Source: Anaerolineae bacterium
GTDB lineage: Bacteria; Chloroflexota; Anaerolineae; Aggregatilineales; Aggregatilineaceae
Direction of reading: 5' to 3'
DNA: 64,000 nucleotides
NCBI GenBank assembly: GCA_027494015.1
Contig: JAOSJP010000037.1
Coordinates: forward strand, 192,467 to 256,466
The stretch's first letter is position 1. The number at the start of each line of letters is the position of its first letter. Position numbers and translations under genes: made by a program. This document shows positions 1 through 64,000 of the stretch, in pieces. The notes under the pieces were generated by a model. That model did no database searches. It worked only from the letters and a program-made list of their open reading frames with translations, and was not told the DNA's origin.

Positions 1-105
1 CAGGGTGCCGCTGCCGGAGATTGTGCTGTCTGCCTGGGCCGAGGCAGCCAGCGCGCCGAACAGCGCAACGATCAGTACGAGCAAGAAAAGACGACGATGG
101 CTCAT
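1..105 (-). CDS. N-terminus of a secreted protein (cut by window edge)
   Basis: Only the first 35 codons are present; the gene continues off the left edge. The start is an ATG preceded by AGAGGGAG at normal ribosome-binding distance. The translation is a textbook signal peptide: MSHRR, then a hydrophobic run (LFLLVLIVALFGALAA) and a signal peptidase I site around SAQA|D. The mature part begins DSTISGSGTL, which gives no family assignment. The protein is therefore exported; its function cannot be told from this fragment. Confidence 0.75.
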   Translation of the reverse strand, partial: MSHRRLFLLVLIVALFGALAASAQADSTISGSGTL

Positions 106-331
106 GATGGACTCCCTCTCTCTGGGGTCTGAAGAACCGCACTCAAACAAATTCATCATATGACTGTTTGCTGGCTTACACAAGATTGAGAGAGGCATAT
201 TCAGAGAAAATTCAGGCTGTGCCCGCCACCTGTGGGGGCCAGGAGAAATCTCATGGGGACCCGGCGATTTCGCAACCGGCGTGCGGGGCGGACTCCGAGG
301 CTCAGGTCCGGCATTGGCTGTTCCCCTGCGC
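106..331. other. intergenic stretch without recognised gene
   Basis: This is the upstream region of the secreted-protein gene on the minus strand. It is less GC-rich than its surroundings. I see no conserved gene or clear RNA in it; short overlapping reading frames on both strands have no protein-like composition. Confidence 0.4.
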
Positions 332-526
332 GGGTGCGTGCAAAACCTGTCAGGTAGGGGCGCTGCTCTGCTGCGCCCTGGCTCACCTCACCCCCGCTCG
401 GCGCTGACGCGCCTCGCCGCCCCCTCTCCGTCAACGGAGAGGGGGAAGAGCCGAGCGCAGCGAGGCTGGGGGTGAGGTCAATGCCCCCGTGCCAGGCAAG
501 TCGCTGACAACCTTTGCGCGCACCCC
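332..526. repeat. composite hairpin repeat with terminal inverted repeats
   Basis: The left end GGGTGCGTGCAAAACCTGTC is mirrored at the right end by GACAACCTTTGCGCGCACCC, giving imperfect terminal inverted repeats of about 22 bp. Inside are the common tract GTAGGGGCGCTGCTCTGCTG and the hairpin core 385-478, whose arms begin ACCTCACCCCC and end GGGGGTGAGGT around a CTCTCC-GTCAAC-GGAGAG tip. The same unit recurs throughout the window, so this is a dispersed, probably MITE-like, family. Confidence 0.7.
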
Positions 527-569
527 GCGCCAGGGCAAACGCATCAAAGTCCGCCGCGCGCCAGCCTAC

Positions 570-693
570 TCGTAGGGGCGCTGCTCTGCTGCGCCCTGGC
601 TCACCTCACCCCCGCTCGGCGCTGACGCGCCTCGCCGCCCCCTCTCCGTCAACGGAGAGGGGAAGAGCGGCAGCGAGGCTGGGGGTGAGGTCA
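570..693. repeat. second, partial copy of the hairpin repeat
   Basis: The tract GTAGGGGCGCTGCTCTGCTG and the core hairpin (603-691) repeat those of the element just upstream almost exactly and in the same orientation. The external inverted-repeat ends are missing or degraded. The two copies form a short tandem ahead of the pheS promoter. Confidence 0.65.
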
Positions 694-737
694 ATGCCCA
701 CGTGCCAGGCAAGTCTGACAATCCGCGCGCGCAACGA

Positions 738-766
738 TTGACATCTCCGCACGCCTCTGCTACCAT
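738..766 (+). promoter_or_regulatory. sigma-70-type promoter of the Phe T-box / pheS
   Basis: TTGACA (738-743) is followed after exactly 17 bases by TACCAT (761-766). Transcription should start near 773, just before the T-box stem I sequence. This is one of the best promoter matches in the window. Confidence 0.7.
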
Positions 767-772
767 GTGAAG

Positions 773-1095
773 CATCATGCGCCATACATACAGGCTGTGA
801 CGGAGAAAAGTACGCGCGCCAGCCGCTCCCAGGGAGTCCCGGCCCGTGACTGCAAGCCGGGATGAGCGCGCCCGCGCCGAAGTTCGCTCCTGAGCCGACG
901 GGTGAACGGCTGCGCCTGCGCAGCCCGGTAGTCCGCTCCGCAAGCCCAGCGTTAACGGGGCAGCCTATCGCGCGCGGGAGCGCGCCGTAGAGCACAGAGC
1001 GAGTCGGTGCGCATCTGCGCGCTGGCTAAGCAGGGTGGTACCGCGAGCCTGGTCTCGTCCCTGATCCGGTGAGGATCGGCGACGGGATTTTTTGT
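773..1095 (+). promoter_or_regulatory. T-box leader, phenylalanine specifier, controlling pheS
   Basis: The conserved T-box core TGGTACCGCG lies at 1036-1045. It is followed by a terminator/antiterminator region: GTCCCTGATCC pairs with GGATCGGCGACGGG and runs into a T stretch ending near 1095. Stem I carries an AGTA bend motif near 806, and the specifier loop reads GAAGTTCGCTCC with TTC (Phe) at 883-885. Known T-boxes bind uncharged tRNA through specifier and T-box bulge to let transcription continue. The TTC specifier fits the downstream gene, a phenylalanyl-tRNA synthetase subunit. Confidence 0.88.
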
Positions 1096-1158
1096 TTGCG
1101 GGCACGCTTGTGCGACAATAGGCGGTCGTGTGCGCCGCCATCCGACGAGGGGACGTGT

Positions 1159-2193
1159 ATGCTAGAGCAACTGGACTCGATCTACAGCCAGGCGCTGGCC
1201 GGGCTGGACGGCCTGACCGACGCCGAGGCGCTGGCCGAGTGGCAGCGCCGCTACCTGGGCAAGAAGGGCGAGGTCACGCTGCTGCTGCGCGCGACCGGCA
1301 CGCTGCCCAAAGAGCAGCGCGCCGAGTTCGGCCAGCGGGCCAACGCCCTGCGCGACGCGCTGAGCGCCGCTTACGCCGAGCGCGCCGAAGCAATCCGTCA
1401 GGCGGCGCTGGCCCGCTCTTTGGAGGCAGGCGCGCTCGACGTGACGCTGCCGGGCCGCCGCGTGCCGGTCGGCGGGCTGCACCCCACCACGCAGACGCTG
1501 CGCCAGATTTACGCGATCTGGGCGGAGATGGGCTTTCAGGTGTTCCGCAGCCGCGACGTGGAGGACGACGACACCAACTTCACGCTGCTCAACATCCCGC
1601 CGCACCACCCCGCGCGCGACATGTGGGACACATTCTACACCACCACGCCGGGCGTGATCCTGCGCACGCACACCAGCCCCGGCCAGATTCGGGCCATGCG
1701 CGCCTACGGTGAGAACGGCACGCAGCCCATCCGCGTCATCCTGCCGGGGATGTGTTACCGCTACGAGCAGATTTCGGCGCGCAGCGAGATTCAGTTCAAC
1801 CAGGTCGAGGGGCTGGCCATCGGGCGCAACATCCGCCTGATCGATCTGAAGGGCACCCTCGCCGAGTTCGCCCGGCGTATGTTCGGCCCGGACAAGCGGG
1901 TGCGCTTTCGCGGCTCGTACTTCCCGTTCACCGAGCCGAGCCTGGAAGTGGACATCGAGTGCATCCTGTGCGGCGGTGACGGCTGCCCGGTGTGCAAAGA
2001 CACCGGCTGGATCGAGATCGCCGGCTGCGGGATGGTGCACCCGGTCGTGCTGCAAAATGGCGGCTACGACCCGCGCGAGTGGAGCGGCTTCGCCTTCGGC
2101 ATGGGGCCGGAGCGCATGACGATGAACGTGCACGGCATCCAGGACATTCGCTACTTCTGGCAGAACGACCTGCGCTTCCTGGAGCAGTTCTAG
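1159..2193 (+). CDS. pheS: phenylalanyl-tRNA synthetase alpha subunit
   Basis: Charges tRNA-Phe with phenylalanine as part of the cytoplasmic alpha2-beta2 enzyme. The 344-residue protein has the PheS N-terminal coiled coil and a class II catalytic core: motif 2 around GMCYRYEQ (about 197-204), the NQVEGLAIG segment near 214, and motif 3 in GFAFGMGPERM (about 310-320). A CxxC-x4-CxxC knuckle (CILCGGDGCPVC, near 267) could hold a zinc ion. The ATG at 1159 is chosen because it follows GACGAGGGGA and because an in-frame start at 1069 would lie inside the T-box terminator. The TAG stop lies at the edge of an inserted repeat. pheT is 2.4 kb downstream rather than adjacent. Confidence 0.95.
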   Translation: MLEQLDSIYSQALAGLDGLTDAEALAEWQRRYLGKKGEVTLLLRATGTLPKEQRAEFGQRANALRDALSAAYAERAEAIRQAALARSLEAGALDVTLPGRRVPVGGLHPTTQTLRQIYAIWAEMGFQVFRSRDVEDDDTNFTLLNIPPHHPARDMWDTFYTTTPGVILRTHTSPGQIRAMRAYGENGTQPIRVILPGMCYRYEQISARSEIQFNQVEGLAIGRNIRLIDLKGTLAEFARRMFGPDKRVRFRGSYFPFTEPSLEVDIECILCGGDGCPVCKDTGWIEIAGCGMVHPVVLQNGGYDPREWSGFAFGMGPERMTMNVHGIQDIRYFWQNDLRFLEQF

Positions 2194-2402
2194 AGCGTGT
2201 TATGAACTTGGTACCCTTGATAAGGGAGAGGGGGCGCTCTGTTGACCTCACCCCCTGGCCTCGCTGCGCTCGGCCTTTCCCCCTCTCCATGCATGGAGAG
2301 GGGGCGGCAGGCGCGCCAGCGCCGAGACGGGGGTGAGGTAAACCAGGAGCTACCCAAAACCGCCGGGGAAAGACAGGGCCGTCAGTGCATAACAGCCTCT
2401 AG
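2190..2402. mobile_element. MITE-like element, copy 1 (overlaps pheS stop codon)
   Basis: The 213-bp element starts CTAGAGCGTGTTATGAAC and ends GTGCATAACAGCCTCTAG, so its ends are 18-bp imperfect inverted repeats (15 of 18 match). The interior carries the CCTCACCCCC...GGGGGTGAGG hairpin core with a CTCTCCATGCATGGAGAG tip. It has no gene. Two further copies lie at 49707-49897 and 49962-50173. The TAG of the left end is the pheS stop codon. Confidence 0.75.
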
Positions 2403-2452
2403 CGGGCGGTCTCTGGCGGCACAGGTCGTCTGGAATAGTGTGGAGCGCAACA

Positions 2453-2782
2453 ATGAGCGGAGTTCAAGACCATCTGCCGGTCAACCTGCCCATGCAGGAG
2501 ATCGCCGCGTTCTGCCAGCGCTGGAACATCGCCCAACTGGCTCTGTTCGGGTCGGTGCTGCGCGACGACTTCGGCCCAGACAGCGACATTGACGTGCTGG
2601 TGACGTTCGCGCCGGGTAGCGCGCGCACGCTGGCAGCGGTCAGTCAGATGCAGCAGGAAATCGAGGTGCTGTTTGGCCGTCCGGTGGACCTGGTGGATCG
2701 CCAGAGTATCGAACGTAGTCCCAACTACCTGCGCCGCAGGGCGATTCTGGCGTCGGCGAGGACGGTCTACAGTGCTGCGTGA
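2453..2782 (+). CDS. minimal nucleotidyltransferase (MNT/MntA-type)
   Basis: A 109-residue minimal nucleotidyltransferase. GSVLRDDFGPDSDIDVLV contains the GSxxR...DxD metal-binding signature of the NTP-transf_2 family, and the C-terminus FGRPVDLVDRQSI matches the usual MNT fold. Members commonly pair with HEPN-domain toxins; MntA proteins AMPylate the partner HepT and neutralise it. The ATG at 2453 is preferred because GGAG precedes it by 7 bases; a GTG at 2438 is the alternative. The expected HEPN partner starts in the overlapping frame but is truncated after a few codons, so this looks like an orphaned antitoxin-type gene. Confidence 0.8.
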   Translation: MSGVQDHLPVNLPMQEIAAFCQRWNIAQLALFGSVLRDDFGPDSDIDVLVTFAPGSARTLAAVSQMQQEIEVLFGRPVDLVDRQSIERSPNYLRRRAILASARTVYSAA

Positions 2783-2846
2783 TCTCGCGTATGTGCTGGA
2801 TAGGCAATGCAGCTTACGCATCTGTTGGTTAAATGTAGGAGATTAG
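2772..2846 (+). pseudogene. remnant of a HEPN-domain (DUF86/HepT) gene
   Basis: A GTG overlapping the nucleotidyltransferase stop opens a frame reading VLRDLAYVLD, which resembles the usual start of DUF86 HEPN proteins (LRDLAYLLD-like). After that the similarity disappears and the frame closes at a TAG after 24 codons, without the R-x4-6-H catalytic motif. I infer that the toxin-like partner was lost by deletion. The match is short, so confidence is modest. Confidence 0.4.
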
Positions 2847-2849
2847 TTC

Positions 2850-3671
2850 ATGCTGTTGAACCTGAAGACCATCCACAAGCCGGAAACGGAAGCCGAGGCC
2901 CTGGCCCTGCTGACTCAGCAAGGCACCTTCCCGCTCTACGGCGGGGCGGCGCTGCAACGCCACCCGCGTCCCGCTGTCGAGGCGGCCATTGACCTGAGCC
3001 GTCTGGGGCTGGATCGCGCTGCTAAGGATGGCGACGCCCTGCGCCTGGGCAGCATGATGACCCTGGAGCGCGCCCGGCAAACGTGCCTGGAGCGGGGCGA
3101 CCCGCACCCGCTGCTGGGCGGCCTGGCGCGGGCGCTCAAAGAAGACCTGCCGGAGACGCTGCGCCACACCTTCACCCTGGGCGACCTGCTGGTGGAGCGC
3201 GATCCGCAGTCGGTGACGCTGACCCTGCTGCTGGCGCTCGACGCGCGGATCGCCGTCGCCGGGGCGGAGGAAATGCTGTCCGTCGCCGGGTGGCTGGCCT
3301 CCGGCGACGCTGCCTGGCGCGCCCTGGTGACGCACGTCAGCGTCCCGCGCGGCCCGGCGCAAGCGGCGGTTGTCTTCGAGAAGGTGGCGCGCACGCCCGC
3401 CGATGCGCCCATCGTCGGTGCGGTGGCCGCCGCCTGGGCGGACGGCAAAGCGCGGCATACGGGGCTGGCCCTGTGCGGAGTCGCGCCCTGGCCGCTCGCC
3501 CAGCCGGAGGCGGCGCGCCTCTTCGACAAGACCGATGACATGGACGCGGCGCTGGACGCGCTAGACCTCGACCCGCCCGACGATCACTGGGGCAGCCGCG
3601 AGTACCGGGCGGAGATGGCGCGCGTTCTGACTCGCCGGGTGTTAACAGAGGTAGCGGAAGCGATGAAGTAG
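2850..3671 (+). CDS. FAD-binding subunit of a molybdopterin-type dehydrogenase (CoxM/XdhB-like)
   Basis: The 273-residue protein resembles the medium, FAD-binding subunit of xanthine/CO dehydrogenase-type enzymes. The N-terminal half has the vanillyl-alcohol-oxidase-type FAD fold (LYGGAALQRHPRP at about 30-42 in place of the usual AGGTDL, then AIDLSRLGLD). The C-terminal half matches the CO dehydrogenase flavoprotein C-terminal domain (VFEKVARTPADAPIVGAVAAAW at about 174-195). TAGGAGA precedes the ATG by 7 bases. No molybdopterin large subunit or 2Fe-2S subunit lies beside it, and the FAD-loop motif is atypical, so partner and substrate are unknown. Confidence 0.65.
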   Translation: MLLNLKTIHKPETEAEALALLTQQGTFPLYGGAALQRHPRPAVEAAIDLSRLGLDRAAKDGDALRLGSMMTLERARQTCLERGDPHPLLGGLARALKEDLPETLRHTFTLGDLLVERDPQSVTLTLLLALDARIAVAGAEEMLSVAGWLASGDAAWRALVTHVSVPRGPAQAAVVFEKVARTPADAPIVGAVAAAWADGKARHTGLALCGVAPWPLAQPEAARLFDKTDDMDAALDALDLDPPDDHWGSREYRAEMARVLTRRVLTEVAEAMK

Positions 3672-3773
3672 TGGTCAGCCATCAGCGGTCAGCAAGAGCA
3701 AGGGCAGAGTCCCCAGCAGATCGCTCTTGCTGATAGCTGAAAGCTGATAGCTGATCGCTCTGAAGGGACGATC
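3672..3773. repeat. short repeats of the AGCTGATAGCTGA type
   Basis: The gap between the two genes holds direct and inverted repeats of a TGATAGCTGAAAGC unit (clearest at 3730-3755). A related tract occurs between the two MITE copies near 49900-49960. No gene is present. Confidence 0.5.
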
Positions 3774-4520
3774 ATGACTATCGAGAACGACGACGATCTG
3801 CGCAAGCTGCTGCGCATCGGGCGCATCTGCGGCGAGGCGCTGGCACACATGCTGGCCCACGTCGGGCCGGGCATGACCACCGCCCAGCTTGACGCCATCG
3901 GTGCGGAGTTCCTGCAGCGGCTGGGCGCGCGCTCAGCGCCGATCCTGGCCTACAAGTTCCCCGGCTTCACCTGCATCAGCCTCAACGACGAGGCGGCGCA
4001 CGGCATCCCCGGCGAGCGCGTCATTCAGCCAGGCGACGTGGTGAATGTGGACGTGTCGGCGGAGCTGGAAGGGTACTGGGCGGACACGGCGGCGACGATG
4101 ATCGTCCCGCCCGCGCGCCCGGAGGCCGAGCGGCTGTGCCGCTTCACACGACGCGCGCTGGACGAGGCCATTGGCGTGGTGCGCGCCGGGCGTCCGCTGA
4201 ACGCGATCGGCAAGACGGTTGAGCGGGTTGCGCGCAAGGGCGGCTATTCGATCATTCGCGAGCTGCCAGGACACGGAGTCGGGCGGAGCCTGCACGAGAA
4301 GCCGAGCGTGCTCAACTTCTATCACCGCCAGGACCGCACGATTATGCACGAGGGGATGGTCTTCACCGTCGAGCCGTTCTTCAGCATGGGCAACGGGCGT
4401 ATTGTCACCGAGCGCGACGGCTGGACGCTGCGCACGGTAGACCGCAGCCTGACAGCGCAGTACGAGCATACAGTCGTCGTCACCACCGGCAAGCCGATCC
4501 TGGCGACGGCGGTGAACTGA
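3774..4520 (+). CDS. map: type I methionine aminopeptidase
   Basis: Removes the initiator methionine from nascent proteins in the cytoplasm. The 248-residue length is normal for the bacterial enzyme. The metal ligands of the pita-bread fold are visible: Asp in VVNVDV (about 92), Asp in GYWADTA (about 103), His in ELPGHGVG (about 167), Glu in TVEPFF (about 200) and Glu in YEHTVVV (about 231). The substrate-pocket His lies in NDEAAHGIPG. It lies between the FAD-subunit gene and pheT in the same direction. It is not next to adk or secY, where many bacteria keep it. Confidence 0.93.
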   Translation: MTIENDDDLRKLLRIGRICGEALAHMLAHVGPGMTTAQLDAIGAEFLQRLGARSAPILAYKFPGFTCISLNDEAAHGIPGERVIQPGDVVNVDVSAELEGYWADTAATMIVPPARPEAERLCRFTRRALDEAIGVVRAGRPLNAIGKTVERVARKGGYSIIRELPGHGVGRSLHEKPSVLNFYHRQDRTIMHEGMVFTVEPFFSMGNGRIVTERDGWTLRTVDRSLTAQYEHTVVVTTGKPILATAVN

Positions 4521-4597
4521 CCCCTGCGATGCTCATAGCCGGCGGCGGATGCCTGACCGCTGAAAGCTCTTCGCTCACCAAGGAGACGCACGCGCAC

Positions 4598-7267
4598 ATG
4601 AAAGTACCGCTTTCGTGGCTCAAGGATTATGTGGACATCGCCCTCCCCGTCGAGGTGCTGGCCGAGCGCCTGACCCTGGCCGGGCTGGAGGTGGGGGGCA
4701 TCGAGTACATCGGCATCCCCCAGGGAGACCCTCCGCCTGGCAGCCATCTGCCGCCGTCCGCTCACCTGGTATGGGATCGCGAGAAGATCGTGCTCGGCGC
4801 CATCCGCGAGGTGCGCGCTCACCCCAACGCCGACCGGCTGGTGCTGGCCCTGGTGGACTATGGCGGGGCGGAGCTTGAGCAGTGCGTGACCGGCGCACCC
4901 AATCTGTTCCCCTACAAGGGCCAGGGGCCGCTCGACCCGCCGCTGCTCTCACCCTTCGCTCACCAGGGCGCAGAGGTCATTGACGGGCACAAAGACGACG
5001 GCAGCCGCATGATCCTCAAGGAGCGCGAGCTGCGCGGCATCCCCAACCGCAGCATGGTCTGCTCGGAGAAAGAGCTGGGCCTGTCCGACTCGCACGAGGG
5101 CATTCTGCTGCTCGATTGGGAGGAGTTTGGCCACATCGCTCCCGGCACCCCGCTGCAGGACGTGCTCGGCGACGCCGTGCTCGACATTGACCTGCTGCCC
5201 AACGTCGCCCGCGCCTATAGCATCGTCGGCGTGGCCCGCGAGGTCGCCGCGCTGACCGGCGCGCCGCTGCGCTTCCCGCCGCTGGGCGTGGTCGCCAAGG
5301 GGCCACCCATCGCCGGGCAGGTGTCCATTGACATCCGCGAGCCGCAGCTCAACCCGCGCTTCACCCTGGCCCTGATCCGCGACGTGCAGATAGAGGAAGC
5401 GCCCCAGTGGATGCAGCACCGGCTGCGCCTGGCCGGGATGCGCCCGATCAACAACATCGTGGACGCCACCAACTACGTCATGCTTGAATTGGGCCAGCCG
5501 TTGCACGCCTTCGACTGGGACACGTTGAAGGCGCGCGCCGGCGGCGCAGCGCCGGTGATCATCACCCGTCTGCCGGAGCCGGGCGAGCACCTGGTGACGC
5601 TGGACGGCGCCGACCATGCCCTGGATGACTACAACATCCTGGTCGCCGACAGCGCCGGCTCGCTGAGCATCGGCGGCATCATGGGCGGGCTGGAGAGCGA
5701 AATCTGGGACCCGCTCACGATGGGCGGCGAGCCGCTCGACGCGACCGGCGTTGGACTGCCGCAGGGAGACGAGGTCGTTCACGGCAAGGCCGACGCCCAG
5801 CGCCCGGCAACGACCGACGTGCTGCTGGAGGCGGCGGCCTGGAACTTCATCAACATCCGCCGCACCATGCAGAGCCAGAAGATGAGCAGCGAAGCGGGGC
5901 TGCGCTTCAGTCGCGGCGTGCACCCGGCGATGGCCGAGCGCGGTCTGCGCCGCTGCATCGAGCTGATGCGCCAGGTGGCGGGCGGCACGATTGCGGCGGG
6001 CATCATTGACGAATACCCGCTGCCCGCTGAGGCCATCACCGTAGACCTGCCCGTGCCGGAGGTGACGCGCCATCTCGGTTTCGCTATCCCGCAGGACGAA
6101 ATCGTGCGCATCCTGCGCGCGCTGGAGTTCGGGGTGGCGGAGCGCGGCGACGTGCTGCACGTCACAGTGCCCGATCACCGCCTGGACATCGGGGCCGGGC
6201 TGACCGGGCGGGCCGATCTGATCGAGGAGATCGTCCGCGTCTACGGCTACGACCGCGTCCCCGACGCGCTGATCGCCGACGAGCTGCCCGCCCAGCGCGC
6301 CAACGTCGCCCTGGAGCGCGAGGAGGCACTGCGCGATGCGCTGGTCAAGGCCGGGCTGCGCGAGATCGTCACCTACCGCCTGACCACGCCGGGGCGCGAG
6401 GCGCTGCTCACCCCGCCGGGCGCGAAGTCCGACTGGCCGGATGTGCCCTACGTGACGCTGGCCAACCCCATCGCCGCCGACAAGACGGTGATGCGCCACA
6501 CCCTGCTGGCCAGCCTGCTCGACACGGTCGCTGCCAATGCGCGCCACACCGACCGCCAGCTTCTGTTCGAGATCGGGCAGGTCTACCTGCCGCGCCCCAA
6601 CGAACCGCTGCCCGACGAGCCGGGCTGCCTGGGGATCGCCCTCACCGGCCCGCGCGGAGTTCCCCAGTGGGGGGGAGATACCCCCGCCGGCCTGCTGGAC
6701 TTCTTCGATCTCAAGGGCGTCATCGAGGCGGCGCTGCGCGATCTGCGCGTCGCCGGCGCGGTGACCTTCACTCCGGTCGAGCACAGCACGTTTCACCCAG
6801 GGCGCGCCGCCCTGCTGCGCATCAACGGGCGCGAGGTGGGCGTGCTCGGCGAGGTACATCCGCTGGTGCGCCAGGCGTTTGGGCTGGGCCTGGACCTGGC
6901 GCGGCCTGTGCTCGCCGCCGAGCTGGACCTGGCCGCGCTGCTGGCCGACGTGGAATTGATCCGCCAGATTCGCCCGGTGCCGGCGCACCCCGCCGTCTAC
7001 CAGGACCTGGCGATTGTGCTGGACGAGGCGACGCCAGCCAGCGAGGCCCACGAGGTGATCATGCGCGCCGGCGGCGATCTGCTGGAGGAGGTGCGCCTGT
7101 TCGATGTCTATCGCGGCACTTCCATCCCGGCGGGCAAGAAGTCGCTGGCCTATGCGCTGACCTACCGCGCGCCCGATCGCACGCTCAACGACGCAGAAGT
7201 GGCCAGGATTCACGCGCGGATCGTCAAGGCGGTCGAGCGCCAGCTTGGGGCGGCGCTGCGCGCGTAG
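4598..7267 (+). CDS. pheT: phenylalanyl-tRNA synthetase beta subunit
   Basis: Partner of PheS in the alpha2-beta2 synthetase; provides tRNA binding, editing and assembly. The 889-residue protein begins MKVPLSWLKDYV, the family's usual start. A tRNA-binding OB domain lies near 50-190, followed by B3/B4 editing and B5 domains. The C-terminus (about 790-889) is the ferredoxin-fold anticodon-binding domain. The OB region contains extra loops, for example around FPYKGQGPLDPP, that make the protein longer than average. The start at 4598 follows AAGGAG by 12 bases. An in-frame start at 4529 would add 23 residues without family similarity. Confidence 0.95.
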   Translation: MKVPLSWLKDYVDIALPVEVLAERLTLAGLEVGGIEYIGIPQGDPPPGSHLPPSAHLVWDREKIVLGAIREVRAHPNADRLVLALVDYGGAELEQCVTGAPNLFPYKGQGPLDPPLLSPFAHQGAEVIDGHKDDGSRMILKERELRGIPNRSMVCSEKELGLSDSHEGILLLDWEEFGHIAPGTPLQDVLGDAVLDIDLLPNVARAYSIVGVAREVAALTGAPLRFPPLGVVAKGPPIAGQVSIDIREPQLNPRFTLALIRDVQIEEAPQWMQHRLRLAGMRPINNIVDATNYVMLELGQPLHAFDWDTLKARAGGAAPVIITRLPEPGEHLVTLDGADHALDDYNILVADSAGSLSIGGIMGGLESEIWDPLTMGGEPLDATGVGLPQGDEVVHGKADAQRPATTDVLLEAAAWNFINIRRTMQSQKMSSEAGLRFSRGVHPAMAERGLRRCIELMRQVAGGTIAAGIIDEYPLPAEAITVDLPVPEVTRHLGFAIPQDEIVRILRALEFGVAERGDVLHVTVPDHRLDIGAGLTGRADLIEEIVRVYGYDRVPDALIADELPAQRANVALEREEALRDALVKAGLREIVTYRLTTPGREALLTPPGAKSDWPDVPYVTLANPIAADKTVMRHTLLASLLDTVAANARHTDRQLLFEIGQVYLPRPNEPLPDEPGCLGIALTGPRGVPQWGGDTPAGLLDFFDLKGVIEAALRDLRVAGAVTFTPVEHSTFHPGRAALLRINGREVGVLGEVHPLVRQAFGLGLDLARPVLAAELDLAALLADVELIRQIRPVPAHPAVYQDLAIVLDEATPASEAHEVIMRAGGDLLEEVRLFDVYRGTSIPAGKKSLAYALTYRAPDRTLNDAEVARIHARIVKAVERQLGAALRA

Positions 7268-7530
7268 ACGGCGCGCGCCAAACCCGTCAGGTAGGGGCGC
7301 TGCTCTGCTGCGCCCTGGTTTACCGCACCGGCGCGCGGGGATGCGGCTCGTAGGGGTGAGGTCAACGTAAACCAGACTTCCGGTTCCGACACACGCGGCG
7401 GAGCTAGCGAGACGAGGGCGGCGAAAACCTAGGGGCGATGCTCTCGAAGACTTCGGAAGTCTATTCCGGGGCCGAGGTCAACGCCCTGCGCCCCGCGAGT
7501 CGCTGTCAACCTTTGCACGCACCTCTCATT
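7268..7530. repeat. degenerate hairpin-repeat copy
   Basis: The left part keeps CAAACCCGTCAGGTAGGGGC and the GCTGCTCTGCTG tract, and the right part keeps GTCGCTGTCAACCTTTGCAC, matching the two ends of the element at 332-526. The central hairpin core is lost. A 15-bp AGACTTCGGAAGTCT palindrome lies at 7448-7462 instead. Confidence 0.6.
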
Positions 7531-7562
7531 CTTCCGGCGTGGAAGGCCCGCGCGATGTGCGG

Positions 7563-7568
7563 TACACT
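7563..7568 (+). promoter_or_regulatory. candidate -10 box (TACACT) for the kinase gene
   Basis: GTGCGGTACACTT resembles the GCGGTATACT-type -10 regions that recur upstream of genes in this window (17390, 27586, 36705). No convincing -35 element is seen. Transcription would start about 50 bases before the chosen ATG. Confidence 0.4.
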
Positions 7569-7625
7569 TGCCCGCGACTGTCGGCACGGCCCTTTGCCTG
7601 CGCGCCCCGCGACGCGACCGGAGCG

Positions 7626-10600
7626 ATGACCACCAACGACCTGCCACCCGTCCCGCAGACTGGCGTTCCCCCGCTGGCCCTGCCGCCCGACCAGGAACAG
7701 CGGCTGTTGGCGCGCCGGCGCAAAGACGATCAGGCCGATCCCTTCGCCAGCGACCCGGACGACGAAATCCGTCGCCTGGGACGGCTGGCGCTGCGCCGCG
7801 ACGCCCCGCACCCCTACGACTATCTGGCGCTGGGCGACCTGTGCGCGCGGCGCTCGCTGGTCGAGGCTGAGGGGCGGCTGCTGATCTTCTATGCGGGCAA
7901 GGCGCTCTACGCCTACCGCCGCGCCTCCGAGCTGGTCCCGCCAGAAAGCTCCGACCGCGATCTGGCGCATCGCGCTTACGACGCCTATGGGGGCTGGCTG
8001 TTGCAGGTGGCGCGGGCTGTGCCCACCCGCCGCAACATCGCCGTCGCGCTGTGGGCAGTGGCCGAGGCTGACTCTCAGGGGCGCGCCGCTGGCCTGCGCG
8101 ACGAAGCGCAGGTGCTGGCGCTGTGGTACGTCTCGCCACCGCCCGGCGACAGCACCCCGCTGCCCGATCCGACGCCGCCCCCGCATGAGGAGCACGCCAC
8201 CGCCATCTACCCTGAGGAACTGATCACGCACGCCGGCGAGAGCCTGGAGCTGGGGTCGGCCCTGCTGTCGCTGGCCGCGCCAGAGCACGAGGTGGCGATC
8301 CACGAGACGCGCTCTGACAAATCCGAAATCTTCCGCCTGGAGCTTGAGGCGACGGCTGCCAGCCCCGCATCGCTGGAGATGCTCGTCCCGCCCGCCCGCC
8401 ACAGAGAAGGGACCGATTTCGACTTCGGCGACCGCATAGACGGGCGCTACGAGGTGGCCCAGGTGCTGCGCGGCGGCATGGGCATCGTTTATCTGTGCTA
8501 CGACCGCGAAGAGCGACAGTCGGTCGCCATCAAGACGTTCCAGAGCCGCCTGCTGACCAACGAGACCGCCGTCGCCCGCTTCACGCAGGAAGCGCGCGCC
8601 TGGATCATGCTGGAAAAGCACCGGCACATCGTCCAGGCGCGGCGCGTGCAGAAGTTCGAAGGCCGCCCGCACATCATCCTGGAGCATATCACCGGCCCGG
8701 AAGGGCTTGGCTCCGACCTGCGCAGTTGGATTCGCCACAACCGTATTGACCTGCGCCAGGCGCTTGATTTCGCATTGCAGATCGCGCTGGGGATGCAGCA
8801 CGCCACGCGGCGCGTGCCTGGCCTGGTGCACCGCGACCTGAAACCGGCCAATATCCTCGTCCGGCACGATGGCATCGCCAAAGTGACGGACTTCGGGCTG
8901 GTGCGCTCGATTGAGGCCGAACAGGCAGCAGATACCGACGACAGCGCGGATCAGGTCGTGACCGGCCTGACGCGCGTCGGGGCGGTGGTCGGCACGCCGC
9001 CCTATATGTCGCCGGAGCAGTGCCGTGCCGAAGCCGTTGACCCGCGCTCCGACATCTACGCCTTCGGCTGCGTGCTGTTCGAGATGCTCACCGGGCGGGC
9101 CGTCTTCGATGCCAAGCTGCTCACCGAGTGGGTGCACGCGCACCTCAACCTGGCCCCGGCCTTCCCTGAGTCGGCGGCGGGCGTGCCTCAGCCGGTCAAG
9201 GACCTGGCGCTGGCTTGCCTGGCCAAAGACCCCGCCGCCCGCCCACAGACCTGGGGCGAAGTCGTGGGGAGCCTGGCTGCGCTGATCGAGGAAGTGACCG
9301 GCGCGTCGCCTGATTATGACCAGGACGGGCCGGAGCTGGAAGTCCGCGAGCTGATGGACAAGGGCTACAGCCTGACCGAGCTGGGCTTCGCGGAAGAGGC
9401 GCTGGTCGCTTACGAGCGCGTGCTGGAGATCGAGCCAGAGTCGGCCTGGGTCTGGGCGCGCAAGGGGCGGACGCTGCGCTTGCTGGGGCGCTACGACGAG
9501 TCCCTGGCCGCTTACGACCGCGCGCTCGAACTCAACCCGCGCTTCGCCTGGGCCTGGACGGGCAAGGGCCAGGTGTTGGAGCGGCTGGGCAACCTGGAGC
9601 GGGCGCTGGCCGCTCACCAGACGGCCACCGGCCTGCAGCCGGGCAACGTCTGGGCGTGGTACAACCAGGCGGAAGTGCTCTACACCCGCCATGACTACGA
9701 CGGGGCAATGGGCGTGCTCGACCGCGCGCTGGCCATTGACCCGCACCACGCCGAAAGCTGGGCCAAGCGCGGCCAGGTGCTGCGCGCCCTGGATCGCTAC
9801 CCGGAGGCGCTCAACGCCTACAACCGCGCCCTGGAGCTGAACCCACCCTATGCCTGGGCCTGGAACGGCAAAGGGCTGGCGCTGAAGGCGCTGGGGCGCC
9901 TGCCGGAAGCGCTGGAAGGCTTCCAGCAGGCGGCGCGTCACCAGCCCGGCGAAGTCTGGCACTGGTACAACCAGGCCGAGATGCTCGTCGAGATGGCCCG
10001 CTACGCCGAGGCGCTCGCTCCCACTCAGCAGGCGACGCGCATCGCGCCGGGCCACGCCTACTCGTGGGCCAAGCTCGGCCAGGTGTTGCGCTATCTGGAT
10101 CGCTACCCGGAGGCGCTGGCCGCCTACGACCAGGCCCTGACGCTCAAGCCCGATTACGCCTGGGCGGTCAACGGCAAGGGGATCGTGCTGGAGCGGCTGG
10201 GCCGCTTTGAGGAGGCGTTGGCCATGTACCACCGCGCCGCCGAGATTGCCCCCGGCGATGTGTGGCACTGGTACAACCAGGGCAACCTGCTCATCCTGCA
10301 GAACCGCTTCGTCGAGGCCATTCCTCTGTTGGAGCGAGCCACGCAGATCAGCCCCGATCACGCGCGCAGCTGGGCGCGGCTGGGCAACGCCTGCCGCCAG
10401 GCCGACCAGCCCCGCGAGGCGCTCAGGCTGCTGGCGCGGGCGGTCGAGCTGGAGCCGGAGTACGGCTGGGCCTGGAACGAGCGCGGCGTCACGCTGGAAA
10501 TGCTGGGCCGCCACGAAGAAGCGGTAGACGCTTACCAGCGCGCCGCCGACACCGAGCCGGATAACCCGCTCTACTGGTACAACAAGGGCGACACGCTGGT

Positions 10601-11645
10601 GCTGCTCAAACGCTACGGCGAGGCCATTGACGCGCTGCAGCGCGCCCTGGAAGCCGACCCGCGCTATGTGCGCGCCTGGGCCAAGCAGGGCCAGGCCCTG
10701 CGCCGCCTGGGGCGCTTTGAAGAGGCGCTGGCCAGCTACAGCCGCGCCGTCGAGCTGGCCCCCGACTACGCCTGGGCGTGGAACGGGCGCGGGCTGGCCC
10801 TCAGCGCGCTGGGCCGCCACGAGGAGTCGCTGGCCTGCTTCAAGCAGGCGGCGGCCTACCAGCCGGACGATGTGTGGTTCTGGTACAACCAGGCCGATGA
10901 GCTGATCGTCATGCACCGCTACGAGGACGCCCTGGCTCCGCTGGAGCGCGCGCTGCGCCTCAACCGCGATCACGCCGAAAGCTGGGGCAAGCGCGGCCAG
11001 GCTCTGCGCCGCCTGGGGCGCAGCAAGGAGGCGGTCGCTGCCTACGACCGCGCGCTGCGCCTGGAGCCGGGCTACGCCTGGGCGTGGAACGGGCGCGGGC
11101 TGGCCCTGGAAACGTTGAGCCGCCGCGAAGAGGCGCTGCTCTCCTACGAGCGCGCCGCGCAGGAAGACCCCTCCACCGTGTGGTACTGGATCAACCAGAT
11201 CGAGCCGCTGCTGGCTCTGGGGCGGGTCGAGCAGGCGCTGGCTGTAACTGACGCGGCGCTGTCCCTCGCGCCGGACAGCGACTCCGCCTGGGCGCGCAAA
11301 GGGCAGGTGTTGCGGCGGCTGGATCGCCACGAGGACGCGCTGTACGCCTACGAGCGCGCGCTGAGCATCGCCCCGGAATACGGCTGGGCGTGGAACGGCA
11401 AGGGTCTGGCCTGCGCTGCGCTCGAACGGTGGGAAGAGGCGCTGTCCTGCTACGTGCGGGCGACGGATGTCGCGCCGGGCGATGTGTGGTTCTGGCACAA
11501 CCGGGGCGAGGCGCTGCTGCGCCTGGGGCGCTGGGACGAGGCGGTGAGCGCCTTCAGCCGCGCGCTGGAGATTGACCCGTCGCACCAGCCCTCGCGCGAC
11601 AAGCGCACCGAGGCGCGCCGCCTGCTGGCCGGGGAAGACGAGTGA
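7626..11645 (+). CDS. serine/threonine protein kinase with long TPR array
   Basis: A 1339-residue soluble Hanks-type kinase. After a 270-residue N-terminal region comes the kinase domain: glycine loop in VLRGGMGIVYL (about 280), catalytic Lys in VAIKTF (about 303), HRDLKPAN (about 402-409), DFG (about 423) and GTPPYMSPEQ in the activation segment. Residues 575 to the end are about twenty TPR units, with the motif AWAWNGKGLAL...LGR..EAL..Y repeated and an aromatic YAWAWN or VWYWYN signature at each turn. No transmembrane segment is seen. The ATG at 7626 is preferred over an upstream in-frame one. An FHA protein follows by 19 bases and is a natural reader of its phosphothreonines. Substrates are unknown. 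Confidence 0.9.
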   Translation: MTTNDLPPVPQTGVPPLALPPDQEQRLLARRRKDDQADPFASDPDDEIRRLGRLALRRDAPHPYDYLALGDLCARRSLVEAEGRLLIFYAGKALYAYRRASELVPPESSDRDLAHRAYDAYGGWLLQVARAVPTRRNIAVALWAVAEADSQGRAAGLRDEAQVLALWYVSPPPGDSTPLPDPTPPPHEEHATAIYPEELITHAGESLELGSALLSLAAPEHEVAIHETRSDKSEIFRLELEATAASPASLEMLVPPARHREGTDFDFGDRIDGRYEVAQVLRGGMGIVYLCYDREERQSVAIKTFQSRLLTNETAVARFTQEARAWIMLEKHRHIVQARRVQKFEGRPHIILEHITGPEGLGSDLRSWIRHNRIDLRQALDFALQIALGMQHATRRVPGLVHRDLKPANILVRHDGIAKVTDFGLVRSIEAEQAADTDDSADQVVTGLTRVGAVVGTPPYMSPEQCRAEAVDPRSDIYAFGCVLFEMLTGRAVFDAKLLTEWVHAHLNLAPAFPESAAGVPQPVKDLALACLAKDPAARPQTWGEVVGSLAALIEEVTGASPDYDQDGPELEVRELMDKGYSLTELGFAEEALVAYERVLEIEPESAWVWARKGRTLRLLGRYDESLAAYDRALELNPRFAWAWTGKGQVLERLGNLERALAAHQTATGLQPGNVWAWYNQAEVLYTRHDYDGAMGVLDRALAIDPHHAESWAKRGQVLRALDRYPEALNAYNRALELNPPYAWAWNGKGLALKALGRLPEALEGFQQAARHQPGEVWHWYNQAEMLVEMARYAEALAPTQQATRIAPGHAYSWAKLGQVLRYLDRYPEALAAYDQALTLKPDYAWAVNGKGIVLERLGRFEEALAMYHRAAEIAPGDVWHWYNQGNLLILQNRFVEAIPLLERATQISPDHARSWARLGNACRQADQPREALRLLARAVELEPEYGWAWNERGVTLEMLGRHEEAVDAYQRAADTEPDNPLYWYNKGDTLVLLKRYGEAIDALQRALEADPRYVRAWAKQGQALRRLGRFEEALASYSRAVELAPDYAWAWNGRGLALSALGRHEESLACFKQAAAYQPDDVWFWYNQADELIVMHRYEDALAPLERALRLNRDHAESWGKRGQALRRLGRSKEAVAAYDRALRLEPGYAWAWNGRGLALETLSRREEALLSYERAAQEDPSTVWYWINQIEPLLALGRVEQALAVTDAALSLAPDSDSAWARKGQVLRRLDRHEDALYAYERALSIAPEYGWAWNGKGLACAALERWEEALSCYVRATDVAPGDVWFWHNRGEALLRLGRWDEAVSAFSRALEIDPSHQPSRDKRTEARRLLAGEDE

Positions 11646-11664
11646 TGTGGGAGAGAGGGTGCGC

Positions 11665-12021
11665 GTGACCGAGATTCTGATCGCCCTGATGAGCGGCCCG
11701 CAGGACGGGGCCTTGCTGACCTTCGAGACGTTCCTGGACTCCGGCAAGCCGGCGGAGATCACCTTTGGGCGGCGCGAGGACTGCGACGTGTGCCTGAATT
11801 ATGACAGCCAGGTATCGCGCGAGCACGCCGTGCTCACCTATGACGGCGAGACGTTCTGGCTGGAAGACCTGCACAGCACCAACGGGACGTTTGTCGGCGA
11901 GGAGAAGATCGCCGGGCGCATGGAGGTCGCGCCGGGGCAGTTGTTCCGCGTGGGGCGGACGTGGCTGCGCATCGAGCCGCTGCCGACGGTGCTGGGGTCG
12001 GATGATGATTTGCCGTTTTGA
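11665..12021 (+). CDS. FHA-domain protein
   Basis: A 118-residue, essentially single-domain forkhead-associated protein. The FHA signature is complete: FGRREDCDV (about 33-41), SREHA (about 50) and LHSTNGTFVG (about 69-78), the residues that bind phosphothreonine. It lies 19 bases after the TPR kinase, in the same direction, so it is probably co-transcribed and may bind the phosphorylated kinase or its targets. The GTG at 11665 is chosen because GAGAGAGGG precedes it and translation then begins at TEILIALMSGPQDG, the usual first FHA strand. Other in-frame GTGs occur slightly upstream. Confidence 0.88.
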   Translation: MTEILIALMSGPQDGALLTFETFLDSGKPAEITFGRREDCDVCLNYDSQVSREHAVLTYDGETFWLEDLHSTNGTFVGEEKIAGRMEVAPGQLFRVGRTWLRIEPLPTVLGSDDDLPF

Positions 12022-12029
12022 GTGATTGT

Positions 12030-12210
12030 GAGCAAAACCTGTCAGGCAATTTGCCGCGCCCTAGTTTACCTTGCCCCCGCTCGTCGCTGGCGCGCAGAAA
12101 GAGACTTCCGAAGTTTCCGGAAACTTCGGAAGTCTGGTTTCGGGCCAGACGGGGGTGAGGTCAATGTCCCGCGTTCAGCGAGTCGCTGACAATCTTTGCA
12201 CGTACCCTTT
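12030..12210. repeat. mosaic repeat: element ends with a palindrome in place of the core
   Basis: The outer parts match the common element (GCAAAACCTGTCAGGC at left; GCGTTCAGCGAGTCGCTGAC and TTTGCACGTACCC at right). The central hairpin core is replaced by the 34-bp palindrome at 12102-12135. This suggests that the core and the palindrome are exchangeable modules. Confidence 0.6.
12102..12135. repeat. 34-bp perfect palindrome (AGACTTCCGAAG family)
   Basis: The left half AGACTTCCGAAGTTTCC is exactly complementary to the right half. Relatives occur at 38232-38262, 46086-46118 and 56214-56247, with half-length forms at 7448 and 28992. Confidence 0.8.
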
Positions 12211-12248
12211 TGATGAGGGAAGGCTTCGCGCCCCCCGCCCCCCTGCGC

Positions 12249-12254
12249 TATACT
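12249..12254 (+). promoter_or_regulatory. candidate -10 box (TATACT) for the epimerase gene
   Basis: CTGCGCTATACTCGC contains TATACT; the -35 region is weak. It would start transcription about 60 bases before the epimerase ATG. Confidence 0.4.
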
Positions 12255-12322
12255 CGCAGCCAGTCATCTGAGCGCGGCGAGCGCCGCCTGCTGGCGGCTG
12301 CTCGCGCAGGGAGCGTGAGCCA

Positions 12323-13306
12323 ATGATCACCGCACTGGTCACCGGGGGCACGGGGTTCGTCGGGTCGCATGTGGCGCGGGCGCTGATCGCGCGCGGCTAC
12401 CAGGTGCGCATCCTGCGCCGGCCCACCAGCCGCCTCGACCTGGTCGCCGATCTCGCCTGCGAGCACGCCGTCGGCGACGTGACCGACTTCGACTCGCTGC
12501 GGGCGGCCATGCACGGCGTGGACTGGGTGTTCCATGTGGCGGCGGTGGCCGACTACTGGCGCAACGATCCGGAGCGCATCTACGCGGTCAATGTGGACGG
12601 CACGCGCAACGTCCTGCGCGCGGCGGAGGCCAGCGGAGTCAGGCGGGTGATCTTCACCAGCAGCGCGGCGGCGGTGGGCTACCGCGACGACCTGGGCGCG
12701 GTGGACGAATCCGTGCGCTTCAACTGGGACCCGCGCCTCACTCCCTACGGGCACAGCAAATTCCTGGCCGAGGCGGAAGTGTATCGGGCCATTCAGCGCG
12801 GGCTGGACTGTGTGATTCTCAACCCGACGGTGATCATCGGGCCGGGCGACCTCAACCAGATTTCGAGCAGTGTGGTGCTGGAGATGGCGCACGGGCACGT
12901 CCCGCCGACGGTGCCGCCGGGCGGCGTGACGGTTATTGACGTGCGCGACGTGGCGGCGGCGCATGTGGCTGCCGCCGAGCGCGGGCGCACCGGCGAGCGT
13001 TACCTGCTGGGCACGGTGGATTTGACGCACAAGGCGTGGCTGCGCCTGACCGCGCACGCAGTCGGGCGGCGCATGGGCGCGTTGCCGCTGCCGGCCTGGG
13101 CGGTGAGGATCGTCGCGGTGGGCGCTGATGTCCTGCGTCGCCTGGGGGTGGCCATCCCCATCGAGGGCAACCAGCTTCGCCTGAGCACGCGCATGATGTT
13201 CTACAACTGCCAGAAGGCGTGGCGCGAGCTAGGGGAGCCGCAGGTGCCGATTCACCAGAGCCTGCGCGACACGTATGCCTGGTATAGATCGCACGGGGAG
13301 CTATAA
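12323..13306 (+). CDS. NAD-dependent sugar epimerase/reductase, HpnA-like
   Basis: A 327-residue extended short-chain dehydrogenase. The NAD-binding motif TGGTGFVGSH is at residues 7-16, TSSAAA carries the active-site serine region (about 112), and YGHSK (142-146) supplies the catalytic Tyr and Lys. The sequence style (NVDGTRNVLRAAEASGVRRV; GERYLLGTVDLTHKAWL) is closest to the hopanoid-associated sugar epimerase HpnA and to dihydroflavonol-4-reductase-like proteins. No other hopanoid gene is present, so the HpnA name is tentative. The gene stands alone between repeats. Confidence 0.8.
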   Translation: MITALVTGGTGFVGSHVARALIARGYQVRILRRPTSRLDLVADLACEHAVGDVTDFDSLRAAMHGVDWVFHVAAVADYWRNDPERIYAVNVDGTRNVLRAAEASGVRRVIFTSSAAAVGYRDDLGAVDESVRFNWDPRLTPYGHSKFLAEAEVYRAIQRGLDCVILNPTVIIGPGDLNQISSSVVLEMAHGHVPPTVPPGGVTVIDVRDVAAAHVAAAERGRTGERYLLGTVDLTHKAWLRLTAHAVGRRMGALPLPAWAVRIVAVGADVLRRLGVAIPIEGNQLRLSTRMMFYNCQKAWRELGEPQVPIHQSLRDTYAWYRSHGEL

Positions 13307-13559
13307 AAGAGCAGGGGCGTATGGCGCTACGCCCCTGGATTTCCACGATCGGGTGATGCCCACACAAGGAACCAGGCGGGACACCTCAACAGCTCTTGCT
13401 CTCGCGGTCAACCATACGTGCTTTATAGCACCTACCTAGCTGGCCGGAATGCGCTACCTGCTCAGCTCCAAAGAGGTTGACGCCGCGAGTACGCTGGAAT
13501 GTCTCGCCTGGACGTTATACACAGTGTAGCACAGATCAGATCCTGAACGCAATACCCCC
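13307..13559. other. intergenic region with one stem-loop
   Basis: Just after the epimerase stop, CAGGGGCGT (13312-13320) pairs with ACGCCCCTG (13329-13337) around an 8-base loop. There is no T run, so termination is uncertain; the same sequence style recurs near 46140. Nothing else recognisable is seen up to the repeat fragment at 13560. Confidence 0.45.
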
Positions 13560-13646
13560 CAGGGCAATCGCATCAAACGTGCGTGTTGTTCTACCTCACC
13601 CCCAGCCTCGCTGCACTCGGCTCGCCCCCTCTCCATGCATGGGGGG
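13560..13646. repeat. left half of a split hairpin repeat
   Basis: GGCAATCGCATCAAACGTGC and the left core arm (CCTCACCCCCAGCCTCGCTG...CTCTCCATGCATGG) match complete copies at 45560 and 56010. The copy stops at the hairpin tip near 13646. A matching right half resumes at about 15138, on the far side of the IS110 element. Confidence 0.6.
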
Positions 13647-13768
13647 ACGGGCCTATTAGACAGTGTTGATTTGGCGTAACGACGAGCGATCACAATCAAC
13701 GGAAGAAACGGGCGGCTTGAAGGAGAAGCCCGGATGCCTGGTAGGGCCTGTAGATACCGTCTTGAAAG

Positions 13769-14764
13769 TCAAGCATAGGCAGCTCCTGGAGGGACAAAAG
13801 AGGGGGAATAGGGGTGTCCTGATTTGAGGACCCCATAGGCGAGATGCAAGAGCTTGCGCATGACGGCGACGACGATTTGCATCGGGGTCAGGCCGCGCGA
13901 GGCGAGCCGCGCGGCGAGGGCGGCCAGTTGGGGGTTGAAGCGTTTGGCGACCACGGCGGGCATATAGAGGGCGGCACGGATCGAAGGGCGCCCCACCTTA
14001 GAGATCTTCGTTTTGCCGCGAATGGAGGAGCCTGACTGGCGATGGCGGGGGTTAAGCCCGGCGAAGGCGGTGACCTGGCGCACATCACTGAACTGGCTCA
14101 TATCGCCATACTCGCCCAGCAGCTTGGCAGCGGTCAGCGGGCCAATCCCCTTGATAGAATCCAGCAAGTCGCGCTGCCGTTTGAGGTCAGGATGGCGGTT
14201 GATATGGTCTTGGATCGCCTGGCGGGCTTGCTCAATTTGCTGGGTGAGAAAGGCAATCTGCTGCTGCAAGTGAGCCGTGACAGTGGGCGAGGGATGGGCA
14301 CCCTGCTGGAGGGCGTGCAGCCGGTTGCGTTGGCGCTGGCGGTCAGTCTCCAGGTCATCCAGATGGCGCACCAACTCTTGCAGTTCGCGCCAGGCCGCAG
14401 CGGGCGGCGTCCACAGCGCTGGCTGCTGGGTACGACAGAAGTCAGCAATCGTGCTGGCATCCAACTGGTCGGTCTTGTTGCGCGTCAGTTGGCTGTGGGC
14501 ATAGGCCTTGATGCGGGCCGGGTTCACCACGCTCACCGGGTGCCCCCGCTCCACCAGGAAGTCAGCCAGGTTCTCCCAGTAGCGCCCGGTGGCTTCCAGG
14601 CAGGCGTGAACTGGCACGGCGCGCCGCTTCTTCAGAAAGCGCTGCAGGTCGTTGAACCCCTGGCGCGTGTTGGCAAACTCGGCCTGCTCGACCGCCTGAC
14701 CCGCGCGCCACAAGGCCACGGCCAGGCTGTCTTTGGCCACATCGATGCCGAGAATGGCGGTCAT
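13769..14764 (-). CDS. IS110-family transposase (DEDD recombinase)
   Basis: A full-length 331-residue transposase. The N-terminal DEDD/RuvC-like domain has Asp8 (GIDVAKDS), Glu57 (CLEATGRYW), Asp99 and Asp102 (NKTDQLDA). A coiled-coil linker rich in Gln and Arg follows (about 120-185). The C-terminal Transposase_20 domain has LDSIKGIGPLTAAKLL and the serine-bearing SGSSIRGKTKISKVG. IS110 enzymes work with a structured non-coding RNA from the element end. Here the non-coding side upstream of the ATG holds several hairpins. The frame is intact, so the element may be active. Confidence 0.93.
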   Translation of the reverse strand: MTAILGIDVAKDSLAVALWRAGQAVEQAEFANTRQGFNDLQRFLKKRRAVPVHACLEATGRYWENLADFLVERGHPVSVVNPARIKAYAHSQLTRNKTDQLDASTIADFCRTQQPALWTPPAAAWRELQELVRHLDDLETDRQRQRNRLHALQQGAHPSPTVTAHLQQQIAFLTQQIEQARQAIQDHINRHPDLKRQRDLLDSIKGIGPLTAAKLLGEYGDMSQFSDVRQVTAFAGLNPRHRQSGSSIRGKTKISKVGRPSIRAALYMPAVVAKRFNPQLAALAARLASRGLTPMQIVVAVMRKLLHLAYGVLKSGHPYSPSFVPPGAAYA

Positions 14765-14784
14765 GGTTTGGCTCCTTATCCACT

Positions 14785-14957
14785 CTCAGGTCTTCAGCAA
14801 GCCGCACCTTGCTCTGAGCCAACCTTGTCTATGCAAGCTCTGCCCGGAGGCGGCTTAAGATACCGTTCGACTGCTGGCGTGGCGCACAAACCAGGGGGTT
14901 GATCTACAGCACAAGCTCATAGGCTTAAGGGGCGGGACAACCGCACCTGGTTTGCGC
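14785..14957 (-). ncRNA. candidate bridge (seek) RNA region of the IS110 element
   Basis: This lies directly upstream of the transposase start, the position of the bridge RNA in IS110-group elements. Visible structure: CTCAG/CTGAG and AGCAAG/CTTGCT form one hairpin (14785-14818). AAGC/GCTT forms a small hairpin near 14913-14926. An outer imperfect pairing joins GCGCACAAACCAGG (14882) to CCTGGTTTGCGC (14946). The assignment rests on position and structure; guide loops have not been matched to a target. Confidence 0.3.
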
Positions 14958-15007
14958 TTGCTGCGACCCGGCTTTTCTACTTACCATACCCTACTTTCTA
15001 TGATACA

Positions 15008-15033
15008 AGGGGCGGGTTTGCAAACCCGCCCCT
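15008..15033. repeat. 26-bp perfect palindrome
   Basis: AGGGGCGGGTTTG is followed directly by its exact reverse complement. It has no T run and is not next to a gene end, so it is a REP-like palindrome rather than an obvious terminator. Confidence 0.7.
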
Positions 15034-15137
15034 ACAACCGGTTCCCTGAAGTCGCCTTCTTGGTTCGTTTCTCCCCCTGCATTGTTCTTCCGTACTCTAT
15101 CGTTAGCCGTCAATGCAATCTTATTTGTCCGTCCCTC

Positions 15138-15235
15138 CAACGTGGAAAGGGGGCGGCGCGGCCCGCGGCCGTGGGCCGCGCGGGGGTGAGGCACACCAGG
15201 GCGCAGCAGAGCAGCGCCCCTACCTGTAAGTTCTG
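15138..15235. repeat. right half of a split hairpin repeat
   Basis: The sequence GGGGGCGGCGCGG...GGGGGTGAGG, then GGGCGCAGCAGAGCAGCGCC and CCCTACCTG, matches the right arm and flank of complete copies (for example 45640-45715). The left arm is missing here and is found at 13560-13646. Confidence 0.55.
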
Positions 15236-15291
15236 CATGTGCTCTCTCCGACTCTCCGGCGGACCTCTGGCACGTCTCGGCCCTGGCCGCG

Positions 15292-15297
15292 TATACT
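15292..15297 (+). promoter_or_regulatory. candidate -10 box (TATACT) for the secreted propeller protein
   Basis: CGCGTATACTATG gives an extended -10-like match about 70 bases before the gene start. The -35 is not convincing. Confidence 0.4.
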
Positions 15298-15368
15298 ATG
15301 TCCCTCACCGCGAAGGCCGTCGCTGACCGCCGGACGCTGCGATGCGCCTGTGTTCGAGGGAGCCAGAT

Positions 15369-16712
15369 ATGATCAGGAGAATCGCGCTGATGCTGCTCGC
15401 CTGCGGGATCGCCCTGGCAATGGTCCCGCCTAACGCCCGCGCTCAGGGTGATTTCGGCCCGACGATTCTGCTCTTCACCTGCGACCGGGCGGAAGTGGCG
15501 CTGGATGAGCTTGAATCCGGCGAGCAGACGGCGACGCTGGCCTGGCATGTCGCCCATGTGGGCGAGGGACTGCGCGTTGCCCTGCACACGTACCAGGGCC
15601 GGGCCTGGGTGCCCATCGAGACGCCCGATCCTCTGCCGCCTGTCGGTGAGTTGAGCGTCCCGCTGACTGCGCCCGGCAACTTCGGGCCGCTCACCTTCCG
15701 CGTCAGCGTCGTGGATCGCGCCGGCGCCATCCTCGACGAGCGCTCGCTGATCGTCCCCTTCGATGCAGAGTGGCTGGCGGCGCTCGAACCGGCCATCGAG
15801 TTGTTCACCACGCCCACGCAGAGTCTGGCCGCGTCGGTGCTGGCTTCCGGCGGGGCGCGCGTCGAAGTGACCTGGGCTGTGCGCGACCGTCCCCCGCTGA
15901 CGGCTCTCACCTTCAGCCAGATGCTCGCGGAAGACCAGCCGCAGAATATCGAGCTGCCGCGCGAGCACCTGTGGGTGCCTTCGCGCGGGGCGGGCCTGGT
16001 CGCGCCCGTGTTGCCCCTCAGCGGGAACGAGGTGCGGTTGCGCCTGGCGCTTGTCCACGTGATCAGCGGCGAAGCGCTGGACGAGGCGCTGATCACCCTG
16101 CCGGTCATCGGCATGGCGATGCCGCCCACGCCCGCCCCCACCGCCGAGGTCACAGCCACGCCGCTCGATGCGCCCGCCAGCCCCCGCGACCTGGTCATCC
16201 AGACCGAGTGTGCGGAGGGGCCGTCCGGCCAGCCGCCGCGTGGCTGGAGCGATGGGCCGGGCATCCCCTCGCCGGACGGGCTGCGCCTCGTCTACAGCGC
16301 CAACCCGGTCGGCGCGGCCCAACTGATCATCGCCAACGCCGACGGCTCCGGCCAGGTCATCGTCCCCGCGCCGGACAGCGCCCTGCCGCTGGGCATCCGC
16401 CCGCGCTGGTCACCGGACAGCCAGCGCATCGCCTTCGCCGCCCTCACGCTGACCCCGCCGGGCGGCACGATCTACGTCGTCAAAGCGGACGGCACCGATC
16501 TGCGTCGCATCGCCGGCTACGCCGGCCTCTTCGACGATCTGTCCTGGTCCGATGACGGGCAGCGGCTTTTCTACACGAGCGGTGAGGTGAGCGGCTCTGG
16601 CGACGACCAGCAGATCGGGGACTACCAGGTCTACGTGATCACGGCGGACGGGTTGAGCAGCCCGACGGTCTACGCTGGGGGATGCGCGATCTACCAGCGC
16701 GCTGCGCCGTAG
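15369..16712 (+). CDS. secreted protein with PD40/TolB-like propeller repeats
   Basis: A 447-residue exported protein. MIRRIALMLLACGIALAMVPPNARAQ is a signal peptide with cleavage after NARA-Q. The N-terminal half (about 26-250) is a beta-rich region without clear family assignment. A Thr/Pro linker with PTPAPTAEVTAT follows. The C-terminal part has TolB-type beta-propeller units: PSPDGLRLVYSA, RWSPDSQRIAFA, WSDDGQRLFYTS, each with the SPDG-x-[RK]-[IL]-x-[FY] signature. Such proteins often bind peptides or polysaccharide outside the cell. The start at 15369 is chosen because it opens the signal peptide. The gene converges on rpmJ. Confidence 0.75.
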   Translation: MIRRIALMLLACGIALAMVPPNARAQGDFGPTILLFTCDRAEVALDELESGEQTATLAWHVAHVGEGLRVALHTYQGRAWVPIETPDPLPPVGELSVPLTAPGNFGPLTFRVSVVDRAGAILDERSLIVPFDAEWLAALEPAIELFTTPTQSLAASVLASGGARVEVTWAVRDRPPLTALTFSQMLAEDQPQNIELPREHLWVPSRGAGLVAPVLPLSGNEVRLRLALVHVISGEALDEALITLPVIGMAMPPTPAPTAEVTATPLDAPASPRDLVIQTECAEGPSGQPPRGWSDGPGIPSPDGLRLVYSANPVGAAQLIIANADGSGQVIVPAPDSALPLGIRPRWSPDSQRIAFAALTLTPPGGTIYVVKADGTDLRRIAGYAGLFDDLSWSDDGQRLFYTSGEVSGSGDDQQIGDYQVYVITADGLSSPTVYAGGCAIYQRAAP

Positions 16713-16732
16713 GGCGCGGGACCGCCAGACAA

Positions 16733-16758
16733 AAACAGGTCACGCCTGTGACCCGTTT
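16733..16758 (-). terminator. rho-independent terminator of rpmJ
   Basis: On the minus strand AAACGGGTCAC pairs with GTGACCTGTTT (one mismatch) around AGGC and runs into TTTTTG. It lies 36 bases past the rpmJ stop and also separates the converging gene. Confidence 0.75.
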
Positions 16759-16793
16759 CTGCAGGTGGGATGTGCCGGGCGGTGCTGACCGCG

Positions 16794-16910
16794 CTAGCCC
16801 TGGCGCTGCTTATGCTTCGGGTTGGCCGAGCACATCACGTACAGGCGGCCATTGCGACGCACAAAGTAGCACTTGTCGCACATCTTGCGTACAGAAGAAC
16901 GTACTTTCAT
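16794..16910 (-). CDS. rpmJ: 50S ribosomal protein L36
   Basis: A 38-residue protein of the large ribosomal subunit, near the peptidyl-transferase centre side. The sequence [14 protein letters not shown] matches L36. The zinc-binding set Cys11, Cys14, Cys27 and His33 (C-x2-C-x12-C-x5-H) is complete, so this is the zinc-containing form. AGGGGAGGTG precedes the ATG by about 6 bases. It is usually found with infA and rpsM in the alpha operon, but here it stands alone with its own terminator. The gene is easily missed because of its size. Confidence 0.95.
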
Positions 16911-17037
16911 GACAACACCTCCCCTTGCCAGGCTCGCAGCCACTACCCCTCAACGACGGCGCGCACCGGTTGGGGATAGGCGAATTGGGCGTATGCTCAA
17001 ACGCTCCCGCGCGGCCCTCCTGGGCCAGCGCGCCATC

Positions 17038-17066
17038 ATTATAGCCTGTTTTGCGCCAAAATCCAG
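17038..17066 (-). promoter_or_regulatory. candidate promoter of rpmJ
   Basis: On the minus strand TATAAT (17038-17043) is a perfect -10 box. CTGGAT sits 17 bases upstream as a weak -35. It would give an rpmJ leader of about 120 bases containing a GGCC-rich hairpin. Confidence 0.45.
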
Positions 17067-17094
17067 ACCGATTCCAGCGGGCGGGTCATGAATG

Positions 17095-17355
17095 AGTTAT
17101 CAGGCGATTGTCGAAGGCCCCCATCCCCCGGCTCTTTCCCCTGGCTTCGCAGGCTGAGGGGGAGCAGGCCCGCCGCTTTTCTCCCTTCCCTCGTGGGGGA
17201 AGGATCAGGGATGGGGAAAAGCGCGGCCAGGATATGGCTAATGCACAGCCGCGTTGGAGAGGGGGCGAGCCGAGCGTGGCGAGGCTGGGGGTGAGGTAAG
17301 CCAGCGCGCAGCAGAGCAGCGCCCCTACCTGGCACATTTTGCACGCACCCTCGCG
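17095..17355. repeat. composite of two repeat types
   Basis: The left part (TGAGTTATCAGGCGATTGTC, GAAGGCCCCCATCC) also occurs near 45748 and 59098, each time followed by CCCTTCCCC-rich hairpins. The right part (GGAGAGGGGG...GGGGGTGAGGT, then GCAGCAGAGCAGCGCCCCTA and TTTTGCACGCACCC) is the right half of the common hairpin element. No gene is seen here. Confidence 0.6.
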
Positions 17356-17389
17356 CGCCCCCGCATGACCCACGCCTTGCGCAATGCGG

Positions 17390-17395
17390 TATACT
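17390..17395 (+). promoter_or_regulatory. candidate extended -10 (GCGGTATACT) for the dehydrogenase
   Basis: AATGCGGTATACTGG is the clearest example of the recurring GCGGTATACT motif. It lies 78 bases before the gene start. No good -35 is visible, as expected for an extended -10 promoter. Confidence 0.45.
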
Positions 17396-17472
17396 GGAAT
17401 CAGCGCGCAGCCGCGCCCCAACCGCCGGGGCACCACAGCCGCCCAGCTTACGCAAGATGGCGAGGGAGACTC

Positions 17473-18504
17473 ATGCCGGATTCTGCTCAACTACTCCGTG
17501 TGCTGATCACCGTCCCGTTCAGCGATGACCTGCTCGACCGGTTTCGCCAGGTGTCCAACCGGATCGAGCTGCTCCTGCATCCCGCCGAGCAGGTGCGCGA
17601 CGTGCCGGATGAGGCATGGGCGTCTGCCCAGGTGCTTTATACGAACTGCGTGGTGCCAGAGCCGGAGCAGGCACCCCAACTGCGCTGGATTCAGGCGCAC
17701 ACCGCCGGCATTGACCCTCTGTGGGACCAGCCGATCATCCAGACGGCAGACGTGCTGCTGACGACGGCCAGCGGCATCCACGCCCCGGCGGTGACCGAAT
17801 ACGTCTTCACGATGATGCTGGCTTTCGCGCACCGGCTGCCCGCGATGATGGAGCAGAAGGCACGCAGCGAGTGGCCCAGCGGCGACCGGAGCGCCTTCAT
17901 GCCGCGCCTGCTGCGGGGCAGCACGGTGGGCATCGTCGGCTATGGCAGCGTGGGGCGCGAGATCGCCCGCGTCGCCCAGACGTTCGGGATGGACGTGCTG
18001 GCCGTCAAGCGCGACGTGCGCCAGCCCGCCGAGACCGACAGCTACGTTCTGCCCGGCCACGGCGACCCGGAGGGCGTGTTCTTCCACCGCCTGTACCCGC
18101 CGGAGGCGCTGGTTTCGATGGTGCGCGAGTGCGACTTCGTCGTGCTGACGGTGCCGCTCACCGAGGCGACGCGGGGCATGGTCAACGCCGGGGTGCTGGA
18201 GGCGATGAAGCCCACCGCTTACCTGATCAACGCCAGCCGGGGCGGGGTAGTGGACGACGAGGCGCTGGCCGAGGCGTTGCAGCGCCGGGTGATCGCCGGA
18301 GCCGCGTCGGACGTGTTCGAGTCCGAGCCGCTGCCCAGCGACAGCCCGCTGTGGAAGCTGCCCAACCTGATCATCAGCCCGCACCTCGCCGGGGCCACTG
18401 TGGATTATCGCGAGAAAGCGGCGCAGGTCTTCGTCGAGAATCTCAAGCGTTATCTGGCGCGCAAGGATCTGCTCAACCTGGTGGATCGCACGCGCGGGTA
18501 TTGA
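17473..18504 (+). CDS. D-2-hydroxyacid dehydrogenase
   Basis: A 343-residue NAD-dependent dehydrogenase that interconverts a 2-keto acid and a D-2-hydroxy acid. The Rossmann motif is GIVGYGSVGREIA (about 154-166). The catalytic triad is visible as Arg in NASRGGVVDD (about 257), Glu in VFESEPLP (about 281-288) and His in SPHLAGA (about 300). An unusual insertion after the nucleotide-binding strand (about 185-215, QPAETDSYVLPGHGDPEGVF) is seen in some phosphoglycerate-dehydrogenase-like members. GAGGGAGA precedes the ATG. Substrate cannot be assigned; serA and glyoxylate reductase are close relatives. Confidence 0.88.
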   Translation: MPDSAQLLRVLITVPFSDDLLDRFRQVSNRIELLLHPAEQVRDVPDEAWASAQVLYTNCVVPEPEQAPQLRWIQAHTAGIDPLWDQPIIQTADVLLTTASGIHAPAVTEYVFTMMLAFAHRLPAMMEQKARSEWPSGDRSAFMPRLLRGSTVGIVGYGSVGREIARVAQTFGMDVLAVKRDVRQPAETDSYVLPGHGDPEGVFFHRLYPPEALVSMVRECDFVVLTVPLTEATRGMVNAGVLEAMKPTAYLINASRGGVVDDEALAEALQRRVIAGAASDVFESEPLPSDSPLWKLPNLIISPHLAGATVDYREKAAQVFVENLKRYLARKDLLNLVDRTRGY

Positions 18505-18608
18505 GCGCCCCGCGCGCAACAGCCCGGCCCTGCCGGACGTAGAAGAATGATGAGGGGGTGAACGAGTAAGCTGCCGTAAGGTGTAGCCTCAGGAAAGGTG
18601 AGAACGTC

Positions 18609-18902
18609 ATGGTCAAGGCCAAATCACAACCGGACAAGAAAGCCGACGCAGCGCCGCGCAAGCCGCTCGATGCCTTCGCGCATCACCAGGTGCGGGCGCT
18701 GGAAGAGACCGGCAAAGCGCTTGCCTCGCTGCTGCCCCAGGACTTTCGGGCGCACGCTGGCAAGGCGTTCGATGAGACGCGCGCAAGCTGGGAGGCGCTG
18801 TTCGACGGCGTGCTCGATTCGCTGGAGTGCGGCGTGGACAAGCTGCGCGGCAAGCCCAAGGCGGGCGACGACAAGGAAAAGGTGAAGGTCGAGGTCGAGT
18901 AG
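18609..18902 (+). CDS. small charged protein of unknown function
   Basis: A 97-residue soluble protein not recognised as a family. The first 18 residues and last 20 are Lys-rich and likely disordered (KSQPDKKADAAPRK; KAGDDKEKVKVEVE). The middle (about 20-75) should be two amphipathic helices (FAHHQVRALEETGKALASLL; FDETRASWEALFDGVLDSL). GGAAAGGTGAG precedes the ATG, and a strong terminator follows the stop, so it is a real single-gene unit. The size and composition would suit a nucleic-acid- or membrane-associated accessory protein, but this is only a guess. Confidence 0.7.
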   Translation: MVKAKSQPDKKADAAPRKPLDAFAHHQVRALEETGKALASLLPQDFRAHAGKAFDETRASWEALFDGVLDSLECGVDKLRGKPKAGDDKEKVKVEVE

Positions 18903-18938
18903 ATCGAGTAGCAACTGAAACCTGCCGCCCCAACGAAG

Positions 18939-18972
18939 CCCGGCGCTGCATGAGCGCCGGGTTGTCTTTTTT
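18939..18972 (+). terminator. rho-independent terminator
   Basis: CCCGGCGCT (18939-18947) pairs perfectly with AGCGCCGGG (18953-18961) around GCATG, followed by TTGTCTTTTTT. Confidence 0.9.
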
Positions 18973-19021
18973 CTGGTTGAGGGCAGCCCATCTGGGCCGC
19001 GCAGTGTGGTGGAGAGGTTGT

Positions 19022-19240
19022 CTAGTTAGCGCCGAGGCGCACGACTTCGCTGGCCTGCGGCCCCTTTGGCCCCTCGGTGATTGAGAACTCGACCTGATCG
19101 CCTTCGTTCAGGTTGCGATAGCCGGCACCGACAATCGCAGTATAGTGCACGAAGACATCCGGGCCGCCTTCATGCGCGATGAAGCCGTAGCCTTTCTGCG
19201 CATTGAACCATTTGACCACGCCGGTAAGACGTTCTGCCAT
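19022..19240 (-). CDS. csp: cold-shock-domain protein (CspA family)
   Basis: A 72-residue single cold-shock domain that binds single-stranded nucleic acids as an RNA chaperone. RNP-1 is KGYGFI (about 16-21) and RNP-2 is VFVHYTAI (about 29-36). The start [15 protein letters not shown] is typical, and AAGGAG lies upstream of the ATG. A near-perfect promoter lies about 150 bases upstream, giving a leader of about 140 bases. Long structured leaders are characteristic of cspA-type genes and control their cold induction. Confidence 0.95.
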
Positions 19241-19388
19241 TTCGGGGTGCTCCTTTTGCCCACTGATAGAACATGCAGTGTGGGCGGGCGTTGCGGTGCG
19301 GGTCAAAAATCTACCCGGTGTGGTCGTGCTACGCCGGGTATGGTCTTTCTCGCCGGTACTGCAAACAACCTGCTCCACTACACCTGGA

Positions 19389-19417
19389 ATTGTAGTAGAC
19401 GTTCGGGACGGTGTCAA
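19389..19417 (-). promoter_or_regulatory. sigma-70-type promoter of the cold-shock gene
   Basis: On the minus strand TTGACA (19412-19417) and TACAAT (19389-19394) are separated by exactly 17 bases. Transcription should start near 19382, leaving a leader of roughly 140 bases before the ATG. Confidence 0.8.
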
Positions 19418-19460
19418 TAAGCGAGTGCGCGGGTGCGCGGGGCGAGAGGGCGTCCCGGCT

Positions 19461-19500
19461 GATTGCGGAATGCGGATTGCGGATTGCGAATGGCGAATTG
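19461..19500. repeat. short tandem repeat of GATTGCGG-type units
   Basis: GATTGCGGAATGCGGATTGC continues as GGATTGCGAATGGCG. A purer version (three to four units of GATTGCG) occurs at 39262-39287, on the border of the insertion-sequence island. Confidence 0.6.
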
Positions 19501-19617
19501 GTGTGCTGACGAGCGAGCACAACGGGCGGCGGGGCATGCCGATTCCGGGGCGTTGCACCATCTGCTGGACGCGATGGGCTGCGGGATGGCGTCGTGGTTA
19601 TCGGTCAGAAGGGCAAC

Positions 19618-19659
19618 TTGACAAATGTCAATTACACTCCCTCTTTTTCGTGATATTCT
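19618..19659 (+). promoter_or_regulatory. FNR/CRP-type palindrome with a -10 box at class II spacing
   Basis: TTGAC-AAAT-GTCAA (19618-19631) is a perfect palindrome of the Crp/Fnr superfamily type. A -10-like TATTCT lies at 19654-19659. If transcription starts near 19666, the palindrome centre (19624.5) falls at about -41.5, the classical position for class II activation. The regulator is not in the window. The downstream gene encodes a haem-binding exported protein, a sensible target for redox or NO control. Confidence 0.45.
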
Positions 19660-19857
19660 GAACAATAGCGCGTAAGAAGCAGGATACCACCCCATTCTCA
19701 GGTGCAGATGGCTCTCTGGCCGCAACTCGCTTATAGAATTGCGGATTTAGTGCTGCGTCATCTGCAAAGGAAGGGCCGATAAGCAGACGAGCGAATTCGG
19801 GTTGAACCACCTTTCCAGAAGTGAAACTTGACGCGCGTAATTAAGGAGGAGTTTGAC

Positions 19858-21132
19858 ATGAAGGCCATTCACAAGATCGTGACTAGCCTGCTCCTGGTGT
19901 CTTTCCTGGTGGCAGGCTTTGCGGCAGTTCCACGCCTTACCGTCTCGGCCCAGGAAGAGCCTGACCGGTATGACAACCTGCTCACGGTGGTCGCCAAGAA
20001 GGTGGACGAGATGCCCGTCATTGATGGCGACTTCTCCGATCCCGCGTGGGAAGCAGCGAAGGATACGTCTCTCGGCGGTTGGACTTGGAAAGCAGTATAC
20101 ACCGATGACGAGATGGCAATGTACATTCGCTGGACATCTCACGGTGCCAGAATTGACGTCCGCGGCACGTGGAATTGGGACAGCAAAACGCAGTCATGGT
20201 GGCGGACCGTTTGGGATACGCCAATGCGTTTAGGCGAATGGTTCAGCATCTCTTTTGACATTTCTACCGATCTTTCAACTGCCCCCATGACTGAGGAGGG
20301 CTGTGGCTCTTTCTGCCACGAATATCCTCCTGGTTCGGGTATATTCCACCATCAGACCAACGCATTGGATGCGTACGTTGATTCATGGTTGGTCTTCGCG
20401 AAGCATGGCTTCAGGCCAAATTCCGGTGTGGATAGCGGCTGGCTCCTGGGGGTGGCAGGTGCCTCTCAGGAAGGCAACCTGGTCTTCAACTCCTCGGACC
20501 CGCTGCGTGACCGTGAGGTCATTGATGGCAAGCTCACATTTGTGGGTTACTCCGAGGACAAAGTTTTCGCCTCGCCGGATGATCCCAAATTCGCTGCTCG
20601 CGACACCGCCGCCGACCGGTATTGCCAGAAATGCCATGACCAGCTCGATGTACAGGTACAGGGGATGGATCCACTGCTGCTGAACTACACCTTCGGCGAC
20701 CCCGGCGATATCCTCTACTCCGAGAACTGGGATGATGCCCATGCCGCACCTGTCTATATCGAGACCAACCCTGAAGACTGGGTTGACTGCATGGTGTTGA
20801 CCCAGGCCGAACTTGACGCTGGCGAAGCGGTGCTGGTCGCTGACCTCAGCGCCGACGAAATTACGGAGTACTGGGACAAGTATGCTGCTCTGAACGGTGT
20901 CGTCCCCAACCTGGTCCTGCAGGAGCCGGCTGGCGACCAGGCTGATATCCACACCGCAGCAACCTGGTATAACGGATACTGGACCGTGGAGATGAAGCGG
21001 GACCTGGTAACCGGCAGTGACTTTGACGTCCAGTTCGATGATCTCAGCAAGGATTACTCCTTCGCAGTAACAATGAATGTCCATCAGACCGGTTTCTTGT
21101 ATGAAGGATGGACTCTGCGCTTCGAGCAGTAA
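19858..21132 (+). CDS. exported haem-binding protein, ethylbenzene-dehydrogenase gamma-like, with c-type haem motifs
   Basis: A 424-residue secreted protein; the signal peptide ends near TVSAQEE (about 31). VIDGDFSDPAWEAAKDTSL (about 52-70) and the beta-sandwich pattern that follows (YTDDEMAMYIRW; TVEMKRDL near the end) match the haem-b-binding domain of ethylbenzene dehydrogenase gamma and related DMSO-reductase-family subunits. Two further haem-c-like motifs are present: CGSFCH (CX3CH, about 149-154) and CQKCH (CXXCH, about 256-260). The ATG follows AAGGAGG. No molybdopterin or iron-sulfur subunit adjoins it. Base composition is less GC-rich than the neighbours, which may mark transfer. A terminator follows. 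Confidence 0.78.
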   Translation: MKAIHKIVTSLLLVSFLVAGFAAVPRLTVSAQEEPDRYDNLLTVVAKKVDEMPVIDGDFSDPAWEAAKDTSLGGWTWKAVYTDDEMAMYIRWTSHGARIDVRGTWNWDSKTQSWWRTVWDTPMRLGEWFSISFDISTDLSTAPMTEEGCGSFCHEYPPGSGIFHHQTNALDAYVDSWLVFAKHGFRPNSGVDSGWLLGVAGASQEGNLVFNSSDPLRDREVIDGKLTFVGYSEDKVFASPDDPKFAARDTAADRYCQKCHDQLDVQVQGMDPLLLNYTFGDPGDILYSENWDDAHAAPVYIETNPEDWVDCMVLTQAELDAGEAVLVADLSADEITEYWDKYAALNGVVPNLVLQEPAGDQADIHTAATWYNGYWTVEMKRDLVTGSDFDVQFDDLSKDYSFAVTMNVHQTGFLYEGWTLRFEQ

Positions 21133-21142
21133 TTCCGCGCTG

Positions 21143-21177
21143 GGCACAGCCTGCGTGTTCCAGGCTGTGCCTTTCTT
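21143..21177 (+). terminator. rho-independent terminator of the haem-protein gene
   Basis: GGCACAGCCTG (21143-21153) pairs perfectly with CAGGCTGTGCC (21161-21171), followed by TTTCTT. Confidence 0.85.
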
Positions 21178-21193
21178 CTGAACCCGTTTGAGC

Positions 21194-21226
21194 CAGGAGC
21201 TGTCCAGGATGTACGGACAGCTCCTG
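21194..21226. terminator. second perfect hairpin, possible back-up terminator
   Basis: CAGGAGCTGTCC pairs perfectly with GGACAGCTCCTG around a 9-base loop; the tail CTTCGTGTTTCT is only moderately T-rich. Confidence 0.5.
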
Positions 21227-21310
21227 CTTCGTGTTTCTATGACCTCCGCGCCCTTGTGGTTCTCAGAATCTCGCTCTCGAACCCCCAATGCCCCCGGCGT
21301 AGGGTGATCG

Positions 21311-21341
21311 TTGTCTAAAGTGGCCCCAGATGCGCTACAAT
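21311..21341 (+). promoter_or_regulatory. candidate promoter of the glycosidase-like gene
   Basis: TTGTCT (21311-21316) and TACAAT (21336-21341) with a 19-base spacer; the -10 is preceded by TGCGC as in other promoters here. The spacing is longer than ideal. Confidence 0.4.
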
Positions 21342-21374
21342 CGGATGGCGAAGGCAAAACAGGAGGAACACACC

Positions 21375-22910
21375 ATGCACTCTTCGGCTGCTTTGACTCG
21401 CCAGCGCCAGATACGCGGCTTCGTCATCGCCTGGCTGGGCATCACCCTGGTCATGGGCGCGCTGACGTTCGCCGGCATTTATTACGCCACCGGTCTGGTC
21501 GCCGGGGAAGAAGAGGCCAGCGTCGCCGCGCTGCCCAATGCGGACGCCGACTCCCTGCCAGACGCCGCCCCGCTCGCCGCGCCACCAGCGGAGGAACTGG
21601 CCGCGCCAGTTGTTGCCGAACAGTCCGTTGCTGCCCCTGCTGCGGAAGAAGCAGCGCCCGCTGCTGACACAGCCGGGCAGTCGGCTGCCACGTCCGCCCC
21701 TGCGGGTGACGAGCCGGACGAGCCTGCTCCTCGCGTGGCGGCTGCGGCCCCGGCGACGAGCGGTGCCCGGCCCGCCCGCCAGGTGGCGACGCCCATCCCC
21801 ACGCTGACCCCGCGCCCAATTGACGTGGGCGGCTTCCAGCTTGGCATTCAGGTGCAGCCCAACATGGAGACTGAAGTGTACAAGCTGTGGATGGGCGAGG
21901 TGCGCGACAAGCTGAAGCTCGGCTGGATCAAGGAGCAGGTGCGCTGGGAAGTGGTCGAGCCGCAGCCGGGCCAATACAACTGGTCGGAGCTGGATGTGAC
22001 GCTGCCGCTGGCCCAGGAGTATGGCAACAAGGTCATGCTGAGCATCGTCACCTCGCCGGAATGGGCGCGCGAGCCGGGTGCTCCGCGCGTGGATGTGGAG
22101 GGTAAGCCTCTTGGAGGGCCGCCCACCGACCCGCAGACCTACGCCAACTTCATCACCACGCTGCTCTACCGCTACCCCGGCATGATCCACGCCGTCGAGG
22201 TGTGGAACGAGATGAACCTCGACCGCGAGTGGGCGTCCGTCTCCGGCTTGAACGCGCAGAACTACGTCACGCTGCTGCGCGCGGCCTACAACGCGATCAA
22301 GGCCGTTGATCCGGGGATCATCGTCATCAGCGGGGCGCTGTCGCCGACCGGTGGCGATGGGGGCGTGCGAGCCTACGATGATTTCGTCTACATGGATATG
22401 CTGATCCAGGCCGGCGTGCTGAGCGTGAGCGACTGCGTTGGCGCGCATCACAACGGCTACAACATCGGCCCCAACGTGCCCTGGAACCAGGTGCCCAACG
22501 ATCCAACGGCCTCCTTCCGCGGCCCGTTCGACAACCCGCACCATTCGTGGTCGTTCTACAGCACGCTCAACGGCTACGCTCAGCGCATCCAGCAGGCGGG
22601 CAGCAGCAAGAAGCTGTGCATCACCGAGTTCGGCTGGCCGACGACCGAAGACCTGACCGGCTACCCGCGCGGCTTCGAGTTCGCCAACGACAACACGCTG
22701 GCCGAGCAAGGGCAGTTCATCGGCGAGGCGATTGAGGCGATGGAAAGCTGGGGCTTCGTGTGGCTGGCCTGGGTGTGGAACCTGAACTACGGGCCGCAGG
22801 CGGGCTGGGACGCCAGCAACGACAACGTTCCCTACTCGCTGCTGCGCCCGGAGTGGCAGCAGGCCCCGGCCTACGAGGTCATCGGCAGCTACAACTTCCG
22901 CGAGCGTTAG
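21375..22910 (+). CDS. membrane-anchored glycosidase-like TIM-barrel protein
   Basis: A 511-residue protein with one N-terminal membrane segment (about 13-35, FVIAWLGITLVMGALTFAGI). A disordered Ala/Glu/Pro stalk follows (about 40-150), then a cellulase-superfamily barrel. Clan GH-A signatures are visible: the acid/base in EVWNEMN (Glu near 279) and the nucleophile in CITEFGWP (Glu near 418). A paralogue lies at 57629-59050 with the same plan. The best comparison is GH39/GH5-like enzymes of unknown specificity. The start at 21375 is used because AGGAGGA precedes it; an in-frame ATG at 21330 would overlap the promoter. Confidence 0.78.
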   Translation: MHSSAALTRQRQIRGFVIAWLGITLVMGALTFAGIYYATGLVAGEEEASVAALPNADADSLPDAAPLAAPPAEELAAPVVAEQSVAAPAAEEAAPAADTAGQSAATSAPAGDEPDEPAPRVAAAAPATSGARPARQVATPIPTLTPRPIDVGGFQLGIQVQPNMETEVYKLWMGEVRDKLKLGWIKEQVRWEVVEPQPGQYNWSELDVTLPLAQEYGNKVMLSIVTSPEWAREPGAPRVDVEGKPLGGPPTDPQTYANFITTLLYRYPGMIHAVEVWNEMNLDREWASVSGLNAQNYVTLLRAAYNAIKAVDPGIIVISGALSPTGGDGGVRAYDDFVYMDMLIQAGVLSVSDCVGAHHNGYNIGPNVPWNQVPNDPTASFRGPFDNPHHSWSFYSTLNGYAQRIQQAGSSKKLCITEFGWPTTEDLTGYPRGFEFANDNTLAEQGQFIGEAIEAMESWGFVWLAWVWNLNYGPQAGWDASNDNVPYSLLRPEWQQAPAYEVIGSYNFRER

Positions 22911-22994
22911 GCGGCGGGGTCGGTCTGATCCCGCTTGCTCCTCTCAGTCCCCCTTTCTGGCTCGGCTCGGAAGGGGGACTGATGTCTTGCAGGT

Positions 22995-23410
22995 TTCGCG
23001 GACTGGTCTGGCTCTGGGGGTGTGTGCAAAACCTGTCAGGTAGGGGCGCTGCTCTGCTGCGCCCTGGTTGACCTCACCCCCGCTCGGCGCTGACGCGCCT
23101 CGCCGCCCCCTCTCCGCCGGCGGAGAGGGGGCAAGCCGAGCGGGGCGAGGCTGGGGGTGAGGTCAATGCCCGCGTGCATCGCTCGTACTCTGCGTAGAGT
23201 CGCGTTAGAACTGCGGCTGGGTGCGTGCAAAACCTGTCAGGTAGGGGCGCTGCTCTGCTGCGCCCTGGTTGACCTCACCCCGCTCGGCGCTGACGCGCCT
23301 CGCCGCCCCCTCTCCGTCAACGGAGAGGGGGCAAGCCGAGCGGGGCGAGGCTGGGGGTGAGGTCAATGCCCCCGCGTTCAGCGAGTCGCTGTCAACCTTT
23401 GCACGCACCC
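22995..23410. repeat. two tandem copies of the composite hairpin repeat
   Basis: Both copies start GTGCAAAACCTGTCAGGTAG (about 23022 and 23225). Both contain the CCTCACCCC...GGGGGTGAGG core. The first tip is CTCTCCGCCGGCGGAGAG and the second CTCTCCGTCAACGGAGAG. The second copy ends GTCAACCTTTGCACGCACCC at 23410. Nothing resembling a gene lies between. Confidence 0.75.
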
Positions 23411-23449
23411 CTGGTCTGGCTCTGGCTCGCGCCGCCTGCGCGCCCTGGC

Positions 23450-23455
23450 TATACT
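23450..23455 (+). promoter_or_regulatory. candidate -10 box (TATACT) for the ABC operon
   Basis: CTGGCTATACTTACC contains TATACT about 155 bases before the first ABC gene; no clear -35. Confidence 0.35.
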
Positions 23456-23609
23456 TACCCTGCGCGACCGCTCGGTGCCCGTCATCGTATAGAAGTGATG
23501 GAAGTCCAATCCAGACCGGCATGAGACTGGCGTCCGGCGCCGCCAGGCCGGGCGGTGCGCTTCTCTCCCGGCTGCTGAGTCATCCACAGAGATTTACCAG
23601 AGAGCAGGA

Positions 23610-24584
23610 ATGCCCATGACCCCAACCACGACCCCCATCATCGAGCTGCGCGGGCTGAGCAAGCAATTCAACCCGCCCGACGGTGTGATCGCCGTCAACG
23701 ATGTCAGCTTCAGCATCATGCAGGGCGAGATCTTCAGCCTGCTCGGCCCGAACGGCGCGGGCAAGACGACGACCATCGGCATGATCAGCGGCCTGCTGAC
23801 GCCCACCGCCGGCGATGTGATCGTCGGCGGGCACTCGATCACCCGCGAGCCGCTGGCCGTGCGCAAGCTGATCGGCGTCGTGCCGCAGGAGCTGGCGCTC
23901 TACCCCACCCTGTCCGCCCGCCAGAACCTGGCTTTCTTCGGCAAGATGTACGGGCTGGGCGGGCGCGAGCTGAAGCGGCGCATCGGCGAAGTGCTGGACT
24001 TCACCGAGCTAACCGACCGCGCCGACGATCCCATCGAGCAGTACAGCGGCGGGATGAAGCGCCGCGTCAACATCGGCATCGGCCTGCTGCACCGCCCGCA
24101 GATTCTCTTCCTCGACGAGCCGACCGTCGCCATTGACCCGCAGTCGCGGCGCAATATCCTGGACGCGGTGAAGGCGCTCAACGCCGAGGGCATCACCGTG
24201 CTCTACACGACGCACTACATGGAGGAGGCCCAGGAGCTTTCGCACCGCGTGGGCATCATTGATCACGGGCAGATCATCGCCCTGGGCACGCAGGACGACT
24301 TGACGCGGATGGTCGGCGAGCAGGACACGCTGGCGCTGAAGGTGCCGGACGCCACGCCGGAGCTGGTGGACGCCCTGGGCAAGCTGCCCGGCGTGAGCGC
24401 CTGCGTGCGCGTGGACGGCGAAGACGGCGAGCTGCACGTCCTGGCCGACGAGGGGCGGCGCGCCCTGCCCGACGCGATCCGCCTGATCAACGAGGCCGGG
24501 CTGAGCCTGCAAGCGGTTGAGGTGCGCGAGCCGACGCTGGAAGCCGTCTTCCTGCACCTGACCGGGCGCGGCCTGCGCGACTGA
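23610..24584 (+). CDS. ABC transporter ATP-binding protein (ABC-2/NatA type)
   Basis: The 324-residue ATPase powers the exporter formed with the next two genes. Walker A GPNGAGKTT is at 46-54, the Q-loop at VPQELALY, signature YSGGMKRR near 144, Walker B ILFLDEPT near 165 and the switch His in TTHYM. The C-terminal 100 residues form the extra domain seen in NatA/CcmA-like ATPases. GCAGGA precedes the start; a second ATG two codons downstream is equally possible. Fourteen bases separate it from the first permease, so the three genes form an operon. Substrate is unknown; drugs, sodium and lipids are typical for the group. Confidence 0.92.
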   Translation: MPMTPTTTPIIELRGLSKQFNPPDGVIAVNDVSFSIMQGEIFSLLGPNGAGKTTTIGMISGLLTPTAGDVIVGGHSITREPLAVRKLIGVVPQELALYPTLSARQNLAFFGKMYGLGGRELKRRIGEVLDFTELTDRADDPIEQYSGGMKRRVNIGIGLLHRPQILFLDEPTVAIDPQSRRNILDAVKALNAEGITVLYTTHYMEEAQELSHRVGIIDHGQIIALGTQDDLTRMVGEQDTLALKVPDATPELVDALGKLPGVSACVRVDGEDGELHVLADEGRRALPDAIRLINEAGLSLQAVEVREPTLEAVFLHLTGRGLRD

Positions 24585-24598
24585 GGGAGAGGGCCGCC

Positions 24599-25912
24599 AT
24601 GCGCCACAAGATCATTGCCATCGCCTGGAAAGACATTTACACGACATTCAAAGACCGCGATGCCATCGCCTATCTGGTGGCGCTGCCCGTCGTGCTCAGC
24701 GCCATCGTCGGCCTGGCCTTCGGCACAGGCGGTGACGTGAGCATTGACGCAGTGCCCGTCGCTGTCGTCAACCAGGACCAGGGCATCACTCTGCCCAACG
24801 GCGAGACGCTCAACCTGGGCCAGACGCTGGAGCGGGTTTTTGTGCCGACCGGCGATCCGGCCCAGGACGCGCCCTATACCGCCATCCACGATCTGGTTGA
24901 CGGCGCGGCCTATGACGACGCGGAACGCGCCCGCGACCAGATCGCCGACGGAGACCTGGCCGCGCTGATCACCATCGCCGGCGCGGACTTCACCGCCAAC
25001 GCCCTGAGCGGAGACGCCCCCAGCACCGTAGACATCCTTTACGACAGCGGGCGCAGCGTCGGCCCCAGCGTCGTGCGCAGCATCGTCAGCGCCATCACCA
25101 ACGGCATGAACAGCGTCATCCTGGCCCAGCGCCTCGGCCCGGCGGCCCTGGCGGAGATCGGCGCGGCGGCGGGCGCTGACGAAGCGGCCATTGCTGCCGC
25201 CGCCGCCGGGCTGAGCGCCGAAGCCATGTCCATCGCCGAGGCCGCTCCCATCCGGCTGGAGAAGGTGGATTTGCAGGGCGAGACGCGCTCCTTCGACGCC
25301 CTGCAGTATTTCGCCCCCTCGATGGCCATCCTGTTCATGACGTTCGCCATGGGCGCGGGCGCGACGACCATCCGCCTCGAACGGGAGCGCTGGACGTTGC
25401 AGCGCATCCTGACCACGCCGACGCCGCGCTGGGCCTTCATGGGCGGCAAGCTGCTGGGCATGTACGGCACAGGCCTGGCCCAGATGGTCCTGCTCATTGT
25501 CGCCACCACGCTCGTCGCCCGGCTGATGGGCCGCCAGAACAGCATCTGGGGCACGGACGCGCTGGCGCTGGCGCTGCTGGTGCTGGCCGTCGTCTTCGCC
25601 GCGACCAGCATGGGCCTGCTCGTCGCCGCGCTGTCCAGAACTGCCGAGCAGGCCAACACCTACAGCACCATTGCCGCCCTGGTGCTGGGGATGCTCGGCG
25701 GCACATTCGTCCCCATCGAGAACCTGCCGGGCGCGCTGAGCTGGCTGCCCAGGCTCACGCTCAACTACTGGGGCATCCAGGGTTTCTACGACGTGGCAAC
25801 AGGCGAAGCATCGCTGTCCGGCATCAGCACGAACCTGCTGGCGCTGGTGGTGATCGGCGTCGTGCTGTTCGCGGCCAGTCTGTGGCGCTTCAGCCGCCGC
25901 CAGGAAGTGTGA
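24599..25912 (+). CDS. ABC-2 type transporter permease 1
   Basis: A 437-residue membrane protein of the ABC-2/NatB (YhaP-like) class. One membrane helix near the N-terminus (about 23-42) is followed by a large extracytoplasmic domain (about 45-230) and then five helices between 235 and 430, with a short amphipathic loop at RLERERWTLQRILTTPTP before the third. It pairs with the following permease to make the membrane channel driven by the upstream ATPase. Confidence 0.88.
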   Translation: MRHKIIAIAWKDIYTTFKDRDAIAYLVALPVVLSAIVGLAFGTGGDVSIDAVPVAVVNQDQGITLPNGETLNLGQTLERVFVPTGDPAQDAPYTAIHDLVDGAAYDDAERARDQIADGDLAALITIAGADFTANALSGDAPSTVDILYDSGRSVGPSVVRSIVSAITNGMNSVILAQRLGPAALAEIGAAAGADEAAIAAAAAGLSAEAMSIAEAAPIRLEKVDLQGETRSFDALQYFAPSMAILFMTFAMGAGATTIRLERERWTLQRILTTPTPRWAFMGGKLLGMYGTGLAQMVLLIVATTLVARLMGRQNSIWGTDALALALLVLAVVFAATSMGLLVAALSRTAEQANTYSTIAALVLGMLGGTFVPIENLPGALSWLPRLTLNYWGIQGFYDVATGEASLSGISTNLLALVVIGVVLFAASLWRFSRRQEV

Positions 25913-25924
25913 GAGAGGGGCACC

Positions 25925-27178
25925 ATGCGCGCCATCCTGATTGTTGCCCGCTATGACCTGCTGCGCTCGCTCAAGCAGCGCGAGACTTTTCTCTTCGGGC
26001 TGCTCATGCCGGGGATCATGATGCTGCTGCTGGGCGTGGCCATGGGCGGTAGCGCCGGCTCGACGGCGATCACCGTAGACGTGCTGGACGAAGACGGCAG
26101 CGCGCTGTCGGCGGCGCTGGTCAGCGCGCTGCGCGCCGAGCTGGAGGTGGACGACTCGTTCCGGCTGTGCGTTCTGGGGGCGGACGGCGGCGACGGCTGC
26201 ACGGTCAGCGCCGCGCCGGATCGGCTGGAGCAGGTGGCCGACGAGCGCCTGGAAGACACCGACAGCTTCGGGACGATCCGCATCCCGGCGGGCTTCGGCG
26301 ACGCGCTGCGCGCCGGGGAGGAAGTAACCCTCATCTACAAGAGCAGCGCCGACCTGACCGCGCCGGCGCTGGCCGAGCAAAAGATCGAGGCGGCAGTCAG
26401 CCGTCTGAGCGGGGCGGTCGCCGTCGCCAACCTGACCGTCAGCGCCGCCGAGCGCGCCTTCGGCCCGCTGGACGCCGCCGGGCTGGATCGCGCCGAGACG
26501 TTCGAGACGGCGCGTGCCAGCGTGGACGCCGCCTGGGACGAGCGCCCGGTGCGCATCCGCGCCGAGGGCACCACGAGCCAGGTTTCGCGCTTCGGCTTCA
26601 ACCAGAGCGGGCCGGGCATCGCCACCATGTTCGTGCTCATCTTCACCCTCAACGGGGCGGCGCTGCTGATCTACGAGCGCGAGACGGGCACGCTGCAGCG
26701 CCTGTTCACCCTGCCCGTCCCCCGCTGGCAGACGCTCGCCGGGAAGATCCTGGGGCAGTACGTCTACGGACTGGGTATTTTCACTGTGCTGGTGCTGGCC
26801 GGGGCGCTGATGGGCGTGCAGTGGGGTGACAACGTGGCGGGTGTCGTGCTGGTGATGCTCGTCTACACGCTGACGGTGACCGCGCTGGGCGTGGCCCTGG
26901 CGACGGTGACCCGCACGTCGGCGCAGGCGTTCAACCTGAGTATGCTCTTCGGCATGACGCTCGCGCCGCTGGGCGGGGCGTGGTGGCCGCTGGAGATCGT
27001 GCCGCCCTTCATGAAGACGGTCGGGCACCTGACGCCGGTCGCCTGGAGCATGGACGCTTTCCAGGAGATGATGTTCTACGGCGGGACGCTGGCCGACATC
27101 GCGCCGATGCTGGGCGTGCTGCTGGGCATGGCCGCGCTGTTCTTCGCCTTCGGGCTGCTGCGCTTCCGCTATGAATAG
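25925..27178 (+). CDS. ABC-2 type transporter permease 2
   Basis: A 417-residue paralogue of the preceding permease with the same plan: an N-terminal helix, an extracytoplasmic domain (about 45-225) and C-terminal helices. YERETGTLQRLFTLPVPRW corresponds to the coupling helix. GAGAGGGGCACC precedes the ATG, 12 bases after the upstream stop. Its last 21 codons and the sequence beyond are duplicated 196 bp downstream. Confidence 0.88.
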   Translation: MRAILIVARYDLLRSLKQRETFLFGLLMPGIMMLLLGVAMGGSAGSTAITVDVLDEDGSALSAALVSALRAELEVDDSFRLCVLGADGGDGCTVSAAPDRLEQVADERLEDTDSFGTIRIPAGFGDALRAGEEVTLIYKSSADLTAPALAEQKIEAAVSRLSGAVAVANLTVSAAERAFGPLDAAGLDRAETFETARASVDAAWDERPVRIRAEGTTSQVSRFGFNQSGPGIATMFVLIFTLNGAALLIYERETGTLQRLFTLPVPRWQTLAGKILGQYVYGLGIFTVLVLAGALMGVQWGDNVAGVVLVMLVYTLTVTALGVALATVTRTSAQAFNLSMLFGMTLAPLGGAWWPLEIVPPFMKTVGHLTPVAWSMDAFQEMMFYGGTLADIAPMLGVLLGMAALFFAFGLLRFRYE

Positions 27179-27543
27179 GCATTGACCTCACCCCCTGGCC
27201 TCGCTGCGCTCGGCCTTTCCCCCTCTCCGTCAACGGAGAGGGGGAGGCGAGGCGCGTGAGCGCCGAGCGGGGGTGAGGTAAAGAAGGGGCTGCGCGTCCG
27301 GCGCATCCTGCGTGCTGCTGGGCATGGCCGCGCTGTTCTTCGCCTTTGGGCTGCTGCGCTTCCGCTATGAAGAGGCATTGACCTCACCCCCTGGCCTCGC
27401 TGCGCTCGGCTCTGTGGAGGGGAGGGGGGTGAGCAGTGCTGCAAGGCTTCCCTTCGCTGCCTCCATAATGCATGACAGCAAGGTGCCCAGGTCATGTGAG
27501 GGGGAGGCGAGGCGCGTGAGCGCCGAGCGGGGGTGAGGTAAAC
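27115..27543. repeat. tandem duplication of the permease 3' end plus hairpin repeat
   Basis: Positions 27115-27214 and 27311-27410 are identical at 98 of 100 bases. Each carries the last 21 codons of the permease and the start of a CCTCACCCCC hairpin. In the second copy the stop TAG has become GAG. The first copy then has the normal hairpin tip. In the second copy about 90 bp of unrelated sequence replaces the tip before the right arm resumes at about 27503. The second copy is non-functional coding debris. Confidence 0.8.
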
Positions 27544-27585
27544 CGGGGCGTGGCACACCCTGGCACACGCTGCGCCACAATGCGG

Positions 27586-27591
27586 TACACT
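27586..27591 (+). promoter_or_regulatory. candidate -10 box (GCGGTACACT) close to the start codon
   Basis: AATGCGGTACACTG matches the recurring motif. The downstream GTG start is only 7 bases past the hexamer, so the message may be leaderless. Confidence 0.45.
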
Positions 27592-27598
27592 GTCCCCC

Positions 27599-28975
27599 GT
27601 GACTCACCCGCACCGCATCACGACCTTCCTCGCGCGGAGTTTTCGCGCGGCGCGCGCTGCCTGGCGGCGCATCCGGCGCGTTCTGCGCGCGCTGTGGACG
27701 GGCGCGCTGCGCCTGGCGCTGACCGTCGCGCTGATCGCCGCGCTGGGCGACGGCGCGGTGCGCGACACGTCGCTGAGCGCGCGCGTCACCGCCCTGGCCC
27801 GCGATCACCTGTTCGACTACGCCGCCTGGGAAGTCGGGGCGCTGTGGGGCAAGCTGCGCGAGTCCGTGCTCGGCGTCGGCCCCTACCTGGAAGATGCGCA
27901 GGGCCGCGCCCTGGTGCTGGCCTACCTGGAGACGCTGAGCGCCGCGCAGGACGTTGAGGCGCAGATCGAGCGGCTCTACGCCGACCCGGACGTGCCCGAC
28001 CCGGACGCCGCCGCCGCGCCCCTGCGCGCCGAGCGCGACGCCCTGCGCGCGCGGCTGCGCGCCGACCAACCGCTGGTCGAGCGGCTGATCGAGGGCCAGG
28101 TGTCGGCGGTGCTGGCCGACGAGGGCTTCGGGCTGTTGGGGCAGGTGCTGCCGCCGGTCTCGATGCACTTCACCGAGACGCCCGTCGCGCTGATCGTCTC
28201 CCCGCGCGAGCGGATCGCCGTCGCCGCCACCCTCGACCTGGACGCGCTGCCCGTCGAAGAGCGGGAGTCGCTCGAAGCGCGCATTGACGCGGCGCTGGGC
28301 GTGTCGTCGCTGATCGTGCCGCTGGGCGGGCTGAGCCTCTACCCGGCGATGATCGTCGAGCCGTCCGCGAACGACACAGCGCGCACGCTGGCCCGCGCCT
28401 TCGAGGTGACCGCCCACGAATGGGCGCACCACTACCTGGTCTTCTACCCGCTCGGCTGGGAGTACAACGCGCGCGCCGAAACGCGCATCCTCAACGAGAC
28501 GACGGCCACCTTCTTCGGGCGGGCGGTCGCCCAGAAGGTCATCGCCCGCTACTACCCGGAGCTGCCCGTCCCGCAGTACCCGTCGTTCCTGACGCCGGGC
28601 GACGCCACATCCCAGGAGGCCGCGCCGGAGACCCCGCCCGGCGACCCCGACGCGCCGCCGCCCTTCGACTACGCCCGCGAGATGGCCGCCACCCGCGCCC
28701 GCGTGGACTTCCTGCTGTGGCAGGGCATGGTCGAGGCGGCGGAAGCGTATATGGCCGCGCAGCAGCGCAAGTTCGCCCGGCACGGCTACCTGATCCGCAA
28801 GCTGAACCAGGCGTATTTCGCCTTCTACGGCGGCTACCAGGGCGAGCCGGGCGCGGGCGGGGCCGACCCCACCGGCCCGGCCATCGAGGGGATTCTGGCC
28901 CGCAGCGCGACGCTGGAGGACTTCCTGCGCACGATGCGCGGCATCACGACGCGGGAGGGGTTGGTGGGGGAGTAG
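27599..28975 (+). CDS. membrane-anchored putative zinc metalloprotease (HExxH)
   Basis: A 458-residue protein of unknown family. An Arg-rich N-terminus and one membrane helix (about 36-52, LRLALTVALIAALGDGA) are followed by a large outer domain. HEWAHHY (about 272-278) is an HExxH zinc site. Glu in LNETTATFFG (about 299) is in place to be the third ligand of a gluzincin-type peptidase. A Pro-rich loop lies at about 340-365. Family membership is inferred from the motif alone. The GTG start lies immediately after a promoter-like -10 box, consistent with leaderless translation. The gene ends at a short palindrome. Confidence 0.65.
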   Translation: MTHPHRITTFLARSFRAARAAWRRIRRVLRALWTGALRLALTVALIAALGDGAVRDTSLSARVTALARDHLFDYAAWEVGALWGKLRESVLGVGPYLEDAQGRALVLAYLETLSAAQDVEAQIERLYADPDVPDPDAAAAPLRAERDALRARLRADQPLVERLIEGQVSAVLADEGFGLLGQVLPPVSMHFTETPVALIVSPRERIAVAATLDLDALPVEERESLEARIDAALGVSSLIVPLGGLSLYPAMIVEPSANDTARTLARAFEVTAHEWAHHYLVFYPLGWEYNARAETRILNETTATFFGRAVAQKVIARYYPELPVPQYPSFLTPGDATSQEAAPETPPGDPDAPPPFDYAREMAATRARVDFLLWQGMVEAAEAYMAAQQRKFARHGYLIRKLNQAYFAFYGGYQGEPGAGGADPTGPAIEGILARSATLEDFLRTMRGITTREGLVGE

Positions 28976-28991
28976 GGAGCCGGGCGATGTC

Positions 28992-29008
28992 AAGACTTCG
29001 GAAGTCTT
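28992..29008. repeat. 17-base AAGACTTCGGAAGTCTT palindrome
   Basis: A half-length member of the AGACTTCCGAAG family. It lies between converging genes and is followed by a (CG)n run at 29014-29029. It could act as a weak bidirectional terminator. Confidence 0.55.
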
Positions 29009-29070
29009 CAACTTCGCGCGCGCGCGCGCCCTGCCCCCTGTTCGCGCGCCTCGCAGCTAGGACGCCCCGC

Positions 29071-29882
29071 TCACCTGTCCCCCAGCGCCCCGCGAATCTG
29101 CGCCGCCAGCTCGCGCACCGCGTCCATCCCTTCCGCGCCGGCGCGCACCAGCGCGCTGCCGACGATGAACCCCTCGGCCAGGCCGCTCATGGCCCGCGCC
29201 TGCTCCGGCCCGCTGATGCCGAAGCCGACCACGCGCGGGCACTCCGTCTGGGCGCGCACCCGCGCCAGGAAGTCGCCCAGGCCGGGCGGCAACGCCGCGC
29301 GCGCGCCGGTGACACCGGTCACCGAGACGACGTAGAGGAAGCCGCGCGCCCGCTCCGCCACCTGGCGGATGCGCGCGTCGCTGCTGGTGGGGGCCAGGAA
29401 GAAGATCAGCGCCAGCCCTTCGCGGGCGCAGGCCGGGGCGAGCAGATCGGCTTCCTCCGGCGGCAGGTCGGGGACGATCAACCCGTCGGCGCCGGCGGCG
29501 CGCGCGTCGCGGGCGAAGGCGTCCGGCCCGTAGGCCAGCAGCGGGTTGAGGTAGCCCATCAGCAGCATCGGCTGAGCGACGCCGCGCGCGCGCAATTCAG
29601 CAACCGCCTCCAGGCAGCGCCGGGCGGTGACGCCGTTGCGCAGCGCGACCTGCGTCGCCGCCTGGATGGTCGGGCCGTCGGCCAGCGGATCGCTGAAGGG
29701 CATCCCGATCTCGAAGCCGTCCACGCCGGCCCCGGCCAACGCCTGGATCGTCTCCAGCGACGCCTCAACCGTCGGATAGCCGATCGGGTAGTAGGGCAGG
29801 AAGGCGGCGCGCCCTTCGGCGCGGCTGCGGGCGAATAGAGCGGCGAGGGCGTCGAGACCGGTCTGCGCATATGGCGTCTCGC

Positions 29883-29886
<4 letters not shown>
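29071..29886 (-). CDS. trpA: tryptophan synthase alpha chain
   Basis: Cleaves indole-3-glycerol phosphate to indole, which is channelled to TrpB. The 271-residue TIM barrel shows the catalytic Glu in [16 protein letters not shown] (about Glu49) with the catalytic Asp in the same loop (DPLADGP), and the phosphate-binding GFGISGPEQ near 215. It is the last gene of the trp operon, and its ATG overlaps the trpB stop by 4 bases. Confidence 0.96.
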
Positions 29887-31112
<1,226 letters not shown>

Positions 31113-31121
31113 GGGCCTCCC

Positions 31122-31787
31122 TCATTCCTGATCCGCAACCTTCAACGCGGCGATGAACGCCTGAACGCGCTCCATATCCTTGATGCCGGGCGCGCGCTCC
31201 ACGCCGCTGGCGACATCTACACCCCAGGGGCGGAGCGCGCGCACCCGCCCGGCCACGTTGTCGGGCGTCAGCCCGCCGGCGAGCATGATGCGCGGCACGG
31301 TATCCAGCGCCGCCCGCGCTACAGCTTCGCCCGCCGTCTCGCCGGTGCCGCCGTAAAGCTGCGGGTGGTAGGCGTCCACCAGCAGGGCGGGCAGATGCGC
31401 GTCGCGGGGCGCGTGAGGCGCGAACAGGCGGGCCGCGTCCAGCGCTTCGGCGGCGTCGCGAGGACGCAGCGCCTTGAAAGCGCGCCCGTCCAACGCGGCG
31501 AGCACCTGCGGCGGCTCGTCGCCGCTGAGCTGCGCCGCGTCCAGCCCTGCCTCGTCGAGGAGGCGGGCGATGGCGGCGGCGTCCGCGTTGACGAAGACGC
31601 CGACCAGCGGCGGGCACGCCGTCCCCAGGACGGCGCGCAGCCCGGCGGCGATCAGGCGCGCCCGCTCTGGCGGCAGGTAGCGCGGGCTGGGCGGATAGAA
31701 GTTCAGGCCGAGCAGGTCAGCTCCGGCCTCAGCGCAGCGCAGGGCGTCGTCGAGCGTCGTCACACCGCAGATTTTGACGCGGGTCAT
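31122..31787 (-). CDS. trpF: phosphoribosylanthranilate isomerase
   Basis: Converts phosphoribosylanthranilate to carboxyphenylaminodeoxyribulose phosphate. The 221-residue barrel has the catalytic Cys in KICGVT (residue 7), the Asp in LLVDAYH (about 133) and phosphate-binding MLAGGLTPDN and DVASGVE. The start overlaps the trpC stop by 4 bases. Confidence 0.95.
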   Translation of the reverse strand: MTRVKICGVTTLDDALRCAEAGADLLGLNFYPPSPRYLPPERARLIAAGLRAVLGTACPPLVGVFVNADAAAIARLLDEAGLDAAQLSGDEPPQVLAALDGRAFKALRPRDAAEALDAARLFAPHAPRDAHLPALLVDAYHPQLYGGTGETAGEAVARAALDTVPRIMLAGGLTPDNVAGRVRALRPWGVDVASGVERAPGIKDMERVQAFIAALKVADQE

Positions 31788-32602
31788 GGCATCACCTCGC
31801 GCGGCTGGCCGCTCAACTCGCGGGCGCGCGCCGCCACGTCCGGCGCGGTGACCAGCGCCTCGCCAACCAGCACGGCGCGCGCGCCCGCCGCGCCCATGCG
31901 CCGCACGTCCGCGCCGCTGAAGATGCCGCTCTCGGCGACCAGCGTCACGCCCGCCGGCAGCAGGCGGGCCAGGCGCTCGGTCGTCGCCAGGTCAACGCTG
32001 AAAGTGCGCAGATCGCGGTTGTTGACGCCGATCAGCGGCGCGCCGAGGGCCAGTGCGCGCGCTAGCTCGGCCCCGTCGTGCACTTCGACCAGGGCGGCCA
32101 TGCCCAACTCCGTCACCAGGGCGTGCAGGTCGGCCAGGCGCGCGTCGTCGAGGGCAGCGGCGATGAGCAGCACGGCGTCCGCGCCCGCCGCGCGCGCCTC
32201 GTAGACCTGGTAGGGGTCGAGCACGAAGTCTTTGCGCAGAACGGGGATGCTCACCGCCGCGCGCACCGCCGCCAAATGCGCCAGATCGCCGCCGAAGAAG
32301 CGCGCGTCGGTGAGCACGGAGAGAGCCGCCGCGCCGTTGGCGGCGTAGGTCGTCGCCAGGGCGAGCGGGTCGAAGTCGGCGAGCAGCACGCCGCGCGAGG
32401 GCGACGCCCGCTTGATCTCGGCGATCAGCGCGACGGTGTCGCGGCGCACGGCGGCCCGCATGTCGCGCGGCGGGGGCGCTTCCCGCGCGGCAGCGATCAC
32501 CGACGCCGCGCTCGCGCGGGCCTTGCGCGCCGCGACCTCCTCGACCTTGTGCGCCAGGATTTTGTCCAGCACGGTCTGCGTGCGCACGAAGTCACCCGCC
32601 AT
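31784..32602 (-). CDS. trpC: indole-3-glycerol phosphate synthase
   Basis: Closes the indole ring in the fourth pathway step. The 272-residue barrel shows catalytic lysines in AEIKRASPSRG and LRKDFVLD, the Glu in LVEVHDGAE, and GVNNRDLRTF and AESGIFS further on. It overlaps trpD by 11 bases at its start and trpF by 4 at its end. Confidence 0.96.
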   Translation of the reverse strand: MAGDFVRTQTVLDKILAHKVEEVAARKARASAASVIAAAREAPPPRDMRAAVRRDTVALIAEIKRASPSRGVLLADFDPLALATTYAANGAAALSVLTDARFFGGDLAHLAAVRAAVSIPVLRKDFVLDPYQVYEARAAGADAVLLIAAALDDARLADLHALVTELGMAALVEVHDGAELARALALGAPLIGVNNRDLRTFSVDLATTERLARLLPAGVTLVAESGIFSGADVRRMGAAGARAVLVGEALVTAPDVAARARELSGQPREVMP

Positions 32603-33638
32603 GCGCCAACTCCTGGCTGAAGGCGATCAGCGCGTCGAGCCTGGCCAGCGCCGCGCCGCTGCTGAGGGCGTCGGCGGCCAGGGCGATGCCCTCGCCGAAG
32701 TCTTCCGCGCGCCCCGCCGCGAGCAGCGCCGCCCCCGCGTTGAGCAGCACCACATCGCGCTTGGCGGCGTTGACCTCCCCGCTGAGGATGCCGCGCAGGA
32801 TGCGCGCGTTCTCCGCCGCGTCCCCGCCGAGCAGCTCCCAGATGTGGGCGGGCGTCAGGTCGTAGTCCAGCGGGTTCAGCTCGAAGGTGCGCACCGCGCC
32901 GTCGGCGTAGTGGCTGACGACGTTGGGGCCGGTGGTGGTCAGCTCGTCAATGTTGCCGTAGCCGCAGACGACGATGGCTGAGATCGCGCCCAACTCGCCG
33001 AGCACGTTGGCCAGGTACTCGGTCAGGTCAGGCGTGAAGACGCCCATCAGTTGACGGCGCGCGCCCGCCGGGTTGGTCAGCGGGCCGAGGATGTTGAAGA
33101 TGGTGCGCACGCGCAGGTCGCGGCGCGGGCCGATGGCGTGCTTCATGGCCGGGTGCAGCCTGGGGGCGAAGAGGAAGCCGATGCCGATCTCGTCCACGCA
33201 GCGCCCCACCTGCTCCGGCGTCAGGTCGAGATTGACGCCTAGCTCGGCCAGCACGTCGGCGCTGCCGCAACGGCTGGTGCTGGCCCGGTTGCCGTGCTTG
33301 GCGATGCGCACGCCCGCCCCCGCCGCCACGAAAGCGACCGCCGTGCTGATGTTGAACGTGCCCGACCGGTCGCCGCCGGTGCCGCAGGTGTCCAGCAGGT
33401 CGCCGTCGGAGCGCGTGGGCACCTGGATGGCGTTGGCGCGCATGGCGCGGGCGCTGCCCAGAATCTCGGCTTCGGTTTCGCCCTTCATGCGCAGACCCAT
33501 CAGGTAGGCGCCGATCTGCGCTTCGGTGGCCTCGCCGCGCATGATCTGGTGCATGACCGCTTCGGCCTCCTCGACGCGAAGCTGCCCGAAGCGGCTGATC
33601 ACGTCTATGGCGCGCTGGATGTCAATGACTGGGTTCAT
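32592..33638 (-). CDS. trpD: anthranilate phosphoribosyltransferase
   Basis: Transfers phosphoribosyl from PRPP to anthranilate. The 348-residue protein has the PRPP loop CGTGGDRSGTFNIST (about 85-99), KHGNRASTSRCGSADVL (about 113-129) and DE in the metal site (CVDEIG). The gene is separate from trpG, unlike the fused enterobacterial form. Confidence 0.96.
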   Translation of the reverse strand: MNPVIDIQRAIDVISRFGQLRVEEAEAVMHQIMRGEATEAQIGAYLMGLRMKGETEAEILGSARAMRANAIQVPTRSDGDLLDTCGTGGDRSGTFNISTAVAFVAAGAGVRIAKHGNRASTSRCGSADVLAELGVNLDLTPEQVGRCVDEIGIGFLFAPRLHPAMKHAIGPRRDLRVRTIFNILGPLTNPAGARRQLMGVFTPDLTEYLANVLGELGAISAIVVCGYGNIDELTTTGPNVVSHYADGAVRTFELNPLDYDLTPAHIWELLGGDAAENARILRGILSGEVNAAKRDVVLLNAGAALLAAGRAEDFGEGIALAADALSSGAALARLDALIAFSQELAHGG

Positions 33639-33823
33639 GGTGTCCTCGTGGTGGTTGGTTGCTGGTTATTGGTTGGCAGGTTTCGGTGATCGGTTGTCAG
33701 TTGTCAGTGATCGGTTGCCGGTAATCCGGAAACCGCGCGCCCTGCTAAAGACCGAAAACTGTCCACTGGAAACCATCGGCCCGCCCTACTGAAAACGGAT
33801 CACTGACCACTGATCACTTCCCC
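33639..33823. other. intergenic spacer inside the trp operon with short repeats
   Basis: The gap between trpG and trpD contains degenerate direct and inverted repeats built on GATCGGTTGTCAGTTGTCAG and TGATCACTGACCACTGATCA. No gene or clear terminator is present. It is an unusually long gap for this otherwise tightly packed operon. Confidence 0.5.
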
Positions 33824-34390
33824 TCACAGCCGGCGCTCCAGGAAGTTCTGCACGATGCGCGCGCCGAACCTGGTCAGGATGCTCTCCGGGTGAAACTGCA
33901 CGCCGACGACCGGGTGCAGCTTGTGGCGCAGGGCCATCACCTCACCGACCTCGGTGAAGGCGGTGACCGTCAGCGCGTCGGGCAGCGGCTCCTCGACGAT
34001 CAGGCTGTGGTAGCGCGTCGCCTCGAACGGGCTGGGCACGCCGGTGAACAGCGCCGCGTTCTTGTGGTAGATGTGGCTGGTCTTGCCATGCATCAGGCGC
34101 GGGGCGCGCACGACGCGCCCGCCGTATGCCTGGCCGATGCACTGCTGGCCCAGGCACACCCCCAGGATCGGCGTTGTCGGCCCCAGCGCGCGGATCACGT
34201 CGAGCGAGATGCCGCCGTCGTCGGGCGTGCCGGGGCCGGGCGAGATGACGATGTGCGATGGGCGCAGCGCCGCGATCTCGTCGAGCGCGATCTGGTCGTT
34301 GCGGGCCACCGTCAGGTCGGCGCCCAGCTCGCCCATCAATTGCACCAGGTTGTAGGTGAAGCTGTCGTAGTTATCAATCACCAGGATCAT
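33824..34390 (-). CDS. trpG: anthranilate synthase, glutamine amidotransferase component
   Basis: Supplies ammonia from glutamine to TrpE. The 188-residue class I amidotransferase has the nucleophile in GVCLGQQCIGQ (Cys near 81) and the His-Glu pair in VQFHPES (about 170-176). MILVIDNYDSFTYN is the family start, so the ATG at 34390 is chosen over longer in-frame starts. The first gene trpE ends 83 bases upstream. It could also serve p-aminobenzoate synthesis. Confidence 0.94.
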   Translation of the reverse strand: MILVIDNYDSFTYNLVQLMGELGADLTVARNDQIALDEIAALRPSHIVISPGPGTPDDGGISLDVIRALGPTTPILGVCLGQQCIGQAYGGRVVRAPRLMHGKTSHIYHKNAALFTGVPSPFEATRYHSLIVEEPLPDALTVTAFTEVGEVMALRHKLHPVVGVQFHPESILTRFGARIVQNFLERRL

Positions 34391-34473
34391 GGCCCTCTCC
34401 CTCGAATACAGCCTTCCGTAGGGGCGCTGCTCTGCTGCCCATGTCTCAGGCCGCATCACCTTGCGTGCTTCCT

Positions 34474-35994
34474 CTATCCCAGCCCGCGCTCAGCGTTCTG
34501 CACGGCCACGGCGACCGCCTGCGCTTTGTTGACCGTCTCCTCGTACTCGCGCGCCGGGTCGCTGTCGGCGACGATGCCCGCCCCGGCCTGGAAGGTCACC
34601 TGGTCGCCGCGCATGAGCATGGTGCGGATGGTGATGCAGGTATCCATCGAGCCGTCGAAACTGAAGTAGCCGACCGCGCCGCCATACGGCCCGCGCCGCG
34701 TGCCCTCAAGCTCCTCGATGATCTCCATCGCCCGCACCTTCGGCGCGCCGCTGAGCGTCCCGGCGGGGAAGGTGGCGCGCAGCAGGTCGAAGGCGCTCAG
34801 CCCGGCGCGCAGCCGCCCCTGCACCTGGCTGACGATGTGCATGACGTGCGAATAGCGCTCGACGATCATCATGTGCGGCACGCGCACCGTGCCGTACTCG
34901 CACACGCGGCCCAGGTCGTTGCGGCCCAGGTCTACCAGCATGACGTGCTCGGCGCGCTCTTTTTCGTCGGCCAGCAGCTCGGCGGCCAGGGCCTCGTCCT
35001 CGGCTTCGTCGCGCCCGCGCGGGCGCGTCCCGGCGATGGGCCGCACGGTGGCCGCACCCTCCTCCAGGCGCACCATCATCTCCGGCGAGGCGCCGATCAG
35101 CGCCAGGTCGTCGCTGAAGCGCAGGAAGAACATATAGGGCGAGGGGTTGAGCGCGCGCAGCGCCCGGTAGATGGTGAAGGGCGGCGCGCACGTCCGGCGG
35201 CTGAAGCGCTGCGAGAGCACGATCTGGAAGGCGTCGCCGGCGGCGATATGCTCTTTCGCCGCGCGGACGTTGGCCTCGAACTGGGCGCGGCTGACGTTGG
35301 AGCGCAGGTCGCCGCCGCTCTCGGCGGGGCACTCGTCAATGAACGGCAGCGGCCCGGCCAGCGCGTCGAGAATCTGGTCAATGCGGTGCACGGCGTCGTC
35401 GTAGGCGGCGTCGGGATCGCCCGCGTTGTGCGCGTTGGCCAGGACGACGAGCTGGTGTTTGGCGTGATCGAAGATGACCAGCGTATCGGCCAGCAGGAAG
35501 GCGGCATCCGGCACGTCCAGATCGTCGCCCGCTGTGGCCGGCAGCCGCTCGAAATGGCGCACGACATCGTAGCTGAGATAGCCGACCGCCCCGCCGACGA
35601 AGCGCGGCAGCCCTTCCAGCCGCACCGGGCGAACGCGCTCGAACTCGGCGGCGATGACGTGCAGCGGGTCTTCGCCGGGGGCCAGGTCGCGCGCCGTCGT
35701 CTGGCCATGCCGGATGATCGTCACCCGCTGGCCCTGGACGGTGATCATCCCCTTGGGGTTCACGCCCAGGAACGAGTAGCGCCCCACCTGCTCGCCGCCC
35801 TCGACGCTCTCCAGCAGAAACGACGACGCGCCCAGCGCGGCCAGCTTGAGGTAGACCGAGACCGGCGTTTCCAGGTCGGCCAGCAGCGTGCGGTAGACGG
35901 GGAGCAGATCGCCGCGCTCGAACAGGCGGTGAGCCGCCGCCCGATCCGGGAAGATCGGCGCGCGCGTGCGCAGGTGTTGCGGTGACAGTGCCAT
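34474..35994 (-). CDS. trpE: anthranilate synthase component I
   Basis: Makes anthranilate from chorismate and is the committed step of the pathway. The 506-residue protein has an N-terminal domain with the inhibitor-type LLESVEGGE motif near 50, where Trp binds in regulated enzymes. The chorismate-binding core includes RPIAGTRPRG (about 333), EERAEHVMLVDLGRNDLG-like residues, and GTLSGAPKVRAMEII. The start MALSPQ is preferred because longer frames run into the leader. Expression is set by the T-box just upstream. Confidence 0.95.
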   Translation of the reverse strand: MALSPQHLRTRAPIFPDRAAAHRLFERGDLLPVYRTLLADLETPVSVYLKLAALGASSFLLESVEGGEQVGRYSFLGVNPKGMITVQGQRVTIIRHGQTTARDLAPGEDPLHVIAAEFERVRPVRLEGLPRFVGGAVGYLSYDVVRHFERLPATAGDDLDVPDAAFLLADTLVIFDHAKHQLVVLANAHNAGDPDAAYDDAVHRIDQILDALAGPLPFIDECPAESGGDLRSNVSRAQFEANVRAAKEHIAAGDAFQIVLSQRFSRRTCAPPFTIYRALRALNPSPYMFFLRFSDDLALIGASPEMMVRLEEGAATVRPIAGTRPRGRDEAEDEALAAELLADEKERAEHVMLVDLGRNDLGRVCEYGTVRVPHMMIVERYSHVMHIVSQVQGRLRAGLSAFDLLRATFPAGTLSGAPKVRAMEIIEELEGTRRGPYGGAVGYFSFDGSMDTCITIRTMLMRGDQVTFQAGAGIVADSDPAREYEETVNKAQAVAVAVQNAERGLG

Positions 35995-36019
35995 CAGTGC
36001 GCCTCCCGCAGGATTGCCA

Positions 36020-36355
36020 GAAACGAAAAGAATCCCCCCTTCGCTCAAGGACGAGAAGAGGAGATTCCCGCGGTGCCACCCTGATTAAGCGACTGTCTCC
36101 AGGAACAAAAACATCTCCGGTGAATGCGCGGAGATGCGGGAGAAGCCAGCTTCACTCGTTGAGATACGGACGCAGCCCGCTTGCCCTGGGCCGCCTCGAT
36201 ACCCGTCACCCTGCTAACGGTGGTGTCTCCGGTGCGGGCTACTGGCGCGAGCGCGTTCGACCGCACAGCTCCCTGGCCCATTCCACACCGGCGCTTGTAC
36301 CGCCTTCGCAGCCCCCGGCGGCTCTCTGAACACCGCTGCGGTGTGTACTAGTCCA
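36020..36355 (-). promoter_or_regulatory. T-box leader, tryptophan specifier, controlling the trp operon
   Basis: On the minus strand the T-box core TGGCACCGCG lies at 36069-36078. Downstream, GAATCTCCTC pairs with GGGGGGATTC (ten pairs including G-U), followed by TTTTCG as the terminator. The specifier loop reads GGAATGGGCC with TGG (Trp) at 36278-36280, and an AGTA motif is near the 5' end. Uncharged tRNA-Trp should stabilise the antiterminator and switch on trpEGDCFBA. I did not find a convincing promoter upstream. Confidence 0.88.
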
Positions 36356-36424
36356 GATCAACGCTTTTGCGTGTATGCGACTGTGTTTCAAAAGGTAGCA
36401 GGGTTTGGCGGCGTTGTCCGGACG

Positions 36425-36562
36425 GTCGCGTGGGGGGGCGATTGACCTCCCCCCTCGCGGCGCTGCTCCCCCCCGTCCGGGGGGGGGGGAGGCCGACGGG
36501 AGGCAACAGGGGACGGAGCGGCAGAGCAGCGCCCCTACCTGACAGGTTTTGCACGCACCCGG
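36425..36562. repeat. variant composite hairpin repeat
   Basis: The core is altered to CCTCCCCCCTCGCGG... with long C and G runs (near 36462-36491). The right flank GCAGAGCAGCGCCCCTACCT, GACAGGTTTTGCACGCACCC matches the common element end. A degraded GACTTCGGAAG fragment follows near 36617. Confidence 0.6.
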
Positions 36563-36704
36563 ACAAAGCGACCAAAGGGGAGATTGAGCTTCACCGAGGG
36601 ACAGCCCGTAGCAGACTTCGGAAGCCTGGCGGGCCGCCGCCCACCGGCCGCGCGCCCAAAACGTGCAGCGCCTCCCGCTCCCCCTATTCGGCGCGCGGCT
36701 GTGG

Positions 36705-36710
36705 TATACT
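36705..36710 (+). promoter_or_regulatory. candidate -10 box (TATACT) for the amidase gene
   Basis: GGCTGTGGTATACTCCC has a TGTGGTATACT extended -10 arrangement, 51 bases before the ATG. Confidence 0.45.
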
Positions 36711-36760
36711 CCCGCGCGACACCCTGGCACGCGATCACCCACTGAGGGAACGAGCACCCG

Positions 36761-38212
36761 ATGCTGACCGATCTGACGTTGAGCGAGGCGCAGGCCGCCC
36801 TACGCGCGGGGACGATCACCGCCGTCGCCCTGACCCAGGCGCACCTGGAGCGCATCCGCGCGCTGGAGCCGGACGTCCACGCCTACCTGACCGTGACCGA
36901 AGACCTGGCCCTGCAAGCCGCCGAGGACGCCGACCGCCGCCGTGCCAACGGCGACGACTCCCCGCTGCTGGGCATCCCCCTGGCGATCAAGGACGTGCTG
37001 ATGACGCGCGGCGTGCCGACTACCGCCGGATCGCGCATCCTGGAGGGCTTCATCCCGCCCTACACGGCCACCGCCGTGCAGCGCCTGCTGGATGGCGGAG
37101 CGGTCATGCTCGGCAAGACGAACACCGACGAGTTCGCGATGGGGTCGTCCACCGAGAACTCCGGCTACGGCCCCACGCGCAATCCCTGGGACGTGGCGCG
37201 CGTGCCCGGCGGCAGCAGCGGCGGCAGCGCCGCCGCCGTCGCCGCGCGCATGGCCCTCGGCGCGCTGGGCACCGACACCGGCGGCAGCGTGCGCCAGCCG
37301 GCTTCGTACTGCGGCGTGTGCGCGCTCAAGCCGTCCTATGGCCGCGTGTCGCGCTACGGGCTGATCGCCTTCGCCTCGTCGCTGGATCAGGTGGGCGTGT
37401 TCGGGCGCTCGGTCGCCGATCTCGCCGCGCTGCTGAGCACCATCGCCGGGGGCGACCCGCGCGACAGCACCAGCGTGGCCCTGCCCGTCCCGGACTACGC
37501 CGCCGCCCTGACCGGCGATATTGGCGGGCTGCGCGTGGGCGTGCCGCGCGAGTATTTCGTTGAGGGGATGCAGCCGGAGGTCGAGGAGGCAGTGCGCGCA
37601 GCGATTGGCCAGCTCGCCGCGCTCGGCGCGGAGGTGCGCCCGATCAGCCTGCCGCACACCGAGTACGCGCTGCCGGTCTACTATCTCATCGCGCCGTCGG
37701 AAGCGTCGGCGAACCTGGCCCGCTTCGACGGCGTGCGCTACGGTCTGCGCGACGCGCAGGGGACGCTGTGGCCCACCTACAAGGCCACGCGCGGCAAGGG
37801 CTTCGGCCCGGAAGTCAAGCGGCGGATCATGCTCGGCACCTACGCGCTCTCCGCCGGCTACTACGACGCCTACTACCTGAAGGCGCAGAAAATCCGCACG
37901 CTGATCCGGCAGGACTTCGACCGGGTCTTCGCCGAAGTGGACGTGATCGCCGCGCCCACCACGCCCACGACCGCCTTCCGCCTCGGCGAGAAGACTGACG
38001 ATCCGCTGGCGATGTACCTGTCGGACGTGCTCACCCTGTCGGCGAGTCTGGCCGGGATCGTGGGGGCGACCGTGCCCTGCGGCTTCGACGGACTCGGCCT
38101 GCCCATCGGCCTGCAGATCATCGGCCCGGCCTTCGACGAGCCAACCGTGCTGCGCGTCGCCGACGCCTACCAGCGCGCCACCGACTGGCACACGCGCCGC
38201 CCGCCGCTGTGA
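36761..38212 (+). CDS. gatA: amidase-signature protein, glutamyl-tRNA(Gln) amidotransferase subunit A type
   Basis: GatA releases ammonia from glutamine for GatB, which amidates Glu-tRNA(Gln). The 483-residue length is typical. The Ser-cisSer-Lys triad is visible: Lys in LAIKDVLMT (about 76), Ser in [14 protein letters not shown] (about 150-155) and Ser in [12 protein letters not shown] (about 174). [17 protein letters not shown] is characteristic of GatA rather than generic amidases. gatB and gatC are not adjacent, which is common in this kind of genome. Confidence 0.92.
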
Positions 38213-38231
38213 GCGGGGGCAGAGAGTGGAC

Positions 38232-38262
38232 GACTTCCGAAGTCTGCCGGACTTCGGAAGTC
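38232..38262. repeat. AGACTTCCGAAG-family palindrome
   Basis: GACTTCCGAAGTC and GACTTCGGAAGTC form a perfect 13-bp stem around TGCCG, 20 bases past the gatA stop. It lacks a T run. Confidence 0.7.
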
Positions 38263-38457
38263 TGATGAACACCTCGCCCCTAATCCCCCCTCCAGCCGAG
38301 CCAGAAGGGGGGACGATCTGACAGGCAACTTCTCCCCTTCCCCAGCTTAGCTAGGGGAAGGGGCCGGGGGATAGGGGCCTTCCGGCAACTGCCTGGCAAC
38401 TTATCCATAGACTCTCTCACCCAGACAGTAGCATCCCCCCAAAGCGGTTTCCCCCAG
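38263..38457. other. intergenic, C/G-run hairpins
   Basis: Contains CCCCCCTCCAGCCGAGCCAG and CCCCTTCCCCAGCTTAGCTA with their complements, a minor repeat type also seen near 22940-22980 and 59180-59220. No gene is seen. Confidence 0.45.
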
Positions 38458-39147
38458 TCACAACGTGAAACTGCCGCCCGGATCGAGCACGACCGGCATG
38501 GCGTCGGTCTCGTTCTGGACGCGGCGCGCCCACAGCGTCACGTCCTGGGCGATGGCGTCGAAGGTGTTGTAGTGCATGGGCATGACCACTTTGGGCCGCA
38601 GCAGGCTGATCGCCTTCAGCGAGCCGTCAATGCCCATCGTGTAGTAGTCGCCGATGGGCAGCATGGCCAGGTCAATCCCCTCGTCACCGATGAGCTGCAT
38701 CTCCAAGAAGACGGCGGTATCGCCCGCGTGGTAAATCTTCGGCCCGGCGTCGGTTTTGATCAGGATGCCGTTGGGCTGCCCGCCGTAGGAGCCGTCTGGC
38801 AGCGAGGAGCTGTGGTGGGCGATGGTCAGCTCGACGCGCCCGAACGCCAGCCTGACGCCGCCGCCGGGGTTGATGCCGTGTACATGCTCCAGGCCGTGCC
38901 TGGCGTGCAGCCAGCCGCCGATCTCGTTGTTGGCGACGACGGTTGCGCCGGTGCGCCTGGCGATGGCTGGCGCGTCGCCGATGTGATCGCCGTGCCCGTG
39001 CGAGAGCAGGATGAAGTTAGCGTCCAGATCGCCGGGGCGGACGGTCGCCAGGGGATTGCCACTGAGGAAAGGGTCAATCAAGATACGGTGCGCGCCGATC
39101 TGCAGCGCAAACCCTGAATGGCTCAGCCACGTCACTTGAATCGCCAT
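38458..39147 (-). CDS. metallo-beta-lactamase-fold hydrolase, UPF0173 family
   Basis: A 229-residue metal-dependent hydrolase. The metal motif SHGHGDHIGDA (HxHxDH, about 48-58) and downstream histidines in IAHHSS, YHAGDTAVF and PMHYNTFD are all present, and the length matches UPF0173 (about 226-230). MAIQVTWLSHSGF is the family start, so the ATG at 39147 is chosen. The substrate is not known for the family; some members are annotated as UlaG-like lactonases. It borders the insertion-sequence island. Confidence 0.85.
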   Translation of the reverse strand: MAIQVTWLSHSGFALQIGAHRILIDPFLSGNPLATVRPGDLDANFILLSHGHGDHIGDAPAIARRTGATVVANNEIGGWLHARHGLEHVHGINPGGGVRLAFGRVELTIAHHSSSLPDGSYGGQPNGILIKTDAGPKIYHAGDTAVFLEMQLIGDEGIDLAMLPIGDYYTMGIDGSLKAISLLRPKVVMPMHYNTFDAIAQDVTLWARRVQNETDAMPVVLDPGGSFTL

Positions 39148-39261
39148 CGTCACAAACCCCCTTCGTGAGCCTCCGAAGCGCCCTGTCATTCATAGCCGGG
39201 CTATGTCGAGTATACGCCCCGCTGCGCGCATTGACAATTCGCTGGCTCCTGGAACGTGCGA

Positions 39262-39287
39262 GATTGCGGATTGCGGATTGCGGATTG
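39262..39287. repeat. GATTGCG tandem repeat
   Basis: Three to four head-to-tail GATTGCG units, related to the tract at 19461-19500. Confidence 0.65.
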
Positions 39288-39304
39288 AAATGTCGAGATG
39301 ATCT

Positions 39305-39756
39305 TGTAAAATGGGGTGGGGGGAGGGGGGGCGCACAAACGGGGCGGGCGCGGGGGGGGGGGGGGGCCCCCACGAGGGGGGGGGGGGGGGGGGGCCGCCG
39401 CGGCGGGGGGGCGCGGGGGAGCGCCGCGCCGGCGGCGACCAGGGGGGGGGGGAGGAGGAAGGGGGGCGGGGGGGCGGGCGAGGGAGAGGGGGGGGGGGGC
39501 GGCGGGGCGGCAGAAGGAGCGGCCGCGCCCCGCCCCCGGAGCGGGGCCGGGGGAGGAGGAGGGGAAGGGGGACCCCCCACGGACGAGGGAAGAAGGGAAA
39601 AGGGGAAAGGGCGGGGGGGGCGGGGGGGGGGGGCGGGGGGCAGGAGGAGAGGAGGGACCGGCGCCCCCCCCCCCCCCCCACCAGCACGAACAGAGGGAAG
39701 GGAGGGGGTAGGCGGGGGAAGAACCAGGGGGGAAAAGCGGGGGGGGGGGGGGCAGA
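39305..39756. other. poly-G tract, probable sequencing or assembly artefact
   Basis: About 450 bases composed almost entirely of G runs (up to about 20), broken by short C, A and GC islands, with complementary C runs. The reading frames it opens are Gly/Arg- or Pro-rich and have no protein character. It begins just after the GATTGCG repeat and ends exactly where transposase similarity starts. Low-quality or gap-filled sequence at a repeat boundary is the simplest explanation; a real G-rich expansion cannot be excluded. Confidence 0.7.
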
Positions 39757-40585
39757 CAGATGCACCGTGACAGACTGGCGTTTGGCCCGGCGCTGCCCCT
39801 TCAAGCGCACTTCGAGCGTGGTGTCCACCGTCGCCAACGGGGTCAGGTGTTTGAAGGTCGCGTCCAGGTAGCGTTCTTCCCACGCGCCCGTCGCTGTTTG
39901 CCACTCGACCAGGCGCTCGAAGTGATAGACCCGGCAGACCAGGTGGCTGTCATGTCCCCAGACCCGCCACCACACGTCATCGTTATCAAACCCGGCATCC
40001 ATGACCCACGTCTTGGGTCCGGCGAACGTTTTCAAACTCGCTTCTGTCGCATCAATCGCATGTTGGATTTCGCGGTTCTCGCTCTCAAAGCCCGGTTCAT
40101 GACTGCTGAACAGGTGATGATACAGCAGTCCGCGCGCCTCGTCCTCGCCCAGCCCCAGGACATTGAAGCTCCGGTAGCCGTTCACCAACCCGCCCCCCAA
40201 CGCTTTGACTCGCATCAGGTCTTCCTGACTTTCAGCGCCCTCTCGCCGCAGGTCCATGCCATCCAGAATCAGGGTCACTTCCGGCTCGTGAGACAAGGTA
40301 GCTGCCGCGTGTTCCCGCATCACGCGCGTCACGCTGTCGCCATCCAACTCACTGCGCTGGGTCGTTTCCCCGTTCGCCATCCGTCTTACGCGTTTCTCAC
40401 CGTACTTCGTCGCCGCCATCTCCGGGGGAAAAACGCGCGATCACCGCGGCGCGCAGGCTTTCTCCCCCGATAATTCCTTCAATCACCCCCCGAAACGTGC
40501 GCCGCGTTCGCTTATCCCCGATCAGCACGTCAAACCCGCTCAGATAGACCTCGCTTTGTGCCCATTCTTCAAATGTTAAGTCCAT
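39757..40585 (-). pseudogene. IS4-like DDE transposase, frameshifted and truncated
   Basis: The 5' part (MDLTFEEWAQSEVYLSGFDV..., from 40585) is out of frame with the main part, which resumes near 40419 (GEKRVRRMANGETTQR). The switch needs +1 and lies at a TTTTTCCCCC run near 40430. Two acidic catalytic residues are visible in TLILDGMDL and TWVMDAGFDND, as in IS4-type DDE enzymes. The C-terminus, including the expected Glu, is lost where the poly-G tract begins. It is either a dead element or an assembly-damaged one. Family assignment is tentative. Confidence 0.6.
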
Positions 40586-40600
40586 GCCTTTTCACCTTTT

Positions 40601-40651
40601 CTAATCAGGCCAGAAGATGCGGACCTGAGGTCAAAAGCGATATAGTAGCCG
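40601..40651. repeat. left copy of a 51-bp inverted repeat (IS end)
   Basis: Reading inward, CAGGCCAGAAGATGCGGACC continues to GATATAGTAGCCG. The reverse complement is at 43070-43120 with two mismatches. The IS66-type transposase gene starts two bases after this copy. Confidence 0.8.
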
Positions 40652-40652
40652 C

Positions 40653-42076
40653 ATGAACCCAGATGAAAAAGCACTGCACGAACTGGACAAGGCAACCCTG
40701 GTCGCTATCATCCTCGAACTGCGCGAGATGATTGGGCAACTGACTGCGCGTATCCAGGACCTGGAAGACCAGCTTGCCAAGAACAGCGGCAACAGCGGTA
40801 AACCGCCGAGCAGCGATGGGTTGAGAAAAAAGCCTGCACCCAAGAGCCTACGGGCCAAAGGGCAGCGACGGACGGGCGGACAACCGGGCCATCCAGGACA
40901 CACGCTGGAACTGGTGAGCAACCCGGAGCACATCGAAGTGCACCGGTTGGCGACCTGCCCCCAGTGTCAGCACGACCTGAGCGAAGCACCGGTGCTGGCC
41001 GTTGAGCGGCGGCAGGTATTTGATGTGCCTCCGGTGGTCATTGAAGTGACCGAACATCAGGTGCCCGTCGTGTGTTGCCCCAACTGTCAGACGCACGTGA
41101 AAGCGGCGTTTCCAGCAGATGTGACCCAGCCGGTGCAGTACGGAGAGCGGTTGAAAGCCCAGGCGGTCTACCTCACTGGGTACCAGTTGCTGCCGGTGGC
41201 ACGAACCTGTGAAGTCTTTGAGGACCTGTACGGTCATCGGCCCAGCGAAGCGTTGGTCTTGAGTGCGACAGAGGCGCTGCATGAGCAGCTTGACCCCGCC
41301 CTGAGCGCAATCCGCGACCAGATTATTCGGGCGGACGTGGTCCATGCCGATGAAAGCGGTCTGCGGGTGGAAGGCCAGCTCAACTGGCTGCATGTGCTCT
41401 CGACGGAACGCTTGACCCATTACGCCGTGCATCCCAGGCGTGGACAAGTTGCCATGCGTGACATTGGGCTGCTGGCTGACTATCAGGGTCGTGCCATCCA
41501 TGATGCTCTGGCCGCCTATTTCCAGTTCGACAAGTGCACTCATGCGCTCTGCAACGCCCATCATCTACGTGAACTACGCTTCGTTACCGAACAATACGGG
41601 CAGGCGTGGGCCGGTGAAATGGCCCAGTTGCTGCTGGACATCAAAGCCGAGGTCGCCCAAACCCTTGACGCCATGACGCTGCCACCCGACCGCCTCGCGT
41701 ACTACGAAACCTGTTTTGACGTGCTGCTCCAGGCTGGTTTTGACGCCAATCCGTCCCCAGCCACACCTCCACCGCGTCAACGCGGGCGCAAAAACAATCG
41801 CCCCGAAAAATCTGTTGGGACCGCCTGTCCAGGTACAAAGCTGAGACGCTGGCTTTCATGCACGATTTCCGCGTGCCCTTCGATAACAACCTTGCCGAGC
41901 GTGACCTGCGCATGATCAAGGTCAAACAGAAAGTCTCCGGCACGTTTCGCACACGCTCCGGCGCAGAAATCTTCTGCGATATCCGCAGTTACATCTCAAC
42001 CGTTCGGAAGCAGGGTGCGAATGTGCTGGCTGCTCTCCACGATGCCTTGTTAGCGCGTCCCTTTGTCCCTGCCTGA
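40653..42076 (+). pseudogene. IS66-family transposase (TnpC), frameshifted
   Basis: The first 390 residues match IS66 TnpC: N-terminal coiled coil, KNSGNSGKPPSSDGLRKK, the GGQPGHPGHTL motif, a zinc finger (CPQC...CCPNC) and the DDE domain with HADESGLRV and CNAHHLRELRF. Near 41815 the frame is lost, and the conserved end ([19 protein letters not shown]...[14 protein letters not shown]) continues in another frame from 41858. At least one extra G in a GGGAC run, and probably further homopolymer indels, explain it. It may be a sequence error rather than decay. Confidence 0.8.
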
Positions 42077-42263
42077 GTAATTAACAAAACAAAACGCCCC
42101 CCCTTCGGTTGTTTCTTTCCAAAATAAAGAAAAAACACACTTCCCCCTTTTCCCTTTTTTTCAACTCACAAAGCAAAAAAAAGAACCAATAAAAAAAAAA
42201 AAAAAAAACTTGGTGTATAAAAAAAAAAAGATCTACACCCCCCACACCCAAAATTTAAAAAAA
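42077..42263. other. A-rich homopolymer tract, probable artefact
   Basis: About 190 bases of long A, C and T runs, including a stretch of about 18 A, in a genome otherwise near 68% GC. It joins the end of the IS66 gene to the middle of a different transposase. It looks like low-quality or gap-filled sequence. Confidence 0.7.
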
Positions 42264-43058
42264 ATGAAGAAGAAAAAAAACTTTATCATTGAACTGTTCT
42301 GCTGGGTAGACGATCACATGCCACAGGAGCCGAAACATCCGCAAGCCAAGCTGTATCCGAGTGAACTGGTGACGATAGGCTTGTTGTTTGCGCTCAAAGG
42401 AGGCTACTTTCGTGCTTTCTACCGCTGGTTGAGCCGGGATTACGCGCTGCTGTTCGCCGGTTTGCCCGAGCGCACCCGTTTGCAGCGGTTGTTGTTGACC
42501 CATCAGGCGTGGTGTGACAGCTTTCTGGCCCAACCGACCTTTTTCACGGTCATTGATAGTTACGGCATTGAGTTGATCCATCCGATCCGAGAGGGCCGTA
42601 GCCCGCAGCAAGTGGGCAAGAAAGGCAAGAGCAACTGGCGCTGGATCGTCGGAATGAAGCTTTGCTGGCTGCTCAATGACCGGGGCGAAGTTGTGAGTTG
42701 GCACTGGGATACCGCCAACGCCCATGATCAGGTTTTTCTGCCATTGGTGGCCGCCTTGGAGGACATCAGCATTGTCCTGGCGGATACTGGCTTCAACGAT
42801 GCCGATGGCATTCCGTCCAACCTCAAGTTGTGCCCGCGTGGAACCTGGAACGAGCGGATGCTGGTCGAAACCGCTCTCTCGTTGGTCACGATGGTCTGCC
42901 ATTTGAAGAAGGTCTTTCACCGCACTCGCCATTATTTCCAGGCCCGTCTCGCCTATGTCGTCGCCTTGTTCAACTCGATCCTTGGTCTCAATCGCTGTCT
43001 TCAACCCGATGCCGACCCCCGGAATCGCCTTTATCAGTTCGCCCAGTTCGCGCTATGA
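42264..43058 (+). CDS. DDE transposase (IS982/IS5-like), N-terminus corrupted
   Basis: From FIIELFCWVDDHMP onward the protein is a compact DDE transposase. The three acidic residues are probably in TVIDSYGIEL, VLADTGFND and WNERMLVETAL. The last 40 residues (LAYVVALFNSILGLNRCLQ) are the usual helical end. The first eight codons (MKKKKN) come from the A-rich tract, so the true start is not visible. The stop lies 11 bases before the right inverted repeat of the surrounding IS66-type element. The family is uncertain between IS982 and IS5 groups. Confidence 0.65.
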   Translation: MKKKKNFIIELFCWVDDHMPQEPKHPQAKLYPSELVTIGLLFALKGGYFRAFYRWLSRDYALLFAGLPERTRLQRLLLTHQAWCDSFLAQPTFFTVIDSYGIELIHPIREGRSPQQVGKKGKSNWRWIVGMKLCWLLNDRGEVVSWHWDTANAHDQVFLPLVAALEDISIVLADTGFNDADGIPSNLKLCPRGTWNERMLVETALSLVTMVCHLKKVFHRTRHYFQARLAYVVALFNSILGLNRCLQPDADPRNRLYQFAQFAL

Positions 43059-43069
43059 ACTAGCACCAA

Positions 43070-43120
43070 CGGTTACTATATCGCTTTTGACCTCAGGTCC
43101 GCATCTTCTGGCCTGAGTAG
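43070..43120. repeat. right copy of the 51-bp inverted repeat (IS end)
   Basis: CGGTTACTATATCGCTTTTG through CTGGCCTGAGTAG is the reverse complement of 40601-40651 apart from two bases. Confidence 0.8.
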
Positions 43121-43303
43121 TTACGGCGAATGGCCGATGAGCGTGTGCTGATTGACACGGGTTTCGCAAACGCCATTCCGTATCCTTAGAATCTGCCCGA
43201 TTCAGAAAGCGCCTGTGCCCCCGCTGAAAGGATGAGCGTACCCACAGGGCGCGCCGCGCGACACGCCCTGCGCCCACATATCCGGTCACTCAACTGACGG
43301 CGC

Positions 43304-43687
43304 TCAATAGAGACCCGCGCTCATCGCCACCTGTTGCGCTTTTGTGAGATCGCTCACGTCGAGCACGACCTGCCCGGTCATGGTGATATACACAGCGTTG
43401 ATGTTGATCTGGGCGCTGGCCAGCGCGCGCGAGAGGCGGGCGAGCGCCCCCGGCTGGTGAACCAGCCCGACGACGAGCACGTTGTTGGTCGTGTAGTCGA
43501 AGCCCCCGTCTTTGAGCGCCTCGATGGTCGCGTCGGGGCTGTCGGTGACGAACTGCACCACCCCTTCTCCGGTACACGAGGTGGCATGGATGGCCAGGAT
43601 GTTGACGGCATTCTGGGCCAGCACTTCGGTCAGGCCGGCCAGAGCGCCAGGGCGATCTTGGATGACAATCGTGAATTCCGTAGCCAT
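43304..43687 (-). CDS. tandem ACT-domain protein
   Basis: The 127 residues make two ACT domains, each starting with the ligand-loop pattern: FTIVIQDRPGALAGLTEVLA (about 5-24) and VLVVGLVHQPGALARLSRAL (about 70-89). ACT pairs bind amino acids and regulate enzymes; free-standing ones of this size are known as stress or regulatory proteins. AAGGAGGGCAGC precedes the ATG. It has no catalytic domain, and its partner is not evident from the neighbours. Confidence 0.82.
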   Translation of the reverse strand: MATEFTIVIQDRPGALAGLTEVLAQNAVNILAIHATSCTGEGVVQFVTDSPDATIEALKDGGFDYTTNNVLVVGLVHQPGALARLSRALASAQININAVYITMTGQVVLDVSDLTKAQQVAMSAGLY

Positions 43688-43945
43688 GCTGCCCTCCTTG
43701 TCTCAGTGCCCAGCGGCGCCGATCGCGCTCTCTACCTCCAGTATAGGGCAAGATGCGTCTGGCGAAAACCAACGTGTGATGCAGATTGTGCAACGCGTGC
43801 CTGCTCTCGCCGCTTGTGCAAACTGGCGACTGGTGCGAGAATGCGCACCAGGGACATCCAACGGGGGCGGGCACCAGGGGGCGAATGCGTCGGTGCCTGA
43901 CCTGCGCGCTGCCGTTGCAGCACGCCGCGATCAGTGAGGAGCCTC

Positions 43946-44185
43946 ATGGCCTATCAACGCGAGGTGCTGCATCACCTGATCACCCGCGCCCTCAAACGCA
44001 ACACCTTCACTGCCGATCAGGACATCGCGGTCTTTGTGCTGGGCGAAGACGTGCTGCTCTACGGCACGGTGACTCACCCCGATCTCGTCCCGGAAGCTGT
44101 CGCCACTGTCGAAGCGGTGGCCCCCTTCCTCCAGGTGCACTGTCATCTGCGCGTCCTGAGCGCGCACGCGCCAACGCGCGGCTAG
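43946..44185 (+). CDS. small BON-domain-like protein
   Basis: A 79-residue protein transcribed away from the ACT gene. VFVLGEDVLLYGTVTHPDLVPEAV (about 29-52) has the beta-turn-Gly pattern and following helix of BON domains. Those usually bind phospholipids or small ligands; here there is no signal peptide, so it would be cytoplasmic. GTGAGGAG precedes the ATG at 43946; an in-frame start at 43934 would overlap that site. The assignment is tentative. Confidence 0.5.
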   Translation: MAYQREVLHHLITRALKRNTFTADQDIAVFVLGEDVLLYGTVTHPDLVPEAVATVEAVAPFLQVHCHLRVLSAHAPTRG

Positions 44186-44217
44186 CTCCGGGCGCTCGCT
44201 TCTTCGCGTTGCTGTCC

Positions 44218-45189
44218 TCAGTCGAGCACCTGGGCATAGCGCAGCGCGACGAGGATGCGCTTCTGCGCCGGGTAGCTGGCTGGCTGGAAGCGGGTGCCGG
44301 TCAGCACCTCGTACACGCGCTGGAAGCGCTGGCTGACCGTCACGATCATGTCTTCGGACAGCGGAGGAAGCGCGCCGTCCTCGCTGTAGCCCTGTCCCTG
44401 GTACCACAGGCGGATCAGCTCGCGGTCGAAATTATCCGGCTCCGCGCCCTCCTCAAGGCGCTCGTCATAGGTGTCGGCACGCCAGAAGCGGCTGCTGTCC
44501 GGCGTGTGCAGCTCGTCAATCAGCACCAGGTCACCGTTGAGGTCCAGCCCGAACTCATATTTGCTGTCCACCAGAATCAGGTCGGACAGGATGCAAAGCT
44601 GCCGCCCGCGCAGGAAGAGCTTGAGCGCCACCGTGCGGATGCGCTCCCACAGCGCGGGTGAGATGCCCGTCGCGATGACTTCAGCATCGGTCAGCGGGGA
44701 CTCGTGCGCACGCCCGAACGTCTTCGTCGTCGCGGTGACGAGGGGATGCGGCAATTCCTGATTCTTGCGCAGCCCGTTGGGGAAGGTGATCCCGTAGATG
44801 GTGCGTTTGCCCGCCGCGTACTGCGCCCACAGACTGGTGGGCGTGATGCCGCTGATGAAGCCGCGCACGATGACCGCAATGGGCAGCGGGTTGGCCTTGA
44901 GCGCGATGGTCACGTTGGGGTCGGGCACGTCAATAACATGGTTGGGCACGATGTCGGCGGTGTGCTCAAACCACCAGTTGGTCAACTGGTTGAGCACCTG
45001 TCCCTTGTACGGCACCTGCCCTACGTGCTGGTTGAAGATCGTGCAGCGGTCAGTCGCCACCACCACGCGCCGGCCATCGGTCAACTCGTAGTTATCGCGC
45101 ACCTGGCCGCGCTCCAGCGTCAGGCCGGGCAGATCAAGCGATTCCAGAGCGCCGGGGATTGCACGACGAATCTGCGCGGGCCTTAACAT
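44218..45189 (-). CDS. purC: phosphoribosylaminoimidazole-succinocarboxamide synthase
   Basis: Joins CAIR and aspartate to give SAICAR in purine synthesis. The 323-residue form (longer, eukaryote-like type) shows GQVRDNYEL (about 29-37), VATDRCTIFNQHVG, VVIVRGF-like IAVIVRGFISG, and LILVDSKYEFGLD near 195 followed by IDELHTPDSSRFW. The ATG at 45189 is preferred for ribosome-binding spacing (GAGG about 10 bases upstream); an in-frame ATG at 45198 is possible. It is not clustered with other pur genes. Confidence 0.93.
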   Translation of the reverse strand: MLRPAQIRRAIPGALESLDLPGLTLERGQVRDNYELTDGRRVVVATDRCTIFNQHVGQVPYKGQVLNQLTNWWFEHTADIVPNHVIDVPDPNVTIALKANPLPIAVIVRGFISGITPTSLWAQYAAGKRTIYGITFPNGLRKNQELPHPLVTATTKTFGRAHESPLTDAEVIATGISPALWERIRTVALKLFLRGRQLCILSDLILVDSKYEFGLDLNGDLVLIDELHTPDSSRFWRADTYDERLEEGAEPDNFDRELIRLWYQGQGYSEDGALPPLSEDMIVTVSQRFQRVYEVLTGTRFQPASYPAQKRILVALRYAQVLD

Positions 45190-45357
45190 CGTCCTCATCC
45201 TCTGCCGTGTGCGGTCACTATTGCCCTGCCGGGCCGTTGCACCCATGCTGGCGGGGCACCGGGCGGGCGGCCTTCAGGGAAGCCGGGCCTCTCATGCCCC
45301 TTACGCCCCCAATCATAATGCCGAACGCGCGATAAGGGAAGTCCGCCAGGCGAGCGG

Positions 45358-45735
45358 ATGCGTGCAAAGGTTGTCAGCGATTTGTTTGACGTGGGGGTAT
45401 TGACCTCACCCCCAGCCTCGCTGCGCTCGGCTTGCCCCCTCTCCGTTGACGGAGAGGGGGCGGCGAGGCGCGCCAGCGCCGAGCGGGGGTGAGGTCAGCC
45501 AGGGCGCAGCAGAGCAGCGCCCCTACCTGACAGATTTTGCGCGGCACTCCTGCAGGGCAATCGCATCAAACGTGCGCGGTGTTCTACCTCACCCCCAGCC
45601 TCGCTGCGCTCGGCTTGCCCCCTCTCCGTCAACGGAGAGGGGGCGGCGAGGCGCGCCAGCGCCGAGCGGGGGTGAGGTCAGCCAGGGCGCAGCAGAGCAG
45701 CGCCCCTACCTGACAGATTTTGCACGCACCCAGGC
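45358..45735. repeat. two composite hairpin repeats in tandem
   Basis: The first begins GATGCGTGCAAAGGTTGTCA (about 45358) and has its core near 45402-45499. The second begins GGGCAATCGCATCAAACGTG (45558) with core near 45587-45680. Both end GCAGCAGAGCAGCGCCCCTA, CCTGACAGATTTTG. They share an almost identical right half of about 110 bases. Confidence 0.75.
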
Positions 45736-45739
45736 GAGC

Positions 45740-46080
45740 AGGGGTCCATGAAGGAGTTGTCAGGCAATTGTCGAAGGCCCCTCCCCCTGGCCCTCTCCAG
45801 GCCTAAGCGTTACCCACAAATGCCCCCATCCCCGGCCCCTTCCCCCGCGCTGCGCGGAGGGAAGGGGAGCAGGCCCGCCGCTTTTCTCCCTTCCCCCCTC
45901 GTGGGGGAAGGGCCGGGGATGGGGGGCAAAGGCAGGCGCGCGACTTCTCAAACGGCCTCTGAGCGAGGAACCGCCCGACGCGCTCTCGCTCAAACCGTTA
46001 AAAACCTACCCCTGCCAGCCTGGCCCTCTCCCCGACCAAGTGTATAGACCGGGGAGGGGGCCAGGGGGAGGGGCGTTGCA
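45740..46080. repeat. second repeat type and C-rich hairpins
   Basis: TGTCAGGCAATTGTCGAAGG opens this stretch as at 17095 and 59098. It is followed by CCCCATCCCCGGCCC, a GGGGGAAGGGCCGGGGATGG arm, and a second pair CCCTCTCCCCGACC/GGGGAGGGGGCCAGGGGG. No gene is seen. Confidence 0.55.
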
Positions 46081-46085
46081 CAGAG

Positions 46086-46118
46086 AGACTTCCGAAGTTT
46101 CCAAAACTTCGGAAGTCT
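46086..46118. repeat. AGACTTCCGAAG-family palindrome
   Basis: AGACTTCCGAAGTTT pairs perfectly with AAACTTCGGAAGTCT around CCA. Confidence 0.8.
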
Positions 46119-46164
46119 GGCGGAGGAACGTCTGCGCCCGGCGTAGGGGCGTATGGCCATAATC

Positions 46165-46235
46165 CCTACGGACCCCACCCCCGCTCGGCCCACTGACGCG
46201 GGCGGCGCGCAGCGAGGCCGGGGGTGAGGTCTGAA
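46165..46235. repeat. degenerate hairpin-repeat core
   Basis: CCCCACCCCCGCTCGG...CGAGGCCGGGGGTGAGGT keeps the outer arms of the core but has lost most of the tip. Confidence 0.5.
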
Positions 46236-46270
46236 CTGCGGTAGAGTCGCCCCATCTCCTGGCTCCGCAC

Positions 46271-48346
46271 TCACGACCCAGGCATCCCCTCCGGCGCGGG
46301 GACTCGCTCCACGCGCACGGCGCACACCTTGAACTCTGGAATCTTGGAGACCGGATCGAAGACATTGAGCGTCAGCTCGTTGGCCAGCGCCTCAGCGAAG
46401 TGGAAGGTCATGAAGACGACGCCCTGCCGGGGCCGGCTGAACACGCGCGCCCGCGCCGTCACCGAGCCGCGCCGCGACGTGACGCGAATCCAATCACCGT
46501 CGGCGATATTCAGCCGCGCCGCGTCCTGCGTGTGCATCTCGACGCGCTCCTCCGGGGCCAGAAACTCCAGCCCGCCCACGCGCCCGGTCATCGTCCGCGT
46601 GTGCCAATGCTGAAGCACGCGCCCGGTCGTCAGGATGAACGGGTATTCGTCATCGGGCAGTTCGGGCGGCGGCTGATGCTGCACGGGGCTGAACAGCCCG
46701 CGCCCGCGCGGAAATATTGTCGTGTGCAGGATCGGCGTGCCGGGGTGCGCCGCGTCAGAGCACGGCCACTGCAAGCCGTCGCCGTCCAGCCGGTCGAAGG
46801 TGATGCCGCCGTAGATGGGGGTCAGCGCGGCGATCTCGGCCATGATGTCGGCAGGGCCGGCGTAGTCCCAGCCGGACGCGCCCATACGCCGGGCCAGATC
46901 GCAGGTGATCTGCCAGTCCGCGCGGGCCTCGCCGGGCGGATCGAACGCCTGGCGCACGCGCTGGACGCGACGCTCGGTGTTGGTGAAGGTGCCGTCCTTC
47001 TCGGCGTAGGCGGCGGCGGGCAGCACCACGTCGGCGTACTCAGCCGTCTCGTTGAGGAAAATATCCTGCACGGCCAGGAAGTCCAGCGCGGCCAGGCACT
47101 CGCGAACATGGGCCGAGTTCGGGTCGCTCATCACCGGGTTCTCGCCCATGATCAGCATAGCGCGCACATCGCCGCGCCTGGCAGCGGGCAACATCTCGCT
47201 CAGCGTCAGGCCGGGGCGAGGGGGTGGCTGCTCCACGCCGTGAAAAGCGGCGAATTGGGCGCGCACAGCCTCGTCATTGACGCGCTGGTAGCCGGGGTAG
47301 ACATTGGGCAGGCCGCCCACATCGCACGATCCCTGCACGTTGTTCTGCCCGCGCAGCGGGTTGACGCCGCCGCCGGGCACGCCCAGGTTGCCGGTCAGCA
47401 AGGCCAGGTTGGCCACGGTCAGCACGTTTTGGTGGCCGTCGGCGTGCTGGGTGATACCCATCGCGTAGAAGATGGCGGCGGGCTTGTTCTCAGCGTAGAG
47501 GCGAGCCGCGCGGATGATGTCGTCGGCGGGCACACCGCTGATGCGGCTGACGCGCTCCGGCGGGTACTCGGCCACAACTGCGCGCCAGGCGTCGAAGTTC
47601 TCGGTGCGCGCGCCAATGAACGCCTGGTCGTGCAGGTTCTCGGCCAGGATGACGTGCGCCAGCCCGTTGAGCAGGGCGGGGTTCGTCCCCGGACGGACGC
47701 GCAGGTACAGCGCCGCGAAGTCGGCCAGCTCAATGCGGCGTGGGTCGGCGACGATGAGCTGCGCGCCGTGCTGCCGCACCGCCTTCTTGATTTGCAGGCT
47801 GAGGACGGGGTGCTGCTCGGTCGTGTTGGTGCCGATGGCGAGGATGGCCCGCGCCTGGGGAATATCGGCGATGGAGTTGGTCATCGCGCCGCTGCCGAAG
47901 GCCTGCACGAGGCCTGTCACGGTGCTGCTGTGTCAAAGGCGGGCGCAGTGGTCTATGTTGTGCGTGCCGATCACCTGCCGCGCCAATTTCTGCATCAGGT
48001 AGTTCTCTTCGTTGGTGCATTTGGCGCTGCACAGCAGGGCGATGGCGTCCGGGCCGCTCTCGGCCTTGATCGCGCCCAGCCGCGCCGCGACAAGGTCGAG
48101 CGCCTCGCCCCAGGTAGCCGGTTGCAGCGTCCCTTCGCGGCGGATCAGCGGCGTGGTCAGGCGGTCGGGGTGCCACAGGAAGTCGTGGCCGAAGCGCCCC
48201 TTGACGCACAGCTTGCCGAAGTTGGGCGGCGCGCCGAACGGCGCAGTGACGCGATAGACGCGGCGATCTTTGATGTGCAGGTCAATCCTGCATCCTACGC
48301 CGCAGTACGGGCAGATGGTGCGCACGGTGCGGTCGGATTGGATCAT
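46271..48346 (-). CDS. fdhA: formate dehydrogenase catalytic subunit, selenocysteine-containing
   Basis: Molybdenum (or tungsten) bis-MGD enzyme that oxidises formate. The 691-residue reading includes an in-frame TGA (47933-47935) at codon 138. The context HCARL-[TGA]-HSSTV aligns with the Sec140 site of E. coli FdhF (RV-Sec-HGPSV), so the codon is read as selenocysteine. A GGCCT/AGGCC hairpin begins 19 bases after it, at SECIS distance. The [4Fe-4S] ligands are Cys12, Cys15, Cys19 and Cys47, with Lys49 beside them. The C-terminal MGD-binding domain follows RVLQHWHTRTMTG. The ATG at 48346 follows AGGTGA. No other fdh subunit or sel gene is in the window. Confidence 0.85.
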
Positions 48347-48376
48347 GGGCTTCACCTGTCGGCTGGAGACAGTCAA

Positions 48377-48595
48377 GGAGCGGGGTAGGCCCGCGCACCC
48401 TCATAGTAGCACAAAACGCCCGATGCCAAAACGCGGGGCGCAGGGTGTGTAGCGCGGCCAGGGGGTGAGGTTGATTGGTCGCCAGCGCGATGCTTCTCAC
48501 ACTGCTGTCCCCCCTGGACACTCGTGCGGGAAGGGCCGGGGATAGGGGCAAAGGCAAGCGCACGGCCTCTCAAACAGCCTCCTGAAGCGGCCCGT
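48377..48595. other. intergenic with degraded repeat fragments
   Basis: Holds a fragment GGCCAGGGGGTGAGGTTGAT of the hairpin core and a GGGAAGGGCCGGGGATAGGG arm. No gene or clear terminator is seen. Confidence 0.45.
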
Positions 48596-49279
48596 CTATT
48601 CCGCGCTGAGCTTGTAGCCGACGCCCCACACCGTCTCGATCTGGGCGGTGCAGCCGCCCAGCTTGGCCCGCAGGTGGGCGATATGCACGTCTACCGTGCG
48701 CGTCTGCCCATAGAAATCGAAGCCCCATACCAAATCGAGCAGCTTCTCGCGGCTGAGCACCAGGCCCTGGTTCTCCAGCAGAGCCAGCAGCAGGTCGAAT
48801 TCTTTAGCGCGCAGGTCCACCAGCCGCCCGGCGACGCGCGCCTCGCGCCGCGCCGGGTCAGCCGTCAGGTTGCCGGCGCGCAAGGGCGCTTCCCCTTCGC
48901 GGGGGCGGCGCGGCTCGGCCCGGCGCAGAATCGCCTTGATGCGCGCGACCAGCTCGCGCGGGTTGAACGGCTTGGTCAGGTAATCGTCGGCTCCCAGCTC
49001 CAGCCCCACGATCTTGTCAATATCGTCGTCGCGGGCAGTCAGCATGAGGATCGGCAGGTCGGATTCGGCGCGCACGCGCTTGCACACTTCCCACCCGTCG
49101 AGGCGGGGCAGCATCAGGTCGAGCACCATCAGCGCCGGGCTGTCCTGTGCGACGCGCTCCAGGGCCGCCAGGCCGTCGCCCGCGCTAATCACCCGGAAGC
49201 CATCCTGCTTGAGATACAAGCTGGCCAGCTCGATGATGTGCGGCTCGTCGTCCACCAGCAGAATCAGATCATGGGGCAT
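48596..49279 (-). CDS. OmpR/PhoB-family response regulator
   Basis: A 227-residue two-component regulator. The receiver domain has Asp10-Asp11, phosphoacceptor Asp54 (VLDLMLP), the Thr of MLTARD and the switch Lys in LTKPFNP. The C-terminal winged helix (about 130-227) ends ETVWGVGYKLS, and RTVDVHIAHLRAKLG is the recognition helix. No histidine kinase is adjacent. The ATG at 49279 follows GTGAGG; an in-frame GTG at 49291 would overlap the upstream gene. It is probably co-transcribed with the DUF4926 gene 8 bases upstream. Confidence 0.93.
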   Translation of the reverse strand: MPHDLILLVDDEPHIIELASLYLKQDGFRVISAGDGLAALERVAQDSPALMVLDLMLPRLDGWEVCKRVRAESDLPILMLTARDDDIDKIVGLELGADDYLTKPFNPRELVARIKAILRRAEPRRPREGEAPLRAGNLTADPARREARVAGRLVDLRAKEFDLLLALLENQGLVLSREKLLDLVWGFDFYGQTRTVDVHIAHLRAKLGGCTAQIETVWGVGYKLSAE

Positions 49280-49287
49280 AGGCCGCC

Positions 49288-49512
49288 TCACTTCACGGGG
49301 CGGGCATGGGCGATCTCAAGCTGTCCCACAGGGCGAACCTGGCCGGCAGCGACGGTGATCACGTCATAGGTCTGGCCGTTCACGGTGAATATCTCCACTT
49401 CGTAGCCCTCGCCCTGCCCGTGCACCAGAGCGATCACCCCCAGATCACCCGCTTTCAGCCGGTGTTCAGGAAAATCTGCGGTCAGCACCACCCGGTCGTG
49501 TTCCTTAAGCAT
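49288..49512 (-). CDS. DUF4926 protein
   Basis: A 74-residue protein. HDRVVLTADFPEHRLKAGDLGVIALVHGQGEGYEVEIF-type sequence (about 5-42) is the small beta-barrel DUF4926 pattern. From memory, such genes often sit right after a DUF6883 gene, as here. The role is unknown; a toxin-antitoxin-like pairing has been suggested by the layout only. GAGAGAGGACGG precedes the ATG. Confidence 0.78.
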   Translation of the reverse strand: MLKEHDRVVLTADFPEHRLKAGDLGVIALVHGQGEGYEVEIFTVNGQTYDVITVAAGQVRPVGQLEIAHARPVK

Positions 49513-49524
49513 GGCCGTCCTCTC

Positions 49525-49696
49525 TCACAGCGGGTATGCTGTGACCAAACGCGGCACGTCCTCTCCGCGTTCGATGAACCACACAGAACGAATCTCTGGA
49601 TTGCGCCCATCAGGAGACATCAGCGTGCCCTCAACGCAGATACTCGGTGATCTTGGCCTGGGAGACCACCGCCCGTGACAGGTTAGGTAGCTTCAT
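49525..49696 (-). pseudogene. DUF6883 gene with an internal deletion
   Basis: The 5' end reads MKLPNLSRAVVSQAKITEYL, the usual DUF6883 start. The 3' end reads VEGTLMSPDGRNPEIRSVWF then IERGEDVPRLVTAYPL, the usual end, but in a different frame. About 50 codons between them are missing, and the frame closes at TGA after residue 21. The intact form should be around 110 residues. The partner DUF4926 gene is intact. Confidence 0.65.
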
Positions 49697-49706
49697 GGGC
49701 CAGCCC

Positions 49707-49897
49707 CTAGAGGCTGTTATGCACTGACGGCCCTGTCTTTCCCCAGCGGTTTTGGGTAGCTCCTGGTTTACCTCACCCCCGTCTCGGCGCTGGCGCGCCT
49801 CGCCATGAGGGGGAAAGGCCGAGCGCAGGAGGCAGGGGGTGAGGTCAACAAGCGCCCTCTCCCTTGTTGAAGATACCAAGCTCATAACACGCTCTAG
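49707..49897. mobile_element. MITE-like element, copy 2
   Basis: Starts CTAGAGGCTGTTATGCAC and ends CATAACACGCTCTAG, the same ends as copy 1 but inverted relative to it. The hairpin tip is partly deleted (CGCCATGAGGGGGAAAGG). It lies 64 bp from copy 3 in the same orientation. Confidence 0.7.
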
Positions 49898-49961
49898 CTA
49901 TCAGCTTTCAGCCAAAGACACAGACCGGAGGTTTTCGCTGACTGCTGATAGCCGATGGTCG

Positions 49962-50173
49962 CTAGAGCTTGTTATGCACTGACGGCCCTGTCTTTCCCCA
50001 GCGGTTTTGGGTAGCTCCTGGTTGACCTCACCCCGTCTCGGCGCTGGCGCGCCTCGACTCCCCCTCTCCATGCATGGAGAGGGGGAAAGGCCGAGCGCAG
50101 CGAGGCCAGGGGGTGAGGTCAACAGAGCGCCCCTCTCCTGTGTCAAGGATACCAGGTTCATAACACGCTCTAG
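49962..50173. mobile_element. MITE-like element, copy 3 (overlaps a stop codon)
   Basis: Starts CTAGAGCTTGTTATGCAC and ends TTCATAACACGCTCTAG, with the CTCTCCATGCATGGAGAG tip as in copy 1. Its right end lies on the stop codon of the minus-strand hydrolase gene: the TAG is the first three bases inside the CTAG end. The 64 bp between copies 2 and 3 carry CTATCAGCTTTCAGCC-type short repeats. Confidence 0.75.
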
Positions 50174-51024
50174 ACCGCCACCACCAGCGTATCGTGGGCG
50201 AACGTGACCGGCAGCCCCTCGTCGCGCAGGCGCGCGGCCAGCCGTTGCAGGTCGTCGTGACTCAGGCCAACCGGCTCCTCGACGTGAGTCAGGATCACGC
50301 GGCGGGCGTCCAGCGCGCGCACCATGTCGAGCGTCTGCTCGAAGGTTGCTTCGGCGCGCAGCACGGGATGTTCGGCGGGGATGATCCGCGACCCACTGAA
50401 CGGGTCGAACTCCGGCAGGCCCATCGGCAGCACGGCCAGGTCTACGCCGCGCACCTCGGCGGGCGGCGCCCATTCGAACAACTCGTCAGGCGCGATCAGG
50501 ACGCGCGTCGCCGCATCCTCGAACAGGAAAGCATAGACATAGTCCTGGGCGAGGCGGAAAGGGCGGATGGTCACGCCGTTGCGGGCGATGGTCTCCCCGT
50601 CGCGCAGCACAATCACCTCCACCACGCCGAGATGCTGCAAGTACATAAGTTGCTCCCACGCGCCCAGCCGGTGATGGAAATCCTCCGCGACCTGCTGCGG
50701 CAGGAAGATCGTGCTGCGGCGGTGCTGGGGCGGCCAGCTCAGCCAGTCGCCGTTCAATGATTCCCACACGCGCAGCCCGGCCACGTGATCGGGGTGCCAG
50801 TGCGAGTACAGGCAGGCCGGGACGTAGGCGATTTCGGCGCGGTCAAGCTGGAACTTGCTCTCCTCCGGCGTATCTATCAGCACGTCCGGCCCGTGCACGA
50901 AGACGCCCGGCCCGCTACGGCTGTAGGGCACGCCTTTGGCCCGCGCTTCGGCGCAGAGGCGGCAGGTACAGCCCGGTCGCGGCGTGGTGATCGCCCCGCC
51001 GGAGCCTAGAAACTCGATGCGCAT
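50170..51024 (-). CDS. metallo-beta-lactamase-fold hydrolase, PhnP-like
   Basis: A 284-residue hydrolase. The metal motif HWHPDH is at residues 75-80. An N-terminal Cys cluster (Cys19, Cys21, Cys24 in GCTCRLC) resembles the structural zinc site of PhnP phosphodiesterase, which acts on phosphoribosyl cyclic phosphate. No phn gene is nearby, so another cyclic phosphate or nucleotide is possible. MRIEFLGSGGAITTPRPGC is the family start. Its stop codon is supplied by the end of a MITE-like element. It lies 13 bases after the RidA gene and may be in the same operon. Confidence 0.8.
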   Translation of the reverse strand: MRIEFLGSGGAITTPRPGCTCRLCAEARAKGVPYSRSGPGVFVHGPDVLIDTPEESKFQLDRAEIAYVPACLYSHWHPDHVAGLRVWESLNGDWLSWPPQHRRSTIFLPQQVAEDFHHRLGAWEQLMYLQHLGVVEVIVLRDGETIARNGVTIRPFRLAQDYVYAFLFEDAATRVLIAPDELFEWAPPAEVRGVDLAVLPMGLPEFDPFSGSRIIPAEHPVLRAEATFEQTLDMVRALDARRVILTHVEEPVGLSHDDLQRLAARLRDEGLPVTFAHDTLVVAV

Positions 51025-51037
51025 GGGATTTCCCCGC

Positions 51038-51424
51038 TCAGTCCGGCAGGACGGCGACGGCGTCAATCTCGACCCGCACGCCCAGTGGCAGGTCGCGCAC
51101 GGCGTAGGTCATGCGCGCCGGCGGGTCTGCCAGGAAGAACGTGCGATAGACCTCGTTCATCTCGGCGAAGGTGCTGATGTCGGTCAGCAGCACGTTGACC
51201 TTGACGACGTGGGCCAGGTCGGTGCCCGCCGCCTCCAGAATGGCGGCGATGTTGCGCAGCACCTGGGCGGTCTGCTCGGCGACGGTCGGTCCGACGATCT
51301 GCATCGTCTCCGGCACCAGCCCGCCCTGACCGGCCACGTACACGGTGTCGCCCGCCCTGATCGCCTGCGAGTAGGGGCCGATGGCGGCGGGCGCTTGGTC
51401 GGTGTGGATCACTTCACGCGGCAT
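51038..51424 (-). CDS. RidA-family enamine/imine deaminase, copy 1
   Basis: A 128-residue RidA protein that hydrolyses reactive 2-aminoacrylate-type enamines. The catalytic Arg is in PPARMTYAVRDLPLG (about 103-106) and Glu in VEIDAVA near the end; GPYSQAI is near residue 16. It is about 65% identical by eye to the copy upstream, so the two arose by tandem duplication. Confidence 0.92.
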   Translation of the reverse strand: MPREVIHTDQAPAAIGPYSQAIRAGDTVYVAGQGGLVPETMQIVGPTVAEQTAQVLRNIAAILEAAGTDLAHVVKVNVLLTDISTFAEMNEVYRTFFLADPPARMTYAVRDLPLGVRVEIDAVAVLPD

Positions 51425-51448
51425 GAGGCTCAGTCCTCTCTCGGCGGC

Positions 51449-51835
51449 TCAGGCGGGCAGGACGGCGACGGCTTCGATCTCGACCAGCGCGCCCAGCGGC
51501 AGGTCGCGCACGGCAAAGGCGGCGCGGGCGGGCGGCTGTGCGGGGAAGAAGGCGCTGTACACGTCGTTCATCTCCTTGAAGGCGCTGATGTCGGCCAGGT
51601 ACACCGTCGCCTTGACCACGTGGGCCAGGTCCGTGCCCGCCGCTTCCAGGATGGCGGCCATGTTCAGCAACGCCTGCTCTGTCTGCGCGGCGACGGTGCT
51701 GCCAGCGAGCTGCTTGGTCTCCGGCAGCAGGCCAAGCTGCCCGGAGACGAAGACGAACCCGTTGGCGGCGATGGCCTGCGAGTAAGCCCCCACCGCAGCA
51801 GGGGCGCGGGGAGTGGCGATCACTTCACGGGACAT
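51449..51835 (-). CDS. RidA-family enamine/imine deaminase, copy 2
   Basis: A 128-residue paralogue of the following gene, 24 bases upstream of it. It keeps GAYSQAI, the catalytic Arg in PPARAAFAVRDLPLG and Glu in VEIEAVAV. The residue before VEIE is Leu where copy 1 has Arg. Retention of all key residues suggests both copies are active, perhaps with different substrates or regulation. Confidence 0.92.
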   Translation of the reverse strand: MSREVIATPRAPAAVGAYSQAIAANGFVFVSGQLGLLPETKQLAGSTVAAQTEQALLNMAAILEAAGTDLAHVVKATVYLADISAFKEMNDVYSAFFPAQPPARAAFAVRDLPLGALVEIEAVAVLPA

Positions 51836-51909
51836 GCGATAGCTCCTCTCTACGGTTCTTCACCAGGTGCCTGTCTATCAATTCGCCCGCGTAGGGGCAA
51901 GAATTTTCA

Positions 51910-52617
51910 TCACTTCCTGCGATTCTTCTTGCGGCTGGACTTGGCGAGCTTGTGCTTGCGCCGCTCTTTGCCAGAGGTCCGGCGGGTATGGCTTAGCCCG
52001 GTGCTGGCTGGAAGCTCAGAATCGTCTGGCACAGGGAGGGGCCTCCCGATCCCAGGAAAGGCCGCCATGTCTCTGGTCATCTCTTCATTGTAGATTGCTA
52101 CCCACCGGTCAACGTCCTCTTGCTTGCTCATGTCAAACCCGCGCTTCGCACCCGTCATGACTATCGTCTTGGCCATGCCAAAGTTGGACGGGTCGTTCAT
52201 CTCTTTATCCATAAGCCTGGCCATTCTGTCGTCGAGGACTTGCAGGCAGGCTTCCGCGTTGGGCAGGCCATACTCGCGCTTGAGGAAGCTCCAGAAGGCG
52301 CGCAGCGTGCGCACGACCTTCTCCCCGTCGAAACCTCCCGGTGTGGACACCTTGCGCGGGAACAGGTCGAAGAGGACTTCGCGCAGATCGCCCGCACTCA
52401 TCTCCGGCGGAGAGACTCCTATAGAAACCATAGAATGATCAAGGAATGTGTCAACCCAGAAGAGGCTGAAGAATTCGCCCGACTCTCTCTGCGCCTGCGC
52501 TTCAGGAGAATCGGCAAAGAGTTCCATCAAGTGCTCAATATAGCGACCGACCGCCTCATTGTCGTCCCAGCCCCTTCCATCCACGAACTCATTAATGTCG
52601 AATCCCTGTGTAGTCAC
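51910..52617 (-). CDS. hypothetical protein with basic tail
   Basis: A 235-residue protein of no recognised family. It is acidic and helical through most of its length (GWDDNEAVGRYIEHLMELF; FWSFLKREYGLPNAEACLQV). The C-terminal 25 residues are strongly basic (KERRKHKLAKSSRKKNRRK), which suggests nucleic-acid or ribosome contact. The GTG start follows GGGAGGTGA at good spacing and overlaps the amylosucrase stop by 4 bases, so the two are coupled. Base composition is a little less GC-rich than its neighbours. Confidence 0.7.
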   Translation of the reverse strand: MTTQGFDINEFVDGRGWDDNEAVGRYIEHLMELFADSPEAQAQRESGEFFSLFWVDTFLDHSMVSIGVSPPEMSAGDLREVLFDLFPRKVSTPGGFDGEKVVRTLRAFWSFLKREYGLPNAEACLQVLDDRMARLMDKEMNDPSNFGMAKTIVMTGAKRGFDMSKQEDVDRWVAIYNEEMTRDMAAFPGIGRPLPVPDDSELPASTGLSHTRRTSGKERRKHKLAKSSRKKNRRK

Positions 52618-54580
52618 AAGTCACCTCCCGCGCTTTCTGGCTCACCGGCATTCGTCCCTGCTGCCAGCCAGACGGCCTGGTAGGCGTCCAGCGTCAGCGG
52701 CTTGTGACGGGGGTAGTTTGTGCCGGTGATCAGATCGGTCGGCTTCGGCGGCGCCCAGCCCAGCCGGACGGACTGCTCCTCCTCGGAGAAGTTGGCCAGG
52801 GTGAGCACCTGCCCGCCGCGCACATAGCCGAGCACGTGCACGTTGTGCGTGTCGAAGAAGTGCGTATCGCCGTTGGCCAGGGCGGGCGTTCGCTGGCGGA
52901 TGGCGATCAGCGCGCGCAGCGTCCCGAAGATGCGCCCGGCGTCGGTGTCGGGGGCGGTGCGTTCGGCGGCGCGCTCCCAGTCGAAGGCGCGGCGGTGCAC
53001 CCAGCGGCTATCCTCCGACTTGTGGGGATCGTCTGTGTAGCTGTAATCGTTGAGCATGGCGATCTCGTCGCCCAGGTAGATCAGCGGGATGCCGCCTGCA
53101 CTCAGAATCACCGCGTGAATCAGCGCGATGCGGCGCAGGGCCAGCTCGCGGTAGCGGTCGTTGCCCGTCTCGTGAGCGTGCTCCAGCCCGGCCAGCGACG
53201 CGCCCATGCCGGAGATGCGCATATCCCGCGTGCGCGGGTTGTAGTTGAAGGGCACCCCCCGCGCAAAGCTGCCGGGGAACCTGCCGGTGTAGAAGGCGTT
53301 GAGGAACTGGCGGTGATCGAAGCCGTTGATGCCCAGCTCCCAGGCGTCTTCGTCAGCGAACGTCCAGCCGATGTCGTCGTGACAGCGCACGTAGTTGACC
53401 CATGTGCAGCCTTCGGGCAGGGCGAAGCGCTTTTGCATCGAGTGGTGCAGCAGGGCCACGCTGCGCGTCGCCAATGATTCCCACAGCAGGGCCATCAGCG
53501 TCGGGTTGTAGGAGATCGGCGCTTCGCCGGGGCTGATGTAGCGGGCGACTTCGGCGGGGTGGACGATGGCCTCGGACTTGAAGAGCAGCGCCGGGGCGAC
53601 GATACGCGCCAGGGCGTTGAAGGCCTGGATGAGCGTGTGCACCTGGGGCAGCCCCTCACAGGACGTGCCCATCTCCTTCCAGATGAAGGCCACCGCGTCC
53701 AGGCGCAGCACTTCCACGCCGAGGTTGGCGATGAACAGCAGCTCGCCGAGCATGGCGCGGAACACGTCAGGATTGGCATAGTTGAGGTCCCACTGGAAGT
53801 GGTGAAAGGTCGTCCACACCCAGCGGTCAATCTCCGGGCGATAGGTGAAGCTGCCCGGTGCCTGCTCCGGGAAGATTTCGCGCAGGTGCCGTTCGTACTG
53901 GTCGGGCAGCGCCCGGTCGGGAAACATCAGGTAGTACGCCTGGCAGGTCGGGTCGCCGGCCAGGGCCTTGCGCGCCCAGTCGTGCTCGTCGGAGGTGTGG
54001 TTGAAGACGAAATCGAGCACCAGGCTGATCCCCTCGGCGCGCAGAGCGGCAGCCAGGTCGCGCAGCTCGGCGGTTGTGCCCAGGCGCGGGTCTATCTCGC
54101 GGTAGCTGCTGATGGCATAGCCGCCGTCATTGTGATCAGCGGGGCAGCGGAAGAGCGGCATCAGGTGCAGGTAGGTCAGGCCCAGCTCCTTGAAGTAAGG
54201 GATGCGGGCGCGCACGCCGGCCAGGTTGCCAGCGAACAGGTCTACGTAGCACACGCCGCCGACCATCTGCTCGCCCTGGAACCAGCGCGGATCGGCCTCG
54301 TGCGCCCGGTCGAGCGCCTTGAGGTCGGCGGGACGCTCCGCATAGAGGCGCGCCGCCGCCAGCAGAATCTGCTCCAGGTGGTAGAAGAAGTCGTAGCGCG
54401 CCCCGTAGAGCGCGTGCAGGGAGCGGAAGGCTGCCGGGAAGTGCTGCGCCAGCCGCGCGCTGAACTCGTCGCGCGCCGCGCCTTCCGGCAGCAGGGACAG
54501 GGCGCGCGGCGGCAGCCGTTAGGGGGGTGCAGCAGCCGGATCGTGTCCAGGGTCAGGGCGCTTTCGCGCTCGAAATCCAT
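52614..54580 (-). pseudogene. amylosucrase (GH13), single-base frameshift near the start
   Basis: Makes amylose-like glucan from sucrose, or splits sucrose. From 54266 on the GH13 barrel is complete: NHTSDEH, nucleophile Asp in LRLDAVAFIW, acid/base Glu in LLFKSEAIV, and Asp in VRCHDDIGW; a C-terminal beta domain ends the protein. The N-terminal helical domain begins MDFERESALTLDTIRLLHPP and then changes frame. RLPPRALSLLPEGAARDEF continues in the main frame after a CCCCCCTAACGG tract near 54520. Restoring one A there gives about 655 residues. It may be a real mutation or a sequencing error. It lies 16 bases after the double-Nudix gene. Confidence 0.8.
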
Positions 54581-54596
54581 GACGACCAACCCCTCC

Positions 54597-55592
54597 TCAG
54601 CGCAGCACCGGCCACGTCTCGCGGCGCAGGTAGTCGCGCAGAATCTGCGGCGTGTCCGTGAAGTCTACGAACGGCTGAGCCAGCAGCTCTTCGATTGGCT
54701 TGAAGGCAACGGCGCTGGCTTCCTCACCATCCGCGTGGAGCGTCCCGCCGGTGACGCGGCACTCAACAGCCAGGCCCAGGTTGTGCGCCAGGTCGCCGTT
54801 GGGAAAGCGGGCCAGCATCAGCGCCGTCTCGCTGTAAAGGCCCACGACGCGGACCGGCTCCACAATCAGCCCCGTCTCCTCGCGCACCTCGCGCACGATG
54901 GTGGCGGTGGTCGTCTCACCCAGATCGGCGTAACCGCTCGGCGGGTGCCACAGTCCATCGTCGGTGCGCCGCGTGCATAGCAATTCGCCGTGCTCATTGG
55001 GCACCAGGCCCATGCCTCCTGGCAGGATCACCGCCGCGTGCCCGACCGCCGCGCGCAGCAGCGGGTAGTAGGGCGTCAGGACCGGCTCGGCGTAGACCGG
55101 CTCCAGCACAGCCTCGTCCGGCGACTCCAGGGCGGCGCGAACCATCGCCCGGTAAGCGGGCGGGAAGTGCGGCAAGGCTTCATCCACCGCCATCCAGGTG
55201 ACAGCCAGCGTCTCGGCTCCGTCGGCGCGAATCTGGCCCCCGACCGGGCGCGAGACGACGCACGCCGTCCACTGCTGAACGCAGTCTCCGTTGGGATAGC
55301 GCAGGTTATAGTCGGGGTGACTGAAGACGCCGACCAGCCGCTCGACTTCGACGCGCAGGCCGGTCTCTTCCAGCGTCTCGCGCTCGGCGCAAGCGCGGAT
55401 GTCCTCGCCCGGCTCCAATGCGCCGCCGGGCACGCTCAGCCAGTCAAAGTCGTAGCGGCGCTGGACGAGGATGCGCCCGGTCTCATCGAAAACCAGGTTG
55501 GTGGCGTAGACGAGATAGATGAGCCGGGGGCCAACGCGCTCGCGCAGCCACTTGACGTAGCCATCGGCCCGGCTGACGAATTCCTGTGGCAC
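54597..55592 (-). CDS. double Nudix-domain hydrolase
   Basis: A 331-residue fusion of two Nudix domains. The first box is GGALEPGEDIRACAERETL then EETGL (about 56-79), and the second GYADLGETTTATIVREVREE then TGL (about 223-245). Both have the complete GX5EX7REUXEEXGU pattern, so both sites should bind metal and cleave nucleoside-diphosphate-linked substrates. The GTG start follows GGGAGG by 8 bases. Co-transcription with amylosucrase suggests a link to sugar-nucleotide turnover, but this is inference. Single-domain proteins are far more usual. Confidence 0.85.
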   Translation of the reverse strand: MPQEFVSRADGYVKWLRERVGPRLIYLVYATNLVFDETGRILVQRRYDFDWLSVPGGALEPGEDIRACAERETLEETGLRVEVERLVGVFSHPDYNLRYPNGDCVQQWTACVVSRPVGGQIRADGAETLAVTWMAVDEALPHFPPAYRAMVRAALESPDEAVLEPVYAEPVLTPYYPLLRAAVGHAAVILPGGMGLVPNEHGELLCTRRTDDGLWHPPSGYADLGETTTATIVREVREETGLIVEPVRVVGLYSETALMLARFPNGDLAHNLGLAVECRVTGGTLHADGEEASAVAFKPIEELLAQPFVDFTDTPQILRDYLRRETWPVLR

Positions 55593-55654
55593 TGTCTGTC
55601 CCTCCCAGTATCAAACCCGCCCTCATTGTACCGGGCTGGGGGCCTTCTGTCATG

Positions 55655-56600
55655 GGGGCGCTGCGGGGCAATCGCATCAAACGTGCGCGGTGTTCTACCT
55701 CACCCCCTGGCCTCGCCCCGCTCGGCTTGCCCCCTCTCCGTCAACGGAGAGGGGGCGGCGAGGCGCGCCAGCGCCGAGCGGGGGTGAGGTCAACCAGGAC
55801 GCAGCAGAGCAGCGCCCCTACCTGACAGGTTTTGTACGCACCCGTCGCGGCGATAAGCCCCGCACGGCGTCAGCGCCTAAAGCCGCGAGCGCGGCGCCCC
55901 TCTCCGTTGACGGAGAGGGGCGGCAGGCGCGTGAGCGCCGAGCGGGGGTGAGGCAACCAGGCGCAGCAGAGCAGCACCCCTACCTGACGGGTTCTGCGCG
56001 GCACTCCTGCAGGGCAATCGCATCAAACGTGCGCGGTGTTCTACCTCACCCCCTGGCCTCGCCCCGCTCGGCTTGCCCCCTCTCCGTCAACGGAGAGGGG
56101 GCGGCGAGGCGCGCCAGCGCCGAGCGGGGGTGAGGTCAACCAGGACGCAGCAGAGCAGCACCCCTACCTGACAGGCTTTGCGCGCACCCGTCGCGGCGAT
56201 AAGCGCGATAAAGAGACTTCCGAAGTTTTCGAAAACTTCGGAAGTCTGGCGTTATGAGCGCCCCTCACTTTACCTCACCCCCAGCCTCGCCCCGCTCGGC
56301 TTGCCCCCTCTCCGTTGACGGAGAGGGGGCGGCGAGGCGCGCCAGCGCCGAGCGGGGGTGAGGTCAACCAGGGCGCAGCAGAGCAGCGCCCCTACCTGAC
56401 GGGTTTTGCGCGGCACTCCAGCAGGGCAATCGCATCAAACGTGCGCGGTGTTCTACCTCACCCCCAGCCTCGCCCCGCTCGGTGCCCCCTCTCCGTTGAC
56501 GGAGAGGGGGCGGCGAGGCGCGTGAGCGCCGCGCGGGGGTGAGGTCAAGCGGGGCGCAGCAGAGCAGCACCCCTACCTGACGGGTTTTGCGCGGCACCCA
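55655..56600. repeat. cluster of about five composite hairpin repeats
   Basis: Cores lie near 55695-55792, 55897-55953 (left arm lost), 56041-56140, 56270-56365 and 56453-56545. Each is flanked by GGGCAATCGCATCAAACGTG on the left and GCAGCAGAGCAGCRCCCCTA, CCTGACRGGTTTTG on the right. Copies at 55660 and 56010 are nearly identical for about 170 bases. A 34-bp palindrome sits between the third and fourth. No gene is found in this kilobase. Confidence 0.8.
56214..56247. repeat. 34-bp perfect palindrome (AGACTTCCGAAG family)
   Basis: AGACTTCCGAAGTTTTC is followed by its exact reverse complement. Confidence 0.85.
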
Positions 56601-56603
56601 ACC

Positions 56604-56632
56604 TTGACACTGCCGGGGCGCGCTGCTACAAT
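56604..56632 (+). promoter_or_regulatory. consensus promoter of the tRNA gene
   Basis: TTGACA (56604-56609), exactly 17 bases, then TACAAT (56627-56632). Transcription should begin near 56639, about 40 bases before the tRNA. Confidence 0.85.
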
Positions 56633-56677
56633 TCCGGCACACTGGGGCGAGTACCCCCTTGCTTGTCCTGGTGTCGC

Positions 56678-56750
<73 letters not shown>

Positions 56751-56754
56751 CACC

Positions 56755-56780
56755 CGCCCGCCCGGATCGGCGGGCGTTTT
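56755..56780 (+). terminator. rho-independent terminator of the tRNA gene
   Basis: CGCCCGCC (56755-56762) pairs perfectly with GGCGGGCG (56769-56776), followed by TTTTGTTT. Confidence 0.85.
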
Positions 56781-56800
56781 GTTTGTGCGGATCGCCGGCG

Positions 56801-56806
56801 TAGAAT
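56801..56806 (+). promoter_or_regulatory. candidate -10 box (TAGAAT) for dtd
   Basis: GGCGTAGAATAGC lies about 55 bases before the dtd start, right after the tRNA terminator; no clear -35. Confidence 0.35.
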
Positions 56807-56858
56807 AGCAACGGCGGTCGCACGCGCTCTCAAAACTGCTCAGCAGGGAGGAATGGCC

Positions 56859-57335
56859 ATGCGCGCTGTGTTGCAGCGGGTGCGGAGCGGGGCCGTTCGC
56901 GTTGACGGGGAGATTGTTGGCGCGATTGAGCACGGCTTCGTGATCCTGGTCGGGGTAGGACATGGCGACGGTGACGCGCAGGCCCAATGGCTGGCGCGCA
57001 AGATCGCCGGGCTGCGCGTCTTCGAGGATGCCGACGGCAAGTTCAACCTCTCGCTGCTGGATGTGGGCGGCGGCTGCCTGGTCGTCTCGCAGTTCACGCT
57101 CTACGCCGACGCGCGCAAGGGCCGCCGCCCCAGCTTCACCGACGCCGCCCCGCCACAGGTCGCCGAGCCGCTGATCGCGCGCTTTGCCGACATGCTGCGC
57201 CGGGCGGGGGTGCAGCGCGTGGCGATGGGCGTCTTCGGCGCGCGGATGCAGGTCGAGATTCACAACGACGGCCCGGTGACGATCTGGCTGGACACCGACG
57301 CGCTGCCGGCGGGCGAGGGCGAGGGCGCGCGGTGA
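56859..57335 (+). CDS. dtd: D-aminoacyl-tRNA deacylase
   Basis: Removes D-amino acids (and glycine from tRNA-Ala) mischarged onto tRNA. The 158-residue protein has SQFTLYAD (about 77-84), and the cross-subunit GPxxx motif in HNDGPVTIW near residue 138, which enforces chiral selectivity. [17 protein letters not shown] is the family start. The ATG at 56859 is chosen because GGGAGG lies 7 bases upstream; the ATG at 56853 is too close to it. The last 12 residues (PAGEGEGAR) form a short acidic tail. Confidence 0.95.
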
Positions 57336-57628
57336 TCGGCGCCTGATTCCGCCCGCCGGGGGCGTACAGAACCTGTCAGGCGGGGACGCATCGAGAAGGT
57401 GACAGACTCCCGGAGTGAGCGAGGCTTCGGAAGTTCTTTGTGGGCGCAGATGCGGAGTCCTCTGATTTCGCTGCGTTTTCCCGGCGCAGCCTTGCCGAAC
57501 GGTGCTACTTCCTTTATAGTTCCGTTTAGTCGCAGTATCAGCGCCGCACTCAGCCCGCAGCAGAGCCGAATGGCGCGGGCGCGACGCTGTGCATCCCTTT
57601 CCGTCCAGTCGAGCCAGAGGAAAACTTT
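57336..57628. other. intergenic with repeat remnants
   Basis: GTACAGAACCTGTCAGGCGG near 57363 is a degraded end of the composite repeat, and GAGGCTTCGGAAGTTC near 57421 is a fragment of the AGACTTCCGAAG family. The rest shows no gene; GAGGAAA just before 57629 is the next ribosome-binding site. Confidence 0.5.
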
Positions 57629-59050
57629 ATGCGCCTCCGAATCCAACGCTCTTATGCGCTGTGGCTTGTCGTCGTGCTGGCTGCCAGCCTGATTATCGGC
57701 TCGCAGGTCCTCGCTGCCAGGTCGAGCGCGGACTCGCCGGGCGCAGCGGGCGCTCCACAAGACGTCGCTCAGGCCGTGCCCTCCCCAACACAGGGCTTCG
57801 GGCCGATCATCACCGCGCCGCCGCAGCCCACGCCAACCCCTGGCGCGGCTCCCACCCGGACCTCCGCCGCAACGCCGCGCCCCTCGGCCACGCCTACTGC
57901 GACACCAGCCGGCTCGCTGACGCCGACAATCAGCCCCACGCCGCTGCCCACCTTCACCGCCGGGCTGATGGGCATCCAGATCAACCCGAACATGTCTGTG
58001 GACGGGTTCGAGACCATGCTCTGGCTGGCCAAGCGCCTGGGCGTGGAGTGGGTCAAGCTACAGTTCGCCTGGGACATCCTGGAGCCGCAGCGGGGCGCGC
58101 TCAGCCAGACTTTCTACAGCTACCGCGTCTTTGTGCAGCGCGCCAACCAGGAAGGCTTCAAGGTGATGGTCAGCGTCGCCAAAGCGCCGGACTGGGCGCG
58201 CGCCACTCTGGAAGAGGATGGCCCACCCCGCGACCCGGCGGACCTGGCCAGCTTTTTGACGCGCATGATGGGTGAGGTGCGCGTAGACCTCTATGGCAAT
58301 TCGTACTTCTCAGCCATTGAGGTGTGGAACGAGCCGAACCTGCGCCGCGAGTGGAACGGCGGGACGCTGAGCGGGGCTGAGTACATGCGCCTCTTCGACG
58401 CGGCCTACAACGGCATCCGCGCCGGCGAAGGGGGAGCCAGCGTCACCGTGCTGACGGCGGGCCTGGCCCCGACCGGCATCAACGACGGCGTCTCGGCTAT
58501 TGACGACCGCGAGTATCTGCGCCAGATGTACGCGGCGGGCCTGAACAACCCCGCCTACCAGAACATCGCCATCGGCACGCACCCCTACGGCGCGGCCAAC
58601 GCCCCCGACGCCCGCTGGTGCGGTCAGAGCGACTGCGGCGCGCCCGGCTACAACAATCACCCGTCGTGGTTCTTCCTGGACACGGTTGAGGACTACCGCG
58701 CGATTATGGAGCAGAACGGCGACGCAGGCCGCCAGTTGTGGGCGACCGAGTTCGGCTGGGGCACGTATGAGGGCTTCACCACCCAGGAGGGCGACCCCGC
58801 CCCGCCGCCAGACGACCCGCCGTACTTGCACTGGCTCGACCAGCGGACCCAGGCTCACTACATCATCCGCGCTTTCGAGATCGCCCAGAGCAAGCCCTAC
58901 ATGGGGCCGATGATCCTGTGGAACCTGAACTATTCGAACCAGGAGTTGATTGACGCCCGCGATCCGCGCGCCGCATACGCTCTGCTGCGCGGCGGCGAGG
59001 ACCCGCTGCGCCCGGCCTTCGTGCAGATCGAGGCCGCGCCCAAGCGATAG
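57629..59050 (+). CDS. membrane-anchored glycosidase-like TIM-barrel protein, paralogue
   Basis: A 473-residue protein with an N-terminal membrane segment (about 11-30, LWLVVVLAASLIIGSQVLAA). A Thr/Pro stalk follows (about 50-105, TPTPGAAPTRTSAATPRP), then a clan GH-A-type barrel. EVWNEPNLRREW carries the putative acid/base Glu (about 234), and WATEFGWGTYEGF the nucleophile Glu (about 374). It shares plan and motifs with the protein at 21375-22910 but has a different stalk. Two cysteines in WCGQSDCG may form a disulfide. Substrate unknown; GH39/GH5-like. Confidence 0.78.
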   Translation: MRLRIQRSYALWLVVVLAASLIIGSQVLAARSSADSPGAAGAPQDVAQAVPSPTQGFGPIITAPPQPTPTPGAAPTRTSAATPRPSATPTATPAGSLTPTISPTPLPTFTAGLMGIQINPNMSVDGFETMLWLAKRLGVEWVKLQFAWDILEPQRGALSQTFYSYRVFVQRANQEGFKVMVSVAKAPDWARATLEEDGPPRDPADLASFLTRMMGEVRVDLYGNSYFSAIEVWNEPNLRREWNGGTLSGAEYMRLFDAAYNGIRAGEGGASVTVLTAGLAPTGINDGVSAIDDREYLRQMYAAGLNNPAYQNIAIGTHPYGAANAPDARWCGQSDCGAPGYNNHPSWFFLDTVEDYRAIMEQNGDAGRQLWATEFGWGTYEGFTTQEGDPAPPPDDPPYLHWLDQRTQAHYIIRAFEIAQSKPYMGPMILWNLNYSNQELIDARDPRAAYALLRGGEDPLRPAFVQIEAAPKR

Positions 59051-59298
59051 GGCGGCACAGGGGCAGGCAATACGCCGATAGAACGCGGGGCCCACGAACG
59101 AGTTGGCAGGCAATGGTCGAAGGCCCCCATCCCCGGCCCCTTCCCCCAGCAAAGTTAGAGGAAGGGGTGAGCGGCTTGCCAGATCGTCCCCCTCTCTAGC
59201 TCGGCTGGAGAGGGGGATTTAGGGAGTGCGGCCCGCACAGCCGGGCTTGATTTGGACCATATGGGGCGCGGCCCCCACTGGCTGTTTGAGGAGCATGT
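59051..59298. other. intergenic with second repeat type
   Basis: ACGAGTTGGCAGGCAATGGTCGAAGG-like sequence (split here at 59098) and CCCCATCCCCGGCCC match the repeats at 17095 and 45748. GGCTGGAGAGGGGGATTTAG is a further C/G-run hairpin arm. No gene is found. Confidence 0.45.
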
Positions 59299-61283
59299 AT
59301 GGCAGGTCACAGACGGAACACCGCGCGGCTGGCGCTGATCATCGGGCTGGCCGCGCTGCTTGCCGGGGTCGCGCCGACGCCCCCGCCCGCGCGCAGACCG
59401 ACGTGGACACAGTACGGGCGGTCGTACAGGGATGGCTGCTGCAAGCGCTGGGCAAGCCCGGCCTGATCCTGGTCGAGTACACCTTTTCCAGCACAAGCTG
59501 GTCGGATTCCAGCCTGGGCTGCCCGACGCCGGGCCAGGCGATCACGCCCGGCCTGGTGCATGGCTACCGCTGGAGCTTCACCTTCGACAACATGGTGCGC
59601 TACGAGGTGCACAGCGGCTTGGCGGGTACCCCCGCCGTGCTGTGCGGGTCGGTGAACATCGCCCCGGACGTGCGCATGAGCACCTACACCGGGCGCGATT
59701 TCTCAATTCTGGTGCCGGACTCGTGGCTGGTCTTCAGCACCGGCAGCGATGCTGAGACGCTCTTCGCGCCGGGGCCGTCCACCGACTGCGCGCTGCCGGG
59801 CATGGTTGTCACCGCGCTGGGGCGCGTCGCCGCCGGGGTGACGCCCGACCAACTGCTCGACGAGTACCTGGCCGGCGCGGGCCGGGGCGACACCCCGACG
59901 AGCCGCCAGCCTGCCGGCACAGCGGGCCGCTCAACGCGCTACGAGACGCCCTGCGACGGGGGGACGCGCGGCTGGCGCGTGTCGGCCTTCGTACAGCTTG
60001 GCAGCGCCTATCGCGTGCTGCAATGGGCGCCCGGCATGGAGTTCGACCAGTGGGACATCCGCTTCGAGAACATGCTCAGCCAGTTCAGCCCGGCAGGGGC
60101 TACGGTTCCGGCGGAGGGCAGCGACAATTCCGCCGCCGCTGAGCGCCCCGCCCTGCCGCTGGCCATGCGCTTCGCCGGCGATGTGTTCCTCGGCGCGCTC
60201 AACGACGTGCCGGGGCGGGGGCTGACCACCGTGCCCACCTTCGACCGGCGTTACATCAGCTTCGCGCCGAACGGCCTGCTGCTGGCCTATGTGGACGTCA
60301 GCAACAGCGAGCTGCGCACAATGGACACCGCTGCCGGGCTGTCGCCGCGCCGTGTCGCGCAGAAGGTAGGCGCGCGCTTCCCGGCGGCGTGGAGCGCGGA
60401 CAGCGCGCGCATCGCCTACGTGAGCGGCAACGGCGCGCAGGAAGGGGCGGACGGCGCGCTGCTGGCCATTGACGCGGTGCCCGCCCTGGGCGGAGACGCT
60501 GAGCGCCTGGCGACCTTCACCTTCAGCGACGACTGCGCCCTGCCCAGCGCCGATCCCGCCGACGATCTGATCGCGGTCGAGGCCGGGCCGGGCGACGGCG
60601 TAGCGGTGCTGTATTGGCTGCCCGATGGACGCTTCGTCGTCTCGACGCGCTGCGCGGGCGGCCTGGTCGTGCTCGCTCCAGCGACAGGCGCAGCGCAGCC
60701 GCTCGATGCCGATCTGCTCGGCGCGGTGATCGCGCCGGACGGGGCGCACCTGGCTGCGCGGACTGGTGTGGGCATCGCCGTGCTCGATCTGGCCAGCGGA
60801 GAGCGAGACGATCTGCCCGCCGACAGCGCCGTGCGCGCGTTGTCCTGGGCAGCGGACGGAACGGCGATCCTCTACGCAACTGAGACTCTCGTGGATCAGG
60901 TGACGCTCGACGATCCGGCAGAGCGGGCGGGTGCTGAGACAGCCTTCGGGCGTTGGCCGGTGGAAGTGGGCGTGTACGATCTGGCGCTCGTCCGCCTGGA
61001 CGCGGCGAGCGGCGCGCAAACCCTGCTCTGGCGCGGGCAGGGGCGCGCGGTGGGGCGCATCGCCCCCGCGCCGGACGGCAGCGGTGTGCTATTTAGCGTG
61101 GTGCCGAGCGGCCTGGCGCTGGTCGAGGCATTCCGCGCGGGCGGGGATGCGCTGGCCCTGCGTGCGGCCCAGCCGCAGCCGGCCCTCTACTGGCTGGCCG
61201 AGGGTGCGCCGAGCGCCGTGCTGCTGGCCTACGCGGGGCAGCCAGCCTTCGCGCCGATCACAGTGACTGCCCCCACGCCCTGA
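59299..61283 (+). pseudogene. secreted PD40/WD40-like propeller protein, frameshift after the signal peptide
   Basis: The ATG at 59299, after GAGGAG, opens a clear signal peptide (MAGHRRNTARLALIIGLAAL then LAGVAP) that runs out of frame near 59380. The long frame that follows (QTDVDTVRAVVQGWLLQAL onward, about 630 residues) has no exported start of its own. A single-base indel in the GC-rich CGACGCCCCCGCCCGCG tract would join them. The mature part has a mixed beta domain (to about residue 300) and then propeller units such as SFAPNGLLLAYVDV, WSADSARIAYVSG and SWAADGTAILYA. It may be a sequencing error rather than decay. Confidence 0.7.
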
Positions 61284-61389
61284 TCGCCTGGGGCGTCCAG
61301 GACGACAGCGCGCTGCTCTACAGAAGAGGCAAGCCCGCACGGGTGACGCGCGGGCTTGCCCCTGTCGTGTGACTGTTATGACAAAACCG
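61284..61389. other. intergenic hairpin between converging genes
   Basis: AAGCCCGC (from 61330) pairs with GCGGGCTT about 10 bases later. No T run follows on either strand, so it is a weak terminator candidate only. Confidence 0.4.
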
Positions 61390-61421
61390 CTGCCGATTGC
61401 TACTTACTTGGCAATCGGCAG
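61390..61421 (-). terminator. terminator overlapping the end of the small conserved gene
   Basis: On the minus strand CTGCCGATTGC pairs perfectly with GCAATCGGCAG, then CGGTTTTG. The left arm codes for the last residues (LPIAK), and the stop TAA lies in the loop. Confidence 0.65.
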
Positions 61422-61604
61422 GTTTGTCAACTTGTCCCAGTCAGCCTTGGACACGAACTTGGTGAGGTTGCGGCCATCGGATGTCTTCGCCTGCAGGCCG
61501 TAACGGACCTGCCCGCCCTTCGTCTTGAAGGTCACGCGCTTGACACCCTTCTCATCAACCTTCACCTTCTGACGGATTTTCACATCATAGAATTCAATCG
61601 CCAT
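61404..61604 (-). CDS. small conserved protein of unknown function
   Basis: A 66-residue basic protein: MAIEFYDVKIRQKVKVDEKG, then alternating Lys-rich strands and GRNLTKFVSKADWDKL near the C-terminus. I believe near-identical small proteins are common in related genomes, but this is from memory and no function is known. The base composition (about 50% GC) is unusual here. The ATG at 61604 is preferred for ribosome-binding spacing over that at 61610. A good promoter, repeated GTGCAC sites and an overlapping terminator show a tightly defined single-gene unit. Confidence 0.8.
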   Translation of the reverse strand: MAIEFYDVKIRQKVKVDEKGVKRVTFKTKGGQVRYGLQAKTSDGRNLTKFVSKADWDKLTNLPIAK

Positions 61605-61645
61605 TGTCATCTCTCCTTCTTATGGTCTCTTTCTAGCACCTGCGT

Positions 61646-61704
61646 AAGTGCACACAGCACCTTACGCTTGCCTATTGTACCATGATACGCGAGAAAGTGC
61701 ACAC
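61646..61704 (-). promoter_or_regulatory. promoter of the small gene with duplicated AAGTGCACAC
   Basis: On the minus strand TACAAT (61674-61679, preceded by TGG) lies 17 bases from GTGCAC (61697-61702). The 10-mer AAGTGCACAC occurs at 61646-61655 (in the leader, inside a CGTAAG/CTTACG hairpin) and at 61695-61704 (over the -35). Their placement on both sides of the start suggests an operator pair. Confidence 0.5.
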
Positions 61705-61833
61705 TTTTTCCCTTCAGTTTCCCTCATAGCCCTCCTTGTCCTTCATGTAGGCGCCCTCTGGCGCGTTTTTTTCGGCTGTTTTTCCGGTCTGGACGGGGGT
61801 GCCATACACGCTCCATCCAGCTAACCACCTGCA

Positions 61834-62704
61834 TCAGGACTCGCCCGTTTCGCCGCCTTCACCTTCTCCCGGTGGCGCAGTGACAGAACTCTTCTCTGTC
61901 GGCGAGGGCCTTGCCGTCCGCGTGACTGTCCGCGTGACTGTTTGCGCCGGCGTATGAGTCGCCGCAGATGTTGCCGTTGCAGGCTGGGCGGTGAGGCTGG
62001 GCGTGCGCGTGCTGGTCGGCGAGAACGGTGTGAAGGTGGCGCTGGGCGGCACCGGCGCCGGCGTCCGGCTCGCCGTGGGGGTGCTCGTCTCCGTCGGCGC
62101 AGGCGTCCGGGTTGGTGACGGCGTATCCGTCGGCTCCGGCGTCCAGGTGGGTGGCGGCGCATCCCACAGCAGAGTGGGCGACGGGCCGGGCGTGCGCGTG
62201 GGCCAGGGTGTGACGCTGGGCGTTGGCGACAGGCGCGGGCCAGCGGTGGCCGAGGGGCAGCACGAAGCGCGGCGTGGGTGGGAGGTCGGCTCGCTTCTCG
62301 TCATCGCGCGCGCCCGCCGCCAACGCGATCACCACGACCGCAGCCGCACCGACCAGCAGGAGGATCAGGTAGCTGCCCAGCCCCAGCGGAGCGTCGCCGA
62401 GCAGGGCGCGCCGCCAGCCGGTGCGCGAAGGCGGCGATGGCGGTGGCGCATAGACCTGGCCGGTGAGCTGCTGGTAAGCCTCCTGCGCCGCACGGTTGCC
62501 CGGCTCCAATTCCAGGGCGCGCGTCAGGCAGCGCACGCGCTCGTCACGGTCGTCGGCCACGGTCGCCAGCCACATCCAGGCGAGCGCCTGCTGCGGGTCT
62601 GCTGCGACCACTTCTTCGAGCAGGCGGCGCGCATCCGAACGCTGGCCGGCCTGGGCCAGCGCAATGGCCCGCTGCAACTTCTCTGTGATCTCCGCGCGGC
62701 GCAT
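61834..62704 (-). pseudogene. TPR membrane protein with Thr/Pro tail, frameshifted
   Basis: Residues 1-85 are TPR-like (MRRAEITEKLQRAIALAQAG; ALAWMWLATVADDRDERVRC; RALELEPGNRAAQEAY). One membrane helix follows (about 110-132, YLILLLVGAAAVVVIALAAG). After LPLGHRWPAPV the frame turns into His/Ala-rich text without protein character. The frame shifted by one carries the natural tail SPTPSVTPWPTRTPGPSPTL and so on to GEGGETGES at 61834. A one-base indel near 62230 joins them, giving about 290 residues. The function is unknown; it is a probable cell-surface scaffold. A sequencing error is possible. Confidence 0.65.
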
Positions 62705-62884
62705 AATCGTTCCCTCATCACCCTGCGTTACCGTTCATTGTATTCATCATGCGCCAACGCGAAAGTAGCCCCGCCTGGGGGCGTATCGCACGGCGCAGGG
62801 GGCGATGCCTGAACCGAAGCGGCACACAGGACGCGGACAGGAACTCACACCCTCCCCGACCTGTCTTTCTTCTGCGCCACAGCC
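62705..62884. other. intergenic between divergent genes
   Basis: No gene or repeat is recognised here. The stretch should hold the promoter of the TPR gene on the minus strand, but I cannot point to a convincing pair of boxes. Confidence 0.35.
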
Positions 62885-62912
62885 TTGCGCCCTCTGCGCG
62901 GCGTGTTATGAT
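62885..62912 (+). promoter_or_regulatory. candidate promoter of the aldolase gene
   Basis: TTGCGC (62885-62890), 16 bases, TATGAT (62907-62912). It gives a leader of about 130 bases containing a GATCAATGGCC/GGCCGC...GATCATTG partial dyad near 62955-62998. Confidence 0.5.
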
Positions 62913-63047
62913 CGCCCCGATTGGTCGGTGAGTGCCAGTTGACCCCTCGAACTATGATCAATGGCCATACCGTTTCTGGCCGCTATCGGCGATCATTGAG
63001 TGTTGATGCCAAAATCACACTCGGTCAGTGCAGAAAGAGAGCCAGAC

Positions 63048-64000
63048 ATGACTACGGTTAGTGCAATCAACGTTGAGTCCCTGCTGGGGGCAGACGCCGA
63101 GTACCTGCTCGGTCACGTCAGCAAGACCATTTCCAAAGAAATGCTGCATATCCCTGGCCCGGACTGGGTAGACCGCATCTTCTTGCCGTCCGACCGGCCC
63201 ACGCCTGTGCTGCGCAGCCTGCAGCAGTTGTTCGATCACGGGCGGCTCGCCGGCACCGGCTACCTGTCCATCCTGCCGGTGGACCAGGGCATTGAGCACA
63301 CGGCGGGCGCGTCCTTCGCCCCGAACCCGATCTACTTCGACCCGGAGAAGATCGTCGAGCTGGCTGTCGAAGGCGGCTGCAACGCCGTTGCCTCGACGCT
63401 CGGCGTGCTGGGGGCGGTTGCGCGCAAGTACGCGCACAGGATCCCGTTCGTGCTCAAGTTCAACCACAACGAGCTATTGACCTACCCGGCCAAGTACGAT
63501 CAGGTCTTCTTCGCCCAGATCGAGCAGGCCTATGACATGGGCGCGGTCGCCGTCGGCGCGACGATCTACTTCGGCTCCGAGGAGTCAACTCGCCAGATTG
63601 TCGAGGTCAGCGAGGCGTTCAAGGTGGCGCACGAGATGGGCATGGCGACTATCCTGTGGTGCTACACGCGCAACTCGGCCTTCAAGCACAACGGCGTGGA
63701 CTACCACGTGGCCGCCGACCTCACCGGCCAGGCCAACCATCTCGGCGTGACTATTGAAGCGGACATCGTCAAGCAGAAGCTGCCGGAGAACAACGGCGGC
63801 TTCAAAGCCATCGGCTTCAGTAAATATCACGAGAAGATGTACAGCCAGCTCAGCAGCGATCACCCGATTGACCTATGCCGCTACCAGGTGGCCAATGGCT
63901 ACATGGGCCGCGCGGGGCTGATCAACAGCGGCGGCGCGTCCGGCAAGGACGACCTGGCGCAGGCCGTGCGCACGGCTGTGATCAACAAGCGGGCGGGCGG
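63048..64000 (+). CDS. fbaB: class I fructose-bisphosphate aldolase (DhnA/FbaB type), cut by window edge
   Basis: Splits fructose 1,6-bisphosphate to triose phosphates in glycolysis, or the reverse. The first 317 residues are present; the frame is open at the right edge. [19 protein letters not shown] (about 74-92), [13 protein letters not shown] (about 131-143, with a candidate active-site Lys) and [14 protein letters not shown] match archaeal-type class I aldolases, and the Schiff-base Lys is probably in [25 protein letters not shown] near the end is the phosphate-binding loop. AAAGAGAG precedes the ATG. DeoC/LsrF-type relatives are less likely given the glycolytic-type motifs. Confidence 0.9.

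Follow-up and report, generated by a model that had tools for sequence, protein, structure and literature searches.

A formate dehydrogenase gene with an in-frame TGA

Here, we describe a predicted formate dehydrogenase gene that is interrupted by a TGA codon and lies on the minus strand of a 64 kb stretch of DNA, hereafter the window. Under translation table 11, the open reading frames 47933-48376 and 46271-47920 are in one frame and flank the TGA at 47935-47933. Read-through from the ATG at 48346 gives 692 codons, inner and final TGA included, and the inner TGA is the sole one within the gene. The gene and its parts are as follows.

46271..48346, minus strand: fdhA/fdhF-type formate dehydrogenase alpha, predicted as one continuous selenoprotein gene (read-through, TIGR01591, PDB relatives, alignment with E. 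coli FdhF)
48346 and 46271-46273, minus strand: ends of the fdhA/fdhF gene, start ATG at 48346 and true stop TGA at 46271-46273
47933..47935, minus strand: UGA probably read as selenocysteine (Sec), residue 138 (counterpart of the UGA at codon 140 in E. coli fdhF; all 10 loci of the clade defined below have TGA)
47936..48376, minus strand: upstream 'gene' expected from automatic calling, ending at the UGA, with an alternative TTG start at 48376
46271..47920, minus strand: downstream 'gene' expected from automatic calling, with a spurious GTG start (the database protein P0008 is the same piece in other records)

The read-through protein matches the formate dehydrogenase alpha model TIGR01591 over residues 10-679 of 692 with 869.7 bits (cut-off 666.25). 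Its best relatives of solved structure are formate dehydrogenases, which have X (9t1s) or Cys (7qv7) at the TGA site. In the alignment with E. coli K-12 FdhF, 302 of 684 residues are identical, the TGA of E. coli fdhF itself (residue 140) falls on the TGA of the window, and C12, C15, C19, C47, K49, H139 and R332 align with C8, C11, C15, C42, K44, H141 and R333 of the E. coli protein. We take the aligned cysteines to be those of the 4Fe-4S cluster and the residue at the TGA, the histidine and the arginine to be catalytic. The initial annotation had placed the two parts in one frame, split at the catalytic Sec/Cys codon, and had compared the codon context HCARL-TGA-HSSTV with E. coli FdhF; reading frames and homologue alignments agree with it on both counts. 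No partner subunit was found among the fdh neighbours in the window that were submitted to Pfam, nor among six neighbours of the gene at locus L258, which are a GntR regulator, a ROK protein, three ABC-transport proteins and an FHA protein.

A TGA that joins two same-frame coding-like stretches is not rare in itself, as the window contains six of them (TAA none, TAG one). Of the other five, those at 25910, 31122 and 51449 each mark the boundary between two separate genes in one frame, and those at 50758 and 4949 lie opposite called genes. The TGA at 51449-51451 separates two tandem RidA-like genes in one frame (51038-51835, minus strand), a pair that is hardly a case of recoding because each member encodes a complete domain and the second starts from an ATG of its own.

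Conservation of the TGA codon and selection on the gene

The protein search scored 8000 candidates, and the protein figures given here are from the best 120 listed. Thirty-seven of these 120 relatives are short (534-561 aa, 76-79% query cover), and all 15 of the 37 that were inspected begin after the TGA. P0008, which has the highest identity among the relatives listed (94%, 550 aa) and represents 25 member sequences, likewise begins just after the TGA. Automatic annotation thus seems to break this gene, as had been anticipated. In 13 full-length relatives that were aligned, Cys occupies the position of the TGA.

At the DNA level, the catalytic codon of 120 loci was TGA in 81, TGC in 24, TGT in 15 and no other codon in any, so that 39 of the 120 encode Cys. 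Thirteen of these loci, read on the other strand, gave TGA in 12 and TGC in one. The loci of a contig scan, at least 80 in number and none exceeding 58% identity in its best segment, are thus not a fair sample. The genome G242 is probably a sister species of the window organism because it is colinear with the window, in six pieces from 46270 to 55666 at 89-92% nucleotide identity. Its formate dehydrogenase is 94% identical to that of the window. In the order of G242, 154 genomes were searched, 66 of them matching at 1e-230. In the class of G003, an Ardenticatenia (Chloroflexota) draft that also falls within the order of G242, 396 genomes were searched and 276 matched at 1e-100. The window itself thus most likely comes from this order.

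Ten loci (that of the window, L084, L259, L085, L086, L087, L260, L261, L262 and L263; hereafter the clade) cluster together in a midpoint-rooted tree of 56 rows (support 100/100), and the TGA is retained in all ten. Compared with the closest relative, L084, the part upstream of the TGA has a dN/dS of 0.131 and the part downstream of it one of 0.145; in comparisons with L259, L085 and L263, the values on either side lie between 0.127 and 0.211. These ratios indicate that both halves of the gene are under purifying selection.

Several observations on related genomes were made along the way. Within the stretch of G242 compared, its match to the window stops at the 3' end of fdhA (46270), and beyond this end the window contains transposase genes of another DDE family (42210-43058), of IS66 (40653-41915) and of IS110 (13769-14764). 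G242 has a second formate dehydrogenase gene (C1:371114-373201) without inner stops, 57% identical to that of the window and presumably a Cys paralogue. Locus L108 (genome G204) encodes a Cys (TGC) enzyme within a group of Sec-containing formate dehydrogenases (Sec-FDHs), and its GGUCU and most of the canonical hairpin are kept, which looks like a change from Sec to Cys with a remnant SECIS. L079, from Perlabentimonas gracilis, which we take to belong to a genus of Bacteroidota, has TGA at the catalytic codon of its formate dehydrogenase. As of 2006, no Sec decoding was recorded in Bacteroidetes, according to PMC1794560.

A candidate SECIS hairpin downstream of the UGA

A hairpin follows the UGA within the coding sequence.

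47899..47915, minus strand: candidate bacterial SECIS hairpin AGGCCU-CGUGC-AGGCCU, 6 bp, +18 to +34 after the UGA (folding, synonymous conservation, 6/6 pairs in 10/10 clade loci)
47905..47909, minus strand: apical loop CGUGC, whose second and third positions are G and U (folding; same loop in the selD of G242)

The palindrome AGGCCT occurs twice 3' of the TGA, at +18 and +29. GGCCT at +19 to +23 pairs with AGGCC at +29 to +33 around the loop CGTGC, and A+18 pairs with U+34; the 5-bp GGCCT/AGGCC hairpin that had been reported 19 bases past the TGA therefore exists, but within a stem of six pairs. A further proposal, that AGGCCT corresponds to AGGTCT of E. coli fdhF, was correct in that both stand at +18, but the E. 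coli letters are loop plus closing pair and those of the window are a stem arm. Equating the two was ruled out, since the E. coli register keeps only 1/6 pairs in the window and the common peptide x-Gly-Leu can explain the likeness of the letters.

Folded alone, the hairpin has a free energy of -8.1 kcal/mol and a loop start at +24. Single-sequence folding gives no significant signal (z-score 0.06), with 96 of 200 shuffles doing equally well; when the same peptide was recoded synonymously 5000 times, 1576 of the recodings also yielded a model hairpin. Shuffles and recodings together rule out single-sequence folding as proof of a SECIS: the hairpin by itself is not more than chance, the TGA with its conservation is.

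Synonymous positions were compared in eight clade sequences, with L084 (a near-copy) and L087 (cut short) left out. Mean pairwise codon identity at invariant residues is 0.93 in codons +7 to +14 versus 0.53 in 313 codons elsewhere, with a mean of 0.80 over +1 to +16. The stretch +7 to +14 is the best seven-codon window of the gene, and the top five windows all overlap the hairpin site. This sliding window is the fair test; a permutation test on +6 to +13, a stretch chosen post hoc, gave 0 of 20000. Within the clade, codons +4, +13, +15 and +16 vary and +7, +8, +10, +11 and +12 are constant, two codons beyond the hairpin, +1 and +14, are likewise invariant, and L260 deviates at the loop codon +9. 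Codon +6 ends in A in 10/10 loci (ACA or TCA), while ACA makes up 2 of the 41 Thr codons of the window gene.

A register shift of the hairpin

According to the legend of Fig. 2 in PMC13188914, a 2026 review, bacterial SECIS elements have a loop of 3-9 nt and a stem of 4-16 bp. The same source gives a G at loop position 1 or 2 (mostly N1 G[G/U] N N2, with N1-N2 pairing), 16-37 nt from UGA to loop and a free energy of at most -7.5 kcal/mol. As far as this summary of the model goes, the hairpin of the window has a loop (5 nt) and a stem (6 bp) of permitted size, a G followed by U in its loop CGUGC, a UGA-to-loop spacing within the range (23 nt) and a sufficiently low energy (-8.1 kcal/mol); the N1-N2 pair is absent (C and C). 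The shifted candidate SECIS still fits the published bacterial model in this form. With the model as we coded it from that summary, and the distant Cys homologues L081-L083 left out, a hairpin was present in 10/10 clade loci, 59/71 other TGA loci and 5/36 Cys loci; 12/71 other TGA loci thus fail it, and the Cys loci with a hairpin drop to 3/36 if G followed by G or U is required.

Of the 71 other TGA loci, 56 have a loop start at +19 and 55 have the loop GGUCU. The clade has its loop start at +24 in 10/10 loci, with CGUGC in nine and CGGGC in L260. The window does not have the canonical register of formate dehydrogenase SECIS elements (loop at +19), of which it keeps 2/6 pairs; across the clade, one or two of six canonical pairs are kept and all six shifted pairs are formed in every locus. 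The clade hairpin can therefore be described as a candidate SECIS shifted by 5 nt, in which a CGUGC loop at +24 replaces GGUCU at +19, and it is probably a derived form. Derivation of the +24 form is the simplest reading because, in the midpoint-rooted tree, the clade sits among Sec-FDHs of the canonical type. The stem is invariant in the clade, and when L029, a Synergistaceae locus, is added, one of six pairs changes on both sides, a result matched by 66 of 500 shuffles. This double-sided change is a weak sign of covariation.

It is tempting to propose that a Chloroflexota lineage rebuilt its formate dehydrogenase SECIS, such that the ancestral +19 GGUCU hairpin was lost and a +24 CGUGC hairpin, whose loop matches that in the selD of the lineage, replaced it while Sec was retained, possibly with a SelB tuned to C-G-U-G-C/U loops. 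We put this scenario forward tentatively, at somewhat under even odds. If true, the rebuilt SECIS would be a natural record of a recoding signal moving inside protein-coding constraint. Among the titles listed in a literature search, none was on a shifted formate dehydrogenase SECIS in Chloroflexota. The locus offers a clean comparative case, in which a SECIS would have moved by 5 nt while the surrounding protein is nearly unchanged and for which clade, near relatives and controls are available, and it may be useful to predictors that expect a GGUC loop in formate dehydrogenases.

Selenocysteine machinery in related genomes

Reading of UGA as selenocysteine is well known in bacteria. In G242, selA (C18:64333-65652), selB (62479-64317) and tRNA-Sec (62214-62308) are adjacent on one strand; Pfam identifies the proteins as SelA and as SelB with winged helices. 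ARAGORN calls a tRNA-SeC with anticodon TCA in G242 and likewise in G003, G323 and G138. G242 also has selD, which contains one UGA of its own.

Among the nine clade genomes other than that of the window, selB was above the cut-off in all nine and tRNA-Sec was present in eight, with no match at E 1e-10 in G519. Of the four clade genomes searched for selA and selD (G242, G138, G323 and G003), selA was found in three and selD in four; in G003, selA gave no match and only parts of selB and selD were present. Within the 64 kb of the window, neither Rfam at gathering scores nor ARAGORN gave a tRNA-Sec, and a Pfam search with 37 of its called proteins identified no Sel protein. All four sel genes were observed in G242, and the genome of the window organism itself presumably has the machinery too.

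In the class, 44 genomes gave matches above cut-off for selA in 37, selB in 37, selD in 39 and tRNA-Sec in 39; in 20 further genomes of the order, selB and tRNA-Sec were each found in 16. The sel genes of relatives are a prerequisite that is in place, not proof, and they say little on this particular fdh gene because most of the genomes searched have them with or without a Sec-FDH. For the same reason, a contingency comparison of Sec-FDH and machinery was uninformative.

Selenocysteine as the probable catalytic residue

We estimate a probability of about 0.96 that the window encodes an intact formate dehydrogenase with selenocysteine as its catalytic residue, the UGA being decoded as Sec. The initial annotation had called the in-frame UGA a probable selenocysteine codon; homology, the recurrence of the TGA in independent genomes, purifying selection on the part that follows it, the Sec machinery of the closest relative and the conserved downstream hairpin all argue in its favour. 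A ribosome arriving at the UGA of the fdh mRNA would meet SelB with Sec-tRNA-Sec (anticodon UCA, supplied via SelA and SelD selenophosphate), held by the hairpin that starts 18 nt after the UGA, and Sec would be inserted instead of termination. Both the binding of SelB to the candidate hairpin and the presence of Sec in the protein are what we infer from the comparisons above. Sec138, with His139 and Arg332 close by, would then bind the Mo or W of the bis-MGD cofactor, and the enzyme would oxidise formate or reduce CO2. Such roles of Sec, metal, His and Arg are those of known formate dehydrogenases, and metal and catalytic direction of the predicted enzyme may be supposed by analogy.

The TGA might instead be a nonsense mutation, with the halves a decaying pseudogene or two separate proteins. 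Only the reading of TGA as a stop in table 11, giving two ORFs, speaks for this, and it is made extremely improbable by the retention of the same TGA in the whole clade, by dN/dS of 0.13-0.15 on both sides against L084, by the lack of the four aligned N-terminal cysteines in the downstream half alone, and by the position of the TGA on the catalytic codon as the sole one inside the gene. Misreading of a TGC or TGT in sequencing or assembly, which a single window could contain but which nothing supports, has a negligible chance, given that TGA recurs in independent genomes (L084-L087, L259-L263) and that P0008, with its 25 member sequences, begins just after it. Decoding as another amino acid, be it through a general code change (UGA as Trp) or as Cys via tRNA-Sec, could appeal to the Cys found at the site in 39/120 loci, so that Cys would probably work chemically. 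It is nevertheless very unlikely: TGA terminates other genes of the window, for instance six trp genes from 29071 to 34459, and is therefore not a general sense codon, and G242 has selA, selB, selD with its own UGA, and tRNA-Sec(UCA).

More weight, though still a small one, goes to the idea that Sec is inserted via an unmodelled element rather than the +18 to +34 hairpin, and that the synonymous positions are held for another cause. This would agree with the non-significant single-sequence fold, the lack of stem covariation in the clade (1/6 pairs with L029, reached by 66/500 shuffles), the equally invariant codons +1 and +14 outside the hairpin and the deviating loop of L260. Against it, codons +4, +13, +15 and +16 vary while +7, +8 and +10 to +12 are constant, the third base of codon +6 is always A despite the rarity of ACA (2/41 Thr codons), and CGUGC is also the loop of the G242 selD hairpin. 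We consider it improbable and retain the hairpin as the candidate signal for selenocysteine insertion. The selenocysteine reading corrects an annotation in which one functional enzyme would appear as two spurious genes; the same probably applies to the relatives listed as short pieces (37/120).

Other features of the window

A T-box leader (36044-36370, minus strand; RF00230, 94.5 bits, cut-off 93) lies just upstream of a trpE-like gene, which belongs to a trp gene cluster at 29071-36048. A gene resembling the FAD-binding domain of molybdopterin dehydrogenases (2850-3671, plus strand) lies between pheS-like (1069-2193) and pheT-like (4529-7267) genes. Two nearly identical copies of an intergenic sequence, a short distance apart, were noticed by eye at 49719-49800 and 49973-50060.

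Comparison with known systems

The predicted enzyme resembles E. coli FdhF (FDH-H) and the FdhA family in its match to TIGR01591, in the UGA at the same codon and in the aligned Cys, Lys, His and Arg residues that were checked. It differs from E. coli fdhF in its SECIS, which has GGUC at +19 in E. coli and CGUGC at +24 in the window. The nearest Sec-FDHs outside the clade, L088-L095 and L098 of the same class, are joined with it by a branch of 97/98 support in the 56-row tree and share the TGA at the same codon (9/9). Unlike the clade, all nine have GGUCU at +19, with five or six canonical and one to three shifted pairs. In the Synergistaceae formate dehydrogenase L029, the same shifted register is possible (AAGGUCU-CGGUG-AGACCUU, one pair changed on both sides), but this locus lies outside the clade on a long branch and its loop is CGGUG.

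A second likeness is found in the selD of G242 (L211), also a UGA gene with a 6-bp hairpin and the identical loop CGUGC, although its stem letters are different, its loop stands at +33 and the protein is another one. In a hairpin scan that allowed spacings up to 45, 23 of the 30 selD loci with a Sec motif had a hairpin and seven had none. The loop CGUGC or CGUGU occurred in eight selD loci and is not peculiar to the clade, because five of the eight lie outside it. FdhA and SelD are the most widespread bacterial selenoproteins, as stated in PMC1794560. Within this very common selenoprotein family, the formate dehydrogenase of the window is unremarkable apart from a minor variation in its SECIS.
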